The translations under genes and the position numbers were made by a program. Under the pieces are notes generated by a model, which was given only the letters and a program-made list of their open reading frames with translations, was not told where the DNA came from and ran no database searches. A stretch of 64,000 nucleotides of DNA from Allochromatium vinosum DSM 180 (lineage in GTDB: Bacteria; Pseudomonadota; Gammaproteobacteria; Chromatiales; Chromatiaceae), in contig NC_013851.1 of assembly GCF_000025485.1 (NCBI RefSeq), positions 2,027,501 through 2,091,500 on the forward strand, written 5' to 3'. Position 1 is the first letter of the stretch; each line of letters starts with the position of its first letter. Shown in pieces: positions 1 to 64,000 of this stretch.

Positions 1-459
1 CCCGGCCAGGATGTCATCGAGCATGATGCCGAGTCCGCCTTCGACACGCTCGTCGATGACTCGGATGGGCCAAGGCTTCCAGATGTCGAACAGTCGAAAG
101 GCCAGGAAGCCGGCCAGAATCCAGGCCCAGCCATAAGATTCGGTCAACAATACCGAGGGCACGGCCAGCATAGTAATGAAGAAACCAACGAACTCGTCCC
201 AGACGATGGCCGAGGGATCTTTGGTTCCGAGTTCGCGGGCCGTTCGGTCGCAGGCCCAGATCCCGATGACGGTGAAGACGACAACGAGCCCCAGGTAATA
301 GGGCCAGACGAGCGGACTCATCAGCAGGTAGAACGGAATCGCGGCCAGTGTGCCGAAGGTGCCGGGCGCCTTGGGCGCGAGTCCGGAACCGAAACCGAAG
401 GCAAGCCAGTGGTGGAGTTTGCGACGGTCGAAGCCCGTGGAACGAGAGAGGCTGGACAT
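1..459 (-). CDS. pgpA: Phosphatidylglycerophosphatase A, 3' end cut by window edge
   Basis: The 153 visible residues match the PgpA family, which dephosphorylates phosphatidylglycerophosphate in the inner membrane to make phosphatidylglycerol. An N-terminal segment with LAFGFGSGLAPKAPGTFGT is the typical PgpA opening. Hydrophobic membrane segments follow, then the acidic motif WDEFVGF and later VIDERVEGGLGIMLDD near the cut end. The ATG at 457-459 lies 10 bases downstream of the thiL stop, so the gene is the last visible member of the riboflavin/nusB/thiL unit. The thiL-pgpA pairing is common in gammaproteobacteria. The C-terminus lies outside the window. Confidence 0.9.
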   Translation of the reverse strand, partial: MSSLSRSTGFDRRKLHHWLAFGFGSGLAPKAPGTFGTLAAIPFYLLMSPLVWPYYLGLVVVFTVIGIWACDRTARELGTKDPSAIVWDEFVGFFITMLAVPSVLLTESYGWAWILAGFLAFRLFDIWKPWPIRVIDERVEGGLGIMLDDILAG

Positions 460-469
460 GTGGCGGCTC

Positions 470-1441
470 CTAGTCAGCACGGTCGTCGGCGACCGGAAAA
501 TGATCATAACCCCGCGCCGGCTGTGTCAGACGACCACCATCCGGCCGACGCAAGTCCAGTCCGGCGCTCGCGCGAATCCAGCCGACTCGCGTCAGCGGCA
601 ATCCAAGCGCTTCGGCCAGCCGCTCGACGTTCGGAATATGCGCGGGCGGGACGCAGAAACAGAGTTCATAGTCATCGCCGGAGGCAAGCGGCAGCGACCA
701 GTCGTCCGTCGCGGCGACGACATCGGCGACCTGGTGCGCCAGGGGCAGGCGATCCAGTTCCAGTACGGCGCCAACGGCCGAGGCACGGAGGATATGCCCG
801 AGATCGCCCGCCAGACCGTCCGATAGATCGATCATCGCCGAGGCGACGCCGCGTAGCCGTTGGCCGAGTTCGACCCGTGGCTCGGGGCATTCGAGGCGAC
901 GCCGCAGTTCGGGCGCGACCGACTCGCCGGCCAGCATCCGGCGCAGTGCCAGACCGGCATCGCCGAGTGTGCCACTGACAAAGACGGCATCACCCGGACG
1001 CGCGCCCGAGCGTCGGATCGCCGCACCCGTCGGCACCAGACCATGCACCTGAACCGCCACGCTCAGCGGGCCGCGCGTGGTATCGCCGCCGACCAGACGC
1101 ATCCCGTGCGCGCTCGCCAATCGCTCGAAGCCGGTCGCAAAGGCGCGAATCCAATCCTCGTCGGCAGCGGGCAGGGTCAACGCCAGGGTCGCCCAGGCCG
1201 GTTCGGCGCCCATGGCCGCCAGATCGCTGAGTCCAACGGCCAGTGATTTGTGCCCGATGTGCTCGGGATCACAGTCGGGAAAGAAGTGCACGCCGGCCGA
1301 GAGCGTGTCGATGCTCACCGCCAGCGCCTGTCCGGCCGGGATCTCCAGCAGCGCGCAGTCGTCGCCGACGCCGAGCGCGACGTCCGGGCGCTCGGGGCCG
1401 AGCGCGGCGAAATAACGGCCGATCAGATCGAATTCGGACAC
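470..1441 (-). CDS. thiL: Thiamine-monophosphate kinase
   Basis: ThiL phosphorylates thiamine monophosphate to thiamine diphosphate in the cytosol. The protein is 323 residues, normal for the family, and begins SEFDLIGRYFA. The metal- and nucleotide-binding motif GVGDDCALL comes early, DLAAMGA and VGGDTTRG lie in the middle, and DLSDGLAGDLGHI and SGDDYELCF lie in the C-terminal half, all ThiL signatures. I chose the GTG at 1439-1441 because the family N-terminus starts exactly there. A longer reading to 1510 would run into nusB and adds residues unlike ThiL. The nusB stop is about 10 bases upstream, so the two are probably co-transcribed. Confidence 0.95.
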   Translation of the reverse strand: MSEFDLIGRYFAALGPERPDVALGVGDDCALLEIPAGQALAVSIDTLSAGVHFFPDCDPEHIGHKSLAVGLSDLAAMGAEPAWATLALTLPAADEDWIRAFATGFERLASAHGMRLVGGDTTRGPLSVAVQVHGLVPTGAAIRRSGARPGDAVFVSGTLGDAGLALRRMLAGESVAPELRRRLECPEPRVELGQRLRGVASAMIDLSDGLAGDLGHILRASAVGAVLELDRLPLAHQVADVVAATDDWSLPLASGDDYELCFCVPPAHIPNVERLAEALGLPLTRVGWIRASAGLDLRRPDGGRLTQPARGYDHFPVADDRAD

Positions 1442-1451
1442 GCCGGCCGGT

Positions 1452-1967
1452 TCAGAGCTTGCGGTCCATGTCGCCGGCCTTGCGCCGGGCGATCTTGTCG
1501 AGCACGCCATTGACGTACTTGTGCCCCTCGTGCGCGCCGAGCAGCTTGGTCAACTCGACGGCCTCGTTGATGGCGACCCGGTCCGGGATGTTGTCCGAGA
1601 ACAGGATCTCATAGGCGCCGAGCCGCAGGATCGCCAGCTCTACCGGATCGACCTGGCTGATCGGGCGATCGAGGAATCGATCGAGCTGCGCATCGATGGC
1701 ATCGATATGGGTCGGCACGCCGTTGAGCAGCTCGTCGAGCAGTTCGACGTTGAAGTTGAAACGGTCCTCGGCGGCCAGCTCGTCTTCGTCGCTCACGCCA
1801 TTGAGCGAAGCGGCGACGGCATCGAGCCATTTGGGATCGTCGAGCAGGTGGCGCTTGATCGCCATGGGATCATCGCCGGTCAGACGCCATTGATAGAGCG
1901 CGAGCGCGGCATAACGACGCGATTGACTGCGCGGGCTGATCGGACGCGGGTTTTCGGGCGTGGTCAT
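1452..1967 (-). CDS. nusB: Transcription antitermination factor NusB
   Basis: NusB binds boxA RNA together with NusE (ribosomal protein S10) during rRNA antitermination. The 171-residue protein opens with a short polar tail, then SRRYAALALYQW, the usual NusB first helix. The C-terminal block has LGAYEILF, IPDRVAINEAVELTKLLG and KYVNGVLDKIAR, which are family hallmarks. It is somewhat longer than the E. coli protein because of the N-terminal tail and a DEDELAAED insertion. It starts one base after the ribH stop and precedes thiL, the classic ribH-nusB-thiL order. Confidence 0.96.
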   Translation of the reverse strand: MTTPENPRPISPRSQSRRYAALALYQWRLTGDDPMAIKRHLLDDPKWLDAVAASLNGVSDEDELAAEDRFNFNVELLDELLNGVPTHIDAIDAQLDRFLDRPISQVDPVELAILRLGAYEILFSDNIPDRVAINEAVELTKLLGAHEGHKYVNGVLDKIARRKAGDMDRKL

Positions 1968-1968
1968 A

Positions 1969-2439
1969 TCAGTCGATCTGTCTCAGCAGATTCACCATCT
2001 CCAGGGCGGACATGGCCGCCTCGGCGCCCTTGTTGCCGGCCTTGGTTCCGGCACGCTCGATGGCCTGCTCGATGCTGTCGACGGTCAGCACCCCGAAGGC
2101 GACCGGCAGGCCATGCTTGAGGCTGACCTGAGCCATGCCCTTGACGCACTCGCCGGCCACATAGTCGAAATGCGGCGTGCCGCCGCGGATGACGGCACCG
2201 AGCGCGATGATGGCGTCATAGCCGCCCTTGGCCGCGATCCGCTCGATGGCCACCGGCATCTCGAAGGCGCCGGGCACGCGCACGATGGTCAGATCCGACT
2301 CGCTCGCGCCATGACGCAATAGCGCATCGATCGCGCCCTTCTCCAGACTCTCGACCACGAAGCTGTTCCAGCGGGACACCACCAGACAGAAGCGGGCCTT
2401 GTCGGCGCGCAGGGCGCCCTCGATCGTTGTGATACTCAT
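1969..2439 (-). CDS. ribH: 6,7-dimethyl-8-ribityllumazine synthase
   Basis: RibH condenses 5-amino-6-ribitylaminouracil with 3,4-dihydroxy-2-butanone 4-phosphate, the penultimate riboflavin step, usually as an icosahedral or pentameric assembly. The 156-residue protein has the substrate-site motifs [12 protein letters not shown] near the N-terminus, [12 protein letters not shown] in the middle and [16 protein letters not shown] after it, with [12 protein letters not shown] and GNKGAEAA near the C-terminus. It lies 30 bases downstream of ribB and 1 base upstream of nusB. This gene is called ribE in some naming schemes. Confidence 0.96.
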
Positions 2440-2469
2440 CGCCTGATTCCTGAAAATCGCTACAAACCT

Positions 2470-3600
2470 TTACGAAGCGGACCGGCCACCCGTGTATTCG
2501 ACCACTTCCAGATCGAAACCGGAAATGGCGTGCATCGCCTTGGGCGCGCTCATCACCCGCATCTTGCGTACCCCAAGATCGGCCAGGATCTGGGCGCCGA
2601 TGCCATAGGTGCGCAGCTCGCCGCGATCCTGGCGCACGGGCACCGGATCGTCGCTGCCGTGGAACTGAAAATCCTTGAGACGGCTCAGCAGGTCGGCTGA
2701 ATGGTCGCGGTTGCGCAGCACCACGATCACGCCCTCCCCTGCTTCGGCCACCTGACGCATGACGTCGCGCAACGGCCAACCGCAGGCGTTGTGCGTGGTG
2801 TCGAACAGATCGCACAGCGTATTCTGCAAGTGCACGCGCACCAGGGTCGGACGCTCGGGACTGATCTCGCCGAGCGTCAGGGCCAGATGGATCTCGCCGT
2901 CGATGGTGTCGCGATAGGCGATCAGATCGAAGGTGCCGTGCGCCGTCGGCAGTTCGCACTCACACTCGCGGATCACGGCTGTCTCGTTGCGCATCCGGTA
3001 GTGGATGAGATCGGCGATGGTGCCGATCTTGATGCCGTGCGTCTGGGCGAAGACCTCCAGATCGGGCCGGCGCGCCATGGTGCCGTCCTCGTTGAGGATC
3101 TCGACGATCGCCGCCGCCGGCGTCAGTCCGGCCAGCCGCACCAGATCACAGCCGGCCTCGGTGTGTCCGGCGCGTACCAGCACGCCGCCCGGCTGGGCCA
3201 TGAGCGGAAAGATGTGGCCCGGCTGCACCAGGTCACGAGGACCGGCGTCGGGTGCAACGGCCGCACGGATGGTGGTGGCGCGGTCGGCCGCCGAGATGCC
3301 GGTGGTCACGCCACGCGCGGCCTCGATGGAGACGGTGAAAGCGGTCGAATGGACGGCCTGATTGTCGCTGACCATGAGCGGCAGGCGCAATTGCTCGCAG
3401 CGCTCCTTGGTCAGGGTCAGACAGATGAGGCCGCGCCCGTACTTCGCCATGAAGTTCACGGCCTCGGGCGTGACGTAATCGGCCGCCATGAGCAGGTCGC
3501 CCTCGTTCTCGCGGTCTTCGTCATCCATGATGATGACCATCTTGCCCGCACGCAGGTCGTCGATGATCTCCTCGGTCGTGTTCAGGCCTGTACTGCTCAT
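2470..3600 (-). CDS. ribB: 3,4-dihydroxy-2-butanone 4-phosphate synthase with degenerate GTP cyclohydrolase II domain
   Basis: The first 200 or so residues are a complete RibB domain, which converts ribulose 5-phosphate to dihydroxybutanone phosphate plus formate. It carries the acidic metal motif [16 protein letters not shown] and [11 protein letters not shown]. The remaining 170 residues align in order with GTP cyclohydrolase II (RibA). However, the zinc-binding cysteine cluster of real RibA is replaced by a stretch reading [16 protein letters not shown], so this half is unlikely to hydrolyse GTP. Such RibB hybrids with a dead RibA half are known in gammaproteobacteria, so a separate active RibA should exist elsewhere. 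The ATG at 3598-3600 (MSSTGLNT) gives the family N-terminus; 21 more in-frame codons upstream look non-family. Confidence 0.92.
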
Positions 3601-3646
3601 AAGTCTTGGTTCATCGGTTGTTCGGTGTAGGCGAATCAGTGACCCG

Positions 3647-4306
3647 TCACTTGACGAATCCATGCTCGGCCAGGAATTGGAGCGTCAGACCGGAGGACTG
3701 GGGATTGGCCGCCTGCTCGCCGAGCAACAGACGCTCCAGATAACGGGCGATCAGGTCGACCTCCAAATTGACCCGGCTGCCGGGACGATAGTCGCCGATG
3801 ATCGTCTCCTGGATGGTATGGGGCACGATGTTGAGCTCGAACACCGCGCCCTCGACCCGGTTGACGGTCAGACTGGTGCCGTCGACGCAGATCGACCCCT
3901 TGTGGGCGATGTAGCGTGCCAGCTCATCCGGTGCCTGGATTCGGAGCCGCCAGGAGCGCGCGTCCTCGTGACGTTCCAAGAGTGTGCCGACCCCATCGAC
4001 GTGCCCGCTGACCAGATGTCCGCCGAGCGGCGTCGACAGGGTGAGTGCCTTTTCGAGATTGACCCGCGAGCCGGGCTTGAGCGCACCGAGCGTGGTCAGG
4101 GTCAGGGTCTCGCGCGAGACGTCGGCGGCAAAGCCGCACTCGGTCAGCGCCACGGCGGTCAGACAAACGCCATTGACCGCAATGCTGTCGCCCAGGACGA
4201 CGCCGTCGAGCGACAATTTGCCGGTGTCGATGCTGAGTCGAACGTCACCGCCGCGCGGCTCCAGACGTTGAATCAGACCGACCGATTGGATGATGCCAGT
4301 AAACAT
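3647..4306 (-). CDS. ribE: Riboflavin synthase, alpha chain
   Basis: This enzyme dismutates two lumazine molecules into riboflavin and the ribitylaminouracil precursor. The protein is 219 residues, the usual length for the two-barrel trimeric enzyme. It starts with the signature MFTGIIQSVG. The two homologous halves each carry the substrate-binding pattern: DSIAVNGVCLTAV with GGHLVSGHVDG in the first, and KGSICVDGTSLTVN with VDLIARYLERL in the second. It lies between the lone receiver gene and ribB, 46 bases from the latter. This gene is called ribC in some organisms. Confidence 0.96.
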   Translation of the reverse strand: MFTGIIQSVGLIQRLEPRGGDVRLSIDTGKLSLDGVVLGDSIAVNGVCLTAVALTECGFAADVSRETLTLTTLGALKPGSRVNLEKALTLSTPLGGHLVSGHVDGVGTLLERHEDARSWRLRIQAPDELARYIAHKGSICVDGTSLTVNRVEGAVFELNIVPHTIQETIIGDYRPGSRVNLEVDLIARYLERLLLGEQAANPQSSGLTLQFLAEHGFVK

Positions 4307-4342
4307 GAAGACTCTCAGTGCTCGAACATGCCGTGCCCGGCG

Positions 4343-4813
4343 TTAGGATTCGGGTGCAGCGCCCGGGGTCGACTCGCCCAGCCTAAGGCATTTGTGAATA
4401 TGCAGCTTGAGCGTCGGCGGCAGAAAGGGTTTGACGACATAGCTCGTGACTCCGGCCTGGATGGCGTCGCTGACCTGCTGTGCACTCTGCTCAGCTGTGA
4501 CCATGAGCACCGGCAGATCCCGGAGCTTCGGATCGGCACGCACAGTCACCAGGACATCCAATCCGGTCATGCTGGGCATGTTCCAGTCGCAGATCAGCAG
4601 ATCGACAGGGAAACGAGCCAGATAATCGAGTGCGTTCCGGCCACTGTTCGCCTCGGCGATCTGCTCGATGCCCATCGAGCGCACCACGGCAGCAATGAGC
4701 TTACGCATGGCAAGCATATCATCGACGATCAGCACACGAGTCGCGGCACGCTGGCGAAACTGACGCTGAAGCGGATTGGTCGCTTGCTCGGGAGACTTGG
4801 GCGGCTTGGCCAC
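4343..4813 (-). CDS. Stand-alone CheY-like response regulator receiver
   Basis: The 156-residue protein is a single receiver domain with a 25-residue basic leader and no output domain. The phosphorylation pocket is intact. Acidic residues D31 and D32 lie in VLIVDDM, the phospho-acceptor D76 in LICDWNMPSMTGLDVL, the switch threonine T106 in LMVTAEQ and the lysine K128 in SYVVKPF. Proteins like this signal by binding partners, for example in chemotaxis or to a separate kinase. It sits between ribD (21 bases upstream) and ribE (36 bases downstream) on the same strand, an odd place inside the riboflavin block. No histidine kinase is adjacent, so the partner is unknown. Confidence 0.88.
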   Translation of the reverse strand: MAKPPKSPEQATNPLQRQFRQRAATRVLIVDDMLAMRKLIAAVVRSMGIEQIAEANSGRNALDYLARFPVDLLICDWNMPSMTGLDVLVTVRADPKLRDLPVLMVTAEQSAQQVSDAIQAGVTSYVVKPFLPPTLKLHIHKCLRLGESTPGAAPES

Positions 4814-4834
4814 GATAAAAAAACGGGTTCGAGG

Positions 4835-5980
4835 CTATAGATCGGGACGGGCACGAATCCGCAGATCCCGGCCGATAGAGCGCACCTCCAGGATCTCCAG
4901 CCCGACACGGTCGAGCATGGTGTCGATACCGGGCAGATCGAACAAGCCCTTGGCCGCCTGCCCCATGAGACAGGGCGCCTGATAGAGCAGAATCTCGTCG
5001 ACCAGCCCCGCGCGTACCGCCGCTCCCGACAGGGTCGATCCGGCCTCCAGCAGAACTTCGTTGACCTCGCGCCGTGCCAGCTCGGCCATCAGGGCCGCCA
5101 GATCCACGCGACCGGCCTGCTCGGGCAACCGGATCAACTCGGCGCCGGCGGCTTCGAGTGCGGCGGCGGCCGTATCACGCGGACCGATGCCGACGATCAG
5201 CGTGCGCCCCGGCAGGCCGAGCAAACGCGCCGTCGGCGGCGTGCGCCAATGGCTGTCGACCACGACGCGGCAAGGTTGACGCACCGGGTCGTCTGCCGCC
5301 ATGCCGGACAGCTCAGCGGCCGTCAGACGCACGTTCAGGCTCGGATCGTCTCCCAGCACCGTCCCCAGCCCCGTGACGATGGCCGAACTGCCGGCGCGCC
5401 AGCGCTGCACATCGCGCCGCGCCGCCTCGGAGGTGATCCATTTGCTCTCGCCGGTAGCCAGCGCCGTGCGCCCATCCAGGCTCGCGGCCAGCTTGCAGCG
5501 GACATAGGGCCGTCCCTGCTCATAGCGCTTGACGAAGCCGGGATTGAGCGCACGCGCCTCGGACTCCAGGCAACCGACATCGACCGAGATTCCGGCCTGA
5601 CGCAGTCGCTCGACGCCTCGACCGGCCACACGCGGATTGGGATCGACCATGGCACAGACGACACGCGCCACACCAGCGGCGATCAACGCCTCGGCACAGG
5701 GGGGCGTGCGTCCGTGATGCGAGCAGGGTTCCAGGGTCACATAGACCGTGGCGTCACGCGCGCGTTCACCCGCCTGCGCCAGCGCCAGCGGTTCGGCGTG
5801 CGGCTCACCGGCACGACGATGCCAACCCTCGCCGACCACCTGCCCATCGCGCACCAGCACGCAACCGACGCGCGGATTGGGGTCTGTGGTGTAGCGTCCG
5901 CGTTCAGCCAAGCCTATGGCGCGGGCCATGTGAAGCCGATCGTCTCCGTCACCGGCCGTGGCTGGACGCGACAGCGCCAT
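4835..5980 (-). CDS. ribD: Bifunctional diaminohydroxyphosphoribosylaminopyrimidine deaminase / 5-amino-6-(5-phosphoribosylamino)uracil reductase
   Basis: RibD catalyses the second and third steps of riboflavin synthesis. The N-terminal deaminase domain (about residues 15-155) has NPRVGCVLV, the zinc ligand histidine in GEPHAEPLAL and the cysteine pair in LEPCSHHGRTPPC. The C-terminal reductase domain begins near RPYVRCKLAASLDGR and includes GLGTVLGDDPSLNVR and VLLEAGSTLSGA. The length of 381 residues is normal. Its ATG overlaps the nrdR stop in an ATGA arrangement at 5978-5982, implying translational coupling; nrdR-ribD linkage is widespread. Confidence 0.96.
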   Translation of the reverse strand: MALSRPATAGDGDDRLHMARAIGLAERGRYTTDPNPRVGCVLVRDGQVVGEGWHRRAGEPHAEPLALAQAGERARDATVYVTLEPCSHHGRTPPCAEALIAAGVARVVCAMVDPNPRVAGRGVERLRQAGISVDVGCLESEARALNPGFVKRYEQGRPYVRCKLAASLDGRTALATGESKWITSEAARRDVQRWRAGSSAIVTGLGTVLGDDPSLNVRLTAAELSGMAADDPVRQPCRVVVDSHWRTPPTARLLGLPGRTLIVGIGPRDTAAAALEAAGAELIRLPEQAGRVDLAALMAELARREVNEVLLEAGSTLSGAAVRAGLVDEILLYQAPCLMGQAAKGLFDLPGIDTMLDRVGLEILEVRSIGRDLRIRARPDL

Positions 5981-6492
5981 CAGTCGCCGGACTCCAGGTC
6001 GTTGAGCAGATCGAGCTGCTGACGACTGGCCTCGGGTGAGGGCTGACGCTCCAGGCGCTCGATCTCCTCACGGAAGGCCGCCACGTCCTCGAAATGCCGA
6101 TAGACCGAGGCGAAGCGTACATAGGCGACCGGATCGAGCTGGCGCAGCTCGTCCATGACCAGTTCGCCGATGCGCAGCGCGGGCACCTCGCTCTCGCCGC
6201 TCGACATCAACGAGCGCTGGATACGCGCAACAGCCAGATCCATCTGTTCGGTACTGACCGGGCGTTTTTCGAGTGCGCGCATCATGCCGGCGCGCAACTT
6301 TTGACCGTCGAAGGGCACCCGACTGCCATCGCGCTTGACGATGCGCGGCAGGTTCAGCTCGACGGTCTCATAGGTCGTGAAACGCTCGCCACACAGCTCG
6401 CACTTGCGCCGCCGACGCACCTGATCGCCCTCGCCCGCCAGACGCGAGTCGACGACCTTGGTGTCCTGTGCTCCGCAGAAGGGACAGCGCAT
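5980..6492 (-). CDS. nrdR: Transcriptional repressor NrdR
   Basis: NrdR represses ribonucleotide reductase genes in response to ATP/dATP occupancy. The N-terminal zinc ribbon has cysteines at 3, 6, 31 and 34 (MRCPFCGA ... KCELCGERF). An ATP-cone domain follows from about residue 49 ([20 protein letters not shown]). The 170-residue length is slightly above the typical 150 because of a C-terminal tail. It is the gene after glyA on the same strand, with a 115-base gap holding a small hairpin and a tandem repeat. No ribonucleotide reductase gene is in the window, so its targets are elsewhere. Confidence 0.96.
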
Positions 6493-6497
6493 GACTC

Positions 6498-6532
6498 AGC
6501 GTCCAGCCGCCAGCGTCCAGCCGCCGGCTGGA
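6498..6532. repeat. Short tandem repeat plus 7-bp hairpin in the glyA-nrdR gap
   Basis: A 13 to 14 base unit (CAGCGTCCAGCCGCC) occurs twice in tandem. The second copy runs into a hairpin whose arms, TCCAGCC at 6516-6522 and GGCTGGA at 6526-6532, are perfectly complementary with a 3-base loop. It lies downstream of glyA, but no U-run follows on the minus strand. It could attenuate or protect the glyA transcript rather than act as a standard terminator. Confidence 0.4.
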
Positions 6533-6607
6533 ACGACAGCATACGAAGGCGGTGTCAACGAACCTGATGTCATACATGCATCCAGCGAAATCGCGGTAGC
6601 CGTGGGA

Positions 6608-7864
<1,257 letters not shown>

Positions 7865-7928
7865 GGTCTGTCGCCTCGGGCGCCGAAAAGCAGTGTAGTG
7901 TATCGAGTTTTGACGATGGCGTCGCGAT

Positions 7929-7957
7929 TTGCTTGCAAACCAGCGACCGGTTACTTT
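7929..7957 (+). promoter_or_regulatory. Possible sigma-70 promoter for the lipoprotein gene
   Basis: TTGCTT at 7929-7934 and TACTTT at 7952-7957 are 17 bases apart in the glyA/lipoprotein divergent gap. The boxes are only moderate matches, and the start point they predict would leave a very short leader before the strong AAGGAG site at about 7966. Confidence 0.3.
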
Positions 7958-7978
7958 CAAACGTCTAAGGAGCCTTGC

Positions 7979-8470
7979 ATGGCAAGCACGATCGGATTTG
8001 CACGTACCCTGGCCGCGTCCGCGATGGGACTGACCATCCTGGCCGGCTGCTCGGGCATGCAACCCACACCCATGATGCCGACCTACCCGGCCCAGGTCGG
8101 CGGCCGAGGTGGCGTTTCGGTGGAGGCCGACAGTCTCTGTCGCCAACAGGCCTATCAAGCCGCCGAAAAGGCCAAGCAGGACAATGTCAACAAAGAAGTC
8201 GCCTTCACGGCCATCGGTACCATTGCGGGCGCCGTGATCGGCAATCAGATCCAGGTCCCGAGCCATCGCGGTCCAGGACCAAGAGGACCGGGCGGACCTG
8301 GTGGCCCCGGTGGTCCAGGTCGCCCCAGAACCCATGACATGGCCGGCGCCGGTGCGCTGACCGGTGCGGCCACGGGCGCGGCGCTCAGTCAGGGCACACT
8401 GCAAAACACTCAGCAAGTCTATGACATCTATTACAACAACTGCGTCGAGCGTTACCGCGCCTATCGCTAG
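7979..8470 (+). CDS. Glycine-zipper outer-membrane lipoprotein
   Basis: The 163-residue protein begins with a lipoprotein signal peptide ending in the lipobox LAGC, giving a lipidated cysteine at position 24. The mature part has two glycine/alanine-rich hydrophobic stretches ([11 protein letters not shown] and [13 protein letters not shown]) of the glycine-zipper 2TM type. They are separated by a Gly-Pro-Arg-rich linker around residues 98-120. The C-terminus is tyrosine-rich ([16 protein letters not shown]), as in YMGG/Gly-zipper lipoproteins. A strong AAGGAG site at about 7966 supports the ATG at 7979. The reading frame is open further upstream, but there it is antisense to glyA. The precise role is unknown; envelope integrity is an inference. 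Confidence 0.85.
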
Positions 8471-8483
8471 CACGCACTCGCCG

Positions 8484-8546
8484 CCGGCCTAACGCGCACG
8501 GCCGGACTGCGCATGGCGCCAGCCCGTCCATCCGGGGCGCCATGCG
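8484..8546 (+). terminator. Strong hairpins downstream of the lipoprotein gene
   Basis: Two inverted repeats follow the lipoprotein stop. The first is CCGGCC at 8484-8489 with GGCCGG at 8500-8505. The second is a perfect 11-bp stem, CGCATGGCGCC at 8510-8520 with GGCGCCATGCG at 8536-8546, and a 15-base loop. Only a weak T-containing stretch (CTTTG) follows, so this is a likely but not textbook terminator ahead of the hydrolase gene. Confidence 0.5.
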
Positions 8547-8617
8547 TATCTGGCTTTGTCTCCGACAACGTGGCGATCATAAGTCGCCGAACCAACACCA
8601 GGAGACGATCCTCCGCC

Positions 8618-9511
8618 ATGGATACCATCGAGTCCTATCAAACCCAACTCGCCGAAGCCGACAGCCAGTTCATCGAGGTCGGCGGCTTCAGGCTTCACTA
8701 CAAGCGTCTGGGATCTGGGGAGAACCTGATCCTGCTGCTGCACGGCAGCTTTCTGAGCCTCAAATCCTGGTCCGGCGTCATGGCGCCACTGGCCGCGCAC
8801 GCCACCGTCGTGGCGTTCGATCGCCCTGTATGCGGACTGACGTCGCGTCCATTGCCCAAACGCGGTGACTCGGGTCCGTCCCCCTACAGCGCCGTGGCGC
8901 AGAGTGAACTGGTCGCCGATCTGATCGCGGCGCTGGGCTTCGAACGCGCCATCCTGGTTGGCAGCTCGACCGGCGGTACCATCGCACTGCTGACCGCGCT
9001 GAACCACCCCGAGCGCGTCCGGGGCCTGATCCTCGTCGATGCCATGGTCTACAGCGGCTATGCCACCAGCGAAGTTCCGGCGCCAGTGCTGGCGATGATG
9101 CGCGGGACCAAGCCACTCTTCACCCGGCTCATGGGGTTCCTGATCGATCGGCTCTACGAGAAGGCGATCCGTAAGTTCTGGTATCGTCAGGAGCGTTTGA
9201 GCGACGCGACCCTCGCCGAGTTCAAGCGCGACTTCATGCGCGGTCCCTGGGACAAGGCCTTTCTCGAACTCTTTCTCGCTACCCGACGGCTGAATCTGGA
9301 CGCCCGGCTCGGCGGATTGGACATCCCGACCCTGGTCGTGACCGGCGAGCACGATCGCGCCGTCAAGCCGGATGAGAGTGAACGTTTGGCCCAGGCCATC
9401 GCGGGCGCCGAACTGCGGGTCATCGCCGATGCCGGCCATCTGCCCCAGGAGGAACGCCCCGAAGCCTTCCGGGCGGCCATCGAGGATTTCCTGGCGCGCC
9501 TCATTCATTGA
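8618..9511 (+). CDS. Alpha/beta hydrolase
   Basis: The 297-residue soluble protein has a complete alpha/beta hydrolase catalytic set. The oxyanion segment is LLLHGSF, the nucleophile elbow is VGSSTGG (GxSxG), the acid is the aspartate in TGEHDRAV and the base is the histidine in DAGHLPQEE close to the C-terminus. A helical cap insertion lies between about residues 150 and 220. I chose the ATG at 8618 because an AGGAGA site sits about 13 bases upstream; the open frame continues back to 8513 without a family-like sequence. Substrate unknown. oxyR starts 44 bases downstream on the same strand, which hints at a link to oxidative stress but proves nothing. Confidence 0.85.
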   Translation: MDTIESYQTQLAEADSQFIEVGGFRLHYKRLGSGENLILLLHGSFLSLKSWSGVMAPLAAHATVVAFDRPVCGLTSRPLPKRGDSGPSPYSAVAQSELVADLIAALGFERAILVGSSTGGTIALLTALNHPERVRGLILVDAMVYSGYATSEVPAPVLAMMRGTKPLFTRLMGFLIDRLYEKAIRKFWYRQERLSDATLAEFKRDFMRGPWDKAFLELFLATRRLNLDARLGGLDIPTLVVTGEHDRAVKPDESERLAQAIAGAELRVIADAGHLPQEERPEAFRAAIEDFLARLIH

Positions 9512-9555
9512 TCGCTGAGGCGCGCGTGCGCCTCGATTTCCGCTATCATGCGCAC

Positions 9556-10494
9556 GTGAACCTACGCGACCTCAAATACATCCTCGCCGTGGCCGAGACG
9601 CGCCATTTCGGACGCGCCGCCGAGCGCTGCTTCGTCAGCCAGCCGACCCTGAGTGGTCAGATCAAGAAGCTGGAGGACGAACTCGACGTGATCATCTTCG
9701 AGCGCACCAACCGCTCCGTCGAGATCACCCCGGTCGGCGCGGCCATCCTCGCCCATGCGCGTCTGGCGCTCGAACAGGCCGAAGCCATCGAGCAGGTCGC
9801 GCGCGCTCATCAGGATCCCATGGCCGGTCCCCTGCGCATCGGAGCCATTCCGACGCTCAGCCCCTATCTGATGCCGCTGATCCTGATGCCGCTCAAGCAG
9901 ACCTATCCCAAGCTTCGGCTGGTGCTCTCCGAGGAGATCACCGATCTCCTGCTCGGCCGGCTCGCGCGCCATGAGATCGATGCCGCACTCCTGGCCACCG
10001 CCGTCGACGAGAACGACTTCGACAGTCTGCCGCTGTTCGAAGAGCCGTTCTGGCTGGCGCACCCGGTCAACCATCCGCTGCAAACCCATCCTGAGATCAC
10101 CGCCGACGATCTGGAGCAGATCGAATTGCTGCTGCTGGCCGACGGCCACTGTCTGACTCATCAGGTGATGGCGGTCTGCCACCTGAGCGAGCGCTCACAT
10201 CGCGGTGAGATGGCCGATCTGCGCGCCTCCAGCCTGGAGACATTGGTGCAGTTGGTACGTGCCGGATTCGGCTGCACGCTCATCCCGGCGCTGGCGGTAC
10301 GCACCGGCGAAACGAGCGACACCGGACTCGTCACCCGCTCGCTCGCCGCCCTGCCCGATGCCTATCGGCGTATTTCGCTGGTCTTCCGCAAGAGTTTTCC
10401 ACGACGTCAGGCACTGGAAGCCTTCGCCGAGGTGGTGCGTCTCCAACTGCCGGCGACCGTCAGACGCCTGCCCGCCGCCGGCACGATCGGGTAA
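9556..10494 (+). CDS. oxyR: Hydrogen peroxide-sensing LysR-type regulator OxyR
   Basis: The 312-residue protein has an N-terminal winged helix-turn-helix (AAERCFVSQPTLSGQIKKLE) and a LysR substrate-binding domain. It retains the two redox cysteines of OxyR in DGHCLTHQVMAVC. With the GTG start at 9556, they fall at residues 199 and 208, exactly the numbering of E. coli OxyR. That supports both the identity and the start codon, since no strong ribosome-binding site is visible. OxyR activates peroxide-defence genes when the disulfide forms. It is convergent with the amidotransferase gene that ends at 10516. Confidence 0.93.
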   Translation: MNLRDLKYILAVAETRHFGRAAERCFVSQPTLSGQIKKLEDELDVIIFERTNRSVEITPVGAAILAHARLALEQAEAIEQVARAHQDPMAGPLRIGAIPTLSPYLMPLILMPLKQTYPKLRLVLSEEITDLLLGRLARHEIDAALLATAVDENDFDSLPLFEEPFWLAHPVNHPLQTHPEITADDLEQIELLLLADGHCLTHQVMAVCHLSERSHRGEMADLRASSLETLVQLVRAGFGCTLIPALAVRTGETSDTGLVTRSLAALPDAYRRISLVFRKSFPRRQALEAFAEVVRLQLPATVRRLPAAGTIG

Positions 10495-10515
10495 GCGTTA
10501 CCTGTCTCGGATGAC

Positions 10516-12402
10516 CTATAGGCGCGCGTTGAACGCGGCGAACATCATCAGACTCCAGATCGCCGGACTGAAGTCCCGCATCCCGGATTGATGCTGATCG
10601 ACGATCCAGCGTACTTGCCGCTCGTCGAAAAATCCCGAATCCAGCAGCGGTGCGCCGAGCAGAAGCTGGCGCACGCGCTCGCGCAACGGACCCCGGAACC
10701 AAGAGGTGAGCGGTACCGCAAAGCCCATCTTGGGCCGGTAGAGCGTCTCGGGGCCGAGATAGGGTTCCAGGGCCTTCTTGAGAATCCACTTACCCTCGCC
10801 ACCCGCGTACTTGAGATCGGGCGACAACCCCGAGACCCAGTCCAGGAACAGATGGTCGAGAATCGGCACCCGGACCTCCAGCGCATGCGCCATGCTGGCC
10901 CGATCGACCTTGGTCAGGATGTCGCCCGGCAGATAGGTCTTCATGTCGAGATACTGCACGCGCGAGAGTGGATGTTCGGGGGCGCGCGCGGCGTGGCGTC
11001 TCAGTACCTCGACCGCGCGGTAGCCCTGTAGCTCGCGCTTGAGTCGTGCCGAGAACAGATCGCGCCGCACGCCATCGGTCAGAATGGAGACGCTCTCGAA
11101 ATAGCCTTCGACCGAGTCGAGCGCCAGGGCTTGCAGGGTCGATTTGGCCCGCAACACCTTCGGCGCCCAATCGGCCTTGGGATAGAGCGCACCCAGCAGA
11201 CCGAAGACCGGGCCGCGGACAGCTTGCGGCAGACGGCGGCGCACCCGTTCCTCGTGCAGATGCCAGCGATAGCGCCGATAGCCGGCGAAGCTCTCGTCAC
11301 CGCCATCGCCCGAGAGGCAAACCGTAACCCGTTTACGCGCCAGCTCGCAGACGCGATAGGTCGGCATCGCCGAGCTATCGGCATAGGGTTCGTCATAGAT
11401 CCCGGCGAGACGCTCGATCAGCTCGAAGTCATCCGGCTCGACCGACTCGACGTGATGATTGGTCGCATAGCGACGCGCGACTTGTTCGGCATAGGCGCTC
11501 TCGTTGAAGGCCGGATCGCCGAAGGAGATCGAGCAGGTGTTGACCGGCTGGTCGGACAACCCCGCCATCATGGCCACCACGGCGCTCGAATCGACGCCTC
11601 CGGAGAGAAAGGCGCCGAGCGGAACCTCGGCGACCAGACGGATGTTCACGGCTTCGCGCAGACGCTCGATGACTTCGGCCGTTGCTTCGGCTACGTCCTG
11701 AACCCCGTTCGGCCGGAACGAGACGTCCCAATATTCGCGCGGCTCGGGCCGTTGGTTCACACCACGCCTGATGGTCAGGGTATGGCCGGGCGGCAGCTTG
11801 TGGATGGACTTGAAGATGCTGCGCGGATCGGGCACATAGCCATAGGCGAAGTATTCCTCGACGGCCAGCGGATCGATCTCGCGCGAGAGCGAGGCGTCTT
11901 CCAGCAGCGCCTTGATCTCGGAGCCGAACAGGAGCTGACCATCGGGCCGCCAGGCGTAGTGCAGCGGCTTGATGCCGAGTCGGTCACGGGCCAGGAACAG
12001 GGTCTCGCGGTTGCGATCCCAGAGCGCGAAGGCGAACATGCCGCGAAACCGCTCGACACAGCCTTCACCCCATTGCTCCCAGGCGTGGACGATGACCTCG
12101 GTGTCACAATGGGTCCGAAAGACGTGCCCGGCGGCGGTCAGTTCGTGCGCCAGTGCCTGGAAGTTGTAGATCTCGCCGTTGTAGACCACGACCACCGTCT
12201 GGTCTTCGTTGAAGAGCGGCTGCTGTCCCGAGGCCAGATCGATGATCGAGAGCCGCCGATGCGCCAGACCCACGCCCGGCTCGGTATGCTGTCCGCCCTC
12301 GTCCGGGCCGCGATGGAAGAGCGACTGGTTCATTCGGGCGAGCAGCGAGGCGTCGACGGCCCGGCGCTCGCGCGTGTCGAAAAGACCTGAGATGCCACAC
12401 AT
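10516..12402 (-). CDS. Glutamine-dependent asparagine synthetase-like amidotransferase of the XrtA locus
   Basis: The protein is 628 residues. Its N-terminal Ntn glutaminase domain is intact: nucleophile Cys2 in MCGISG, then FHRGPDEGG, RLSIIDL and YNGEIYN. The C-terminal synthetase domain has the PP-loop FLSGGVDSSAVV and the later LSGDGGDESFAGYRRY. This class transfers ammonia from glutamine to an activated carboxylate. In exosortase A loci the target is thought to be a polysaccharide or its precursor, not aspartate. It is the last gene of the 12-gene leftward arm, 23 bases after the glycosyltransferase. A plain asnB role is possible but less likely given the context. Confidence 0.9.
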   Translation of the reverse strand: MCGISGLFDTRERRAVDASLLARMNQSLFHRGPDEGGQHTEPGVGLAHRRLSIIDLASGQQPLFNEDQTVVVVYNGEIYNFQALAHELTAAGHVFRTHCDTEVIVHAWEQWGEGCVERFRGMFAFALWDRNRETLFLARDRLGIKPLHYAWRPDGQLLFGSEIKALLEDASLSREIDPLAVEEYFAYGYVPDPRSIFKSIHKLPPGHTLTIRRGVNQRPEPREYWDVSFRPNGVQDVAEATAEVIERLREAVNIRLVAEVPLGAFLSGGVDSSAVVAMMAGLSDQPVNTCSISFGDPAFNESAYAEQVARRYATNHHVESVEPDDFELIERLAGIYDEPYADSSAMPTYRVCELARKRVTVCLSGDGGDESFAGYRRYRWHLHEERVRRRLPQAVRGPVFGLLGALYPKADWAPKVLRAKSTLQALALDSVEGYFESVSILTDGVRRDLFSARLKRELQGYRAVEVLRRHAARAPEHPLSRVQYLDMKTYLPGDILTKVDRASMAHALEVRVPILDHLFLDWVSGLSPDLKYAGGEGKWILKKALEPYLGPETLYRPKMGFAVPLTSWFRGPLRERVRQLLLGAPLLDSGFFDERQVRWIVDQHQSGMRDFSPAIWSLMMFAAFNARL

Positions 12403-12425
12403 ACGGGTGAATGTCCTATGGCTGC

Positions 12426-13601
12426 CTATTCATCGAGCAGGTCGGCATAGACCTGCGCATAGCGTTCGACCATCCCGGCGAGACTGAAGTCACGCTCAGT
12501 CCGCCGGCGTGCGTTGCGCGCGTGCTCGGCGCGCACAGCGGGATGGCGGGCATAGTGGCGCAGACGCTCGGCGATGGCCGATGGGTCGGCGCGCGGCACC
12601 AGATAGCCGGTGACATCGGGTTCGACCAGCTCGCCGTTGCCGCCGACGGCGGTGGCGATGACGGGTAGCCCAGACCCCATGGCTTCCAGGATGGTGTTGG
12701 AGATGCCCTCGCCCAGCGAGGGCAGCACGAAGACATCGAAGGCGCGCAGACACTCGGGCACGTCATTGCGCGTACCCGCCATCCAGACGATCGCGTCCAG
12801 GCCGGACTCACGAACGAAGGTCGCGATGGCCTCGCGCTGCGAGCCGTCACCGACGATCACGAGCCGAAAGCGCCGGGCGCCATCCGGCTCGCTCGCCACC
12901 AGCTCGGCGAAGGCGCGCGCGAGGGTCATCTGATCCTTGACCCGCTCCAGGCGTCCGATGGTGCCGATCACGAGCGGCTCCGGACCGGCGAATCCAGGCG
13001 ACAGCACGGCGCGACAGGCGCGCTCGGCCGGACAGGGATGAAAACGCTCCAGATCGACTCCGTTGCAAATGGTCGAGATCCGCGCGGGTGATACGCCGAT
13101 GTCGTCGATCAGATAGGACGCCAGATCGCGCGAGAGCGGGATGTAACGTCGCACCAGCGGCCGGAACGCCCGGCGCAGCCAGCGATATTTGCGACGCGTG
13201 TTGTCGAGATCATGCACATCGCGCCCATGCTCGCCATGCACGCGACCGCGCACGCCCGCCAGCCAGGCCGGAAGCTGCGACTCCAGGGCCGAGAGATTGC
13301 GCGTATGCACGATCGCCGGGCGCAGACGACGCAACAGCCGCCAGAGTCGGACATAGAGTCCGAGATCCTGTCCCGCGCGCTTGTGCAACGCATAGACCTC
13401 GACCGGAACCTGGAGACGCTGCCTGAAGACCGCGTCATAGTCGTCGACACAGAGGATGGCATGGCGAAAACGCGACGGCGGCAGACGGTTGATGAGGTTG
13501 ACCAGACCGTTCTCCAGTCCGCCGACATCGAGCCGGTAGATGATGTGGGCGATCAGCGCGGGGGGCGCGCTGACCTCTCGCGGGCGGGACGGCTCAATCA
13601 T
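12426..13601 (-). CDS. GT4-type glycosyltransferase of the exosortase A system
   Basis: The 391-residue enzyme has a GT-B fold. The N-terminal domain includes HIIYRLDVGGLENGLVNLIN, and the C-terminal nucleotide-sugar domain has GTIGRLERVKDQ and the glutamate-rich LPSLGEGISNTILEAMGSGLPVIAT. The sequence fits the sugar transferase family associated with PEP-CTERM/EpsH systems (TIGR03088, by recall). Its ATG overlaps the end of the exosortase gene by 8 bases, so the two are coupled. It would add a sugar to the lipid-linked repeat unit on the cytoplasmic face. The donor and acceptor sugars cannot be read from sequence. Confidence 0.9.
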   Translation of the reverse strand: MIEPSRPREVSAPPALIAHIIYRLDVGGLENGLVNLINRLPPSRFRHAILCVDDYDAVFRQRLQVPVEVYALHKRAGQDLGLYVRLWRLLRRLRPAIVHTRNLSALESQLPAWLAGVRGRVHGEHGRDVHDLDNTRRKYRWLRRAFRPLVRRYIPLSRDLASYLIDDIGVSPARISTICNGVDLERFHPCPAERACRAVLSPGFAGPEPLVIGTIGRLERVKDQMTLARAFAELVASEPDGARRFRLVIVGDGSQREAIATFVRESGLDAIVWMAGTRNDVPECLRAFDVFVLPSLGEGISNTILEAMGSGLPVIATAVGGNGELVEPDVTGYLVPRADPSAIAERLRHYARHPAVRAEHARNARRRTERDFSLAGMVERYAQVYADLLDE

Positions 13602-15117
13602 CCTGGTTCTCGGTCAAGGCGCGTAGATGGGCTTCGAGGCGCGGCAAGAGCTCATGCGCGAAGCGTTCAAGACGTGCGCGCGCCGGTTCTTCGTCCAGCT
13701 CTATGGGCGTGTAGAGCGCGATTCGGGCCTGATTGAGACGCCCGCCACCGAGCAGGGTCAGGGCTTCGTGGAGCTTGGCCAGATGTGGACTGGCGGTCTG
13801 ATACCCGTTGGTCCAGTACCAGTCCCAGACCAGGAGCGACTGAGTCGTGGACTTCAGTCGCGCCTCCGTCACACGCACCGTCTCACCGCCAAGATCGACG
13901 GAGCGGCTGGTCTGCGCGACTGAACGCCAAACCGGATCCTTCTGGACGACCAGGACATGCTCCGAGTTGACCATCTCACCCGAATCCTGACCGTAGAGGG
14001 CCAGATAGACGCCAACCGGCTCATCTCCCTGTGCAAAGTCCTGCCGCCACGTCTCCGAGGCGTCCAGAAACTGGGGCGTCCAGGCGCTGAGATCCGTACC
14101 CACGGGAGACCAGCCCGCCAGTTCCGAGGCGATCTCAGGTCCAGTCCAGGCCCGATCGACCGCAGAGCGTGCCTCGATCCAGATCCCGAGCAGCGGCCAG
14201 ACGACGAGCAACAGCAGACCCAGTGTCAGCCCCAGCGTCTCGCGTACAGGAGCGGACGGGGTCGCGCGCATCTCGAAGGCCGGCGGCTCCGCTTCGGTCA
14301 AACTCGGACGCTCCGCATCGGACCACAGGTTACCGAATGCGAACAGCAGGAACATCACCAGTCCGAAGAACACCCAGCCATAGATCAGATGATCGACTCC
14401 CACAGCCAGACGCATATCGCTCAGATGGCCGATCATCACGATCAGATAGGCGCGCAGCCCATTGGCCAGGATAGGCGTGAGCGCGGCCAGCACGATGAAG
14501 AGCAGACGCCGCCACAGGGCGCGATAGTTCAGATAGGCATAGAGCACCCCGAGAAAGACCGAGGCGATGAGATAGCGGATGCCGCTACAGGCGGCGACCA
14601 CCGACCAGTCGCCGCTCGGGATACTAAAGAAAGTGCCTTCCCAATAGACCGGAATGCCCGTCAGACGCAGCAGGAAGACCGTGAAGGATGCGGTGAAGTC
14701 CATCAGGGGCGGAACCAGCCATTCCCCCATGGGCACGGCGAAGAGCAGAAACGCCAGCGGAAAGGCCAGATAACGCACCGCCGCCAGACCGAAGACCAGC
14801 CAGACGAGGATCGGAACCATGAGCACGGCGGCCAGTTGCTCGATCACCAGCACATCGACCAATCGCGCCAACAGCCAGACGAATCCGTTACCCGCCAGAA
14901 TGGGCAGGGCACGCCAGTCGGTTCCATACTGGAGCACGTGCAGTCCATGACGCTTGCGCCAGACCAGAAAGAGCACGATCGGCACGACGAGGAACCCATG
15001 GGTGAAAGTCTCGGAGCGCTCCCAAATGGCAACGATGCTCGCAAAACTCGGCCACAGGAACACCGACAGCAGCGTGAACGCTCCAAACCACCACAGCAGC
15101 CGTGTTTGCATCCGCAT
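13594..15117 (-). CDS. xrtA: Exosortase A fused to an EpsI domain
   Basis: The first 270 residues form a polytopic membrane domain with the exosortase catalytic triad: Cys177 in VVAACSGIRYL, Arg222 in NGLRAYLIV and His243 in VDHLIYGW. Exosortases are membrane cysteine transpeptidases thought to cleave and anchor proteins with a C-terminal PEP-CTERM signal. After a polar linker, a further membrane span at about 293-313 leads into an EpsI-like periplasmic domain (about 320-500), the usual XrtA partner fused here in one chain. A GAGGA site about 8 bases before the ATG at 15117 supports the start. No PEP-CTERM substrate protein is encoded in the window. Confidence 0.95.
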   Translation of the reverse strand: MRMQTRLLWWFGAFTLLSVFLWPSFASIVAIWERSETFTHGFLVVPIVLFLVWRKRHGLHVLQYGTDWRALPILAGNGFVWLLARLVDVLVIEQLAAVLMVPILVWLVFGLAAVRYLAFPLAFLLFAVPMGEWLVPPLMDFTASFTVFLLRLTGIPVYWEGTFFSIPSGDWSVVAACSGIRYLIASVFLGVLYAYLNYRALWRRLLFIVLAALTPILANGLRAYLIVMIGHLSDMRLAVGVDHLIYGWVFFGLVMFLLFAFGNLWSDAERPSLTEAEPPAFEMRATPSAPVRETLGLTLGLLLLVVWPLLGIWIEARSAVDRAWTGPEIASELAGWSPVGTDLSAWTPQFLDASETWRQDFAQGDEPVGVYLALYGQDSGEMVNSEHVLVVQKDPVWRSVAQTSRSVDLGGETVRVTEARLKSTTQSLLVWDWYWTNGYQTASPHLAKLHEALTLLGGGRLNQARIALYTPIELDEEPARARLERFAHELLPRLEAHLRALTENQDD

Positions 15118-15146
15118 GGTTTCAAAGTCCTCGGCGGTCGTTGAGT

Positions 15147-16349
15147 TCAGTCACCGTTCAGCACCTCGTCGAGTTGGCGCAAACTGGCCTTCCATACGAA
15201 ATCACGCTCGATGAGCGCGCGTGCCGCACCTCCCAGACGTGCGCCCTCCTCGCTGGTCAGAATCTCGATCACGCGGCGAGCGAACGCGTTGGGTTCATCG
15301 GCTTGCCGGACATTCTGGCCGTCCGTAGCCGGGATGCCTTCCAGCGCCTGAGTGGTGGCCACCACCGGACGCGCCATGGACATGGCCTCCAGCACCTTGT
15401 TCTGAATGCCGCGCGCGATGCGCAACGGCACCACCACGACCGAGGCATGCTGCACATAGGGCCGGATGTCGGGCACGCCGCCCGTGACGCGCACGCCCGG
15501 CGTTCGCGCCAGCCCCTGGACGCGCGGGGCCGGATTCATGCCGACGATATGGAACTCGACTCCCGGAATGGCATGCCGAATCGCGGGCAGGATGGATTCG
15601 ACGAACCATTCGACGCCCTCGACGTTGGCCCAGTAATCCATGGCGCCGGTAAAGACGAGATGCGGTCCCGACGTCATGAAGGGCGATGGACGCGCGGGGT
15701 CTACCGAGAAATAGGCCGTATCCACACCGTTGCGCAAGACCCTGAGCGAAGACGGTTCCACTCCGGAACTTTGAGCAAACAGCGCCGCTTCCTGTGGCGA
15801 AATGAAAAGACTGGTATCGAAGCGTGTCGCTACCGTGCGTTCGAAGGCCAGGAGCCGCCTGGATTCGCGTCGATAGATCCAGGACAGCGGAAAACGCTGG
15901 CTGAGGCTGTACTGGCGCCACTTGTCCGAATCCATGTCGACGAAATCGATCACCCGTCGCATGGACGCGAACTCAGGCCCGATGACGAATTGAGCCATGG
16001 CCGATGAATAGACCAGCACGCGCCGGATGGCTTGATCGCGCGTGACGTCACGAATCCAGGCCGGCAACGTCGAACCACGGTAATACGGCAGGGTCAACGC
16101 CTCGCCGGTCAGCAGTCCGGTCAGGCTTCTCAGCTTGGCTCGCCGAGGCGAGAGGCGGCCGAGCCAGACACTGGCACAATACTCGCGCACGACATCGCGA
16201 TGCACGAGATCCGCCGGAGAATCGACGAAAGCCCCAAGATGCACGCGGTAGCGCGTACTGAGATAGTCGAGCAGATGGAAGGAGCGAATCTTGTCGCCCT
16301 TGTTGGGCGGATAGGGGATGCGATGCGCCAGAAAGAGCAGATCGTCCAT
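15147..16349 (-). CDS. Glycosyltransferase (PEP-CTERM/EpsH-associated, Stp1 type)
   Basis: The 400-residue GT-B protein opens with LLFLAHRIPYPPNKGDKIRS, the characteristic start of the sugar transferase family found beside exosortase A (TIGR03087, by recall). The C-terminal half has LVFTGAMDYWANVEGVEWF and PLRIARGIQNKVLEAMSMARPVVAT, with the donor-binding glutamate. It lies between the FemAB-like gene (12 bases upstream) and xrtA (29 bases downstream). It probably acts at the cytoplasmic membrane on the growing repeat unit; the sugar specificity is unknown. Confidence 0.92.
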   Translation of the reverse strand: MDDLLFLAHRIPYPPNKGDKIRSFHLLDYLSTRYRVHLGAFVDSPADLVHRDVVREYCASVWLGRLSPRRAKLRSLTGLLTGEALTLPYYRGSTLPAWIRDVTRDQAIRRVLVYSSAMAQFVIGPEFASMRRVIDFVDMDSDKWRQYSLSQRFPLSWIYRRESRRLLAFERTVATRFDTSLFISPQEAALFAQSSGVEPSSLRVLRNGVDTAYFSVDPARPSPFMTSGPHLVFTGAMDYWANVEGVEWFVESILPAIRHAIPGVEFHIVGMNPAPRVQGLARTPGVRVTGGVPDIRPYVQHASVVVVPLRIARGIQNKVLEAMSMARPVVATTQALEGIPATDGQNVRQADEPNAFARRVIEILTSEEGARLGGAARALIERDFVWKASLRQLDEVLNGD

Positions 16350-16361
16350 GTACGGCTCCCG

Positions 16362-17408
16362 TCAGCCCAGACTTCTGGAGAGCCAGGGACCGATCAGACG
16401 ACTGAGCGGCAAGGGAAGACGCTTCCAACCCTCAATGAAGAGTCGATACTTGGGGTTCAGCGGATTGACGTCCGGAACCTGACTGGATCGGACCAGATGA
16501 TATTCATAGCTCATGGGCTCCGGTTCGAAGCCCCAGTTGCGCTTGAAGTCGAACGAACCCGTGCCGCGCTTGCTGCGACCGAAGTCGAACAGTCGAACAC
16601 CCTGCTCACAGGCGCGTCGCATGACTTCCCAATACATGAAATCATTGGCCTTCAACGCCCGCGCCTCGAGCGTGCCGCCGCCGTAATAAGGCAACACCTC
16701 GTCGCGGAAGAAGAAACTGAGCACGGCCGCAATCGGTGCGCCCTGATGATGCACGGTCAGGAGTTGGCAATCCTCGCCGAATTCCTCTTTAAGGATTCGA
16801 AAATAAGTGCGTGAAAACACGGGGGTTCCCAGGTTGCGCACACTTTCGGCATAGAGGCGATGCACGGTTTCGACGTCCGTCTCGATCCGGCTCTCCAAAC
16901 CGGCCTGTATCCCCTTGCGCACCATCGCCCGCTGCTTGCGCGGGATCGCCAGCAGATTGCGCTCGGGATCCGGGTCGATCGGCTTGCGAAAGGTGACGTA
17001 GAGATCCTTGCTCGGCCAGTCCGTATGGCGCGCTGAACGGTAGCGCAGTTCCAGATAGTCGACCTTCAGCGATTCGGCCAAACGGCAGGCCTCGGCGTCG
17101 AGCTGCTCGGCGATTTCGTGCGATTCGCTCAGACTCCCGCCATAGACGCAGAAGGGTGTCGAGACCAGCGCGTTCCCAAACAAGCGACTGCGCACATGAC
17201 CCAACGGCAAGACGCCCAGAATGTCACCTGTCTCCGATTCGGCATAGAGATAGTGGGCTGAATGACCAAAGGCCGCTTCGAGCACCCGCTTCCAACCGGC
17301 ACGATGAAAAAAGGTGCCTTCGGGCCTGCATTCGACAAAGGCATCCCAGCGGGCCACATCCGCCGGCGTGAGTGTGCGAATTCGAATCGACGACCGTGCC
17401 GGCGCCAT
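16362..17408 (-). CDS. FemAB-like acyl/aminoacyltransferase of the XrtA system
   Basis: The 348-residue protein has the two-GNAT-fold layout of FemAB-like proteins. Recognisable blocks are FHRAGWKRVLEAAFGH, the central KGIQAGLESRIETD and the C-terminal motif FDFGRSKRGTGSFDFKRNWGFEP, which typify the PEP-CTERM-associated FemAB family. It may add an amino acid or acyl group to a sugar or protein in this pathway; that is inference. The ATG at 17406-17408 overlaps the deacetylase stop as ATGA, which favours this start over the much longer open frame to 17702 that lies antisense-like over the deacetylase. Confidence 0.9.
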   Translation of the reverse strand: MAPARSSIRIRTLTPADVARWDAFVECRPEGTFFHRAGWKRVLEAAFGHSAHYLYAESETGDILGVLPLGHVRSRLFGNALVSTPFCVYGGSLSESHEIAEQLDAEACRLAESLKVDYLELRYRSARHTDWPSKDLYVTFRKPIDPDPERNLLAIPRKQRAMVRKGIQAGLESRIETDVETVHRLYAESVRNLGTPVFSRTYFRILKEEFGEDCQLLTVHHQGAPIAAVLSFFFRDEVLPYYGGGTLEARALKANDFMYWEVMRRACEQGVRLFDFGRSKRGTGSFDFKRNWGFEPEPMSYEYHLVRSSQVPDVNPLNPKYRLFIEGWKRLPLPLSRLIGPWLSRSLG

Positions 17409-18280
17409 CACACCGATTCCTGGGAAGCGGGAGCGATCGAAGGCAGCAAAAAGATCCGATCCATGCGATCCCAGTGGAAATCGCTCAGCAACCTCCGCCA
17501 GCGCGCTTCCATCCGCGCGAGATTGAGATAGTGACGAAAACGTGTCTTTGCCGACAGCCCCGAAATTCGCGGTTGCTCGGGATCGATCTCCCAGGGGTGA
17601 AAATAAAAGATCCCTGAGACTCCTTCGATATGATTCAGTCGCTTGAACGCCCAGCGGGAGACGAGATAGGGATAGAGCCGAAAATATCCACCACCTCCAC
17701 ACGGCAGGCGGCGCGCGCGCACATCAATGGTCGAAATCGGGACTTCGATGAAAGCGTCGTCACCTGGAATCGGATTGAACGCGAATCGCGGCGCCTCGGG
17801 TTCTCCGTAGTGGTCATGACGAATCGGATAGACGCTCGAGCTGTAGCGGTGCCCGGTTTCGCGCAAGACTTCATGCGCCCAGGGCGTCGAATCGTCGATC
17901 GAATAACTGGCGGCACGATACCCCTGGATCGCGACGCCCGCCACGTCTTCGAGGAGAGACTTCGTGCGATGTGCGTCTTCCAGAAAAGCCTGGCGAGTCT
18001 GTCGATTGACGCGAACATGGGCATAACCATGACTCGCCAGTTCGTGACCGCGCCGAACGAGTTCGCGGATCAAATCCGAATGACGCTCGGCGACCCATCC
18101 GAGTGTAAAGAACGTCGCGGACACACCATGCTCATCGAGAATATCAAGGATACGACGCAGGTTGCGATCGATACGCGAAGGCCGGGCGCACCAGGTATCA
18201 CGTGAGACATGCGTTTCGAAGGCGGAGACCTGATAATAGTCCTCCACATCGATGGTCATGGCATTGCGAATCGTCTCCAC
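17408..18280 (-). CDS. Polysaccharide deacetylase (NodB fold) of the XrtA system
   Basis: The 290-residue enzyme matches the deacetylase family of exosortase loci. Motif 1 is MTIDVEDYYQ with the catalytic and metal aspartates, motif 2 is ELASHGYAHVRV (H-x3-H metal ligands) and motif 3 is GYRAASYSIDD. It would remove N-acetyl groups from the exopolysaccharide, as in related PgaB/NodB enzymes. I chose the GTG at 18278-18280 because an AAGGGG site lies about 9 bases upstream and the next ATG (18259) would drop residues conserved before the first motif. Starts further upstream would overlap the barrel gene, which ends at 18294. Its stop is coupled to the FemAB-like gene. Confidence 0.92.
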   Translation of the reverse strand: METIRNAMTIDVEDYYQVSAFETHVSRDTWCARPSRIDRNLRRILDILDEHGVSATFFTLGWVAERHSDLIRELVRRGHELASHGYAHVRVNRQTRQAFLEDAHRTKSLLEDVAGVAIQGYRAASYSIDDSTPWAHEVLRETGHRYSSSVYPIRHDHYGEPEAPRFAFNPIPGDDAFIEVPISTIDVRARRLPCGGGGYFRLYPYLVSRWAFKRLNHIEGVSGIFYFHPWEIDPEQPRISGLSAKTRFRHYLNLARMEARWRRLLSDFHWDRMDRIFLLPSIAPASQESV

Positions 18281-18293
18281 GTGCCGGTACCCC

Positions 18294-19751
18294 TTATTGC
18301 CAATTGAGACGCAGCCCAAGCGTCACACGATTTTCCGCACTCTCCTCACCATCATCGCGAAAACCATATTTGATGTCGACATAAGCTTGCTCGGACAGGC
18401 GGCGTGTCAGTCCGGCATCGAAGCCATAGTCCTGGCGATCGAGATTCGAACTACTGGAAACATCGGAGTCGAGTTCGCGCTGACTCCATTTCAGGCCGAG
18501 ATTCCCTGACGTGTGAGCGCTCAAGCGTCGCGACCAATAGAGGCGTGCCTGCATGGTTCCCTCGTCCCTGGAGTCGTCATCGTATTCACGCAAAACATAG
18601 CCGAGAGAAACGCCGAGCGAACTGCGCCGGGTCTGAAGCGTCCAGGCCGAATCGAATCGGTTGTTGATATAGACAGATGAGTCCGGCGTGGCCGTATCGA
18701 CCGAAACGTTCAAATCGGTTCCAGTTTCTGGGGTCACAGTCTCACCGAAGGCATCCTCGAATTCGTAGACTTGGGTGCGCAAGCGGTCGCTACGCGCGCT
18801 CGATACATCACGCTGAAAGCTGGCCGTCCACACAGAACGCTTGCGGCGGTAATCGATACCCAAACGTGGGGTCCAGCCGAAATAACGATATCCAGAGCCG
18901 AGCTCGACCTTAGTGCGATCATTGGGCGTCCAGGAGATCAATCCCTCCCAAATGCTACCGCTCGTCTCATCAGCCGAATCATAGTTGTTGTCCTCATAGC
19001 CACCGAAGGCATCGGCCCTCCAGCGATTGTTGATTTGATAGCCAAGGCTTCCGACAATCTTTGAAAAGCGATCCCGTGGACCCTCTTGGTAATCGACATA
19101 TTCGTTGTTGGCATTCAAAGACCAATGAATATCACCGAGAGCCGGGCCGCTCGACAGATTTAGATTGGCGCGATACCCTAGACTGTCGTCGCCATCTTCA
19201 CTATAGAAAACGCCGTCATTTTCGAGCCGAAACGTGAGTTCAGCTTGCCGGCCAAAACGATTCTTAAAATAAGGAGCAAAAAGATACGTATAGGTATTTT
19301 GCAAATCTTCAGAAGTATTGGTTGCATCCCATCCAGATGGCGCCAACGAATCCTTGATTTCTTGCCGTGCAGTCAAATTGAAATCGAGAAAAAGATGGTC
19401 CTGATAAAGCTCGGATTTAGCGTTGGCTTGCAAGCGCTGATTGACCTTGTCTTCCGAGGATGTATTCAGATAATGCAAGGCCTGTAGAGAATAAGCCAGA
19501 TCCAGATTCAGTCGACGCCCTTTGCCCTGCAATACAAACCCTGGCGTCAGCTCAGTGAAAAAATCGCTCGTTTTGTCCGAGCCGGAAAGGTCGATGTTGT
19601 CACTATAGGTTCCTTTTAGGCTCAATTGCCTGGACAATTTCCAGTCAGCTGCGAACACTGACAGCGACATTCCAAAGATCAATGGAAGCCAAAAAAGCTT
19701 CGGCCAATGAGCTGTTATCGGACCCGATGAGCTTGACATGGCAAAAAACAT
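18294..19751 (-). CDS. Outer-membrane beta-barrel protein of the XrtA system
   Basis: The 485-residue protein has an N-terminal signal peptide with likely cleavage after SVFA (about residue 34). It is followed by many alternating amphipathic strands rich in Tyr, Trp, Asp and Asn, for example TRRSSLGVSLGYVLREYDDD and DQAYVDIKYGF-like repeats, ending in LGLRLNWQ, which resembles a barrel-closing strand. This matches the outer-membrane protein family found in PEP-CTERM loci (TIGR03016, by recall). It may serve as the secretion pore or an assembly platform for the polysaccharide. An internal ATG at 19739 is an alternative start. It follows the kinase gene by 17 bases. Confidence 0.88.
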   Translation of the reverse strand: MFFAMSSSSGPITAHWPKLFWLPLIFGMSLSVFAADWKLSRQLSLKGTYSDNIDLSGSDKTSDFFTELTPGFVLQGKGRRLNLDLAYSLQALHYLNTSSEDKVNQRLQANAKSELYQDHLFLDFNLTARQEIKDSLAPSGWDATNTSEDLQNTYTYLFAPYFKNRFGRQAELTFRLENDGVFYSEDGDDSLGYRANLNLSSGPALGDIHWSLNANNEYVDYQEGPRDRFSKIVGSLGYQINNRWRADAFGGYEDNNYDSADETSGSIWEGLISWTPNDRTKVELGSGYRYFGWTPRLGIDYRRKRSVWTASFQRDVSSARSDRLRTQVYEFEDAFGETVTPETGTDLNVSVDTATPDSSVYINNRFDSAWTLQTRRSSLGVSLGYVLREYDDDSRDEGTMQARLYWSRRLSAHTSGNLGLKWSQRELDSDVSSSSNLDRQDYGFDAGLTRRLSEQAYVDIKYGFRDDGEESAENRVTLGLRLNWQ

Positions 19752-19768
19752 AATGTCAGAGATCCAAT

Positions 19769-20773
19769 CTATGGCGATTTCGCAATGGAGTCGGAATCGA
19801 CGCCGGTCTCAGCGGCATGGTTCCCATAGCCATAACCGTAACCATAGCCATAACCCGCGCCAAATTTGTTGCCGAATGTCGGGCGATATTTGTTCAGCAG
19901 CAACCCGATGATCTTATCTTGATTGAGTCGACTCAAGGCATCGTTCACAGCATAACGCGGTGTTTGGTCGGCAGCGACGACCATGAGGATCTGCCCCATC
20001 ATCTCAGCGAGCACGGCACTTTCACTTGCCAACAACAGTGGAGGCGAATCGAAGATCACGACACGATCCTTGTAGCGCGTGGAAAATTGCTCCATCAATT
20101 TGGCCATTTGCTCACTGGCCAAGAGTTCCGTGGCTCGCTCATGACACTTACCAGCCGGAAGTACACGCAAGTTAGGGATATCGGTTCGAACGAGGGCTTT
20201 GGAGACCGTCATACCCGATCCGTCGAGGATATCCAGTAAGCCGGTCTCATATTTGATCCCCAAGCGTTTGGCTGCCGATGGCTTGGCGACATCACCATCG
20301 ACGAGCAGGACCGTCCGGTCGCGCTCCATGGCGATACTGATCGCCAGATTGATCGCCGAAAAGGTCTTGCCCTCCCCCGTCAGCGCGCTGGTGACCATGA
20401 TCAGATTGGCATTGTCGACGATATCTGCCCCCTTCTTGTCGATGTTCATGATGAGGGGGCGTTTGATGAGTCGATATTCCTCGGCAATTTGTGAGCGCTT
20501 TGCATCCGGAGTCAAGAGTCCCATGAGACGCAGTTGATCGAGCGCCAGTCGGTGGAAACGCCCTTCGGCGGTTGGGATGTCCAGATCGGCGTCCATGGAC
20601 GACGGGGATACAGAGTCGATAGCCGCCTCATCCATGGACCCAGAGGCGGATTGTCCATGTTTCTCACCCCAAAAACCCGTTGCTTCCGCAGGTCGACGAT
20701 CGGCGTCTCGACCCCCACCCGGGGTGCTCAGTTCATCTGCACGCTTTGCAAGACTTCGTTGAATGGTATCCAT
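19769..20773 (-). CDS. Tyrosine autokinase (BY-kinase) of the XrtA system
   Basis: The 334-residue protein has a long polar N-terminal region (1-95) and a CpsD/Wzc-type kinase domain. Walker A is TSALTGEGKTFSA (about 128-140), Walker A-prime is VLLVDGDVAKPS (155-166) and Walker B is VVIFDSPPLL (238-247). The C-terminal tail carries a tyrosine cluster (GYGYGYGYGYG), the autophosphorylation region that tunes chain length in this family. There is no membrane segment, so it acts with the separate chain-length protein encoded 32 bases upstream. The tyrosine cluster is written in near-identical hexamers, which could vary in number by slippage. Confidence 0.93.
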   Translation of the reverse strand: MDTIQRSLAKRADELSTPGGGRDADRRPAEATGFWGEKHGQSASGSMDEAAIDSVSPSSMDADLDIPTAEGRFHRLALDQLRLMGLLTPDAKRSQIAEEYRLIKRPLIMNIDKKGADIVDNANLIMVTSALTGEGKTFSAINLAISIAMERDRTVLLVDGDVAKPSAAKRLGIKYETGLLDILDGSGMTVSKALVRTDIPNLRVLPAGKCHERATELLASEQMAKLMEQFSTRYKDRVVIFDSPPLLLASESAVLAEMMGQILMVVAADQTPRYAVNDALSRLNQDKIIGLLLNKYRPTFGNKFGAGYGYGYGYGYGNHAAETGVDSDSIAKSP

Positions 20774-20805
20774 GTATTTGTCCAGTGAGTCCGGTTGCGC
20801 CTAGG

Positions 20806-22353
20806 TCAGGCCTGTCCCATGAGCATGGGCAACCCTTTGGCCACGACGATGAATCCAACCACTAAGCTTGCCGTCGCGGCCACGAAGGGAATCAGCATCA
20901 GGCGTTCCCGGCGTCGCTGCGCACTGGACAGAACGAGTCCGACACTTCCGAAGACTGGAAGCCCAGTCTCTTGATACAGGATGCGACGATCGTCATAGAT
21001 CGGGCGCACCAAATCGACGGCGAGTGCGGCTCCCATGCCGGCACCAAAGGCAAGCAAGAGCACAACGGCCGACAAGGCAAGCCGGTTGGGAGCGGATGGT
21101 TTGGATGGCACGAACGGTGGATCGACGACACGGAACTTGGCTCCCTCCACGGTTTTCTCGACTTCGGTCGAGAGCCTGGCCGACTCACGCCGTTTCAGCA
21201 ATTCATTGTGCTGCGCCGCGATCGTCGAATAATTCCGGGTCAATTGTTTGAGTTTGGCCTCAATCGTCGGGATGCTGTCGATCTTTTCGGTGAGTTGCTG
21301 GACTCGCTTGGAATAATCTTCCACACGCGCGGTCAGGGCTGCGACCTGAGCATCGGCCTCGCTGAGTGCCACGCGCAGATTGCCGTAAACAGTATCGGCG
21401 CGGACATTCGAAGCCAACTGTGATCCGCTGCTGCTCGCGGTCAACTGTCTGCGACTTTGCTCCTTCAACTCCTCGATCTGACGCCGAAGCTCGATCACGA
21501 CTGGATGTCGTTCGGTATATCGCAACAGCAGATCGTCGAGTTTTGACTGCATGGCCGTGACACGCGGATCCTCGACCTGCTGTTGCAGAGGCATCAGATC
21601 GAAATTGCTCTGGATCATCTGGTCTTCGTTTTCGATCTGATAGCTCAGCTCATCGCGCCGCCAGATCGCCTCGCGCAAGGCGAGCTCGGCATCCTTGAGT
21701 CCGGCCTTTGCCGCTTCGAGCGTGGAATAATAGTTGACCTGTTCCCCCGGAAGCACGCCGGCATTGTCACGCTTGAAATCCGCCAGCTCCTTCTCTGACT
21801 GCCGCAGGCGCGACTCATACTCGGCGATCTCCTGATCGAGAAAGCTATGCGCCGTCGTGGTCGCCGCCTGATCTCCAGTAAGCGCCTGCTCGATGAAAAC
21901 AGACACGACCGCCTGGACGACCTGCTTGGCACGCCCCGGATCACGGTGCTCGAAGGCAATGTTGTACAGCGAGGGATTGGCGCGATCACCACTGAGCTGG
22001 ATCTTATTACGCAACTCATCGAGCAGAAGCTCCTTGTCACGCTCGGTCCGGACATTCAGATCGAAATCGCTCATGCGAGCAATCCGTTCCAGGTTCGGGC
22101 GACTGAGCAGCATCCGGCTCATCAAGGACACCCGCTGCACGAGATCCGGTTGAATCGCCAGCCCTTGCAGTAAGGGTCGCAGAACAGAGTTCGTATCGAC
22201 GAATACCCTGGCCGAAGCCCGGTATTCGTCGGGCAGTTTGGAGACATAGAGCCAACCCGAGATGGCGATCAGCCAAGCCACCGCGACGGCCAGCCAGCGA
22301 TAGCGCCAGATGCCCCGGACATAGGAAAAAAGCTGCTGCAAGAGTTCATGCAT
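20806..22353 (-). CDS. Polysaccharide chain-length determinant (Wzz type)
   Basis: The 515-residue inner-membrane protein has an N-terminal membrane span (about 18-36, LAVAVAWLIAISGWLYV) followed by LPDEYRASARVFVDTNSVL, the Wzz signature. A long periplasmic coiled-coil region (about 190-390) follows, then a proline-rich approach to the second span (PFVPSKPSAPNRLALSAVVL). A final hydrophobic segment lies at the C-terminus (about 485-510). This layout fits the XrtA-associated chain-length family (TIGR03007, by recall). It lacks a kinase domain, which is supplied by the next gene. It lies 42 bases downstream of the export lipoprotein gene. Confidence 0.93.
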   Translation of the reverse strand: MHELLQQLFSYVRGIWRYRWLAVAVAWLIAISGWLYVSKLPDEYRASARVFVDTNSVLRPLLQGLAIQPDLVQRVSLMSRMLLSRPNLERIARMSDFDLNVRTERDKELLLDELRNKIQLSGDRANPSLYNIAFEHRDPGRAKQVVQAVVSVFIEQALTGDQAATTTAHSFLDQEIAEYESRLRQSEKELADFKRDNAGVLPGEQVNYYSTLEAAKAGLKDAELALREAIWRRDELSYQIENEDQMIQSNFDLMPLQQQVEDPRVTAMQSKLDDLLLRYTERHPVVIELRRQIEELKEQSRRQLTASSSGSQLASNVRADTVYGNLRVALSEADAQVAALTARVEDYSKRVQQLTEKIDSIPTIEAKLKQLTRNYSTIAAQHNELLKRRESARLSTEVEKTVEGAKFRVVDPPFVPSKPSAPNRLALSAVVLLLAFGAGMGAALAVDLVRPIYDDRRILYQETGLPVFGSVGLVLSSAQRRRERLMLIPFVAATASLVVGFIVVAKGLPMLMGQA

Positions 22354-22395
22354 GGCGGTCGCTCACTCGTGGGTCGTTCTTCTCTGCCGACCCGA

Positions 22396-23046
22396 TCAGA
22401 ACCATGACTCTGGAATGATCAGGATGTCGCCCGGCAACAGACCGATGTTCTCCTCGATGCGCCCGTCGCGAATCAGATCATCCAGACGAACCGAGTACTG
22501 ACGCTGCTGTCCATCGGCATAACGCACCAGCACGGACTTATTGCCGGCCGCGAACTCGGTCAGTCCACCGACCTCGATCATGAGATCGAGCAGGGTCATA
22601 TGCTTGCGGAAGGGAACGGCCGCCGGTTTCATGGCCTCACCGATCACCCGCACCTGCTGACTCGGCAGACCCACGAAGCCATTGACGATCACGGTGACGA
22701 CCGGGGAGCGCACATAGACGGCGAATTGCTTCTCGAGATCTCGCGCCAGTTGTGTCGGCGTCTTACCACTGGCCTGGACGTCTTCGATCAGCGGCGTGGT
22801 CAGCATTCCATCGGGGCGAACGGGCACGCTGCCCGAAAGTTCCTCGAATCCAAGAACGAATATGTTGACCTGATCGCCTGGAGCGATTTCGTAGAAATAG
22901 CCTTCTTGAACCGTCAGATCGCGTTGATCGACTGGAACAGGTGGGTATTGATTCTTTTTGCTCGCACACCCCGCAGTCATCACCAGTATCACGGACGCCA
23001 GGATCAGCGCCCCCCGCCAGGTCAAGGATCCGAATCGAGCGTTCAA
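22396..23046 (-). CDS. Polysaccharide export lipoprotein (Wza type)
   Basis: The 216-residue protein starts with a lipoprotein signal peptide and lipobox MTAGC (Cys27). The Poly_export domain begins at YEIAPGDQVNIFVLGFEELS and includes VRPDGMLTTPLIEDVQASG. A SLBB-like segment follows (VRVIGEAMKPAAVPF ... TLLDLMIEVGGLTEFA), ending at LLPGDILIIPESWF. It would form the outer-membrane secretion channel. It is shorter than Wza, as is usual for the XrtA-associated family. It lies 34 bases downstream of prsR. Confidence 0.93.
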   Translation of the reverse strand: MNARFGSLTWRGALILASVILVMTAGCASKKNQYPPVPVDQRDLTVQEGYFYEIAPGDQVNIFVLGFEELSGSVPVRPDGMLTTPLIEDVQASGKTPTQLARDLEKQFAVYVRSPVVTVIVNGFVGLPSQQVRVIGEAMKPAAVPFRKHMTLLDLMIEVGGLTEFAAGNKSVLVRYADGQQRQYSVRLDDLIRDGRIEENIGLLPGDILIIPESWF

Positions 23047-23080
23047 TACCTTGGTCTCCTTAAAAAGACTGGAGTCGAAT

Positions 23081-24436
23081 TCAGTTCGGCTTCAGGTCGA
23101 ATTTTTCGAGCAGGCGGTACAGAGTTGGACGTGTAATGCCCAGCAACTGAGCCGCTTGTGTCATGTTTCCATCAGCCTTTGCAAGCGCCTGACGCAAGGC
23201 ACACAACTCGGCCTGGTCACGCATGTCCTGCAAACTCACGGCAGATCGGTTGGCTTGAGCCGGTAATTCGAGATCTTCGACCGATAACTGGCGTCCATCA
23301 GCCATGATCACGGCGCGTTTGATCCTGCTTTCGATCTCCCGCACGTTACCGGGCCAATCATAGGAATCGATGGCATTCAGCGCTTCCTGTGTAAAACCAC
23401 GGATCGAACGCTTGAATTCGTCATTATACTGGTCGAGAAATGCCCGGGCCAGAACGAGTGCGTCACCTGTGCGCTCCCGTAAAGGCGGCAAACGAATGGT
23501 TACTTCGCTGATGCGATAGTAGAGGTCCTCGCGAAATTCGCCATTCGCGATCTGTGACCTGAGATCGCGGTGTGTTGCACAGACGACACGCAGGTCGACC
23601 GGAATCTCCTGCCGCCCTCCCACACGCTCGATCACCCTCTCCTGCAAGAATCGTAACAGTTTGGCTTGCAACGCCTGAGGCAGATCACCGATCTCGTCCA
23701 GGAAGAGCGTCCCGCCATGGGCGTGCTCGATCTTGCCCAGGGTCTGCTTGACCGCGCCGGTGAAGGCTCCCTTTTCGTAGCCGAACAGCTCGCTCTCCAG
23801 CAGGTTTTCGGGGATCGCCGCGCAGTTGATCGCGACCAGCCGCCCGGCGGCCCGTGAACTCTTCTCGTGGAGCGCACGCGCGAAGAGTTCCTTGCCCGTG
23901 CCGCTCTCACCCAGGATGAGCACGGTCACATCCGTGTCCGCGACCTTGTCCACGGCCTTGCAGGCTTGGAGCATCTGTGGACTCGTGGCGATGACACCCC
24001 GCAAGGGCGTATCCACGCGCGACTGCTGGAGACGGCGATTCTCGGACTCCAGCTCATAGAGACGCTGCGCCCGCTCGACGACGAGGCTCAGCGTACCGGC
24101 TTCGATGGGTTTGGCGTAGAAGTCATAGGCACCCAGCTCGATGGCTTTGAGGGCGTTTGGGCGATCGTCATTGCCCGTGACCACGATCACCTTGGTCTGA
24201 GGGGCCAGTTCAACGATTTCGGCCAGCGTCGCCAGCCCCTCGCTCACCCCACCGGGGTCCGGCGGCAACCCCAGGTCCAGGGTGACGACGCCGGGCCGGT
24301 GGCGGCGCACCTGCGCCAGGGCCTCGCGACGATCTGAAGCCAGGCTCACATCGAAGCCATCGAAACACCAGCGCAACTGACTTTGCAGTCCAGGATCGTC
24401 TTCGACGACCAGCAATGGCTTGACAGTCGCTTTCAT
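23081..24436 (-). CDS. prsR: Sigma-54-dependent response regulator PrsR
   Basis: The 451-residue protein has three parts. A receiver domain comes first ([11 protein letters not shown], phospho-acceptor Asp in [11 protein letters not shown], Lys in YAKPIE). An AAA+ domain follows with Walker [13 protein letters not shown], the sigma-54 contact loop GAFTGA and Walker [14 protein letters not shown] Fis-type helix-turn-helix closes it ([23 protein letters not shown]). It matches the PEP-CTERM-system regulator family (TIGR02915, by recall), which with PrsK activates PEP-CTERM and exopolysaccharide genes through sigma-54. Its ATG overlaps the prsK stop as ATGA. I did not find a convincing -24/-12 promoter in the window. 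Confidence 0.95.
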
Positions 24437-26520
24437 CAGGCACTCTCGGACATGGATGGTTGGGCGGACACTGTGGTCCCGGTGTCCGACGCCTCCTCCG
24501 CAGCAGGAAGCCGGATGCGGAACAGCGATCCGATCCCAGGCCGGCTCTCGACCGTCAGGTCGCCACCCAGCAAGCGGACCATCTCGCGCGCCTCGAAGGC
24601 GCCGATCCCCATGCCGGTCAACCCCTTGGTCGAGTCGAAGGGACGAAACAACCGATCGCGAATGAACTCAGCGGTCATCCCAACGCCATCGTCCTGGATC
24701 TCGACACTATAGGTTCGGTCCTCGCGTCGCAAGCGCACGACCACAGAACCATCGGTATCCGTGGCCTCGCGGGCGTTCTGGATGAGATGACCGAAGATCG
24801 TGCGTAACCGCTCCCTGTCAGCCATGACGACGGCGCCCCCATTAATGGCGGACTCCAGACGCGGCACAGGCGGGCGCTCGGTTTGCCGTTCGATCGCTTC
24901 GCGGAGGACATCGAGCAGATCGACTCGAACCGCCTCCCCACCGCGGACTCCGTTACGCAGTTGCTCCATCAAGCGCCCCATGCGTTCGACCGAACTTCTG
25001 ATCGTACTCATGACATCATCGATGAAGGCCGGATTGTGCCGATGCCGCTCGGCATTCGAGAGGATCAGCGATTGTTGAGCCAGCAGGTTCTTCAGATCGT
25101 GAGCGACATAGGCCGCTAGTTGGTTGAAGGCCTCGAACTGTCGCGCGCGCATCAGGGCCTGATCGGAGAGGTATTGTGCGACAGAACTCGCGGCCTGGCG
25201 ACCGGCCGTTTTGAGCAATGCCCGATCCTCCCAGTTGAAGGAGCGTTTGGTGCGCGAGCGACTCAGAACGACGAACCCACACAGAACGCCACGATTGAGC
25301 AGTGGAACGACGAGCCAGGCCGTCGAGGATCCGCCCAACCAGTCCGGTATCTCCAGATCCTGATACATCGCCGGGTCACGGCGCCATTCATCCAGGTCGA
25401 TGATCCAGTTGGCGTCCAGGAGACCGCGCACCACGGGGTCATCCTGGCGAATCATGGCCACCGGCGGCTCGGCCTGGTTGAGCCGCTCCAGTAGCTCGAA
25501 ACCGCCCGACTCGTTGCGCACCCACAACAGACCGCCCGGACTGCCGATGATGTCCCCGAGCGCTCTGACGACGGCCTCAGGCAACTGCCGACTGCCGGCT
25601 GACAGCGCCTCGGTGAACTTCAACCATTCCTCGCGATAGTCGTACTTGAAGCTGAAGAAGTGTTCGCTGACCAGGATGCGCAGACGTGCCCGTAATTGCC
25701 CGGAGAACAGCAACAGCAACAGGAGCACGATGGCCGAGAACAGGAAGGCGATCTGCAGCACCGCGCTCCAGGCCCCACCGAAGAGCCGGATGTAATAGCC
25801 GGCGGCGGCCATCGCCATCAGATAGAGTCCCGCGCCCGAAAGGGTCGCGGAATGGAACACGACATGGCGCGACACATGCAGCTCGACCGACCAGTTCGGG
25901 CTTCTGGCGGCGGATACCGCGATGAGCGGCACGATCAAGGCATTGACCAGTCCGCGCGCCTCCCAGACCGGCTCCGACAGCCGGCGCATCAATAGCCCGT
26001 CGGAATAGAAAAAGAGGTCATAGGCGAAGACGGCGCCTAGCCCCAGGCACAGATGCTTGATCTCCCAGCGGCGTGCCGGCAGCCGGTTGCGAAACACCTG
26101 CTCGACGAGCAACAGCCCGAAGACAGCCTGAAGAATCCCACCGAGCAGCCGGGCATCCAGGGCGATGGACGTTGCAACCAACGGGACCGACAGTGTCAGA
26201 ACGCCTGCGACCACGAGGACGAGTCCAGTCGCCCAATTCCAGGAACGGCGGGCCGACTGATCCGTGTCGGCGGCCAGAATCGCCGCGAGAAACACGAACC
26301 ATCCGGCATTGTGTGCCAGCTCAGCGCTACCGATCGCCAACGCTGGAATCGACCACCCTACACTGACCGCCCAACCGATCCCGGCCCAGAGCATGGCCGA
26401 GAGCACGGCCAAAAGCGCCAGCAATCCCATCAGACGTTTGCGCCAGGCCGTGATCAACAGCACGGCCAGCAACAGGTAGGCCAGTGCGGCAATCAGGTAA
26501 CTGAGGGTTCCAATGGTCAC
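24436..26520 (-). CDS. prsK: Membrane histidine kinase PrsK
   Basis: The 694-residue protein has an N-terminal domain of about nine membrane spans (1-290). A GAF-like domain follows (about 310-450), then a dimerisation helix with the phosphoacceptor motif VAHDLKNLL. The C-terminal ATPase has N-box HLIQNAREATD, G1 box IQDDGVGM and the glycine motif GMGIGAFEAREMVRLLGG. This is the XrtA/PEP-CTERM sensor kinase family (TIGR02916, by recall); it should phosphorylate PrsR. It is the first gene of the conserved left arm. Directly upstream lies a truncated OmpA-like fragment, so its original promoter region may have been replaced. Confidence 0.94.
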   Translation of the reverse strand: MTIGTLSYLIAALAYLLLAVLLITAWRKRLMGLLALLAVLSAMLWAGIGWAVSVGWSIPALAIGSAELAHNAGWFVFLAAILAADTDQSARRSWNWATGLVLVVAGVLTLSVPLVATSIALDARLLGGILQAVFGLLLVEQVFRNRLPARRWEIKHLCLGLGAVFAYDLFFYSDGLLMRRLSEPVWEARGLVNALIVPLIAVSAARSPNWSVELHVSRHVVFHSATLSGAGLYLMAMAAAGYYIRLFGGAWSAVLQIAFLFSAIVLLLLLLFSGQLRARLRILVSEHFFSFKYDYREEWLKFTEALSAGSRQLPEAVVRALGDIIGSPGGLLWVRNESGGFELLERLNQAEPPVAMIRQDDPVVRGLLDANWIIDLDEWRRDPAMYQDLEIPDWLGGSSTAWLVVPLLNRGVLCGFVVLSRSRTKRSFNWEDRALLKTAGRQAASSVAQYLSDQALMRARQFEAFNQLAAYVAHDLKNLLAQQSLILSNAERHRHNPAFIDDVMSTIRSSVERMGRLMEQLRNGVRGGEAVRVDLLDVLREAIERQTERPPVPRLESAINGGAVVMADRERLRTIFGHLIQNAREATDTDGSVVVRLRREDRTYSVEIQDDGVGMTAEFIRDRLFRPFDSTKGLTGMGIGAFEAREMVRLLGGDLTVESRPGIGSLFRIRLPAAEEASDTGTTVSAQPSMSESA

Positions 26521-26543
26521 GGATCAGGCGCTCGATCGATCCG

Positions 26544-26864
26544 TCAGCCGGGATTGGTTGGCGTGTGTGCCTCAGGGCGCCGCACACGTACACGGACCAG
26601 ACGACTCGCCCGCTCCGAAGTCGAGCCTCGAACGGAACCATCCCGCGTTGGGTCGAGTGGTCCCAATCCGTCCACTGACAGGCGCTCGCGCGAAATGCCG
26701 CGCTTGACCAAATAGGCGGCAACGCTTTCGGCGCGTCGCCGCGAGAGTGCAAGATTGTACTGTTCGTCACCGATTTGATCCGAAAAACCATGGATCTCGA
26801 CGACAGTGCGGGGTGTCGACTCCAGGATCGCGATGATTCGATCGAGATGCACTTCGCAGCGCAT
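26544..26864 (-). pseudogene. N-terminally truncated OmpA-like peptidoglycan-binding domain
   Basis: The 106-residue open frame is the C-terminal part of an OmpA-like domain. It has LDRIIAILESTP, the diaminopimelate-binding segment EIHGFSDQIGDEQYNLALSRRRAESVAAYL and ISRERLSVDGLGPLDPTRDG, followed by a basic tail. The first beta strand and everything before it (signal peptide, VxFDFDSA-like strand) are missing. An in-frame TGA stands immediately before the ATG at 26864. Immediately upstream the DNA becomes AT-rich glycosyltransferase sequence in another frame. The simplest reading is a gene whose 5' part was lost in a rearrangement. It may still be transcribed with prsK. Confidence 0.75.
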
Positions 26865-27726
26865 TCAAAAACATTCCAGCTCGACGATAAGAATACATAC
26901 GACCAATCAGTGCTTTGGAAAAAAGTCGCTTGAATGACTCGGATGAATTTGACGAGGTTATTTTTTTCAGCATGCGAATTTCATCTGCATTTCTCTTTAA
27001 CATAATCTCATCCTTCAGTTTCTGGGGTGCATCGTCATCTGTGCTGATATAACTGACACGAAATTGACGAGCTACACCGTGTGATTGCAGATGGAGCACA
27101 ATATCTGTTTTCTCAGATAGCATCCAGATGAAATAAATATCGAGTCGAGCACCGACTTCAGAATCGAAGCCTAAAGAACTCACCAATTTTTTTTCGATCA
27201 AACATGTGCCGAGCGCTGATGTATAAAAAGGTTCAGATAAGTCTTTGCGTCGATAAATCAACAAATCCTTGTTGAATACCTGACCTTCTCTTAGGCCTTT
27301 TTCAATCTTCTGATATGGGCATAGTAGATTTTCTGGCGGCAATTGCAGTATCCCGTCTTTTTCGCGTAACCCCATCACACAGCCGACTGAAGGTCGCATT
27401 GAGAAAATGCTGACACAGATTTCAATGTGATCATTCGACCACAAATCATCATCGTCCAAAAAAGCAATATAATCAAAACTTGCTTCCTGGACTCCTCGAT
27501 TAAGCGAACTAGCCATTCCGCCATTTTGTTTACGAATATATCGACATGGAATAGGTGCGCTTTCGATTAAAGCCATTACCGACAACTCTGTACTATCGGT
27601 GCTACCGTCATCAACAATAATCAGTTCATAAACCGGATGCGTCTGTGCAAATACACTGCTTATCGCGTCTGTGACAAAAGCGGCTCGATTGTAGGTGGTA
27701 ATGATGGCAGAGATAGAAAAGTTCAT
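26767..27726 (-). CDS. GT2 glycosyltransferase with a chimeric, out-of-frame C-terminus
   Basis: The first 285 or so residues form a GT-A glycosyltransferase of family 2. SAIITTYNRA opens it, followed by ELIIVDDGSTDST, the donor motif AFLDDDDLWSND and a C-terminal helical part. The DNA is clearly more AT-rich than its surroundings, suggesting transfer. The last 30 or so residues (after FLNALRSAS) are written on top of the OmpA-like fragment in a different frame and read as arginine-rich, non-family sequence. The native C-terminus has therefore probably been lost at a junction near 26840-26865. Whether the enzyme remains active is uncertain. The IS630 element begins about 18 bases upstream of its start codon. 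Confidence 0.75.
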   Translation of the reverse strand: MNFSISAIITTYNRAAFVTDAISSVFAQTHPVYELIIVDDGSTDSTELSVMALIESAPIPCRYIRKQNGGMASSLNRGVQEASFDYIAFLDDDDLWSNDHIEICVSIFSMRPSVGCVMGLREKDGILQLPPENLLCPYQKIEKGLREGQVFNKDLLIYRRKDLSEPFYTSALGTCLIEKKLVSSLGFDSEVGARLDIYFIWMLSEKTDIVLHLQSHGVARQFRVSYISTDDDAPQKLKDEIMLKRNADEIRMLKKITSSNSSESFKRLFSKALIGRMYSYRRAGMFLNALRSASRSNHRDPGVDTPHCRRDPWFFGSNR

Positions 27727-27743
27727 ATACCACTCTCATTTGA

Positions 27744-28830
27744 GTTTTTCGCTGACAGGCATTTTGTGACACATCGACCAGGTCTGTAGAATCTTCGCCA
27801 TGTCTGACTACTGCCTTACTGACAAGCAACTCGCGGAACTGCGTGCCGCCCACCGAGGCACGCGTGATAAACGCGAGGCAGATCGGATCAAGGCGGTGGT
27901 TCTGCTCGCGACCGGCTGGACAGCCGAGCAAATCGCCGAGGTGCTGCAGATCGACCCGAATACGGTGCGCAATCATTTCAAGCGCTATCGTCAAGATGGC
28001 CTGAAATCGCTGGGGCAGGTAGCGTTTCGTGGCAGCGCCTGCCAGCTTGAGGCGGCGCAATTGGCGTGCTTGGAAGCGCACCTGCAACGGCACCTCTATC
28101 TCAGCGCCAAAGCTGTCGCCCAGTGGGTCGAAGACACCTTTGACGTGGCCTACACCATCAGTGGCATGACGGCGCTACTGCATCGCCTGGGCTACGTCTA
28201 CAAGAAACCCAAGCTCATCCCAGGCAAGGCCGATCCCGCGGCCCAGAAAGCCTTCCTCGCCGAGTACGAAACCCTCAAGCACACCAAGGGCGAGGCCGAT
28301 CCCATCTATTTCATGGACGCGGTTCACCCGCCGCACAATCCGGTCATCGCCTAGGGCTGGATCAAGCGCGGCGAGGATCGCGAGATCCGCTCCAACACCG
28401 GGCGGCGGCGCGTCAACATCAACGGTGCCATTGACCTCAAGTGCCTCGAACCCGTTGTCCGTTTCGACGACAGCATCAATGCCGTCTCGACCATCGCGCT
28501 ACTGCAGCAACTCGAGCAGCGGCACCCAGACGCGGCGGTGATTCACGTGATTTGCGACAATGCGCGCTACTATCGCTCCAAGGCGGTTCGTGAGCACTTG
28601 GAGACATCACGCGTGCAACTGGTCTTTCTCCCACTCTATGCGCCAAATCTCAATTTGATCGAGCGATTCTGGAAGTATTTCAAAAAGACGGTGCTCTATA
28701 ACCGCTATTTCGAGTCGTTCGGTGACTTCAAAGCCGCTTGCGAAAATTTTTTTCTCCATCCACGTCAATATCGTGGTGATCTGAGATCGTTGCTGACGGA
28801 AAACTTCGCCATTATCGGAAAGTGAAAAAC
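27744..28830 (+). mobile_element. IS630-family insertion element (transposase broken)
   Basis: A transposase reading frame is bracketed by a short imperfect inverted repeat. The left arm is GTTTTTCGCT at 27744-27753. The right arm, read on the minus strand, is GTTTTTCACT at 28821-28830. The true ends may extend a few bases beyond these, and the TA target duplication expected for IS630 was not resolved with certainty. The element separates the AT-rich GT2 gene from the methyltransferase gene and points against the direction of the surrounding operon. Confidence 0.6.
27800..28825 (+). pseudogene. IS630-family transposase interrupted by an in-frame amber codon
   Basis: A single frame encodes an N-terminal helix-turn-helix (TAEQIAEVLQIDPNTVRNHFKRY) and an IS630 DDE domain, with aspartates in YFMDAVHP and VICDNARYY and glutamate in NLIERFWKYF. 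A TAG at 28352-28354 interrupts it in the segment where relatives usually read a tyrosine before GWI. The two halves (27800-28354 and 28538-28825, with an open stretch between) are otherwise in register, so a single base change explains the break. Amber suppression or a sequencing error would be the only ways to obtain a full protein. Confidence 0.85.
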
Positions 28831-28922
28831 GAAAAATCGGCATTAGATCGGTATAACTTAAGCACCCTATGTTCCTGCGGCTTACTCAATTATGTTACGT
28901 CCGCGATCAGGCGAAAATCAAT

Positions 28923-29549
28923 TTACGCCTTCTTCAGCAAGCTGATCAAATAAGGCGCCTTTATGGCTTGGCTTAGGACTACAAAGGCACCACGAAAACC
29001 GTACATTGCCGCCATCCGACTCTTGTCATCAAAATACAAAGAAAATGTTTCATGAGTCATCATATTGACATGGGTCGGATCCCGAAAAGCCGTGGCGTAA
29101 GGATAAATGGGTGTGCGGGATAAAAAAATTCCATCTTGCTTGAGCGTCCTCCAGACTTCATTCATTAATTCAACAAATGCAAATTTCAGGTTTGGCGTGT
29201 AGATAACACGCGGAACGTGCTCAAGAAAATCAAGCGCGCTAATGTAGTCAAACGTATTGTCAGGAAAAGGAATTGGCTCCAATGTTAAATCAGCAGATTT
29301 AACATTTTTTTCATCATTGCGCCTGATATCGATGCCAAATGTATTTGTCGCCTTGAATGGATTGCTCGGCTTTGATCCGCAACCAAGATCCAAGGCATGC
29401 GCATCGACCAGATCCAATGATTCCGCATCATATTTTGACAAATAAGCATCCAAATCATCCGTTGTCGGCATATTTATCAATCCCCAATAATCATTGCGGA
29501 TGGTATTCAATAGCCTATGCGCGTGAGAAATCTTATTGAACAAACTCAT
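28923..29549 (-). CDS. Class I SAM-dependent methyltransferase
   Basis: The 208-residue protein has SAM motif I in ALDLGCGSKPSN, a motif II acidic residue in FGIDIRRND, PFPDNTFDYISALDFLEHV (motifs III/IV, typical of the Methyltransf_11 fold) and a C-terminal RTPIYPYATAFRDPTHVN segment. That histidine-containing block occurs in methyltransferases of sugar-modifying clusters. AT content is higher than in flanking core genes. An AGAGA site before the ATG at 29549 supports the start. The substrate is probably a sugar or glycolipid of the cassette, but this cannot be shown from sequence. Confidence 0.8.
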   Translation of the reverse strand: MSLFNKISHAHRLLNTIRNDYWGLINMPTTDDLDAYLSKYDAESLDLVDAHALDLGCGSKPSNPFKATNTFGIDIRRNDEKNVKSADLTLEPIPFPDNTFDYISALDFLEHVPRVIYTPNLKFAFVELMNEVWRTLKQDGIFLSRTPIYPYATAFRDPTHVNMMTHETFSLYFDDKSRMAAMYGFRGAFVVLSQAIKAPYLISLLKKA

Positions 29550-29578
29550 ACGTTATTCTCTTTTCAAGACAGAAATGC

Positions 29579-30718
29579 TCACCCAATCGCCTCATTTATC
29601 ATCAATGCATCAGCATAAAATTTCGTAGCCCAATTCGGATATTGCCATGGATGATAGCCGCCATTGATCGGGTGAGAGCCCTTGATGCCTCCCCGCGTAT
29701 TCGGATCACCACCATCTAGTCGCTGCGTGCGTTTGACGAAGGAGAGAATGCGCGCAGTCGCCTCGCGGTATTTCGATTCGCCGATGATCTGATACAGTCG
29801 TCCCCAGTTGATCCCGAGTTGACAATCGCCGGTTAAGCAGGACCAGTGGGCTGTGGATCGCCAGCGGTTGTTGAAACGGCCTGGCAACCGCCCGTTAGCT
29901 GGCATCGCGTCAAGCATAGCATCGCCGATGTTGCGCGCGGCGTCGAGCAAGTCACCGCGCTGCGCATAGTCGCCGATTTCCAGTAGCCCGCGCATCGCGT
30001 AGGCGATGGTGTGGGTGAAGGGCTGCTGATTATCTTGCAGGCAGTTATTAGCCAGCCAGCCATTGGGTTGGGCCTGGGTCAAGGCCCATTCGCCATTGCG
30101 CACGGCGGCGTCCAGGAAACGCCGTTCACCGGTGATCGCATGCACGCGCGCCAAGCTCCAGGCAGTGCGGGTATTGTAGGTATTGATCTGTTTGCCGGTC
30201 ATCGGCGATCCCCAGGAGCGCCAGCAGCCGTCGTCGTCGAGGATGTCGCACAGCCAGTTGGCGGCTCGGATGGCGGCCTCGCGGTAGCGCTCGTCGCCTG
30301 CTTCCTCGAAGGCGCGCACCCAGCCGAAAATCACCTGGCCGGTGTTGAAGACCGTGGGTTGATCCGAGTCACCCAAGGCGCCGGCAAGCACGCCTCCGGA
30401 CGGGTGTTGAATCTCGATTTCCCAATCGGCCATGCGACGAGCACGTATGCGCGAGTCTTCGTCTCCTGTCAATGTGGCGTAGCGGTAAAGGGTCGGAATG
30501 ATGTAACCGGTGGTCTCCGGGTAGGCGGGCGCCCACTTATTCAGGCGCACCAGCCAGGTTTGTGCAACACCGCCGTTACCGGTTACGTCCTGCGCATGCT
30601 TGAGCCAGGAAATGGCCGCGTCGAGATGGATGCGGTTGTCGGTCGCACGCGTCAAACCGATGCCAAACTGATCCTTTAAGACCAGACTTTTCTGCCGCAA
30701 ACGCTCGGAAAGGTTCAT
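29579..30718 (-). CDS. Alpha/alpha-toroid (six-hairpin-like) protein of unknown function
   Basis: The 379-residue protein is built of repeated helical hairpins with WL/W-rich motifs spaced about 50 residues apart: AISWLKHAQDV, RRMADWEIEIQ, AANWLCDILDD, RNGEWALTQAQ, ARNIGDAMLDA. Between them run glycine-aromatic loops such as SGGVLAGALG and CWRSWGSPMTG. This is the pattern of (alpha/alpha)6 barrels found in polysaccharide lyases, epimerases and glycoside hydrolases. There is no signal peptide, so it should be cytosolic unless exported otherwise. It lies between a methyltransferase gene and the WecE-like gene. I do not recognise a specific catalytic family and do not assign a reaction. Confidence 0.7.
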   Translation of the reverse strand: MNLSERLRQKSLVLKDQFGIGLTRATDNRIHLDAAISWLKHAQDVTGNGGVAQTWLVRLNKWAPAYPETTGYIIPTLYRYATLTGDEDSRIRARRMADWEIEIQHPSGGVLAGALGDSDQPTVFNTGQVIFGWVRAFEEAGDERYREAAIRAANWLCDILDDDGCWRSWGSPMTGKQINTYNTRTAWSLARVHAITGERRFLDAAVRNGEWALTQAQPNGWLANNCLQDNQQPFTHTIAYAMRGLLEIGDYAQRGDLLDAARNIGDAMLDAMPANGRLPGRFNNRWRSTAHWSCLTGDCQLGINWGRLYQIIGESKYREATARILSFVKRTQRLDGGDPNTRGGIKGSHPINGGYHPWQYPNWATKFYADALMINEAIG

Positions 30719-30754
30719 GAGTATTTCTCTTCGTTAACGCTGATCTATCCAATA

Positions 30755-31900
30755 TCAACCCCAATCCGCGACCTCCTCAATCACCGCCAGCAACTCGCGG
30801 ATGACGCGCGGCTGATCCTCCTCCAAACCCAGCCATAAGGGCAACCTGACCAGTCGATCGGCGAGTGATTCGGTGTTGGGCAGTTCGCCATGAGGTCGTC
30901 CCCACCTCTGCCCGGCCGGGGCGCTATGGAGCGGAACATAATGAAAGACCGGGTGAATCTCGCGAGCCTTGAGTCCGGCGATGAAGCGTTGGCGCATGTC
31001 CAGATCGGCTAGCAACAGATAGTACATGTGGGCGTTGTGATGACAGACGCTGGGGACAATGGGGCGACGACAGCGTTGCTCGGCCTCGGTCGGGGCCAGC
31101 CATTGATGGTAGACGTTCCAGAGCGTCAGTCGACGCTGGGTGATCGCGTCTGCCTCTTCCATCTGCGCCCACAGAAAGGCCGCAACCAATTCGGATGGCA
31201 AATACGACGATCCCAGGTCGACCCAGGTGTATTTGTCCACCTGCCCACGGAAGAACAGGGATCGGTTCGTGCCTTTCTCGCGGATGATCTCGGCACGCTC
31301 GGCAAGCTCTGGGGCATTGATCAGGAGCGCGCCGCCCTCGCCGGAGATGATGTTCTTGGTCTCATGGAACGAGAGACAGCCCAGGTGTCCGATGCTTCCC
31401 AGTGCCCGCCCCTTGTAGCTCGCCATTACCCCTTGGGCCGCATCCTCGATCACCAACAGACCGTGACGCCGGGCGATCTCCATGATGGTGTCCATCTCGC
31501 ACCCGACACCCGCATAGTGAACCGGCACAATGGCCTTGGTCCTCTCGGTAATGGCCGCTTCGATCAGCGTCTCGTCGATGTTCAGGGTATCCGGGCGAAT
31601 GTCCACGAACACCGGTACAGCCCCGCGCAGCACGAAGGCATTGGCAGTGGAGACGAAGGTGTAGGAGGGCATGATGACTTCGTCGCCCGGCTGGAGGTCG
31701 GCCAGGATCGCGGCCATTTCCAGGGCCGCCGTGCAGGAGTGGGTGAGGAGCGCCTTGCTGGCGCCCGTGCGAGCCTCCAGCCAGATGCTGCATTGTTTGG
31801 TGAACTGGCCATCCCCCGCCAGGTGCCCGTTGGCGTGGGCCTGGGCGATGTACCAGAGTTCCTTGCCGGTCATGTAGGGTTTGTTGAAGGGGATATTCAT
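30755..31900 (-). CDS. wecE: dTDP-4-amino-4,6-dideoxygalactose transaminase (WecE/RffA type)
   Basis: The 381-residue PLP enzyme of the DegT/DnrJ/EryC1 class starts IPFNKPYMTGKELWYI, the characteristic WecE opening. It carries the PLP site VIEDAAQGV and the Schiff-base lysine in SFHETKNIISGEGGA. WecE aminates dTDP-4-keto-6-deoxyglucose to dTDP-Fuc4N. Its ATG overlaps the preceding methyltransferase stop as ATGA. Genes for making the dTDP-sugar substrate (rmlA, rmlB) are not in the window. A GNAT gene resembling WecD lies two genes upstream in the same unit, fitting Fuc4NAc synthesis. Confidence 0.9.
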   Translation of the reverse strand: MNIPFNKPYMTGKELWYIAQAHANGHLAGDGQFTKQCSIWLEARTGASKALLTHSCTAALEMAAILADLQPGDEVIMPSYTFVSTANAFVLRGAVPVFVDIRPDTLNIDETLIEAAITERTKAIVPVHYAGVGCEMDTIMEIARRHGLLVIEDAAQGVMASYKGRALGSIGHLGCLSFHETKNIISGEGGALLINAPELAERAEIIREKGTNRSLFFRGQVDKYTWVDLGSSYLPSELVAAFLWAQMEEADAITQRRLTLWNVYHQWLAPTEAEQRCRRPIVPSVCHHNAHMYYLLLADLDMRQRFIAGLKAREIHPVFHYVPLHSAPAGQRWGRPHGELPNTESLADRLVRLPLWLGLEEDQPRVIRELLAVIEEVADWG

Positions 31901-32778
31901 TCGCCCACCTCTGATTTCCTGGCAATCAACAAGCGTGAACCGCCAATCGGAAAGCGCAGACCGATCCGAATCAGCAGCCTTTCCAGGTCCATCGTCGTCT
32001 CAAAGATGCGGTTGATAAGCGTGGGTAACCGTAGTTCGCTGAAATGATCCTCATCGCTGGATGTTTTTGATTGAGTTAAACGGGATGCAAGCATGGCGGG
32101 CAGAAGCAAACTGACGAATGAGGTCTCGAAGACGACCGTGAAACCGACCCGCGAGACCTTTTCGCGCAATTCGCCCACCCGATAACGGCGAACATGGCAG
32201 GCATAGTCATCCTGCCGACTCCAGAGCCAGGGGTGTTGTGGAACCGTGATGGCAATTCCTCCCTCACTGCGGAGCGCACGCCGCATTTCCATCAACACGG
32301 TCGCGTCTTCTTCGATGTGTTCCAGCACATCGAAGGCGCCGATGACATCAAACTCGTCAGCGTAGGGAATACGCCGGGCATCCATTTGCAGGAGTTCGGC
32401 CTTGTTGACGCGAGTTGCGGCGAAGGGCAACCCAACGCTGAAGACCTCGCTGCCGGCGATGTCGGCCTGAGGATAGGCTTCGGCTACACCCGCAAGGACA
32501 TAGCCGGTGCCGCAGCCAATTTCCAGATAACGCCGCATTCGCGGGAAATGGCGACGGAGCGCCCAGACGATCAGGTAGTTACGGGCGCGAAACCAGAAGT
32601 TTTCTGCTTCGAGATCCGCTAATTCGGCAAAGGCTTCTGCGTGAAAGCCCGCGCCGCCTTGCGCTAACTCAGGGGCCAGAATGGGGATGCCGGATTCCAG
32701 GAGCGGTTCGAAATCGCAAGCGGGACAATGCCAGTCCATCCGGGCATAGGCCGTTTCACAGAGGGGACAGCACTTCAT
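31897..32778 (-). CDS. SAM-dependent methyltransferase with N-terminal zinc ribbon
   Basis: The 293-residue protein begins with a cysteine-rich ribbon (MKCCPLCETAY and WHCPACDFEPL), then a methyltransferase domain. Motif I is YLEIGCGTGYVL, the acidic motif II is in IAGSEVFSVGL and the later motif is FDVIGAFDVLEHIEED. A C-terminal hydrophobic segment (SFVSLLLPAMLASRL) suggests membrane contact. I chose the ATG at 32776-32778 because it overlaps the gtrA stop as ATGA and because the zinc ribbon starts there. The open frame upstream to 33000 is antisense-like over gtrA. Likely role: methylation of a lipid-linked sugar. Confidence 0.85.
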   Translation of the reverse strand: MKCCPLCETAYARMDWHCPACDFEPLLESGIPILAPELAQGGAGFHAEAFAELADLEAENFWFRARNYLIVWALRRHFPRMRRYLEIGCGTGYVLAGVAEAYPQADIAGSEVFSVGLPFAATRVNKAELLQMDARRIPYADEFDVIGAFDVLEHIEEDATVLMEMRRALRSEGGIAITVPQHPWLWSRQDDYACHVRRYRVGELREKVSRVGFTVVFETSFVSLLLPAMLASRLTQSKTSSDEDHFSELRLPTLINRIFETTMDLERLLIRIGLRFPIGGSRLLIARKSEVGE

Positions 32779-33176
32779 GCGGGCCTCCGTGCGTGTGTGG
32801 CGAATACCCAGTACTTTTGAATCAGGAACATCAGAATGGCTACCGCGAACACCATCACTCCTTGGACGATCTGATGCGGCAGACCAAGCTGATCGACCGC
32901 AATCCAAAGCATAATAAAATTCAGGGCATAGCCGAAAGCGTAGCTGAATAGGTAGCGCGCAAAAGAACTTTGAAGACCGCCTTGGTAGCGGAAAGACCAT
33001 TGTCGGTTGAATAAAAAAGTTTGCGCGACGCCCACGGCATAGATCAGGCTCATGCCAGTTTTGTGCCCGACGCCAAGAGATGTCAGAACGAGATACGCTA
33101 AATAAAGCAGCAGATTAGACCCTAAACCCACTAGGGCGTAACGCACAAATTGCCCCCGGGTTTCGGCGCTGATCAT
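32775..33176 (-). CDS. GtrA-family membrane protein
   Basis: The 133-residue protein has four predicted membrane segments (YALVGLGSNLLLYLAYLVL, MSLIYAVGVAQTFLF, LFSYAFGYALNFIMLWIAV, GVMVFAVAILMFLIQKYWVF). It has the GtrA hallmarks QFVRYALVGL near the N-terminus and NRQWSF in the loop. GtrA proteins are thought to help move undecaprenyl-linked sugars across the inner membrane. The ATG at 33174-33176 overlaps the upstream stop in ATGA fashion; an upstream in-frame start at 33194 is less likely. It works naturally with the GT2 membrane glycosyltransferase two genes upstream. Confidence 0.88.
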   Translation of the reverse strand: MISAETRGQFVRYALVGLGSNLLLYLAYLVLTSLGVGHKTGMSLIYAVGVAQTFLFNRQWSFRYQGGLQSSFARYLFSYAFGYALNFIMLWIAVDQLGLPHQIVQGVMVFAVAILMFLIQKYWVFATHARRPA

Positions 33177-33988
33177 GCTGTTGACCGGACCCAATGAAAA
33201 GTCATCAAAGGCGGCGGAAAGCGAAAGTCTAAGCGGGCATAGAGGTTGAGCACCCGATGATTGCGCGCTGCAATGCAGGTTTGTACTCGCGTTGCTCCCT
33301 GATCACGCGCCTGATGTAGCATTGTCAGCCAGGCGCGCCGACCGTAGCCTTGGCCTTGCGCGTCTGGCGCCACGGCGGTCAAGTGCCAATAACAGGTTCC
33401 GTCAGTCTGCGACTCCGTGATGAAGAAAGCCACGATGCGCTGTTGATCGCGGAGCAAATAAAGCCGCTGGGTTGGATGAGAGACGCTACTGTTGACCCAG
33501 TTACAGTAGCGTTGATCGGCCAAGGCGGAATCGAGGCGGGGGTCCATGTGGAATCGCTCGGAACCGAAGGCGCTGCCTGCAATCGCGAGGACGGAGGGCA
33601 AATCCTCGGCTGCGGCCAAGCTGACCGATAGGCACGACAAGTCAGGATGGGCTTCCTCTGCGGGGAGGCGACCGAGTTCCGGTTGATAGACCATCTCGAT
33701 GAATCGAAAGCCGCGTGCTTCCAGCAGCATGGATTCTTGCAGTTGTTCGTGAGAGAGGCGGCAACTGACGAGGCCGCAGCCCAAGGCGTCGCGTTCAATT
33801 TCGAAGGTAGTAAAGTCACGCTCGGCATCCTGCTTGCGAACTTCAAGTTGGGTGATCTGCGCGACTGGATCACCGAAGATCGCTGTATCCCACACTGCCT
33901 CGGACCATTCCAAGTGCAAACTGGAAGTCTCGATGTGGCCCGAAGCCGGTCGCTGTCGTTTCTGCATAGATCGCTCAGCGCGAATCAT
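33173..33988 (-). CDS. GNAT N-acetyltransferase (WecD-like)
   Basis: The 271-residue protein has a C-terminal GNAT domain with the acetyl-CoA loop VAPDAQGQGYGRRAWLTML and a final ARNHRVLNLYARLDFRF segment. The N-terminal half (SEAVWDTAIFGDPVAQI) also resembles WecD, the dTDP-fucosamine acetyltransferase that completes Fuc4NAc. It lies three genes upstream of wecE on the same strand, which favours that role. The ATG at 33988 overlaps the GT2 gene end by 14 bases; the ATG at 33967 is an alternative start 8 bases after that stop. The exact substrate is unproven. Confidence 0.8.
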   Translation of the reverse strand: MIRAERSMQKRQRPASGHIETSSLHLEWSEAVWDTAIFGDPVAQITQLEVRKQDAERDFTTFEIERDALGCGLVSCRLSHEQLQESMLLEARGFRFIEMVYQPELGRLPAEEAHPDLSCLSVSLAAAEDLPSVLAIAGSAFGSERFHMDPRLDSALADQRYCNWVNSSVSHPTQRLYLLRDQQRIVAFFITESQTDGTCYWHLTAVAPDAQGQGYGRRAWLTMLHQARDQGATRVQTCIAARNHRVLNLYARLDFRFPPPLMTFHWVRSTA

Positions 33989-35153
33989 CAGTGTGTGTTG
34001 TCGAGTTTAGGTCGCTAATGTCGAATGCATTGCGGTACACCGTATAGGGCGGGCGCTCCATGGTGCGGAAATGCATCCGCGCCAGATATTCGCCGAAAAT
34101 GCCCAGGGCAAAAAGCTGTACGCCGGAGAAAATGGTGATGATGGATGCCAGAAAGGGAAAACCCGGCACACTGCTCCCATCCAACAGGTAGCGGCCTACC
34201 ACGTAGAGCATCACAAATAACCCCATCGCGGCGAAGATAAACCCCATGATGCTGGCGAATTGTAATGGCACGGTGGAAAAGCCGGTCATCATGTTGAGTG
34301 CATGGGTGATGAGCTTACGCAGGGTATAACCGGAAACGCCGGCATAACGCTCATCGTGTTGCACGGTGATCGCGCTGAAGCGCGTCGAGCCCCAGGTGAG
34401 GAGTACGTCGATATTCACGGTGGGACTACGGTAGTCCCTAAAAGCATCCCGTAATCGGGTGCGAAAGGCGCGAAAGGCGCTGACCTGGCTGGCCGTTTCC
34501 GCTCCCATCGCGCTTTGCAGCGCCAGTTTGGTGATGCGCGATGCGGCATCACGCAGGATGCCGTGTTGCTCTTGGCGCGGTTTGCCATAGACCACGTCAT
34601 AGCCTTCGTTCAAACGGGCCAATAGCTTGGGGACTTCCTCTGGGGGATTCTGTAGGTCGTCGTCCAGGGTGACCAAAATGTCGCCTATGGCGGCGCGGAC
34701 ACCACAGAGCAACGCATTGTGCTGACCGTAATTGCGCGCCAGTTGCAGCCCATGCACACGGGGATCCTGGCGAGCGAGTTCCTCGATGACGCTCCATGAA
34801 TCATCTCCCCCACAATCTTCCACCAGGATCAGCTCAAAATGGGGATCGATCGGTTCCAGCACGGCGGCCAGGCGGCGATGCAACTCCCGTAGCGTTTCCT
34901 GGGAGCGGTAGACGGGAACCACGACCGAGATGGTCGGACTTGGCGGCTGGGCGTTTTGCTGGTTCATGGCGGCGCCTGTCGATACAGATCCATGATGGGC
35001 GTTCGTTCCACCAATGATAATGTCAGAGGCAAAGCCACGGTCATCGCTGGTGATAGGCACGGTGACCGGGCCCGAGGCCTCAGCAACCGGGTCATTCATG
35101 AAGCTCTGATCGTGGTTCATTGGCCGAAAGTATCCTGAAGTCCATGGGATCAT
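33975..35153 (-). CDS. GT2 membrane glycosyltransferase (DPM1/ArnC type)
   Basis: The catalytic domain opens SVVVPVYRSQETLRELHRRL, with LVEDCGGDDSW and the donor motif VTLDDDLQNPPEEVPKL. Two C-terminal membrane spans (FASIMGFIFAAMGLFVML and FLASIITIFSGVQLFALG) end in GEYLARMHFRTMERPPY, typical of undecaprenyl-phosphate glycosyltransferases that partner GtrA. The start is uncertain. The ATG at 35153 is ATGA-coupled to the upstream frame and gives a 62-residue non-family leader. The ATGs at 35099 and 34967 give shorter forms, the last starting directly before the domain. The leader region also overlaps another protein-like frame, discussed under findings. Confidence 0.85.
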   Translation of the reverse strand: MIPWTSGYFRPMNHDQSFMNDPVAEASGPVTVPITSDDRGFASDIIIGGTNAHHGSVSTGAAMNQQNAQPPSPTISVVVPVYRSQETLRELHRRLAAVLEPIDPHFELILVEDCGGDDSWSVIEELARQDPRVHGLQLARNYGQHNALLCGVRAAIGDILVTLDDDLQNPPEEVPKLLARLNEGYDVVYGKPRQEQHGILRDAASRITKLALQSAMGAETASQVSAFRAFRTRLRDAFRDYRSPTVNIDVLLTWGSTRFSAITVQHDERYAGVSGYTLRKLITHALNMMTGFSTVPLQFASIMGFIFAAMGLFVMLYVVGRYLLDGSSVPGFPFLASIITIFSGVQLFALGIFGEYLARMHFRTMERPPYTVYRNAFDISDLNSTTHTDDSR

Positions 35154-36151
35154 CGTTGAGCAGCAGGTCCGTTAACCCCGGCGCGTCTTCGGTGAGAAGA
35201 TTGACCGACTCGCTCATGCCCGGTTGCGCTGGAGTCCAGCGATTGCACCACCGGCGCATCGAAAAAATGGAGACCACTTGCCACGAGTTGCTCGGCACCA
35301 GCGAGCAGATCGGTGGCGCGAATCCAGGTGAAACGAGTATTGCCCAATCGTCGTGCGAGCAATAGACGGTTGCGTTGCAGATGGTCGATCAGACGCGCCT
35401 CGCGGCGCAGCCGGTTGGCCTCTCGCGACAGGACACGGGTCGGGCAGTCGATACGGTTACCTTCTCGATCGATGACGGTCCCGGGCATGGGTTCCGGTTC
35501 GTACAGCGGCACGGCAAGCGTGTCCGCGAACCGGTCCTCGACATAATGGGTGAAGGTGATCGACTCGAAGCCGGTATCCACGCACAGGATGAGCGCATCG
35601 CGTTCGAGCAACCGGGAGAAGGGCGAATCCGGACCAAAGGGACGATCCGTCTGTTCGTGCCCAGCGATGAATTTCGCCGCGTCATGGCCCCAGGCAAGTA
35701 ATGGGTGCGTTGGGCTGAGGCTGCGCACCACGCCCTTGCCGCGCCGGAAGACCTCCGACAGCAGCCCCATGGCCGATGGACTGCGGCGCACGTCCATGGG
35801 CTTGCCGATGGCGAGGAATTCGGCCGAGCTTTGGTTTTGGTAAGTGAGGGAGGGCATGACGACGAGTCCCGACTCGCCGACCGATTCGCGCAGGGCGGCG
35901 CAAAACTGCGCGGGAGTACCTTGGAACCCATTGAGGGCGCGCCAGGAGGAATGGACCATCAGGGTATCACTCGCGCGCACGCCGATGCGGTCAAGAAACG
36001 CGCGTAGCGCACGCTCATCGTAGGCCAGCCAGTGGCGAATGACCCATCGCTTGAGGTTCTTCAGTGAGTTCGCGGGGATGTCCACGTCGGCGTCTTGCCC
36101 TATGTGTCCGATATGTGGGCTTGGTGCGAGAATGACGTTATCACGAGTCAC
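35150..36151 (-). CDS. AAC(3)-family N-acetyltransferase
   Basis: The 333-residue protein matches the aminoglycoside 3-N-acetyltransferase fold. Markers are LMVHSSWRALNGFQGTPAQF, VVMPSLTYQNQ, the region around FRRGKGVVRSLSPTHPLLAWG with the catalytic histidine, and CVDTGFESITFTHYVEDRF. In surface-polysaccharide clusters these proteins acetylate amino sugars, so antibiotic resistance is not implied. The GTG at 36151 overlaps the flippase stop (GTGA). The last 40 residues (after FFDAPVVQ) are arginine/serine-rich and look out of frame. A neighbouring frame ending at 35092 looks more protein-like, so a frameshift near 35230-35250 is possible. Confidence 0.82.
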   Translation of the reverse strand: MTRDNVILAPSPHIGHIGQDADVDIPANSLKNLKRWVIRHWLAYDERALRAFLDRIGVRASDTLMVHSSWRALNGFQGTPAQFCAALRESVGESGLVVMPSLTYQNQSSAEFLAIGKPMDVRRSPSAMGLLSEVFRRGKGVVRSLSPTHPLLAWGHDAAKFIAGHEQTDRPFGPDSPFSRLLERDALILCVDTGFESITFTHYVEDRFADTLAVPLYEPEPMPGTVIDREGNRIDCPTRVLSREANRLRREARLIDHLQRNRLLLARRLGNTRFTWIRATDLLAGAEQLVASGLHFFDAPVVQSLDSSATGHERVGQSSHRRRAGVNGPAAQR

Positions 36152-37635
36152 GCGAATTTTCGATCATCTTTTCGCCTTTTCATCTGCGCTGTCCGCACTT
36201 TGTCTAGGAGCCAGGATTCGGCTCCCGCTGGACAGCGCGACAGACGCCAGGCGAACAGAATGACGGCCAGGTAGACGAGGAAACCGACGAGGATCTTGAA
36301 CGCCAACAGGATGACGGGCGGCTGTTCACTCAGCGCATCGACAGCGACAATGGACAGGGCCATGAGCAAGGCCCCCAGCACCGGCCGGTAGATGACGGCG
36401 ATGAACTCCGCGAGCCTGAGCACGGGAAGCACCCTAAGCAGGAGCCAAATCGTCAAACCGACCGCAACGACAGCGGCAGTCAGGCGCAGGGCGGCGATCT
36501 CGATCGCCGAGCCGCCCGGACACAGCGCCAGCGCCAGGATGGCAAAGAGCATGACTTGAATCCAGATGAGTCCTGTCGCCTCCGCCAACCGGCCGAGCAC
36601 CAGCAACAGATAGCCGCTGGTGGCGGTCAACGCCTGGACGACCCCCATCAGGGCGAGCAGTTGCAGGAGTGGGACGGCCTCGTGCCATTGGTCCCCCAGC
36701 AGCACGGCGACCACCTCCCCGGCGACCAGCGCCAGACCAACGGCGGCGGGAATCGCTAGCAGGGTTTGCAGCCCCTGAGCGAGCAGAAACAGACGTTTGA
36801 GTTCGGGCGAATTCGTCCCAGCCTCGGCCAATGCCGGAAAGAGCGCGCGGTTCATCGGCGCCAACAGTTCGGCGGACGGCATGGTCGCGATCTCGTTGGC
36901 GAGGGTGTAGGCGCCCAAGGTGGAGGTTGGCGCCCATCGACCGACCAGGATGCGGTGCAGGTTGCTGAGCAGGAACTCACCAATGCCGCGCAGCAGTAGC
37001 CATTGCGAAACGCCCAGGATCTCACGGAGTTTCGCGAGACTGAGACGCGGGCGCATCGGATGCATCCAGTAGCTGAGTCCTACACCGATGCCCCGCGTGG
37101 CCAGGGTACCGATGACCAGCGCCCAGTAGGAGCGCAGGGTCCAGGCGGCGACCATGGTGATCAGGAAACCGGCGATGCGGCGTAGGAACAGGAAGCGGAA
37201 CTCGGCCCCGAACTGCATCGCTTTGTGAAAGTCGATGATGCCGATGTTTTCGAGGCCGGAGAGCAGCAGGGTGAAGGCCAGGATCCGCAGGACCAGCTCG
37301 ACCCGCGCATCCTGGAAATAATCCGCCGCCATGGGGGCGGCCAGGAACAGGATGAGGGTGGAGAGCGTGGTTTGGATGAGCCTCAGTGTCCAGGCCGTAT
37401 CGAAGTGGGCTTGGGTGGCGTCGCGGTTGCGGATTAGGGCGATGTTGACGCCGAGGTCGAGCAGCACGTCGGCCAGGGCGATGACCAGAGTGGCCATGGC
37501 GATGACGCCGATGTCGTCCGGCGCAAGCAACCGGGCCAGGATGATGGTACTGACCAGACCGATGAGCCGGTCGGTCCAGCGCATCGCGACCGTCAGGACG
37601 GTGCCGCGGGTGACACTCAGGCGCGCGAAGCTCAA
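36148..37635 (-). CDS. Oligosaccharide flippase (Wzx/MATE-like)
   Basis: The 495-residue protein has about twelve to fourteen membrane spans and the family opening RLIGLVSTIILARLLAPDDIGVIAMA. It has DVLLDLGVNIALIRN and a mid-protein LFPALAEAGTNSPELKRLFL block typical of Polysacc_synt proteins. It would flip the lipid-linked repeat unit to the periplasmic face. The longest form uses a TTG at 37633-37635, which keeps the conserved first span; an ATG at 37587 is an alternative. It is tightly packed between the acyltransferase gene (7 bases) and the AAC(3)-like gene (overlap). Confidence 0.9.
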   Translation of the reverse strand: MSFARLSVTRGTVLTVAMRWTDRLIGLVSTIILARLLAPDDIGVIAMATLVIALADVLLDLGVNIALIRNRDATQAHFDTAWTLRLIQTTLSTLILFLAAPMAADYFQDARVELVLRILAFTLLLSGLENIGIIDFHKAMQFGAEFRFLFLRRIAGFLITMVAAWTLRSYWALVIGTLATRGIGVGLSYWMHPMRPRLSLAKLREILGVSQWLLLRGIGEFLLSNLHRILVGRWAPTSTLGAYTLANEIATMPSAELLAPMNRALFPALAEAGTNSPELKRLFLLAQGLQTLLAIPAAVGLALVAGEVVAVLLGDQWHEAVPLLQLLALMGVVQALTATSGYLLLVLGRLAEATGLIWIQVMLFAILALALCPGGSAIEIAALRLTAAVVAVGLTIWLLLRVLPVLRLAEFIAVIYRPVLGALLMALSIVAVDALSEQPPVILLAFKILVGFLVYLAVILFAWRLSRCPAGAESWLLDKVRTAQMKRRKDDRKFA

Positions 37636-37642
37636 AGTATAC

Positions 37643-38653
37643 TCACGGTCGGATTGGTTTATGCAGCAATCGCCCGACGCAATGGCGTGCGGCTAGGGCC
37701 AAACCGCGTGGGCTTGAGGGATTGAACGCGACAATGCCGTGCCGTTCGCGTCGCTGCGGGGTCCAGTCGCGTTTATAGGCGTCGTCGCCGATCAGATAGT
37801 CAATTTCTTTGACCTGATCCTGCTCAATGACGAACTGCATGAGCCTGGCCGTCAGCACCGTGCCAACCGAAAGGTGGCGGAAAGCGGGGTCATAAGCGAG
37901 TTTGACGATCTGTGCCCTATCCCCGGCAACGAGCCACAACTGACTGGCAACCGGCTTCTGGTCGAGTGTCATCACGCCTAAACGGAGCCAGCCACGGGCT
38001 GCGGCCAGTCGGCACAATGCAGGGATGAAATCGGGATATGGCTCCGGACGCTTCCAGCTTTGTTTATAGACTGTCGCATAGTCGACGATGGCCTGATTGA
38101 GCGGCTGGCCGGGGGCGGTGTGAATGCACAGGTCGAAATCCGATCGCCGTTCGAGTTTCCTACTCGCACGAACGATGGTGTTACGCAAGGCGGACGGTCG
38201 CTGGTCGATGTAAGCGGTGAAATCGGGGTGAGTGATCCTGGCATACCAGTTGCCGAACCGGAAGTAGGTGCCGACGATCCAGCCCGCTGAACGCAGAGCT
38301 TGCTGGGCAGTGGCGAAGAAGATCCCATCCGGACTCAATGGCGAGAGATCGAGCCGCGCGGTCGGCTGGTTGCGGTCCACTCTGATGCGACTGCATACTT
38401 CACGAAGCCCGGCGACATCCAGGTTGACTTCGTTGATCGGGCCGAAGATGGGACTGTAGAAGGTCGCCAACGCTTCGATCTGCCAGGGGCTTTGCGGGAG
38501 TCGCATCATTGGTAGCAGGCAGGCATCGGGCTGCTCGGGATGGCCGACCGGGAAGCGGGTGACACCAGCGCCTGCCGGCAAGGCAGTGCGTTCCAGAAGC
38601 TCAAACCACTCCTGGGTCAGATGGGGATCCATGTCGTTGACCATGAAAGTCAC
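37643..38653 (-). CDS. GNAT/FemAB-like acetyltransferase
   Basis: The 336-residue protein has the FemAB/BioF2-like (CelD-type) GNAT arrangement. The N-terminal half includes DLSPLSPDGIFFATAQQAL. The C-terminal GNAT core has LRLGVMTLDQKPVASQLWLVAGDRAQIVKLAYDP-like strands (quoted in part), VLTARLMQFVIEQ and IDYLIGDDAYKRDWTP. Such proteins often acylate sugars in capsule clusters. A GTG at 38651-38653 overlaps the upstream stop (GTGA), in line with the other couplings in this cassette. It is distinct in sequence from the XrtA FemAB-like gene at 16362. Substrate unknown. Confidence 0.8.
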   Translation of the reverse strand: MTFMVNDMDPHLTQEWFELLERTALPAGAGVTRFPVGHPEQPDACLLPMMRLPQSPWQIEALATFYSPIFGPINEVNLDVAGLREVCSRIRVDRNQPTARLDLSPLSPDGIFFATAQQALRSAGWIVGTYFRFGNWYARITHPDFTAYIDQRPSALRNTIVRASRKLERRSDFDLCIHTAPGQPLNQAIVDYATVYKQSWKRPEPYPDFIPALCRLAAARGWLRLGVMTLDQKPVASQLWLVAGDRAQIVKLAYDPAFRHLSVGTVLTARLMQFVIEQDQVKEIDYLIGDDAYKRDWTPQRRERHGIVAFNPSSPRGLALAARHCVGRLLHKPIRP

Positions 38654-39906
38654 GCCAGAGGCGATCGATATCCCGGCGGACGCGAGTTTGCCGCGAGCTC
38701 GAGCAGCGCGGCGAGTTGCTCGGTGCGTGACCTGCGCGATGCACCGGCAATGGCCTCTGCAGTTGGCATGGAGATGGCCGTCGGATCAGCGATGAAGCGG
38801 ATCAGTAAGGCGACGATGGCTGTGGGGCTGTCGAGTGGTGCGAGAGCATCAACGCCAGCCGCTCGGACAGCTTGGGCGGTATCACCTGCCGGATCGGTCA
38901 GTGCGAGCAGCGGCCGTCGGCAAGCAAGGTATTCGTAGAATTTTGCTGGAATTTGCTGATTGCAGTTACTCGCCTGCAGGAGCAGCAAGCCGTCCGCCAA
39001 ACACATTTCGGCCAAGGCTTCAGAATAATTCAATGGCGGTAGAATTTCGACCGTCTCTGAGACGCCGAAACGGCGGGCCAACTTGTGCAACAGCGCCTCA
39101 TGGACCGGGGCACGGAATCGGATGACAAGACGAGAGAAACCATCGGACCATTGGCGTTTGAGGTTTGCTAGGGCCTGCATCAGATGGGTGGGGTCACGCT
39201 CACTCGGATAAACGATGCCGCTATGCAACAGGGTCAGCTTGCCAGGGTTGAGTGGCGGCGCAGCGAGGTCGCTCATCGGCAAATCATCATCGTAGCCGTT
39301 CTCGATGACACGCAAGCGTGCGGCATACTGTGGATAACGCTGTTGGTACAGTGCGACGGCACCCTCCGTGGTGAAGGTGCTCAGGCGGGCTTGGGCGACC
39401 GCAGCCTTCTCCACCCGTAAAAAGCTGCGCCATTGAGCAGGATCAATGGGGTAATCTTTCTGGGCCATCGGGTCGCGGAAATCGGCAATCCAGGGCAGCC
39501 CCGAGCACTTCGCGAGTGTGTAGGCGATACGGTGGGCAGTGGCAATCGGATAAGTTGACCATAACACATCCGGTCGATGGCGTCGGATAGCGGCTAATCC
39601 AGTCGGCACCGCGCCCAGCCACCAGGATGTCCAGCGGTCGGGAAGGGCGAGAAAGCTGGGGTAGCGCTGGTGGATCGAAAGATGGCGCGCGGTGTCCCAG
39701 GCCTGGGCGCGAATCACTTCCAGCCCTGCTGGCTCTGCATCCGCCGGATCGTCACTGACCTGCACATAGGCGCGTGGATGGGCGGTTAGGACGATTGGGA
39801 TCCAACCAAATGCTGGGAGGTGACGCACAAAATACAGAGTCCGCTGAATGCCGCTGCTTCCCGCCAGCGGCGGGAAATGATAAGCGATCATTAGTACGCG
39901 TTTCAT
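38650..39906 (-). CDS. GT4-like glycosyltransferase
   Basis: The 418-residue GT-B protein starts VLMIAYHFPPLAGSSGIQR, the glycine-rich acceptor loop of this group. It has PWIADFRDPMAQKDYP and FTTEGAVALYQQRYP in the middle. The donor domain carries LTLLHSGIVYPSERD and QIPAKFYEYLACRRPLLAL, with the glutamate of the EX7E-like motif. I chose the ATG at 39906; an in-frame start 15 bases upstream is possible. It is the first gene of the cassette after the IS481 insertion, whose end is about 60 bases upstream. Its expression may therefore depend on transcription crossing the element. Confidence 0.85.
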   Translation of the reverse strand: MKRVLMIAYHFPPLAGSSGIQRTLYFVRHLPAFGWIPIVLTAHPRAYVQVSDDPADAEPAGLEVIRAQAWDTARHLSIHQRYPSFLALPDRWTSWWLGAVPTGLAAIRRHRPDVLWSTYPIATAHRIAYTLAKCSGLPWIADFRDPMAQKDYPIDPAQWRSFLRVEKAAVAQARLSTFTTEGAVALYQQRYPQYAARLRVIENGYDDDLPMSDLAAPPLNPGKLTLLHSGIVYPSERDPTHLMQALANLKRQWSDGFSRLVIRFRAPVHEALLHKLARRFGVSETVEILPPLNYSEALAEMCLADGLLLLQASNCNQQIPAKFYEYLACRRPLLALTDPAGDTAQAVRAAGVDALAPLDSPTAIVALLIRFIADPTAISMPTAEAIAGASRRSRTEQLAALLELAANSRPPGYRSPLA

Positions 39907-39965
39907 GATTTTCGGTTGCAAGCGCGATCTGGATATCTTTGAACGCGGCCGCCGCTGGTGGCGCG

Positions 39966-40946
39966 TTAGGTGTCAAGTCCCCGGAGATTGTAGACACGTT
40001 TTTTGAAGAGTTCAGGGCGTTTCTCGTGCCAGTCCTTGAGTGCCTGAATCGGGGCGATGTGGCCGAGGGCTTTCTGCGGAATGTGTTGGTTATAGACTTG
40101 AACAGAGCGCTCGATGGTCTGGGCCAAAGACTCGGCGGAGTCGAAACGGGAGGTGGTCAAGACCTCTGAAATGCGCCCGTTGAAGCGCTCGATCAGGCCG
40201 TTGGTCTGCGGGGTGCGAAGCTGAATAAGGCGATGCTCAATGGTGTTGGCCGAGCAGACTTGATCGAAGCGATGGCGCCCGGTCGGTTCGCGCTCGCCGG
40301 TGGCACAGAAGCGGTCGGTGAACGCTTTACCGTTATCGGTCAAGACGCGGGTGATGGTAAACGGGGCCTTGGCGATGAGCCGCTCCAGGAATCCGGCGGC
40401 GTTCTGGGCGGTTTTCTCGGGCAGAATCTCAACATAGACCCAGCGCGTGGCCCGATCGATCGCCGCAAAGAGGTACTGAGCGCTGTCCTCATCCGGCATT
40501 CGGGGCAGGTACTTCACGTCGACATGGACAAAGCCCGGCTCGTAGTCCTTGAAGCGCTTGATCGGGCGGGCGTCCTGATCGATAGGTTGGGGCCTGAGCG
40601 CCTGGAGGTTGGAGACGCCATGACGGCGCAGACAGCGATCGAGGCCCGAGCGCGAGACGCTCGGGCTGATAAACTCGTGGGTGACGGCCAACAGGTCATC
40701 AAGCGGCAACAACAGCGCCTTACGCAACTCGACCACGACCGCCTCCTGCGCTGGCGTCAGGCGCGTGTGAAGACGGTGCGGACGGTGCGAGGCGTCCTCG
40801 GTGCTGGAGCGCCGACGCCACTTCAACACCGTCTGACGGCTCAGCCCATAGCGCTCGGCCAGCTCGCGGGTTGAGAGCGTCGAGGACTGGAGTTCACGAC
40901 GGATGGCCGGTGTCGTGCGGGCGTTTTCGTGCAGACAGATGACCAT
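39966..40946 (-). CDS. IS481-family transposase
   Basis: The 326-residue protein has an N-terminal helix-turn-helix region (TRELAERYGLSRQTVLKWRRR) followed by an rve-type DDE integrase core. The catalytic aspartates lie in VHVDVKYLPRM and VLTDNGKAFTD and the glutamate in QTNGLIERFNGRIS, the usual IS481 layout. The frame is uninterrupted, so the element may be active. It has the same orientation as the surrounding operon, so read-through into the downstream cassette remains possible. Confidence 0.93.
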   Translation of the reverse strand: MVICLHENARTTPAIRRELQSSTLSTRELAERYGLSRQTVLKWRRRSSTEDASHRPHRLHTRLTPAQEAVVVELRKALLLPLDDLLAVTHEFISPSVSRSGLDRCLRRHGVSNLQALRPQPIDQDARPIKRFKDYEPGFVHVDVKYLPRMPDEDSAQYLFAAIDRATRWVYVEILPEKTAQNAAGFLERLIAKAPFTITRVLTDNGKAFTDRFCATGEREPTGRHRFDQVCSANTIEHRLIQLRTPQTNGLIERFNGRISEVLTTSRFDSAESLAQTIERSVQVYNQHIPQKALGHIAPIQALKDWHEKRPELFKKRVYNLRGLDT

Positions 40947-41010
40947 GGCAACGAAACCTTCTCGTGTTCATTCTGGATGCGCTGGGCCGTGCTCAAACTC
41001 CGCGACAAGT
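39966..41010 (-). mobile_element. IS481-family insertion element
   Basis: An intact transposase gene fills most of this segment. Possible terminal repeats are TGTCAAGTCCCCGGAGATTG at 39971-39990 and a related sequence read on the minus strand at about 40994-41010 (CTTGTCGCGGAGTTTG). They share the core GGAGnTTG. The match is imperfect and the boundaries are provisional. No target-site duplication could be fixed. The element splits the TPR gene and its promoter from the glycosyltransferase downstream. Confidence 0.55.
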
Positions 41011-41100
41011 CGCTGGAGCACCTCGCGGGCGAGGAACAAAGGATAACTCCTGCTCGGCACATAATCACACGGGACGCAGCAGTTAGGGCTTCTTCGGTGC

Positions 41101-41679
41101 TTAATCGGGCAAGGATTGAACTTGCTCGAGACGCTTCTTCAGAAAGGCAGCATTTGGGTTGGCCGCAATCCCCTCCTTAAGAATTGCGATTGCATTTTTT
41201 TTGTCACCCAGCAGTTCAAATACCTTGCTTACCCCATGGTATGCGAGAACAAAATTTGGATTGGCATTGATTGATAAACGATAGTTTTTTACTGAATTTT
41301 CATAATCTTTCAACTTTACATACCACTCGCCTTTTCTGAAAAACAATTCAGGTGTTAGCTTACAGGCACTTAGTGGCTTTGAATGTCCAAGGACATAATC
41401 CATCTCGCCTATTGCATACAAATAATCACCTCTCATGCCCCGAACAAGACCCCAGCAATAATGGTATGCTCCATAACATCCCGAATGTATGTGTTTACTA
41501 TAAGCGGCGTCATCTGCATTCTGAGAGATACCAGCCGTACACCATCCAGGAAGAATTTTCAAATCGTCAGATGTGTATTCAGGGGCCTGCGCTGCTGCCC
41601 TCTGTGCTGTTAAGACAAAATATGCCAAAAAGATAAGAAAGAAACCTCTAAGGTATTTCATCATGTTAGCCATTTTCAT
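41101..41679 (-). CDS. Exported TPR-repeat protein, AT-rich
   Basis: The roughly 190-residue protein has an N-terminal signal peptide (MMKYLRGFFLIFLAYFVLTAQRAAA). A cysteine-containing middle (ILPGWCTAGIS, SGCYGAYHYCWGL) follows, then two or three TPR repeats (ELFFRKGEWYVKLKDYENSVKNYRLS, NPNFVLAYHGVSKVFELLGDKKNAIAIL). It would be periplasmic or membrane anchored. A GGAG site (near 41684) precedes ATGs at 41679 and 41673, the latter with better spacing. It is the first gene behind the leftward promoter candidate at 41700-41728. No specific family was recognised; TPR proteins often scaffold polysaccharide export. Confidence 0.75.
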   Translation of the reverse strand: MKMANMMKYLRGFFLIFLAYFVLTAQRAAAQAPEYTSDDLKILPGWCTAGISQNADDAAYSKHIHSGCYGAYHYCWGLVRGMRGDYLYAIGEMDYVLGHSKPLSACKLTPELFFRKGEWYVKLKDYENSVKNYRLSINANPNFVLAYHGVSKVFELLGDKKNAIAILKEGIAANPNAAFLKKRLEQVQSLPD

Positions 41680-41699
41680 AGACTCCAAGGATCGAAGGT

Positions 41700-41728
41700 T
41701 CTATAGGCATGGAGGCCAAGCATGTCAG
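41700..41728 (-). promoter_or_regulatory. Sigma-70-like promoter for the leftward operon
   Basis: Read on the minus strand, CTGACA (41723-41728) and TATAGA (41700-41705) are separated by exactly 17 bases. The predicted start near 41693 gives a short leader with the GGAG site before the TPR gene. This is the best leftward promoter seen in the cassette and could drive genes from 41679 down through the XrtA arm, interrupted only by the insertion elements. Confidence 0.55.
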
Positions 41729-41796
41729 CGATTGAGCAAGAATCGTAGTCGGGAGAGGCGTCAGACCGCTTCTTGGCTTGTTCTGAACTACGGAAG

Positions 41797-41824
41797 CGGA
41801 CAGCGCTATAGACGGTGCTATACT
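41797..41824 (+). promoter_or_regulatory. Extended -10 promoter for the acyl carrier protein operon
   Basis: TATACT at 41819-41824 is preceded by TG at 41816-41817, an extended -10 element. A weak -35 match, CGGACA at 41797-41802, lies 16 bases upstream. The start point would be near 41831, about 37 bases ahead of the acyl carrier protein ATG. Confidence 0.5.
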
Positions 41825-41867
41825 GGTAACTTCAGAAACTTAAGCCTCATTTACCCTTAACAACGCA

Positions 41868-42125
41868 ATGGACATGATCAAGCAAGTCAAAGCGCTTTTT
41901 GCAAGCACCCTCCAACTCGGCAGCCGTGGCACGGATCTGGATGCCTCATCAACCCTCCTCGGCGCCATCCCTGAACTGGACTCCATGGCCGTCGTCAACC
42001 TTATCACCGCGATGGAGGAGCATTTCGGCTTCATCGTGGATGACGATGAAATCAGCGCTGACACTTTTGAAACGCTTGGATCGCTGGTGGCATTTGTCGA
42101 GCGGAAACTCGACGGCTCGGCATGA
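41868..42125 (+). CDS. Acyl carrier protein of the exosortase A locus
   Basis: The 85-residue acidic helical protein has the phosphopantetheine attachment site ELDSMAVVNLI with Ser39, plus the FGFIVDDDEIS segment seen in stand-alone acyl carrier proteins. It is clearly not the fatty-acid ACP by context, since it heads the XrtA acyl/amine operon. It presumably receives the acyl group activated by the ligase three genes downstream. Its stop overlaps the ATG of the next gene (42122-42125). An in-frame ATG at 41874 is an alternative start. Confidence 0.9.
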   Translation: MDMIKQVKALFASTLQLGSRGTDLDASSTLLGAIPELDSMAVVNLITAMEEHFGFIVDDDEISADTFETLGSLVAFVERKLDGSA

Positions 42126-42958
42126 CGGCTGACGGCGTCGAGATTACGCCTTTTTTCCTAGCCGGTGAACCCGGTCCGCTTTTTTGCATCCATTTTCATC
42201 CATTTCATGAACGCGTGCGTGGGCGCATACTTTATCTGCACCCATTCGCCGAAGAAATGCACAAATCCCGGCGCATGGCGGCCTTACAGGCGCGTCGGCT
42301 GGCAGCGGTTGGCTACGCGGTCCTGCAACTGGACCTCACAGGTTGCGGGGATAGCTGGGGTGATTTCGGCGATGCTCGCTGGAGCGGGTGGGTTCAGGAT
42401 GCCACTCGCGCGCTCCAGTGGCTGGATGCTGCGCACAGCGATCCTCCGCTCCTGCTCTGGGGCTTACGGCTGGGCGCGACCCTGGCCCTCAACCTGGCGG
42501 CGGGGGTGCCCGAAGTCGATGGAGTCATCCTCTGGCAACCCGTCACACACGGGGAACGTTTTCTCAATCAGTTTCTGCGCATCAAACTCGCCAGCGAGAT
42601 GCTGACCGAGGGACGGGCGCGGACGCGGACACGGGCGTTGAGAGAACGACTCAAAGCCGGCGAATCGGTCGAGGTCGGTGGCTATCGGCTGGCTGCGGAA
42701 CTGGCGGAATCTATCGGGACCTTGCAATTGGGTCAAATCCCGCCCCCGCGCAGAGTCGTTTGGACCGACATAGTGGCCGACTCACGGACTCCGCCCTCCC
42801 CGGCCAGCGAGCGCGTCATGCGCAATTGGCTCGAACAGGGATGCCAACTGCATTCGAGTCGCGTCACCGGCGAGCCGTTCTGGATCACCCAGGAGATCAC
42901 CGAGTGTCCAGCCTTGCTGGAAGTTACACTGGACGGCGTCGGATGGCTGCTGCGGTGA
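42122..42958 (+). CDS. Alpha/beta hydrolase, exosortase A-associated (hydrolase 2 type)
   Basis: The 278-residue protein has the alpha/beta hydrolase core. GRILYLHPFAEEMHKSRRM opens it, followed by VLQLDLTGCGDSWGDFGDA and the elbow segment LLLWGLRLGATLALNLA. In that elbow, the position of the usual GxSxG serine holds arginine (GLRLG). It matches the XrtA hydrolase 2 family (TIGR03101, by recall). The missing nucleophile suggests a non-hydrolytic or binding role, or that another residue acts. It is ATGA-coupled to the acyl carrier protein and GTGA-coupled to hydrolase 1. Confidence 0.88.
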   Translation: MTADGVEITPFFLAGEPGPLFCIHFHPFHERVRGRILYLHPFAEEMHKSRRMAALQARRLAAVGYAVLQLDLTGCGDSWGDFGDARWSGWVQDATRALQWLDAAHSDPPLLLWGLRLGATLALNLAAGVPEVDGVILWQPVTHGERFLNQFLRIKLASEMLTEGRARTRTRALRERLKAGESVEVGGYRLAAELAESIGTLQLGQIPPPRRVVWTDIVADSRTPPSPASERVMRNWLEQGCQLHSSRVTGEPFWITQEITECPALLEVTLDGVGWLLR

Positions 42959-43866
42959 GCTATTCGGAATCAGCGGTCGTCTTCCAGTGTGATGGCCTGC
43001 GCCTGATCGGCGTCATCACAAGACCACTCGGCCATCCGCGAACAACGGGCGTCTTGATCCTGGTTGGCGGCCCCCAGTATCGGGCGGGCAGTCATCGTCA
43101 GTTCACCCTGCTGGCGCGCGACCTGGCGGGACATGGAATCACAAGTCTGCGTTTCGATGCACGCGGCATGGGCGACAGTGAAGGCGATCCCCAGTGCTTC
43201 GATGCCCTGGACGATGACATCGAGGCGGCCATGAATTCCCTGTGCACGCATGAACCGCGCCTGCGTTCGATCGTCATTTGGGGCCTCTGTGACGCAGCCT
43301 CCGCCGCCTTGATCTACGGGCATCGGGATTCGCGCGTGAGTGGGTTGGTCCTGTTGAACCCCTGGGTCCATACTGAGGCATCCACCGCCCGAGCACGTCT
43401 AAAACACTATTATTTGAGGCGACTGGTGAATCTGTCCTTCTGGCGCAAACTGTTCTCCGGTCACTTTCGTGTGAGCGAATCCTTGGAGGACTTGGGCCAG
43501 TCGCTTCGCGCCACGTTCAGGCCGCGTCAGTGCGCCGTCAAACGATTTGACCGCGATCATTTGGCGATAGGGCCTGATTCAGCCTCGAGCATTGATCAAA
43601 CTCACCCATTAACGGCAAATTTTATCGAGAGAATGCACGAAGGGTTGTATCGCTTCACAGGTGAGATCCTCTGCATCCTGAGCGAGAACGACTTGATCGC
43701 GAGTGAGTTTGATGCGTTGATCAATAAGGACCGTGGCTGGCGCAAAACCTATCGATCCAAGCACATCGCCCAGCACATCATCCCACTGGCCAACCATACG
43801 TTTTCAAGTCATAAGTGGAGAGAAGCAGTTTCCAAGTTCACGATCGAGTTTATCGAACATCAGTGA
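42955..43866 (+). CDS. Alpha/beta hydrolase, exosortase A-associated (hydrolase 1 type)
   Basis: The 303-residue protein has VLILVGGPQYRAGSHRQFTLL, the family segment LRFDARGMGDSEGD and the elbow IVIWGLCDAASAAL. Cysteine replaces serine in that elbow (GLCDA). A C-terminal ANHTFSSHKWRE supplies the histidine. It matches the XrtA hydrolase 1 family (TIGR03100, by recall). The GTG at 42955 overlaps the upstream stop (GTGA) and gives the family N-terminus SYSESAVVFQCDG; the ATG at 42943 is an alternative. A thioesterase or acyltransferase acting on the carrier-bound acyl group is a fair inference from its neighbours. Confidence 0.88.
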   Translation: MSYSESAVVFQCDGLRLIGVITRPLGHPRTTGVLILVGGPQYRAGSHRQFTLLARDLAGHGITSLRFDARGMGDSEGDPQCFDALDDDIEAAMNSLCTHEPRLRSIVIWGLCDAASAALIYGHRDSRVSGLVLLNPWVHTEASTARARLKHYYLRRLVNLSFWRKLFSGHFRVSESLEDLGQSLRATFRPRQCAVKRFDRDHLAIGPDSASSIDQTHPLTANFIERMHEGLYRFTGEILCILSENDLIASEFDALINKDRGWRKTYRSKHIAQHIIPLANHTFSSHKWREAVSKFTIEFIEHQ

Positions 43867-43953
43867 TCCATCTGGTAGCCCCATCCGGCTTGGAGCGTGA
43901 TCGCATCGATTTGCCATGCGGCCGCGAACAGAAGTCAGAACTGAGTAACACCC

Positions 43954-45558
43954 ATGACAGAACGCGTTCAAGACCTCATCAACCGTCAAGCTGAGTGTTT
44001 GCCGACACATCCGGCGCTGCGCTCAGGTGGAATGGATCTATCTTATCAGGCACTGGCGGATGCCGTGCGGGATACCGCTGCACGCTATCTGGATTTGGGC
44101 CTCGGCCGAAGTGAACGGGTCGGGGTCTATCTGGAGAAGCGCCCGGAGACGGTCATCGCCCTATTTGGCGCCGCCACTGCCGGCGGTGTCTTCGTGCCGG
44201 TGAATCCACTGCTCAAGGCCGAGCAGGTCGCGCACATCCTGGCCGACTGCAATGTCCGTCTCCTCGTGACATCCGCCGAACGACTCGCGCTGCTGCGTCC
44301 CGTTTTGCCCCTCTGCCCGGATCTGCATGCCATTCTGGTAGTCGGCCAGATGCCGGAGGACACCGATTCCAGCCCGGTCAAACTGATCAGCTGGGACGCC
44401 GCACAGTCGTCATTCGGTCCAGGCACCGCCTTCAAGCCCCATCGCGTCATCGATTCTGATGTCGCGGCAATCCTCTACACCTCCGGTAGCACGGGCCGCC
44501 CCAAGGGCGTAGTGCTGTCACACCGCAATCTGGTCGCGGGCGCCGTCAGTGTCTCGACCTACCTGGAGAACAGCGCCCAGGATCGGATCCTATCGGTCTT
44601 GCCCCTGAGCTTTGACTATGGCCTGAACCAACTGACCACAGCCTTCCATGTCGGCGCCTGCGCCGTCCTGATGAATTATCTACTGCCGCGCGATGTCATC
44701 CGCACCGTCGCCCGCGAACGCATCACCGGCTTGGCCGCCGTACCGCCGCTCTGGATCCAGCTTGCCGAGCTGGACTGGCCGGAATCCGTCCATGAGCATC
44801 TGCGCTACATCACCAACTCCGGCGGTGCCATGCCCGCAGCAACCCTGGCAAGCCTGCGCGCCAAACTGCCAAACACCAAACCCTATCTCATGTACGGCCT
44901 GACCGAGGCCTTCCGTTCGACCTACCTCCCACCAGACGAAATCGACCAGCGCCCCGGCTCCATGGGCAAGGCCATCCCGAACGCCGAGATCCTGGTGGTG
45001 CGCGAGGACGGCAGCCCCTGCGCCCCCGGCGAACCGGGCGAACTGGTCCATCGCGGCGTCCATGTCTCATTAGGCTACTGGAATGATCCCCAAAAGACCT
45101 CCGAGCGCTTCAAGCCTCTACCCGGCCAATCCTCCGGCCTGCCCATCCCCGAGATCGCGGTCTGGTCCGGCGATACCGTCAAGATGGACGAAGATGGCTA
45201 TCTCTATTTCGTCGGACGCCGCGACGAGATGATCAAGACCTCGGGCTATCGGGTCAGCCCAACCGAAGTCGAGGAAGTCGTCTACGCCACCCAGCGCGTC
45301 GCCGAGGTCGCGGCTGTTGGCGTAGCCCATCCGGTCCTGGGACAGGCGGTCGTCCTGATAACCTATGCCCCTGATCACAACGATGAAGCCGGCGCCGCGA
45401 TCCTGACCGAATGTCAGAAGCGCCTCCCAGCCTTCATGGTTCCGGCGCGGATCATCGTCCGCCATGAACCCCTGCCACGCAATCCCAACGGCAAGATCGA
45501 CCGTAAGCGGCTGGGGTTAGAGTTGGAAGATCTGTTTCAGGATGGAGTCTCTGCGTGA
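43954..45558 (+). CDS. Acyl-CoA/ACP ligase (AMP-forming), exosortase A-associated
   Basis: The 534-residue ANL-superfamily enzyme has the P-loop LYTSGSTGRPKGVVLSHRNL, the adenylate motif YLMYGLTEAFRSTY, the hinge region DGYLYFVGRRDEMIKTSGYRVSP and the catalytic lysine in NPNGKIDRKRLG. It should activate a carboxylic acid as the acyl-adenylate and pass it to the acyl carrier protein of this operon. It fits the family found in XrtA loci (TIGR03098, by recall). It starts 87 bases after hydrolase 1 and its stop overlaps the GTG of the decarboxylase gene. Confidence 0.93.
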   Translation: MTERVQDLINRQAECLPTHPALRSGGMDLSYQALADAVRDTAARYLDLGLGRSERVGVYLEKRPETVIALFGAATAGGVFVPVNPLLKAEQVAHILADCNVRLLVTSAERLALLRPVLPLCPDLHAILVVGQMPEDTDSSPVKLISWDAAQSSFGPGTAFKPHRVIDSDVAAILYTSGSTGRPKGVVLSHRNLVAGAVSVSTYLENSAQDRILSVLPLSFDYGLNQLTTAFHVGACAVLMNYLLPRDVIRTVARERITGLAAVPPLWIQLAELDWPESVHEHLRYITNSGGAMPAATLASLRAKLPNTKPYLMYGLTEAFRSTYLPPDEIDQRPGSMGKAIPNAEILVVREDGSPCAPGEPGELVHRGVHVSLGYWNDPQKTSERFKPLPGQSSGLPIPEIAVWSGDTVKMDEDGYLYFVGRRDEMIKTSGYRVSPTEVEEVVYATQRVAEVAAVGVAHPVLGQAVVLITYAPDHNDEAGAAILTECQKRLPAFMVPARIIVRHEPLPRNPNGKIDRKRLGLELEDLFQDGVSA

Positions 45559-46787
45559 ACAGCCCTCGTCATACGACACCACCGCTCTTTCCGGTTGCAG
45601 ACAACCAGCTCGTCATCGGTGCCCTCCCCATTGCCCGCTTGGCCGAGCGGGTCGGACGCACCCCCTTCTATGCCTATGACCGCGCTCTGATCAGCGCGCG
45701 CGTCGCCCAGCTACGCCAAGCCCTGCCGGATGACATCCATCTGCATTACGCGATCAAGGCCAACCCCATGCCGGCTGTGGTGCAACATCTGGCCGGACTA
45801 GTCGATGGGTTTGATGTCGCCTCCGGCGGCGAATTGAAGACCGCGCTCGACACATCCATGCCGCCCCATCAAATCAGCTTCGCCGGGCCGGCCAAGACTC
45901 CCGGCGAGCTGCGTCAGGCCATTGCCGCCGGCATCGTGATCAATCTGGAATCCGAACGCGAGTTGCGGGCGGCGGTTCAGGCCGGCGAAGCGCTGGGTAT
46001 CCGGCCCAGGGTCGCCGTGCGCGTCAATCCGGATTTCGAACTGAAATCCGCTGGCATGAAGATGAGCGGCGGCCCCAAACAGTTCGGCATCGATGCCGAG
46101 CGAGTACCGGCCGTGCTGGCCGAGATGAAGTGCCTGGATCTGGAGTTCATCGGTTTCCATATTTTCTCCGGCGCCCAGAATCTGCGCGCCGAGGCGATCT
46201 CCGAGGCCCAGGAGAAAACGCTCGAACTGGCCATGCGTCTGGCCTTGGACGTGCCCTCCCCCGTGCGTGCGCTCAATCTCGGCGGTGGTTTCGGCATCCC
46301 CTACTTCCCCGGCGAGCCCCCCCTGGATCTCGTCGCTGTGGGTGAACGGTTGTCCGAATTGTTGCCGGCCGCCCGGCGCGCGCTACCGGATACGGAGCTG
46401 ATCATCGAACTCGGGCGCTTCTTCGTCGGCGAGGCCGGGGTGTATGTCTGCCGGGTCGTCGAGCGCAAGGTCTCGCGCGGTCAGGTATTTCTGGTCACCG
46501 ATGGCGGGCTGCACCATCATCTGGCCGCCTCGGGAAACTTCGGGCAGGTCATTCGCAAGAATTATCCGGTGCTGGTCGCCAATCGGGTCGAATCGGACGG
46601 TGACCCCGAAACGGCGTCCGTGGTCGGCCCGCTCTGCACCCCACTCGACCTGCTGGCTGATAGAATGCCGCTCGGTCACGCCCGCGAAGGCGATCTGGTC
46701 GCCGTCATGCAGTCAGGAGCCTATGGCTTGACGGCCAGCCCGACAGCCTTCCTGGGACACCCAACGGCGGTTGAGGTGCTTGTCTGA
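45555..46787 (+). CDS. PLP-dependent decarboxylase, exosortase A-associated
   Basis: The 410-residue protein belongs to the ornithine/diaminopimelate decarboxylase fold III class. The PLP lysine lies in HLHYAIKANPMPAVV, followed by GFDVASGGELKTA, IGFHIFSGAQNL, the glycine-rich ALNLGGGFGIPY and the dimer-interface cysteine in GPLCTPLDLLADRM. It matches the XrtA-locus decarboxylase family (TIGR03099, by recall). It may produce an amine or decarboxylate an amino acid used as an acyl or amide donor. It starts with GTG at 45555, overlapping the ligase stop, and ends the rightward unit 50 bases before the convergent fusion gene. Confidence 0.93.
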   Translation: MNSPRHTTPPLFPVADNQLVIGALPIARLAERVGRTPFYAYDRALISARVAQLRQALPDDIHLHYAIKANPMPAVVQHLAGLVDGFDVASGGELKTALDTSMPPHQISFAGPAKTPGELRQAIAAGIVINLESERELRAAVQAGEALGIRPRVAVRVNPDFELKSAGMKMSGGPKQFGIDAERVPAVLAEMKCLDLEFIGFHIFSGAQNLRAEAISEAQEKTLELAMRLALDVPSPVRALNLGGGFGIPYFPGEPPLDLVAVGERLSELLPAARRALPDTELIIELGRFFVGEAGVYVCRVVERKVSRGQVFLVTDGGLHHHLAASGNFGQVIRKNYPVLVANRVESDGDPETASVVGPLCTPLDLLADRMPLGHAREGDLVAVMQSGAYGLTASPTAFLGHPTAVEVLV

Positions 46788-46836
46788 GATCGACTTCGAC
46801 AGACTGTCGCCTCATGGTCCATTACGAGCGCTTGCA

Positions 46837-49800
46837 TCACGGATGCGACCAGATGGAGATCCGTCCAGCCTGAGCGCCAAGGCTGAACTCGATGATTCCA
46901 CTCTTCGTGACCGGCACAGTTTCCTGTCGGTCTCCAAAGTCGACTTCAAAGCGATCACCGATGGACACACCAGCAATCAGCAACCGCGTCTGCCGGCCCG
47001 GAACCTCCAGCCGGACCGGCTCTCTGAAATGGCCGAGGTCGAAGAGCAGCAGGCTGTTATCCGTATAGGCCGCAAGCGCCTTACCGCTGTTCAAGCGTAA
47101 TGGCTCGACAGGCGTCGGATTCGACCCACGCAAACTCGGACTCAAAGCGACCAGGAACCGATCCAGCCGATTCGGTTGCGTGGGCTGGATCTCGATCCGC
47201 CAGAGTCCATTGTCGAACCAACGGGCCTTCAGCGAGTCCTGGCCAAAATTGCTGCCATTGAGCACCTGATCGTCGCCATCGGCCTCGACATAGTACTCAT
47301 ACCCCTCCCCGCCCACGAGGCGAATCACCGCTTCTTCGGGTGCCAGCCGCACCAGATCCAGCCGGCCGCGTCCATTGACCATCGACAGGTGCTCGGACGG
47401 ACTTTCCAGGATGCCAGCGTTCTCGCTCCCCAACGTGACGCGCAGATCCGGGATATCCGGCCGTTGCGGCAGGTGCAGCAACCACTTTTTGGTATAACCG
47501 GGATCGGTCGACTCGACCGTGTCGAACACGAAGACGCGATCCTCGTCGAGTAGATAGAGTAGCGCGCGCGTGACCTGCTCCACCTTGCCGCCTCGGTCCT
47601 GGGTGTCGTAGTCGCTGTTGTCATAGGCCCCGGTGAGATCCGCCTCGACATACAACAGACGGCCGTCGATGCGCTGATAGGTCCGGATCACACCCCCTTC
47701 GTAGTGCCGCCCCTGGCCGATCTGGGCCAGCCAATCCGCAACGCCCTGCACCGAACTTCCGGTCGGCATGACGATCCGCTGTCCGCCGTCGATGACGTTG
47801 CGTTCGACGAGCGGCGATGGCCGGATATGCTCATTCGGACGCAGCACCAATAGAGAATTGCGCGAGACCGTGCGGATACCGTAGTAGAGTCGGTTGGGCG
47901 CGGCGATGTCCCCCCGATAGGTGGCATTGCTGATCGCCAGTGGCGCGCCTTTGAAGAGCGTTAAATGACCGGCGTCGTAGTGACCGTGATGCGTGAGGCT
48001 ATGTCCCGCGCGCAGGGTCAACATTGTGTCGTCCGCTCCCCAGCCGCTTCTCACCACGATCTGGTTGAACGCCTTCGGCCCAAACCACTCCGCGCTCGGC
48101 AGCAAGGCCTTCAAGCCATCCAGTGTGCCTGGCGGGACACGCGCCAGCGGCAACACCGTCGGATCGTTGAAGAGCTGGAAACCCCAGCGATAGTCGCGAT
48201 AATAACTCTCGACTCCATGTCTGGCCTCCAGCCAGCGCGAGTAGCTCGATAGCACCCGACTGCGCGTGAGCTGGACGATGAGATCGATGACCCGGCGCGT
48301 CTCGTCCTTGAGGTCGACCCTGGGGCCTTCGTCGCCCGTCAGTTCGACGCGCCCATCCGGGCGCGTCATGTAGAGCGTCCACAACCCAACACGCTCGAGC
48401 GCCTGACGCATCTCAGACGCCGCCTGCGTATCCTCGAACCCATTGAGATAGGCGGCAGCAGCCAGGGCCAACATAAAGGCGCGCGAATTGATCCAGTAGT
48501 TATAGCCTTCGGGCCAGCCCTCTGAGAGCCTGAGCGCGGCCATGGCTTCGCGGAAATGGGCCTGAGTACGGCGAATCAGCTCCTGCTGCTCCGGACTCTC
48601 GGCATCGAGCGCGGCAGCGATCACCCAGGCCGTCGACGCCAGAGTCGCACGACCATGCCACAGCGATGGACCGCGACCATCGAGCTGCTCCAGATAGCTG
48701 GGCAGTAGCGCGGCCAACCGGGCCTGAACCCGGCGGCGCGTCGCCTCAGGCAGATCGGGATGGAGCGCGAGCCAGTCATAGGCCCAGGCCAGCTCCCAGC
48801 CATTGCCATAGTCCCCGTAGTCCCCTGGCGGACTCGGCTCAAAGGTGCTCAGTGCCTCCAGTCCACGGCGCCCGGCCCCCTCGTCACCCGTGAGGATCCA
48901 GCAAACCGCCAGCCGCAGTGCCCCGGAACCACCACAGGGTGGATAGAGCTTTGGATCGAGGCCAACAGACGCGTAGCGCTCCTGGCGCGTCCTGATCGCC
49001 GGCGCCAGACCGCGACCATTCCAGTCGGCGAGTTCGGGCAACAGAATGCGTGGATGCCTGGGACGCTGGCGTCCATCCAGAGCGACACCGGAAAAACGCG
49101 GCGGCGGACGCAACCAGGGTTCGAGCCATGGAAGCTCGATCCCGTAACGCTCCAACACCTTGCCCACCAATTGCCGCGTATCGACGTCGTAAAAACGCAT
49201 CGTCTGAGCAAGCGCCATGAGCGCGAGGCCCGCGCCAAGCATCACGACCAAGATCATGAGCAGACGTTTAGGTTGACGAGTGATGGATCCGGCTTGAGCG
49301 ACCTGAACCGGACGCAAGGCGGGCCGTGCAATGGACGTGTGCCCCAAGGCCAGTAAGGTGGTCAGCCAGAAAAGAGTGCCAACGCGCGGTGAATCGATAA
49401 TGGTGCCAAAGACACCGACGGCATAGAAACCCGCCAGAGAGACAAGCAGCGCCGAGGCGAATGGATCCATCCCGGCTGCCGAGCGGGCGGTTTTCGTCAG
49501 CGCCGCCAGAGCAATCAGGCTAAACAGGACGAGTCCGACGACTCCGAGTTCGAAATAGACATGGAGCCACAGGTTCTTGATATGCCAGGGCAGATGGTCG
49601 AAGTCCGAGTACAGAAACCAGCGGTCGAAGCCCCGCGCGAAATCACCATTGTCGATCCGCTCCGTCCCAGCCGCATCCAGGATCGAGATCGCGTCGATGT
49701 CGATCCAGCGACCCGCCGAACGATTGGCGATCTCGAGCGTCAGCCAACCCTCCTGAGCGCCTTTGAATGATCCCAGCCCCTTCGAGTCGAAGGTCTGGTC

Positions 49801-51555
49801 GATGCGCGTCCAGTCCGAGCCATTCGGCTGAATTCTTTGGTTCAAGGTCGCACAGGTTGGATTCCATTCGTTCGCCGGAACCAGATGCCGATGACAGATC
49901 CGCAACTCCAGTTGAATGGGGCTGGGATCTTCATCCGTTTTGATTGATAGTGACAGCCTGTAGGTTTGTCGGGGTTCCAGCGACAAACGCTGGCCGATCC
50001 GAATATTGGGTCCGCCGTACAATCTAAGCGAGCGACGCGCGCCATCGTCCTCGATCCTGAAGCCAGCGACTGTCGCTGGATCCTGGTGCATCAGGTAATA
50101 GGTTTGCGGAAAACGCCCGACGCCCTGCCCCAAGAGCTGAGTACCTGGATCGCGATCCATGATGGAGATAGCCGTCCGCCAGTGCTCCAGGCGATGCTGA
50201 AAATCCTGCGCAACCGTTTCCAGACGCGTATCCATGCGATAGCCGAACAGACTGAGCGTCAGCAGAAACAGAATGCCCGCAAACACGGCCAGGATCATCC
50301 CCGCCTGCTGGAGTGCCAGCCTTCCTGCCAGACGACGTCCGATCCAGACACCGATGAGTACGGCGGGCGGAATACAGAGCATGGCTTGCCACACAGCCGG
50401 CAAGGGCAGAAATCCATAGTTCCGATCGAGGATCGTCCAGGTACAGAGCAGGGTCAAGGCGGCGGCCAGGATTGCCAGCGCCGCCAGACGCCAGCGCCCC
50501 CAGGTCGCTGCAACTGGGATCATCATCGCGAGCGCGCCGCCCAGGAGGGCCGTCAGGGTGTAGGCCAGGGCCACGGAACCGCCGCTGCGAAAGGCGATGT
50601 AGGACAGGCCGAGCATCGTCAGCCCGGTCGCTGCCACGAGCGGGATGTCGCGCGCTCGCAGCGTCGCACGTTGCTGAAACGCCAGCGTCAGGAATGCAAC
50701 GGCCATGGCGACGAAGACGCCAAGATAGACGCCGCGCGAAAACGTCACGAAAGACGTGTAGAGCAGACCGAGCAGCGCGATTCCAGGCAGAACCGCCCCC
50801 AAGCGTCCACGCGCGCTCAGAAAAGCGGCCGCAACGAACGGCAGAGTCAGCAGCAGCCAGCCATCGATGGCCGTGCCGCCCGTGTTCATGTCCGCAAACA
50901 AGGCCGTGACCCGATACGGAGTCGAGAAATCGAGCAGCGCGCGGATGGGGGTATAGATGTTGGTCCAGAACAGAAGGGTCGAATAGATGCCACGCTCCCA
51001 GAGCACGACGGCCAATACAGCCAGCGCGGCGAGCGACATCCCCAGTAACAGAAAGCGTCGCGCACGCACGGCATCGAGCCGCTCCTCGACCACCCAGGCC
51101 GGATAGAGCAGCACGGCCCAAAACAACCCCTTCGAGACCCGTAAAGCGTTGAAAGAGCTGTAATAGCCCGCGAAGCTATTGGCGTCGGCCTCAGGCCAGG
51201 GATAGAGCGTGCGGAACAGCGACAGACCCACGAGTCCGACGAAGAGGACGAGCAGCACCCTCGACAGCGGCCGCATCGCGCCAAACGAAGGCACATAGCG
51301 ATCGCGCAACAGATAGACCGCGAGCGTGACGAGCACCACAGCATCGAACTCGTCGAGATAGATCCGCCCCGTCCAGGGACGCAGATCCAGCACCGGCAAC
51401 AGCAGTGGCAGCAGGATCAGCCAGAGCGCCGGGCGCCAGAGCAACAGACCGAAATAGACGCCCACCCCCAGCAGCAACGGCCAGCGGGCGAATGGGATAT
51501 CGTGCAGGATCCAGATCCCGAAACCGAGCGGGACGAGACCAAGCACTCGGTTCAC
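46837..51555 (-). CDS. O-antigen-ligase-like membrane protein fused to a heparinase II/III-like lyase
   Basis: This single frame encodes 1572 residues. Residues 1 to about 745 form a polytopic O-antigen ligase/polymerase-type domain with RLEHWRTAISIM and LGQGVGRFPQTYY before the large periplasmic loop, and PWHIKNLWLHVYFELGVVG after it. A jelly-roll-like insertion (about 495-645) lies within that loop. A membrane anchor (about 766-784) follows. Residues 815 to 1572 form a heparinase II/III-like polysaccharide lyase: an alpha/alpha barrel with EGYNYWINSRAF and a beta domain with LTHHGHYDAGHLTLFKG. The GTG at 51555 overlaps the amidotransferase stop as GTGA. Expected role: polymerise or transfer the polysaccharide and cleave it on the periplasmic side. 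Fusion of the two activities is inferred from the frame alone. Confidence 0.9.
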   Translation of the reverse strand: MNRVLGLVPLGFGIWILHDIPFARWPLLLGVGVYFGLLLWRPALWLILLPLLLPVLDLRPWTGRIYLDEFDAVVLVTLAVYLLRDRYVPSFGAMRPLSRVLLVLFVGLVGLSLFRTLYPWPEADANSFAGYYSSFNALRVSKGLFWAVLLYPAWVVEERLDAVRARRFLLLGMSLAALAVLAVVLWERGIYSTLLFWTNIYTPIRALLDFSTPYRVTALFADMNTGGTAIDGWLLLTLPFVAAAFLSARGRLGAVLPGIALLGLLYTSFVTFSRGVYLGVFVAMAVAFLTLAFQQRATLRARDIPLVAATGLTMLGLSYIAFRSGGSVALAYTLTALLGGALAMMIPVAATWGRWRLAALAILAAALTLLCTWTILDRNYGFLPLPAVWQAMLCIPPAVLIGVWIGRRLAGRLALQQAGMILAVFAGILFLLTLSLFGYRMDTRLETVAQDFQHRLEHWRTAISIMDRDPGTQLLGQGVGRFPQTYYLMHQDPATVAGFRIEDDGARRSLRLYGGPNIRIGQRLSLEPRQTYRLSLSIKTDEDPSPIQLELRICHRHLVPANEWNPTCATLNQRIQPNGSDWTRIDQTFDSKGLGSFKGAQEGWLTLEIANRSAGRWIDIDAISILDAAGTERIDNGDFARGFDRWFLYSDFDHLPWHIKNLWLHVYFELGVVGLVLFSLIALAALTKTARSAAGMDPFASALLVSLAGFYAVGVFGTIIDSPRVGTLFWLTTLLALGHTSIARPALRPVQVAQAGSITRQPKRLLMILVVMLGAGLALMALAQTMRFYDVDTRQLVGKVLERYGIELPWLEPWLRPPPRFSGVALDGRQRPRHPRILLPELADWNGRGLAPAIRTRQERYASVGLDPKLYPPCGGSGALRLAVCWILTGDEGAGRRGLEALSTFEPSPPGDYGDYGNGWELAWAYDWLALHPDLPEATRRRVQARLAALLPSYLEQLDGRGPSLWHGRATLASTAWVIAAALDAESPEQQELIRRTQAHFREAMAALRLSEGWPEGYNYWINSRAFMLALAAAAYLNGFEDTQAASEMRQALERVGLWTLYMTRPDGRVELTGDEGPRVDLKDETRRVIDLIVQLTRSRVLSSYSRWLEARHGVESYYRDYRWGFQLFNDPTVLPLARVPPGTLDGLKALLPSAEWFGPKAFNQIVVRSGWGADDTMLTLRAGHSLTHHGHYDAGHLTLFKGAPLAISNATYRGDIAAPNRLYYGIRTVSRNSLLVLRPNEHIRPSPLVERNVIDGGQRIVMPTGSSVQGVADWLAQIGQGRHYEGGVIRTYQRIDGRLLYVEADLTGAYDNSDYDTQDRGGKVEQVTRALLYLLDEDRVFVFDTVESTDPGYTKKWLLHLPQRPDIPDLRVTLGSENAGILESPSEHLSMVNGRGRLDLVRLAPEEAVIRLVGGEGYEYYVEADGDDQVLNGSNFGQDSLKARWFDNGLWRIEIQPTQPNRLDRFLVALSPSLRGSNPTPVEPLRLNSGKALAAYTDNSLLLFDLGHFREPVRLEVPGRQTRLLIAGVSIGDRFEVDFGDRQETVPVTKSGIIEFSLGAQAGRISIWSHP

Positions 51556-53375
51556 TTCGCCACCCACTCCTCGAGCATCAGCATCATCCAGATCATCTTG
51601 CCGAAATAGGTCGCGTGCAGGCTCTGATGATCGGACTGGATCCGGGCGATATAGTCCGGCCGCAACCAGCCGCGCCGACTAAGATCCGCCAGCCGCCCGC
51701 GCACATGATCGGCGAGCGCCCGGTCGTCCCTGAGCCAGATCCCGAACGGCAACCCAAAGCCATGCTTGGATTTGGTGAGGATCGGCCTGGGCAGATAGTC
51801 CCAGAGCGCGCGCTTGAAGAACCAGCGCAGATAGTTCCCCTTCACCTTCCAGTCCGGCGGCACCTGACCGGAGAACTCGACCAGCGCGTCGTCGATCAGC
51901 GGATAACGAACCTCGACGCCGGCCGCCTCGGTCATGGCCGAGACCTTGCGCAGATCGTTGTCGGCCAGGGTGAACTTGAGATCCAGATGCAGCATACGGT
52001 TGATGAAATGCCGGCTGTCGGCGCGCTCATAGGGATCGCGCAGCAGGACCAGCGGTTGACCGGGATCGACCTGGGCCAGGAACTCGGGCGTGAACATGGC
52101 CTCCAGTGGCTGACGATGGAAGAAGTTGTAGGCCTCCATCCGATCTGGCAAGGGCACATTGGCCTGACGCACATAGCTCTTGAGTTTGCGCGTCGGCATC
52201 ACCCGGTCGACACCGGGAAGCGCGACGAACGGCTCGATGAGTCCGCCACGGACCCAGCCGGGGATCCGTCCGTAGAACTCGAAGATCTTCTGCTTGGCAT
52301 AGCGCTCGTTGCCACCGAGGATTTCGTCGCCGCCGTCGCCGCCGAGCATGACCTGATAGCCGTCATCGGCGGCCAGCTTGGCGCACAGATAGGCCGAGAC
52401 GGCCGATTCGTTGGCGAACGGCTCGTCGTACTGCCGGGCGACGAGCGGAATGATGTCCAGGACATCGCGGGGAGTCAGATAGTATTCGCGCGCGTCCAGC
52501 CCGAAATGGCGCGCCGCGATCCGCGCGTATTCCATCTCGTCGAAGCCTTCGGCCTCGAAACCGATCGAATAGGTCCGCGCCGGCTTGCCCTGGATCTCGG
52601 TGAGCAGACCGGCGATGGTGGAGCTGTCGGTCCCGCCCGAGAGGAAGGCCGAAACCTCATCGGAGCCGCGTGCCCGCTCGACGCCGTCGCGCAGTAACTG
52701 TCTGAAATAGCGGGCCTGTTCCTCGAAATCGTGCCTTGGCTCGTCACGATAGGTCAGATGCCAGTAGAATCCACGTTCGATGTGCCCATTGCGCCAATGG
52801 AGCCGCTGCGCGGGCAGCAACTTCTCGACGCCCTGGAAAATGGTTCCAGGCGCAGGCACCATGGTGAAATAGAGATAATTGAAGAGACCCTGCGGATCGA
52901 GATCGGCCTCGACCTCGGGATGGGCGGCAACCAGATCGGCGCGATTGGAGAATACGAGGCTGGCACCGGTCTGGGCAAAGGCCAGGGTTTCGATACCGAG
53001 GCGATCGATGGCGAGCAGCGCCTCACGCCGCGGCGTATCGACGATGGCCAGGGCAAAGCTGCCCTGAATGGATTTGGGCGTGTCGGCGCCCCGCTCGCGC
53101 CAGAGACTCAGGACGCGCGTGGCGGCCTCCTCGCCCGATTGGAGCGGCTCGGAAAACTGCGGACGGCCGGAGATGAGTGCCAGCACACCCTCGCGCTCGG
53201 CCAGGTGGCACAGTGTACCCGTGGCGGCGACCAGCCCGGTGGCGGCAAGGCGGACCTCCAGTCCACTGCCGGTCCGGCCACGTTGGCCCATGATCGACTC
53301 CAGGACTGTGCGCCACGCCATGTCTGGCGCCGGCTCGGGAGTCATCCAGCCACAAAAGTCCCGCATCGTCTTCAT
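51552..53375 (-). CDS. Asparagine-synthetase-like amidotransferase with degenerate glutaminase domain
   Basis: The 607-residue protein has an intact synthetase half: PP-loop FLSGGTDSSTIAGLL, LGGDGGDEILGGNERY and a C-terminal TKSKHGFGLPFGIWLR. The N-terminal half lines up with the class II glutaminase, but the initiator-adjacent cysteine is absent (it starts MKTMRDFCGWM). The RGPDEGG and YNGEIYN motifs of the first amidotransferase are also missing. It probably uses free ammonia or an amine, such as the product of the decarboxylase, as nucleophile; that is inference. A strong GGAGG site precedes the ATG at 53375. The gene is divergent from the zinc-ribbon/Sel1 gene. Confidence 0.9.
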   Translation of the reverse strand: MKTMRDFCGWMTPEPAPDMAWRTVLESIMGQRGRTGSGLEVRLAATGLVAATGTLCHLAEREGVLALISGRPQFSEPLQSGEEAATRVLSLWRERGADTPKSIQGSFALAIVDTPRREALLAIDRLGIETLAFAQTGASLVFSNRADLVAAHPEVEADLDPQGLFNYLYFTMVPAPGTIFQGVEKLLPAQRLHWRNGHIERGFYWHLTYRDEPRHDFEEQARYFRQLLRDGVERARGSDEVSAFLSGGTDSSTIAGLLTEIQGKPARTYSIGFEAEGFDEMEYARIAARHFGLDAREYYLTPRDVLDIIPLVARQYDEPFANESAVSAYLCAKLAADDGYQVMLGGDGGDEILGGNERYAKQKIFEFYGRIPGWVRGGLIEPFVALPGVDRVMPTRKLKSYVRQANVPLPDRMEAYNFFHRQPLEAMFTPEFLAQVDPGQPLVLLRDPYERADSRHFINRMLHLDLKFTLADNDLRKVSAMTEAAGVEVRYPLIDDALVEFSGQVPPDWKVKGNYLRWFFKRALWDYLPRPILTKSKHGFGLPFGIWLRDDRALADHVRGRLADLSRRGWLRPDYIARIQSDHQSLHATYFGKMIWMMLMLEEWVAK

Positions 53376-53447
53376 AGATCCTCCGCCAGGAAAAGCCGCG
53401 ACTTCAGTTGAGGTTCATTGACTCTATTCGCGTCCAGCCAAAATACC

Positions 53448-54290
53448 ATGGAAATATGCCCACATTGCGGTAGCAGTAATGTCCGCCGCTCCAACCAGCC
53501 GTCCTCGGCGCATTCGAGCGCGAGTAGGCATCCGGTATTCTTCAGGCTTTTTCGCTGCCGCGAGTGCGGCCATCGCTTTTATGCACGGGATCATTTCCTG
53601 ATTCAGAAGTGGATCATGGGACTGCTGGCCCTAGGGCTCATCCTCGGTGCGCTGTTGTGGGTCGAATTCAACCAATCCAGGCTGGATGAACCGGCCCGAT
53701 TCGACACAGCGGCGGCGCCCCAGCGACTCCCCTCAAGAATAGCCACACCCAGGGTCCATGGCGAACCGCAACACGACAATCCACAAGTGCACCACGCAGC
53801 GGAAAGCGGTGACGCCGGGGCGCAGTACCAATTCGGCATGAACCTCGTTCAAAACGCCTGGCAGCACAGCGAACCACTGGCGATGATCGAGGCCGTCGAC
53901 TGGATCCGCAAGGCCGCCGAGCAGGAGCACGTCAATGCTCAATTGATGCTGGGTGCGCTCTATGAGAAGGGACGCGGGCTGATCCAGGATTACGAACTCG
54001 CCTACGACTGGTATAGGCGCGCCGCACAACAGGGCAACGCCCTGGCCATGGAGCGGCTTGGTTTGATGTTCGCGCGCGGACGCGGCGTGGAGCAGGATCT
54101 GGAACAGGCCTATGTCTGGCTCAATCTCGCCGCAGCGCGCGGCGATCACGACGCCGAAGGCGAACGCAACAAGATCCATGGCCTGCTGTCGGCCGCAGAG
54201 CTGACGCACGCCCAGGAACGTTCCAGAACCCTGGATCTGGAGCTGCCGCGCCTGACCGGGACACTGCAAACGCTGCCATTCGGGTTTTGA
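53448..54290 (+). CDS. Zinc-ribbon membrane protein with Sel1 repeats
   Basis: The 280-residue protein has an N-terminal zinc ribbon ([11 protein letters not shown] ... [15 protein letters not shown], two CxxC pairs). One membrane span follows (about 58-75, [15 protein letters not shown]), then a polar linker and Sel1-like repeats ([29 protein letters not shown] and [27 protein letters not shown]). The topology puts the zinc ribbon in the cytoplasm and the repeats outside. I chose the ATG at 53448 because the zinc ribbon begins there; the open frame starts 30 bases earlier. It diverges from the amidotransferase gene over 72 bases. No function is known. Confidence 0.8.
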
Positions 54291-54363
54291 TGACGGCGCT
54301 CGGAGTCGAGAGGATGCTCGGCATCAATCCGATCGAGAGATCCTTTCTTCAGATGAGAGCTAC

Positions 54364-55617
54364 ATGATCGACATGACCGCAACGCCTGTTTCCACGACGC
54401 CGTGCACATGGCTCACCGTCATCGGCATTGGCGAGGACGGACTCGCCGGGCTGAGCGAAACGGCACGCCAAGCCCTCGACGAGGCGCGTCTGCTGTTCGG
54501 CGGGGCGCGGCATCTGGCACTCGTCCCGGAACGCCCCGACCAGGAGCGTCACCCCTGGCCGAGTCCGTTCGAGCTGGCTTATGCGCAACTTCTGGCCCGG
54601 CGCGGCCAGCCGGTGTGCGTGCTCGCCAGCGGCGATCCGATGTTCTTCGGCATCGGTGCCAGTCTGGCGCAACGTCTGCCGCCCGAGGAACTGCGCATCC
54701 TGCCCGCCCCCTCGTCGGTTTCGCTGGCGGCAGCGCGGCTGGGTTGGGCCTTGCAGGACGTTACCGTGATCCCGGCGCATGGCCGACCGCTGGCGCGCGT
54801 CAATCTGCATCTGGCACCTGGAGCGCGGCTGCTGGTGCTGTCCGCCGATGGTGCGACACCGCGCCGACTGGCCGCGCAACTGACCGCGCGTGGTTATGGC
54901 CCGAGCCGGCTGACGGTGCTGGAGCGGCTCGGTGGTGCATGCGAGCGCCGGTTGGAAAATACCGCCGCTGAGTGGAGCGCTGGCGTCGAGGATTGCGCCG
55001 CACTCAACCTGATCGCGGTCGAGTGCCAGGCCGATCCGGACGCCCTGCCCGTGTCGCGCCGCGCCGGACTCCCGGACGCGGCCTATGAACACGATGGCCA
55101 ACTGACCAAGCGCGATGTACGCGCCGCGACCCTGGCCCGCTTGGCCCCCATGCCGGGTGAACTGCTGTGGGATGTGGGCGCCGGCTGTGGTTCGATCGGG
55201 ATCGAATGGATGCGCGCCGACGAACGCTGTCGCGCCATCGCCATCGAGTCGGACGCCGGCCGCCGTGCGCTCATCGAACGCAATCGCGACGCGCTCGGCG
55301 TGCCCGATCTGGTGCTGGTCGCCGGACGCGCGCCCGAAGCCCTGGAAGGCTTGCAAACGCCCGACTCCATCTTCATTGGCGGCGGACTCACGGTCGCGGG
55401 CGTGGCCGAGCGCTGTTGGTCGGCACTCAAACCGGGCGGACGGCTGGTGGCCAACGCCGTCACCATCCAGAGCGAAGCCTTCCTCGTCGCGCTACGCGAG
55501 CGCATCGGCGGCGAGCTGACGCGGATCTCGGTTGCGCACGCCGCCCCGCTCGGGCGCTTCGACGGCTGGCGCACCGCCATGCCGGTCACGCTCCTGACCG
55601 CCGTCAAGCCGCGCTGA
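54364..55617 (+). CDS. cobL: Precorrin-6Y C5,15-methyltransferase (decarboxylating)
   Basis: The 417-residue protein is a CbiE-CbiT fusion. The N-terminal methyltransferase (about 15-215) has [17 protein letters not shown] and [15 protein letters not shown]. The C-terminal CbiT-type domain (about 240-417) has [18 protein letters not shown] and the SAM motif [19 protein letters not shown]. It methylates and decarboxylates precorrin-6Y to precorrin-8X in cobalamin synthesis. A GATGAGA ribosome-binding site precedes the ATG. It is followed at 14 bases by the diguanylate cyclase gene, an unrelated function, so the pair is probably only co-transcribed. Confidence 0.94.
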
Positions 55618-55631
55618 ACGCGGGCACCACG

Positions 55632-57563
55632 ATGAAGGGCGCCGCATCGAGCCTGCAGGGACTGATCTATCGCCACTATCTCAAGAGCGCCCTGATCCCG
55701 ATGCTGGCCATCGAGCTGGTGCTCCTGACGCTCTATTTCAGCATCAATCTCTACATCTCCACGCGCAACCAGGACACGCTGCTCCAGGAGGTCCAGAACA
55801 ACCTGCTGACGATCATCTCCATCGAGGCCCGGAGCATCGACAACCAGCTCGGCGAGGTCGCGCGGCTCACGGGGCTGTTGCAGCATGCGCAGGAGACCTT
55901 CTTCGCCCATCCCGAGGTCTGCCGCCTGCCTAATGGTCCGCCGCGCCTGGAGCGCCATCCCAACGGAGCCTACTACAAGGCCGAGGACAATGGCGGCGCC
56001 AGCCTCTATTACGCCGCCACGACCACCATCGGTGAGGCCGAGCGGCACAAGGCACGCTGTAGCGAGGATCTCGATCCGCTCTTCAAGTCGACCGTCGACG
56101 CCAACCCCATCGTCACCCAGGTCTATCTCAACACCTGGGACGCCATGAACCGGATCTATCCCTTCATGCACGATGCCGCCGAGCGCTTCGGCACCACCTG
56201 GGACGTCAATGATCTGGCCTTCTATTACGAAGCCGACGCGGCCCACAATCCCGAGCGCCGTCCGGTCTGGACCAGTGCCTATCTGGACCCGGCCGGTGCG
56301 GGCTGGGTCATCTCCAGCATCGCGCCCGTTTATCGCGGCGATTTCCTGGAGGGCGTCACCGGACTGGATGTGACCATCGACAGCTTCATTCGCCACATCC
56401 TGGACCTGAATCTGTCCTGGGACGCCATGCCCTTCATGGTCGACCGCGACGGCACCATCCTGGCCATGCCGCCGCGCATCGAGCAGGTCTTCGGTCTCCG
56501 GGAGCTGCTCGCGTACGACTATGGTGAGCCGCTCGGCACCACACCCGGCAAGCCGGATGCCTACAACATCTTCAAGAGTACGAATCCGACCTTCAGCACC
56601 GGGATGCTGGAGTTCTTTCGTTCGGGTCAGAGTCTGTCGGAACTGCGGATCGACGCGACCCGCTATGTACTCATCCAGAAGCCCATCCCCCAGACCGGCT
56701 GGCGGCTGATGGTCCTGGTCAACGAGGCGCGTATCCTTGCGCCCGTCGCGGCGCTGCGCGATCTGAGCAACCGCATCGGCTATGTCGCCATCGGGGTTCT
56801 GGTGCTGTTCTATCTGGGCTTTTTTCTGCTGCTCCTGGTGTCGGTGCGACGCCTGTCGAACCGCATCGTCTCGCCGATCCATGCCCTCTCGGCGGCGACC
56901 AGTGATCTCGGCCGGCAGATGCACAGTCAGCCGCTCCAGCCGGCGGGCATCCACGAGGTCGACCGCCTCAGCCAGAACTTCAACGAGATGGCGCTCGAGC
57001 TGGACAAGCGCACGACCCAGTTGGTCGAGGTCAGGGTGGCCAGGCAGGCCCAGGAGCGCGAAGCCCGTATCCTGGCACGCATGGCCAATACCGACCTGCT
57101 GACCGAGGTGTACAACCGGCGCAAGATCGAGGCGATCCTGAACGAGGCGTTGGCAAACGTGCGCGACGCAGACGACACGTTCGGGCTGATCCTGTGCGAT
57201 CTCGACCACTTCAAGTCGGTCAATGACCGGCATGGCCATCTGGCGGGCGATCAGGTACTGATCGAGACGACCCGGCTCCTGCGCGCCCAGCTACGCCGGC
57301 GGGATGCACTCGGTCGCTGGGGCGGCGAGGAGTTCATGATCGTCTGCCCGCAGATCGATCGCAACGGCATCGAGCAGACCGCCGAAAAGCTGCGTCTGGG
57401 CATCGCCGAGCACGCATTCCCCATCGTCGGCACGGCGACGGCGAGCTTCGGCGCGACACTCGCGCGTCCCGGCGAGTCCATGAACGCGCTGGTCGCGCGC
57501 GCCGACTCGGCGCTCTATGCTGCCAAGGAATCGGGGCGCAACCGCGTCCATTCCGCCGAATGA
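55632..57563 (+). CDS. Membrane diguanylate cyclase with Cache sensor and HAMP
   Basis: The 643-residue protein has a membrane span (about 24-42), a periplasmic double-Cache-type sensor (about 45-375) and a second span (about 380-400). A HAMP domain ([14 protein letters not shown]) leads to a GGDEF domain with active site GGEEF at residues 564-568. The product-inhibition I-site RRRD sits five residues before that, so feedback control by c-di-GMP is likely. I chose the ATG at 55632, shortly after cobL; the open frame runs further back inside cobL in another frame. Ligand unknown. Its stop overlaps the copA start as ATGA. Confidence 0.92.
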
Positions 57564-60043
57564 ACGTCCCCGCATGGGAACGAACGACATCACAGCCGGG
57601 AGTCCAAATTTTGACCCAAGAACTGCGTATCGGAGTGAACGGCCTCAACTGCGCGTCCTGTGTGGCGCGGGTCGAGCGTGTCATCGTCAATCATCCTGGC
57701 GTCGAATCAGCCGAGGTCAATCTGGCCTCGGGGCTGGCTCTGGTGCGTTTCGAGCAGACCTCGGTGCCCGAGCTGCTGGAGGCGGTGCGCGCGGCCGGCT
57801 ATGCGCCCGTGACCGAGTCGGTCACGCTCGGCGTCGGCGGATTGAAATGCGCCTCGTGCGTGGCAGGTGTCGAGCGTCGGCTGCGGGCCGTTCCGGGCGT
57901 GCTGGAGGCCAACGTCAATCTGAGCACCGAGTCGGCCAAGGTCGTCTATCTGCCTGCCACGGTGAGCCGCGAGCGCCTCGCCCAGACCATCCGAGCGGCA
58001 GGCTATGAGGCACGCCTGCCCGACCAGCCGCAGGAGAGCGACGAGACCCGGCAGGCACGCGAACTCGGCCGGCTCAAGCGCGATCTGCTGTTTGCCGCCG
58101 CCCTGAGCCTGCCGCTGCTGCTCGTCAGCATGGGGCCGATGCTTCTGCCCGGACTACATGGACTCATGGAACGGCTGGCGCCCATGGCGGTCTGGCACTG
58201 GCTGCAACTGCTGCTGGCCACGCCGGTCGTGTTCTGGTCGGGGCGGCGTTTCTTCAGCCGGGGGGTTAAGGAACTCGCGCAGCTCAGTCCAGGCATGGAC
58301 AGTCTGGTGATGCTCGGCAGTGGCGCGGCCTATGGCTATTCGCTGCTGGCCCTGACCCTGCCACAGCTCTTCCCCGCCGGGACGGCGCATCTCTATTTCG
58401 AGGCCGCCGCCGTCATCGTCACCCTGATCCTGTTCGGCCGTTATCTGGAGGCGATCGCCAAGGGCCGCACCTCGCAGGCGATCCGGCGTCTGCTCCATCT
58501 CCAGCCGCCGACCGCGCGCGTGCTCGACGCCGAGGGCGAGACCGAGATCCCGGCCGAGGCGGTGGTGCCGGGCGATGTGCTGCTGGTGCGTCCGGGCGAG
58601 CGGATTCCGGTCGACGGCACCCTGATCGAGGGCGCAAGCCATGTCGACGAGTCCATGATCAGCGGCGAGCCGGTTCCGGTGCGCAAGGAACCGGGGGATG
58701 CGGTCATCGGCGGCACGCTCAATCAGACCGGCGCCTTCCGCTATCGCGCCACGCACGTCGGCGCCGACTCGGTGCTGGCGCGTATCGTCCAATTGGTCCA
58801 GGAGGCGCAGTCCGGCAAGCCGCCGATCCAGCGTCTGGCCGACCGCATCGCGGCGGTGTTCGTGCCGATCGTCATGGGGATCGCGGTCCTGACCTTCGGC
58901 GTCTGGCTGTGGCTGGGACCGGAGCCGGCGCTGAATCACGCCTTCGCCGCCGCCGTCAGCGTGCTGCTGATCGCCTGTCCCTGCGCCATGGGGCTGGCAA
59001 CCCCGACGGCGATCCTGGTTGCCAGCGGGCGCGGGGCCGGTCTGGGTCTGCTGTTTCGGCAGGGTGCGGCGCTGGAGACCCTGGCACGGGTCGATACGGT
59101 GGTGCTCGACAAGACCGGCACCCTGACGGCGGGGCAGCCCACGCTGACCGAGCTGACGGCCTTCGGTCTGGATGAGAACGCGGCTCTGACGCTGGCCGCC
59201 TCCGTCGAGCAGCACAGCGAGCATCCGCTCGGCACGGCTATCGTCGCCGCGGCGCGGGCGCGTGGTCTGAGCCTGAGCGAAGCCGGCGAGGTCGAGGCAC
59301 GGCCCGGACTCGGCATCGGTGCGCAGGTCGATGGCCGGATGGTCGTCGTCGGCGCGCGGCGCTGGATGGAGGAACTCGGGGTGGATCTGGAACCGGCAGC
59401 GGCCGGCGAAGGTCCGGCCAACTCAACGGCGACGCTCATGTATGTCGCGGTCGATGGCGAACTGGTCGCGGTGCTGGGCGTATCCGACCCCATCAAATCC
59501 GGCAGCCGCGAGGCCATCGGACGGCTGGCCGAACAGGGGCTGGACGTCGCCCTGCTGACCGGCGACGGACGCCCCACCGCCGAATCGGTCGCGCACGAAC
59601 TCGGCATCGGGCGCGTGCTGGCCGAGGTCATGCCCGCCGACAAGTCCGCCGAGATCGCGCGTCTGCAAGCCGAAGGGCGGCGCGTGGCCTTCGTCGGCGA
59701 CGGCATCAACGATGCTCCGGCACTCGCCCAGGCCGATGTCGGCCTCGCCATCGGCACCGGGACCGACATCGCGATCGAATCCGGCAGCGTGGTCCTGATG
59801 CGCGGTGATCCGCGCGGCGTGGCCGATGCGGTGGAACTGGCACGCCGCACCCTGCGCACCATCCGGCTCAACTTCGTCTGGGCCTATGGCTACAACGTCG
59901 CGCTCATTCCGCTCGCCGCCGGGGTGTTCTGGCCTTTCACCGGCTGGCAGCTCGATCCCATGTTCGCCGCCGGCGCCATGAGTCTGTCGAGCCTGTTCGT
60001 CGTCACCAACAGTCTGCGACTGCGCACGGCCCTGTCAGGCTGA
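57560..60043 (+). CDS. copA: Copper-translocating P-type ATPase
   Basis: The 827-residue P1B ATPase has two N-terminal heavy-metal domains with [12 protein letters not shown] (Cys31, Cys34) and [13 protein letters not shown]. It then has the transport-site CPC motif (Cys473-Pro-Cys475, [12 protein letters not shown]), the phosphorylation site DKTGT (Asp517), SGEPVPV of the actuator domain, EQHSEHPLG in the nucleotide-binding domain and [11 protein letters not shown] near the end. CPC plus the CASC domains indicate copper(I) export. ATGA overlap couples it to the diguanylate cyclase gene. It converges with cobB, overlapping its end by 9 bases. Confidence 0.95.
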
Positions 60044-61339
60044 GAACAGCGCCGCCGCCGCCCGTGGCGCGGACGGAAAATAGAGGTGCAGATAGCTGGC
60101 CTGGAGCGATCCGAAGCGATAGACGGGTTCGCCCGCCTGCCCATCGCGCTGGCGCTGACTGAAGGCAACCGGCGCGACCGGCGTCTCCATCGTTGAATGA
60201 TGGAAGCTGTGACCGCGCAGCCGCCCGAACGGCGTATCGAGCGACTGCATCCCGAGTCCGGCCAGACGCGCCTGCATCCGGCCGCGTCCCGGCAGCAGTC
60301 CGGCCAGATCCGCGCCCTGCCCCGTCTTGTCGGCCAGATGGTCCAGCAGATAGAGCATCCCGCCGCACTCGGCATAGAGCGGACGACCGGCGTCGACATG
60401 GGCGCGCAGGGCGCGTTTCATGCCTGTGTTGGCGGCGAGCGCCTGGAGATGCAGCTCGGGGTAGCCGCCGGGCAGATAGATGGCATCGGCGCTGACGTCC
60501 GGGTCGGCGAGCGGCGAGAAGAAACTCAGCTCCGCCCCCATCGCTTCGAGCAGCCGCAGATTGTCGGCATAGAGGAAGGAGAAGGCCGCATCGCGCGCGA
60601 CGGCGATCCGGCGTCCGGCGAGCCAGGGTTGCAGCGGTTCGGGTTCGGATGCAGGCAACGCGAAGGCCACGGCTTCAGGCAGTTCGGCCAGCGCCAGCCC
60701 GGCGAGCCGATCGGCCGCCGCATCGAGTCGATGGTCGAGATCGGCGATCTCGGATGCCTGGACCAGACCCAAATGCCGGCTCGGCAACGCCGCTTCGCTC
60801 AGACGCGGAATCGCCCCCAGATAGCGCACCGACTCCGGCAGCCCCGCCGCGACCATCTCGGCATGTCGGGCGCTACCGACCTGATTGGCCGCGATTCCGG
60901 CAAAACGCAGCGACGGCCGATAGCTCGCCAGCCCCAGCGCCAGCGCGCCGAAGGTCTGGCCCATGCCGCGCGCGTCGATCAGGGCGGCGACCGGCAGCCC
61001 GAAGGTCTCGGCCAGATCCGCGCCCGAGGGCGAGCCGTCGAACAGCCCCATCGCCCCCTCGACCAGAATCAGATCCGCCTCGCCCGCCGCCTCGTAGAGC
61101 TTGCGCCGACAAAGCGCCTCGCCCACCATCCACAGATCCAGCGGCCCGACCTCGGCACCGCTGGCGCGCGCCAGAATCATGGGGTCGAGGAAATCCGGCC
61201 CGGTCTTGAACACCCGCACCCGTCGCCCGAGCCGGCGATGATGACGGGCGAGCGCCGCGACCACCGTGGTCTTGCCCTGACCGGACGAGCAGGCGGTGAG
61301 AAAGAGCGCGGGACACTGACGAACGATAGGGTCTGACAT
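60035..61339 (-). CDS. cobB: Cobyrinate a,c-diamide synthase
   Basis: The 434-residue enzyme amidates the a and c carboxylates of cobyrinic acid with glutamine and ATP. The N-terminal P-loop ATPase domain has [18 protein letters not shown] and [12 protein letters not shown]. The C-terminal class I glutaminase domain has [16 protein letters not shown] with the nucleophilic cysteine and a histidine in RGHSFHHST. In anaerobic pathways the same fold is called CbiA, so naming depends on the route. Its 3' end overlaps copA, and it lies 15 bases from the CBS-protein stop. Confidence 0.93.
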
Positions 61340-61354
61340 GAATATCGATCCAGG

Positions 61355-62677
61355 CTAAGAATCAAGCACCTGAGCGCGCCGGGTCACGATCGCCTGACGC
61401 ACGCCGCGCCCGATCAGTCCCGTGACCTCGAAGTCCAGTCCCGACCACTGGACGTGATCCCCGACGCGGGGCGGACGCCCCAGTTCGCTGAGGATCAGGC
61501 CCGAGACCGTATCCACCTCAGGATGCTCCAGCACCTGGCCGGTGATGCCGCCGAGCGTGTCGAGCCGCACCGCGCCCTGGACGACATACCGCCCCGGCCC
61601 GGCCGGGATGACGTCCGGAACGTCGTCGGCCCCTTCCTCGATGTCGCCCACCGCCTCGGCGCAGATGTCCTCGATGGTGAGGATGCCGGCCGTACCGCCA
61701 TGTTCGTCCATGACCACGATCATCTGATTGTGGGTGCGCTCAATGGCGCTCAGGACGTCATCGAGGGTGGCCGTCTCAGGCAGATAGGCGGTCTCGCGCA
61801 CCACCTCGCGCCGCAGTCCGCGCCGCTCGGGCAGCAGACGCAGCAGATCCTTGATATGCACGGTGCCGACGATGTGGTCGAGATCGTCCTGATAGACCGG
61901 ATAGCGCGTGTGACGATGGCGTTGCAGGATCTCGCGCAGACGCGCATCGCTCGCGTCGAGCGGGATGCCGTGCGCCCGCACCCGCGGCACCATGGCCTCG
62001 GCGGCGGTGATGGCGCCGAAGTCGGCGAGTTCGCGAAAGATGCGCCCGCTCTCCTCGCTGATCAGCCCCACGGCCTGACTCTCGCGCGCCACGGATTCGA
62101 GTTCCTTCGGGGCCAGATAGTGATGCGCCCCGCGCCCACGCTCGATCCCGACCCGGCGCAGCAGAAAGTTGCCCAGGAGATTGAGCGCGCGCGTCAGCGG
62201 ATAGAGCAGCAGGCCGATCAGCAGCAGACTCGGCGTCACCCAGAGCGCCACGCGCAGGGCGTCGTTGAGCGCCAGCGCCTTGGGGATCATCTCGCCCAGC
62301 ACGATGTGCAGATAGGTGATGGCGGCGATCGCCAGCACTGAGGCCAGACCATGCGCCGTCAGCAGCGCACCGCCGGCCGACAGTCCGGCCAGTGTCAGCC
62401 AGTGCTCGAAATACAGCGCCAGACTGTGCTCGCCATACATGCCCAGCCCCAGGCTGGCGAAGGTGATGCCCAGTTGCGCCGTGGCCACGTAGCGGTCGAG
62501 CCGGGCCGGATCGTCGAGCGTGTGCAGGAGACGCCGCGCCAGCCGGTCGCCGCCCTCGGCCCGCGCCGCCAGCACCGCGCGCGGGGCGCCGATGATGGCG
62601 AACTCGGCGGCCACGAACAGGCCGTTGAGGGCGACCAGGATCAGGATCACCACCAGCATCCAGATGAACTCAAGCAT
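61355..62677 (-). CDS. CNNM/CorC-type membrane protein with CBS domains
   Basis: The 440-residue protein has an N-terminal DUF21 membrane domain (VVILILVALNGLFVAAEFAIIGAPRA, about 1-190), a CBS pair (about 215-335, with TVHIKDLLRLL and DEHGGTAGILTIEDI) and a C-terminal CorC_HlyC domain. This architecture is linked to magnesium or cobalt export and was formerly called hemolysin-like. It overlaps the preceding paralogue by 8 bases, so the two form a tandem pair. Transport function is inferred from the family only. Confidence 0.9.
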   Translation of the reverse strand: MLEFIWMLVVILILVALNGLFVAAEFAIIGAPRAVLAARAEGGDRLARRLLHTLDDPARLDRYVATAQLGITFASLGLGMYGEHSLALYFEHWLTLAGLSAGGALLTAHGLASVLAIAAITYLHIVLGEMIPKALALNDALRVALWVTPSLLLIGLLLYPLTRALNLLGNFLLRRVGIERGRGAHHYLAPKELESVARESQAVGLISEESGRIFRELADFGAITAAEAMVPRVRAHGIPLDASDARLREILQRHRHTRYPVYQDDLDHIVGTVHIKDLLRLLPERRGLRREVVRETAYLPETATLDDVLSAIERTHNQMIVVMDEHGGTAGILTIEDICAEAVGDIEEGADDVPDVIPAGPGRYVVQGAVRLDTLGGITGQVLEHPEVDTVSGLILSELGRPPRVGDHVQWSGLDFEVTGLIGRGVRQAIVTRRAQVLDS

Positions 62678-64000
62678 CCGCGCCCTCCTCCGCCGCCGGC
62701 TGGAGCCGGTCGATCAGCACGGATTCGATGGCCGCTCCATCCAGGCGCTCGATCTCGAACAGCAGGCCGTCGCTCCTGAGTGAACAGCGACCCTCGGGGA
62801 TGGCGTCGAGCCGTTCCAGCAGCCAGCCGGCCAGGGTCTCGGCCTCGCCGCGTTCCCAGTCGCTCAGACCCTGGTTTGCCGCCCAGTCGATCACCTCGTC
62901 GAGCGGCAGACGCCCAGGCAGACGCCAGCGTCCATCGGACAGGCGCACGGGTTTCAGGGCCGGATTGGATTTGAACTCGTCCGACAGCTCGCCGAGCAGC
63001 TCGCGGATGATATCCTCCAGGCTCAGCAGTCCTTCGAGATCGCCGTATTCGTCGACCAGGATCGCGATGCGGGCGCGCCGCTCGCGCATCTGGCCCAGGG
63101 CGCGGTCGATGGTCAGGCTGCTCGGCAGGGTCAGGAGCGGACGCACCAGGGCGCGCAGATCCTCCAGCCGGCCGCCCGCTGCGATGGCGATGGCCACGTC
63201 CTTGACGTGCAGATAACCGATGGGGTCGTCGAGCGAGCCCTCATGGACCAGCAGCCGGGTATAGGGGCTGGCGTCCAGGCGTTCCAGCAGTTCATCCAGG
63301 GGTGCGCTCAGGTCCAGGCCGACGATCCGCCGCCGTGGCACCATGAGCTGGCGCACCCGATGCCGCCCGAGTTGCAGCGCCTCGCGCAACCGCTCGCTCT
63401 CCCGGTCCTCCAGCAGCCCGCCGTCGCGGCTCTCGCGGATCAGCAGATCGATCTCCTCGGGCGCATGGATATGGCGATGGCTGGAGTCGGCGCTGACACC
63501 CAGACGCCGCAGAATCAGCGCGCCGCTCCCGTTGAGCAGCCGGATGAAGGGGGCGAACAGCGTCAATGACCAGCGCAACGGCCAGTAGGTGTAGAGCGCC
63601 GTGCCGACCGGATATTGTAGCGCGATGGTCTTGGGGATGAGCTCGCCCAGCACGACCTGCGTCGCCGTCAGGAACACCAGCGTGATGGTGGCCGCCAGGG
63701 CATGGGCGCTCAGCGGTTCGAGTCCGGTGTGCGTGTCCAGCAGGACGCCGAGCGCGATGCCGATCGTCGCCTGACCGAAGGCGCCCAGGATCAGACTGGA
63801 GAGCGTGATGCCGATCTGACAGGCGGCGATGTAGTGATCCAGACGCTGCGTGTCGCGCAGGATCTGTAGCACGGCCGCCGCTAGCCGATTGCCCTCTAGG
63901 GCGAGCTGTTCGACCCGTGTCGCACGCGCCCCGACGAGCGCGAACTCGGCCGCGACGTAGAGGGCATTGACGAGGATGAGGAAGACGACGATGAGTGGCG
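62670..64000 (-). CDS. CNNM/CorC-type membrane protein with CBS domains, 5' end cut by window edge
   Basis: At least 443 residues are visible; the start lies beyond 64000. Reading continues upstream of the internal ATG at 63872 as LVNALYVAAEFALVGARA, the normal DUF21 start, so the gene is not truncated. The CBS pair includes HVKDVAIAIAAGG and VDEYGDLEGLLSLEDIIRELLG, followed by a CorC_HlyC tail. It is a paralogue of the next gene downstream and overlaps it by 8 bases, suggesting a tandem duplication acting as a heterodimer or in sequence. Confidence 0.9.
   Translation of the reverse strand, partial: PLIVVFLILVNALYVAAEFALVGARATRVEQLALEGNRLAAAVLQILRDTQRLDHYIAACQIGITLSSLILGAFGQATIGIALGVLLDTHTGLEPLSAHALAATITLVFLTATQVVLGELIPKTIALQYPVGTALYTYWPLRWSLTLFAPFIRLLNGSGALILRRLGVSADSSHRHIHAPEEIDLLIRESRDGGLLEDRESERLREALQLGRHRVRQLMVPRRRIVGLDLSAPLDELLERLDASPYTRLLVHEGSLDDPIGYLHVKDVAIAIAAGGRLEDLRALVRPLLTLPSSLTIDRALGQMRERRARIAILVDEYGDLEGLLSLEDIIRELLGELSDEFKSNPALKPVRLSDGRWRLPGRLPLDEVIDWAANQGLSDWERGEAETLAGWLLERLDAIPEGRCSLRSDGLLFEIERLDGAAIESVLIDRLQPAAEEGADA

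Follow-up and report, generated by a model that had tools for sequence, protein, structure and literature searches.

The protein analysed here combines features of two known kinds of enzymes. The WaaL/Wzy_C (PF04932) and TIGR03097 proteins are, like its first half, polytopic, with an SRG motif in a helix, a large loop preceding the final three helices and a conserved His after the loop; WaaL-type enzymes use one Arg and one His. Heparinase II (PL21) and the PL15 oligoalginate lyase share with its second half a His/Tyr/His trio and a two-domain layout. AlgL, PelA, PgaB and BcsZ are polymer-cutting enzymes encoded with the machinery making the same polymer, just as the cutter described here is encoded beside polymer-making machinery. 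To our knowledge, all four belong to synthase-dependent pathways, and none of them is joined to a ligase of the WaaL/Wzy type. In the usual account of Wzx/Wzy-type pathways, Wzz-like proteins determine the chain length.

The association of VanZ-1 with WaaL-like enzymes and exopolysaccharide genes has already been published in the lipocone paper, parts of which also describe VanZ fused to various extracellular domains including the beta-helix (PMC12419801). In the main text of that paper, the word 'heparinase' and words starting with 'lyase' are absent, and no ligase–lyase fusion was found in the parts consulted. Likewise, the words 'heparinase', 'lyase' and 'ligase' do not occur in PMC1569441, nor do 'heparinase' and 'lyase' in PMC11340318 and PMC9850573. 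The sequence-only reading that preceded this analysis knew of no described ligase–lyase fusion. This was borne out among the matches listed from 5.39 million open-access papers, the coverage of which leaves most subscription journals outside. Both halves are of known kinds, as is the VanZ link, and the ligase–lyase combination is new among the open-access matches listed.

The fusion gene and its locus

The window, i.e., the whole 64,000-nucleotide stretch of Allochromatium vinosum DSM 180 DNA that was analysed, contains a single gene encoding both halves (Table 1). The sequence-only reading had described one unbroken frame of 1572 codons at 46837..51555, with the strand unnamed. The frame is indeed single and unbroken, and it lies on the minus strand; the plus-strand frame from 46837 is interrupted by many stops. 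The boundary given at 51555 corresponds to a second in-frame GTG located four codons inside the first, and the frame extends beyond it to 51567. No stop is present in the window frame near 49150–49300, where a break had been named beforehand as an observation that would speak against a fusion.

Table 1. Features of the fusion gene and of the surrounding locus (positions in the window)
Feature	Position	Strand	Remarks
Fusion gene	46837..51567	(-)	1576 codons; GTG start at 51567, stop 46837-46839; frame open throughout
Ligase half, N-terminal membrane part	50068..51567	(-)	residues 1-500; hydropathy, alignment of 12 ligases, model
Predicted beta-sandwich insert in the large loop	49606..50067	(-)	residues 501-654; profile match, model, alignment
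Ligase half, last three membrane helices, post-loop	49330..49605	(-)	invariant Trp661-His662 at helix start
Linker: fourth post-loop membrane helix and anchor segment	49078..49329	(-)	predicted helix at about residues 769-787
Heparinase II/III-like lyase: helical domain followed by beta domain	46840..49077	(-)	residues 831-1576
His971	48655..48657	(-)	aligns with catalytic His311 of PL15 lyase 3a0o
Tyr1024	48496..48498	(-)	aligns with catalytic Tyr365 of 3a0o
His1194	47986..47988	(-)	aligns with His531 of 3a0o
Asn-synthase-like amidotransferase	51552..53375	(-)	directly upstream, 16-base overlap with fusion start
Decarboxylase, exosortase A system-associated	45555..46787	(+)	TIGR03099 above cut-off
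Acyl-CoA ligase, exosortase A system-associated	43954..45558	(+)	TIGR03098 above cut-off
Hydrolase 2, exosortase A system-associated	42122..42958	(+)	TIGR03101 above cut-off
Wzx-type flippase, MOP family	36148..37635	(-)	under the cut-offs of the matched models
XrtA-system polysaccharide chain length determinant	20806..22353	(-)	TIGR03007 above cut-off
Exosortase A (XrtA)	13594..15117	(-)	TIGR03109 above cut-off

An alignment of the window protein with those of three other Chromatiaceae is gap-free across the junction (residues 746–830). The intact fusion was found in eight assemblies, the window's included; those outside the four aligned Chromatiaceae are Thiobacillus UBA3361, Motiliproteus N1D-Bin_8, Sedimenticola selenatireducens and the genome G010. 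Because the frame is open in all eight, neither chance nor sequencing error explains it. The idea that an assembly or sequencing artefact had joined two genes is refuted by these assemblies, and its chances are negligible. The fusion of a ligase and a lyase in one polypeptide is therefore confirmed.

Besides the genes of Table 1, the window encodes a TIGR03016 outer-membrane protein, a FemAB protein, PrsK, PrsR, glycosyltransferases and sugar-modifying enzymes. The models TIGR03109, 03007, 03016, 03019, 02915, 02916, 03098, 03099 and 03101 all scored above their cut-offs, and by this family membership a large exopolysaccharide locus of the XrtA/PEP-CTERM type lies in the window. In Allochromatium palmeri, the genes for the amidotransferase, the fusion, the decarboxylase and the acyl-CoA ligase stand in the same order. 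UDP-sugar dehydrogenases (PF03721, the sole uronate-supply family searched) are encoded in the genome more than 400 kb away and none in the window. We propose that the fusion is an inner-membrane make-and-cut unit of this XrtA-type locus, in which chain transfer or growth would be coupled to trimming or release, and we put the probability of this reading at about 0.47.

The ligase half, the lyase half and the linker

The ligase half comprises residues 1–500 and 655–746. The prediction of a polytopic half of the ligase or polymerase type agreed with the hydropathy helices, the structural model and a weak Wzy_C match. The residues Glu191, Arg192, Arg219, Arg278 (in TFSRG), Arg459, His462, Trp463 and His662 are invariant in the 12 aligned ligases. 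In the predicted helices, the half has the WaaL/Wzy-type layout, with a large loop, Arg278 before it and His662 after it. In contrast to described members of the Wzy_C family, it scores under the PF04932 cut-off of 31.7 bits (16.6 bits for the whole protein, 17.8 bits for the ligase half alone; 25.1–28.2 bits for four relatives in its family). It also differs from the TIGR03097 proteins (cut-off 188.1 bits), as this model had no match in the ligase half at E 0.1 and none in the genome at E 0.001. Comparison of the ligase profile with four TIGR03097 members nevertheless aligned 52 columns around the SRG motif (hhalign probability 73%, E 3e-5). When the PDB was searched with the profile of alignment A5, no structure of WaaL or Wzy was matched at E values of 1 or below. 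The AlphaFold2 model of the half was of moderate quality (mean pLDDT 73, pTM 0.78).

A further difference from both families, besides the C-terminal enzyme, is an insert of approximately 150 residues in the large loop. It lies within a gap of about 250 residues between predicted helices that is common to nearly all ligases examined. The same moderate model has strands at 503–654, which suggests a beta-sandwich in the loop, and Cys558 and Cys572 are invariant in the 12 ligases. The insert profile matched the 168-residue chain 4mgq (E 8e-6), which is labelled as glycosyl hydrolase family 10 and which we take to be a carbohydrate-binding module; Pfam CBM_4_9_1 matched weakly (E 0.23). From these matches and the model, the insert appears to resemble a carbohydrate-binding module. 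This sandwich domain had been absent from the earlier reading.

In the lyase half, the motif HHGHYDAGH stands at residues 1193–1201, as had been noted before. The earlier description of a complete two-domain lyase is supported by the AlphaFold2 model (mean pLDDT 88.9, pTM 0.91), which consists mainly of helices up to model residue 369 and mainly of strands after it. This order is that expected of a helical toroid followed by a beta-sheet domain. The lyase profile matched heparinase II (2fuq, E 2.7e-40) and the PL15 lyase 3a0o (E 7.6e-10) in the PDB. His971, Tyr1024 and His1194 are invariant in the 38-row alignment A4, window included. Their counterparts His311, Tyr365 and His531 of 3a0o are given as catalytic in one source (Table 4 of PMC12088678); the relevant passage of another names only His311 and Tyr365 as catalytic (PMC11921355).

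The PF07940 Hepar_II_III_C cut-off of 24 bits was missed by the window half (16.9 bits), and the whole protein had no match at E 0.01. Two standalone relatives pass it (L034 with 24.1 and L050 with 38.2 bits) and one fails (L038, 18.7 bits). Compared with the PL21 and PL15 lyases, the window lyase is predicted to be membrane-anchored, lies in a synthesis locus, is fused to a ligase and scores far under the HepB equivalog NF045571 (77.6 bits against a cut-off of 600). Taken together, the C-terminal half looks like a catalytically intact lyase.

Heparinase folds and beta-helix folds also include epimerases, such as dermatan sulfate epimerase and AlgG. Since both of these fold types, which also occur as C-terminal partners of the ligase, host both chemistries with C5 proton abstraction in common, the C-terminal domain could instead be a uronate C5-epimerase or a chain binder that does not cut. 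We regard this as quite improbable, because the conserved trio matches that of the PL15 and PL21 lyases and the domain's nearest relatives with solved structures are lyases as well.

Between the halves, the predicted linker helix bears out the membrane anchor proposed earlier, and the anchor segment can be aligned with the N-terminus of standalone lyases. All ten fusions checked have a predicted linker helix, which is weak in L020 (mean 1.28). Three post-loop helices plus the linker helix were seen in nine of the ten, that of L015 lying beyond the listed range. The fourth post-loop helix is missing from L131, the one unfused ligase at this setting; at a stricter setting, full-length unfused ligases have two or three post-loop helices. 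By this count of predicted helices, the extra helix would thus bring the lyase and the sandwich to the same side of the membrane. The ratio of non-synonymous to synonymous codon differences is 1.2–1.8 for the linker, 0.54–0.58 for the lyase and 0.36–1.0 for the ligase segments; by this measure, constraint is weaker on the linker than on the domains, as for a hinge. The anchor charges of standalone lyases fit an N-inside orientation in 10 of 14 cases, with four ties. The anchors of heparinase-type and beta-helix fusions are similar at 4.5–7.1 bits, which is suggestive at best of a common anchor sequence.

Distribution, exchanged partners and trees

The GTDB species genomes were scanned with the lyase alignment, which gave 41 loci. 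Six of them are fused, four have a separate ligase gene nearby (L019, L022, L043 and L047, the two genes of L047 being arranged in tandem and sharing a frame) and 31 are without such a ligase in the locus DNA. The eight intact fusions are those of the six fused loci, the window and G010. In 19 of the 31 loci, one or more neighbouring genes are relatives of those for XrtA, FemAB, the decarboxylase, the acyl-CoA ligase, the hydrolases or the amidotransferases in the window; in this count the hydrolases and amidotransferases are not XrtA-specific, several loci are short and one match of 23% identity is excluded. Among five candidate ORFs scanned, TIGR03097 ligases were found less than 2 kb from the lyase gene in L036, L041, L046 and L052, and the remaining ORF was unrelated. 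An ORF of L023 (1535–4102), taken for a ligase by its helix spacing, was rejected as an FtsX-type permease.

Within the family Chromatiaceae, the lyase matched at E up to 0.001 in 17 of 210 genomes (below 1e-50 in 10 of these) and the ligase occurred in 37 (E up to 1e-20). The sample of the class contained the ligase in 13 of 369 genomes (E up to 1e-20) and the lyase in 17 (E up to 1e-40). As judged by frame length and 12 opened loci, only the window's own genome among these 17 has the lyase fused to this ligase. Of the 37 family ligase genomes, 34 contain an exosortase of the XrtA type (E up to 1e-40), compared with 82 of the 173 others, and so do 10 of the 10 family genomes with a strong lyase match; in both counts the genomes are related and not independent.

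A second Wzy_C-type protein, TIGR03097 (E up to 1e-20), is encoded in 31 of the 37 family ligase genomes. The absence of TIGR03097 from the window genome had suggested that the fusion replaces it. This idea was rejected, because both occur in A. palmeri (G001) and in four further fused genomes, G203, G201, G010 and G122.

The draft genome G119 has a broken lyase half beside an open ligase frame and may therefore be able to do without the lyase. AlgL clears stray chains in alginate synthesis, and the lyase could likewise destroy stray periplasmic chains, the fusion merely placing it where strays arise. The G119 gene and the frequent standalone lyases with their own anchor fit such clean-up. We consider it unlikely, since clean-up alone predicts neither the direct link to a ligase nor the exchange of cargo at the same C-terminus.

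This exchange was seen in 49 ligase rows, of which 23 carry an N-terminal VanZ, nine a heparinase-type, three a beta-helix-type and one a different C-terminal domain, and 13 carry none. Here, VanZ was called from its resemblance to a single example, that of L022 (Pfam VanZ E 5e-23). One of the nine heparinase-fused rows, L168 (G225), has its lyase cut short with the remainder on another contig and is not among the eight intact fusions, and one of the 13 partnerless rows is G119, beside its broken lyase. The rows cover 30 of the 37 family ligase genomes, all 12 further genomes of the class (with 13 loci) and five other loci. The figure of 30 takes G203, G201 and G122, whose frames are equally long, as L013, L015 and L029, and G001 and G019 as L014 and L022; the seven family genomes outside the rows are G105, G110, G111, G169, G172, G182 and G209, and for five of these only shorter loci were seen. 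The frame of L135 is partial, and L170 starts at a contig start.

Among the exchanged domains, only that of G058 was called lyase-like by search. It scored 25.2 bits against PF14592 chondroitinase B (cut-off 24), although the gene in a longer frame reached 23.2 bits, under the cut-off, and it matched a solved PL6 alginate lyase (E 3e-5). The C-terminal domain of G063, a genome of the same genus with a close ligase, is without significant similarity to that of G058. The domains of G063 and G343 had no Pfam match even at E 10 and no useful PDB match. From repeats read by eye, the G063 domain and its 85%-identical G059 relative look beta-helix-like. A jelly-roll guess for the G343 domain was dropped, as no match supports it.

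In 10 genomes of the class survey, lyases lie in frames of 1157–1260 codons. VanZ and Hepar_II_III_C were both above the Pfam cut-offs in all eight ORFs scanned whole (eight of the 12 opened loci), VanZ being below its cut-off in L182 and L183, where shorter frames were scanned. Similarity to one VanZ example detected it in 5 of 13 lyase ORFs and not in L191 (cut by a contig end) and L192; Pfam found VanZ in the others scanned. The VanZ–lyase gene of L190 adjoins exosortase and amidotransferase homologues. All three pairwise fusions of VanZ, ligase and lyase are thus present as single predicted proteins. By the usual logic of gene fusions, the three would therefore act in one process. The lipocone paper proposes an action of VanZ on the head groups of lipid carriers (PMC12419801), which fits a carrier-linked process.

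In the ligase tree, heparinase, beta-helix, other-domain, partnerless and broken types are mixed in a 10-row clade with SH-aLRT 100. A single clade of heparinase-fused rows was rejected by the ligase tree (p 1.8e-126) and by the lyase tree (p 5e-6), all trees being quick trees without bootstrap. The lyase tree needed five changes with 39 rows and three with 35 rows, the smaller set omitting L050, L044 and L052 (long branches) and L026 (cut by a contig end, label void). A single origin of the fusion without later splitting is thus rejected by both trees. As the fused rows are not one clade, it appears that joining was repeated or that an old fusion was split more than once.

Such easy or repeatedly undone joining would also suit a fusion of convenience, in which neighbouring genes were joined, the ligase serves as an anchor for the lyase and the halves act on different chains. 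The four loci with unfused neighbours point the same way, and so does the anchor helix of the fusion, which is still of the kind that belongs to the lyase. Still, standalone lyases are already anchored, so little would be gained, and the PL6-like partner and the VanZ–lyase pair recur; we do not expect this explanation to hold.

Proposed working of the fusion

In the make-and-cut unit that we favour, the N-terminal half, a WaaL/Wzy-like transferase by its family, would take a lipid-linked glycan at the periplasmic face of the inner membrane, and the loop sandwich, given its resemblance, may hold the sugar chain. One extra membrane helix, counted from predicted helices, would return the polypeptide to the periplasm. 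There, beta-elimination by the heparinase-fold lyase with its conserved His/Tyr/His trio would cut that same uronate-containing chain, which would couple trimming or release of the chain to its transfer or growth. In some relatives the C-terminal domain differs although the ligase is kept, as would be the case if the cutter had to suit the polymer of each locus.

The proposal is favoured by the eight intact fusions, the exchange of partners within one clade, the VanZ fusions, the predicted linker helices, the invariant catalytic residues, the lyase loci with a fused or nearby ligase and the co-occurrence with XrtA. Against it stand the 31 of 41 lyase loci without a ligase, the many ligases without a lyase, the distance of the PF03721 dehydrogenases, the broken lyase half of G119, the lyase-like call by search for just one exchanged domain (G058) and the scores of both halves of the window protein under the Pfam cut-offs. 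The sequence-only reading had already suggested that chain growth and cleavage are coupled. The exchanged C-terminal partners and the VanZ–lyase fusions speak for a link between the handling of the chain and its cutting, which supports this part of the suggestion; the view of the N-terminal half as a polymerase is weakened by the second Wzy_C-type protein in most family ligase genomes.

Tentatively, and with more doubt than conviction, we also consider the ligase family a general socket. Its C-terminus would take non-homologous polysaccharide cutters and its N-terminus VanZ, which also joins the lyase, giving a modular lipid-carrier, transfer and cutting machine of XrtA loci. The point of cleavage in a growing or carrier-bound chain would be set by the cutter, perhaps with transfer of the cut chain to a new acceptor (cut-and-ligate), and the cutter would be swapped as the polymer changes.

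If true, a ligase with its own exchangeable cutter and a VanZ module would be a second, enzymatic way to set chain length or release. The little-understood polymer loci of the XrtA/PEP-CTERM type would gain a testable enzyme, and the substrate of the lyase should reveal the polymer. It would also predict which uncharacterised lyases act on self-made and which on foreign polysaccharide.

Arrangements of the ligase and lyase halves in relatives

The ligase and lyase halves, which form a single protein in the window, were seen in other arrangements among the relatives. In a Halieaceae locus (L047, 1044-4619), the genes for the two enzymes stand in tandem and share one frame, being separated only by a stop, in a metagenome-assembled genome with a coverage of 2.1 according to the contig name. 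This tandem is like the state just before or just after fusion. In the draft genome G119 (L167, 1-4932), stops break the lyase half and the adjoining ligase frame is open over 674 codons; this is possibly a natural instance of the ligase without the lyase.

The ligase family of the window also has another C-terminal partner. At locus L153 of genome G343 (2898-6182), the ligase carries a C-terminal domain of ~400 residues, for which the Pfam and PDB searches gave no Pfam match and no useful PDB match.

A putative HtrA-like protease is encoded at the loci of Sedimenticola HyVt-446 and genome G010 (L004 588-1382 and L003 4975-5733). In the former, the ligase and the lyase have genes of their own and the protease gene sits between them; in the latter, it comes just after the fusion gene.

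VanZ–lyase proteins

In the class genomes (loci L181 and L184-L190), the VanZ domain is joined directly to a heparinase II/III-type lyase in single proteins of 1157-1256 codons, and both domains exceed the Pfam cut-offs in all eight of the scanned reading frames. Immediately upstream of the VanZ–lyase gene of G545 (L184) lies another lyase gene, with N-terminal helices.

Gene content of the EPS locus

The product of the acetyltransferase-like gene is probably a sugar-modifying acyltransferase.

Features in and beside the XrtA exopolysaccharide (EPS) locus
Feature	Window position	Remark
Asparagine-synthase-like amidotransferase	10516-12402	One of two different ones in one XrtA locus
GH127-like protein	29579-30718	In EPS locus; Pfam 33.4 bits, cut-off 24.9
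Aminoglycoside 3-N-acetyltransferase-like protein	35150-36151	Between glycan genes; 84.4 bits, far below cut-off of 270
IS481 transposase	39966-40946	Inside EPS locus
Asparagine-synthase-like amidotransferase	51552-53375	The other of the two
GGDEF diguanylate-cyclase protein	55167-57563	Just outside EPS locus
Copper-type P-ATPase	57560-60043	Just outside EPS locus

The profile search of the window's genome did not find TIGR03097, the second, exosortase-A-associated ligase. A. palmeri has TIGR03097 ~21 kb from its own fusion gene. The EPS locus of the window may have lost TIGR03097 through rearrangement.
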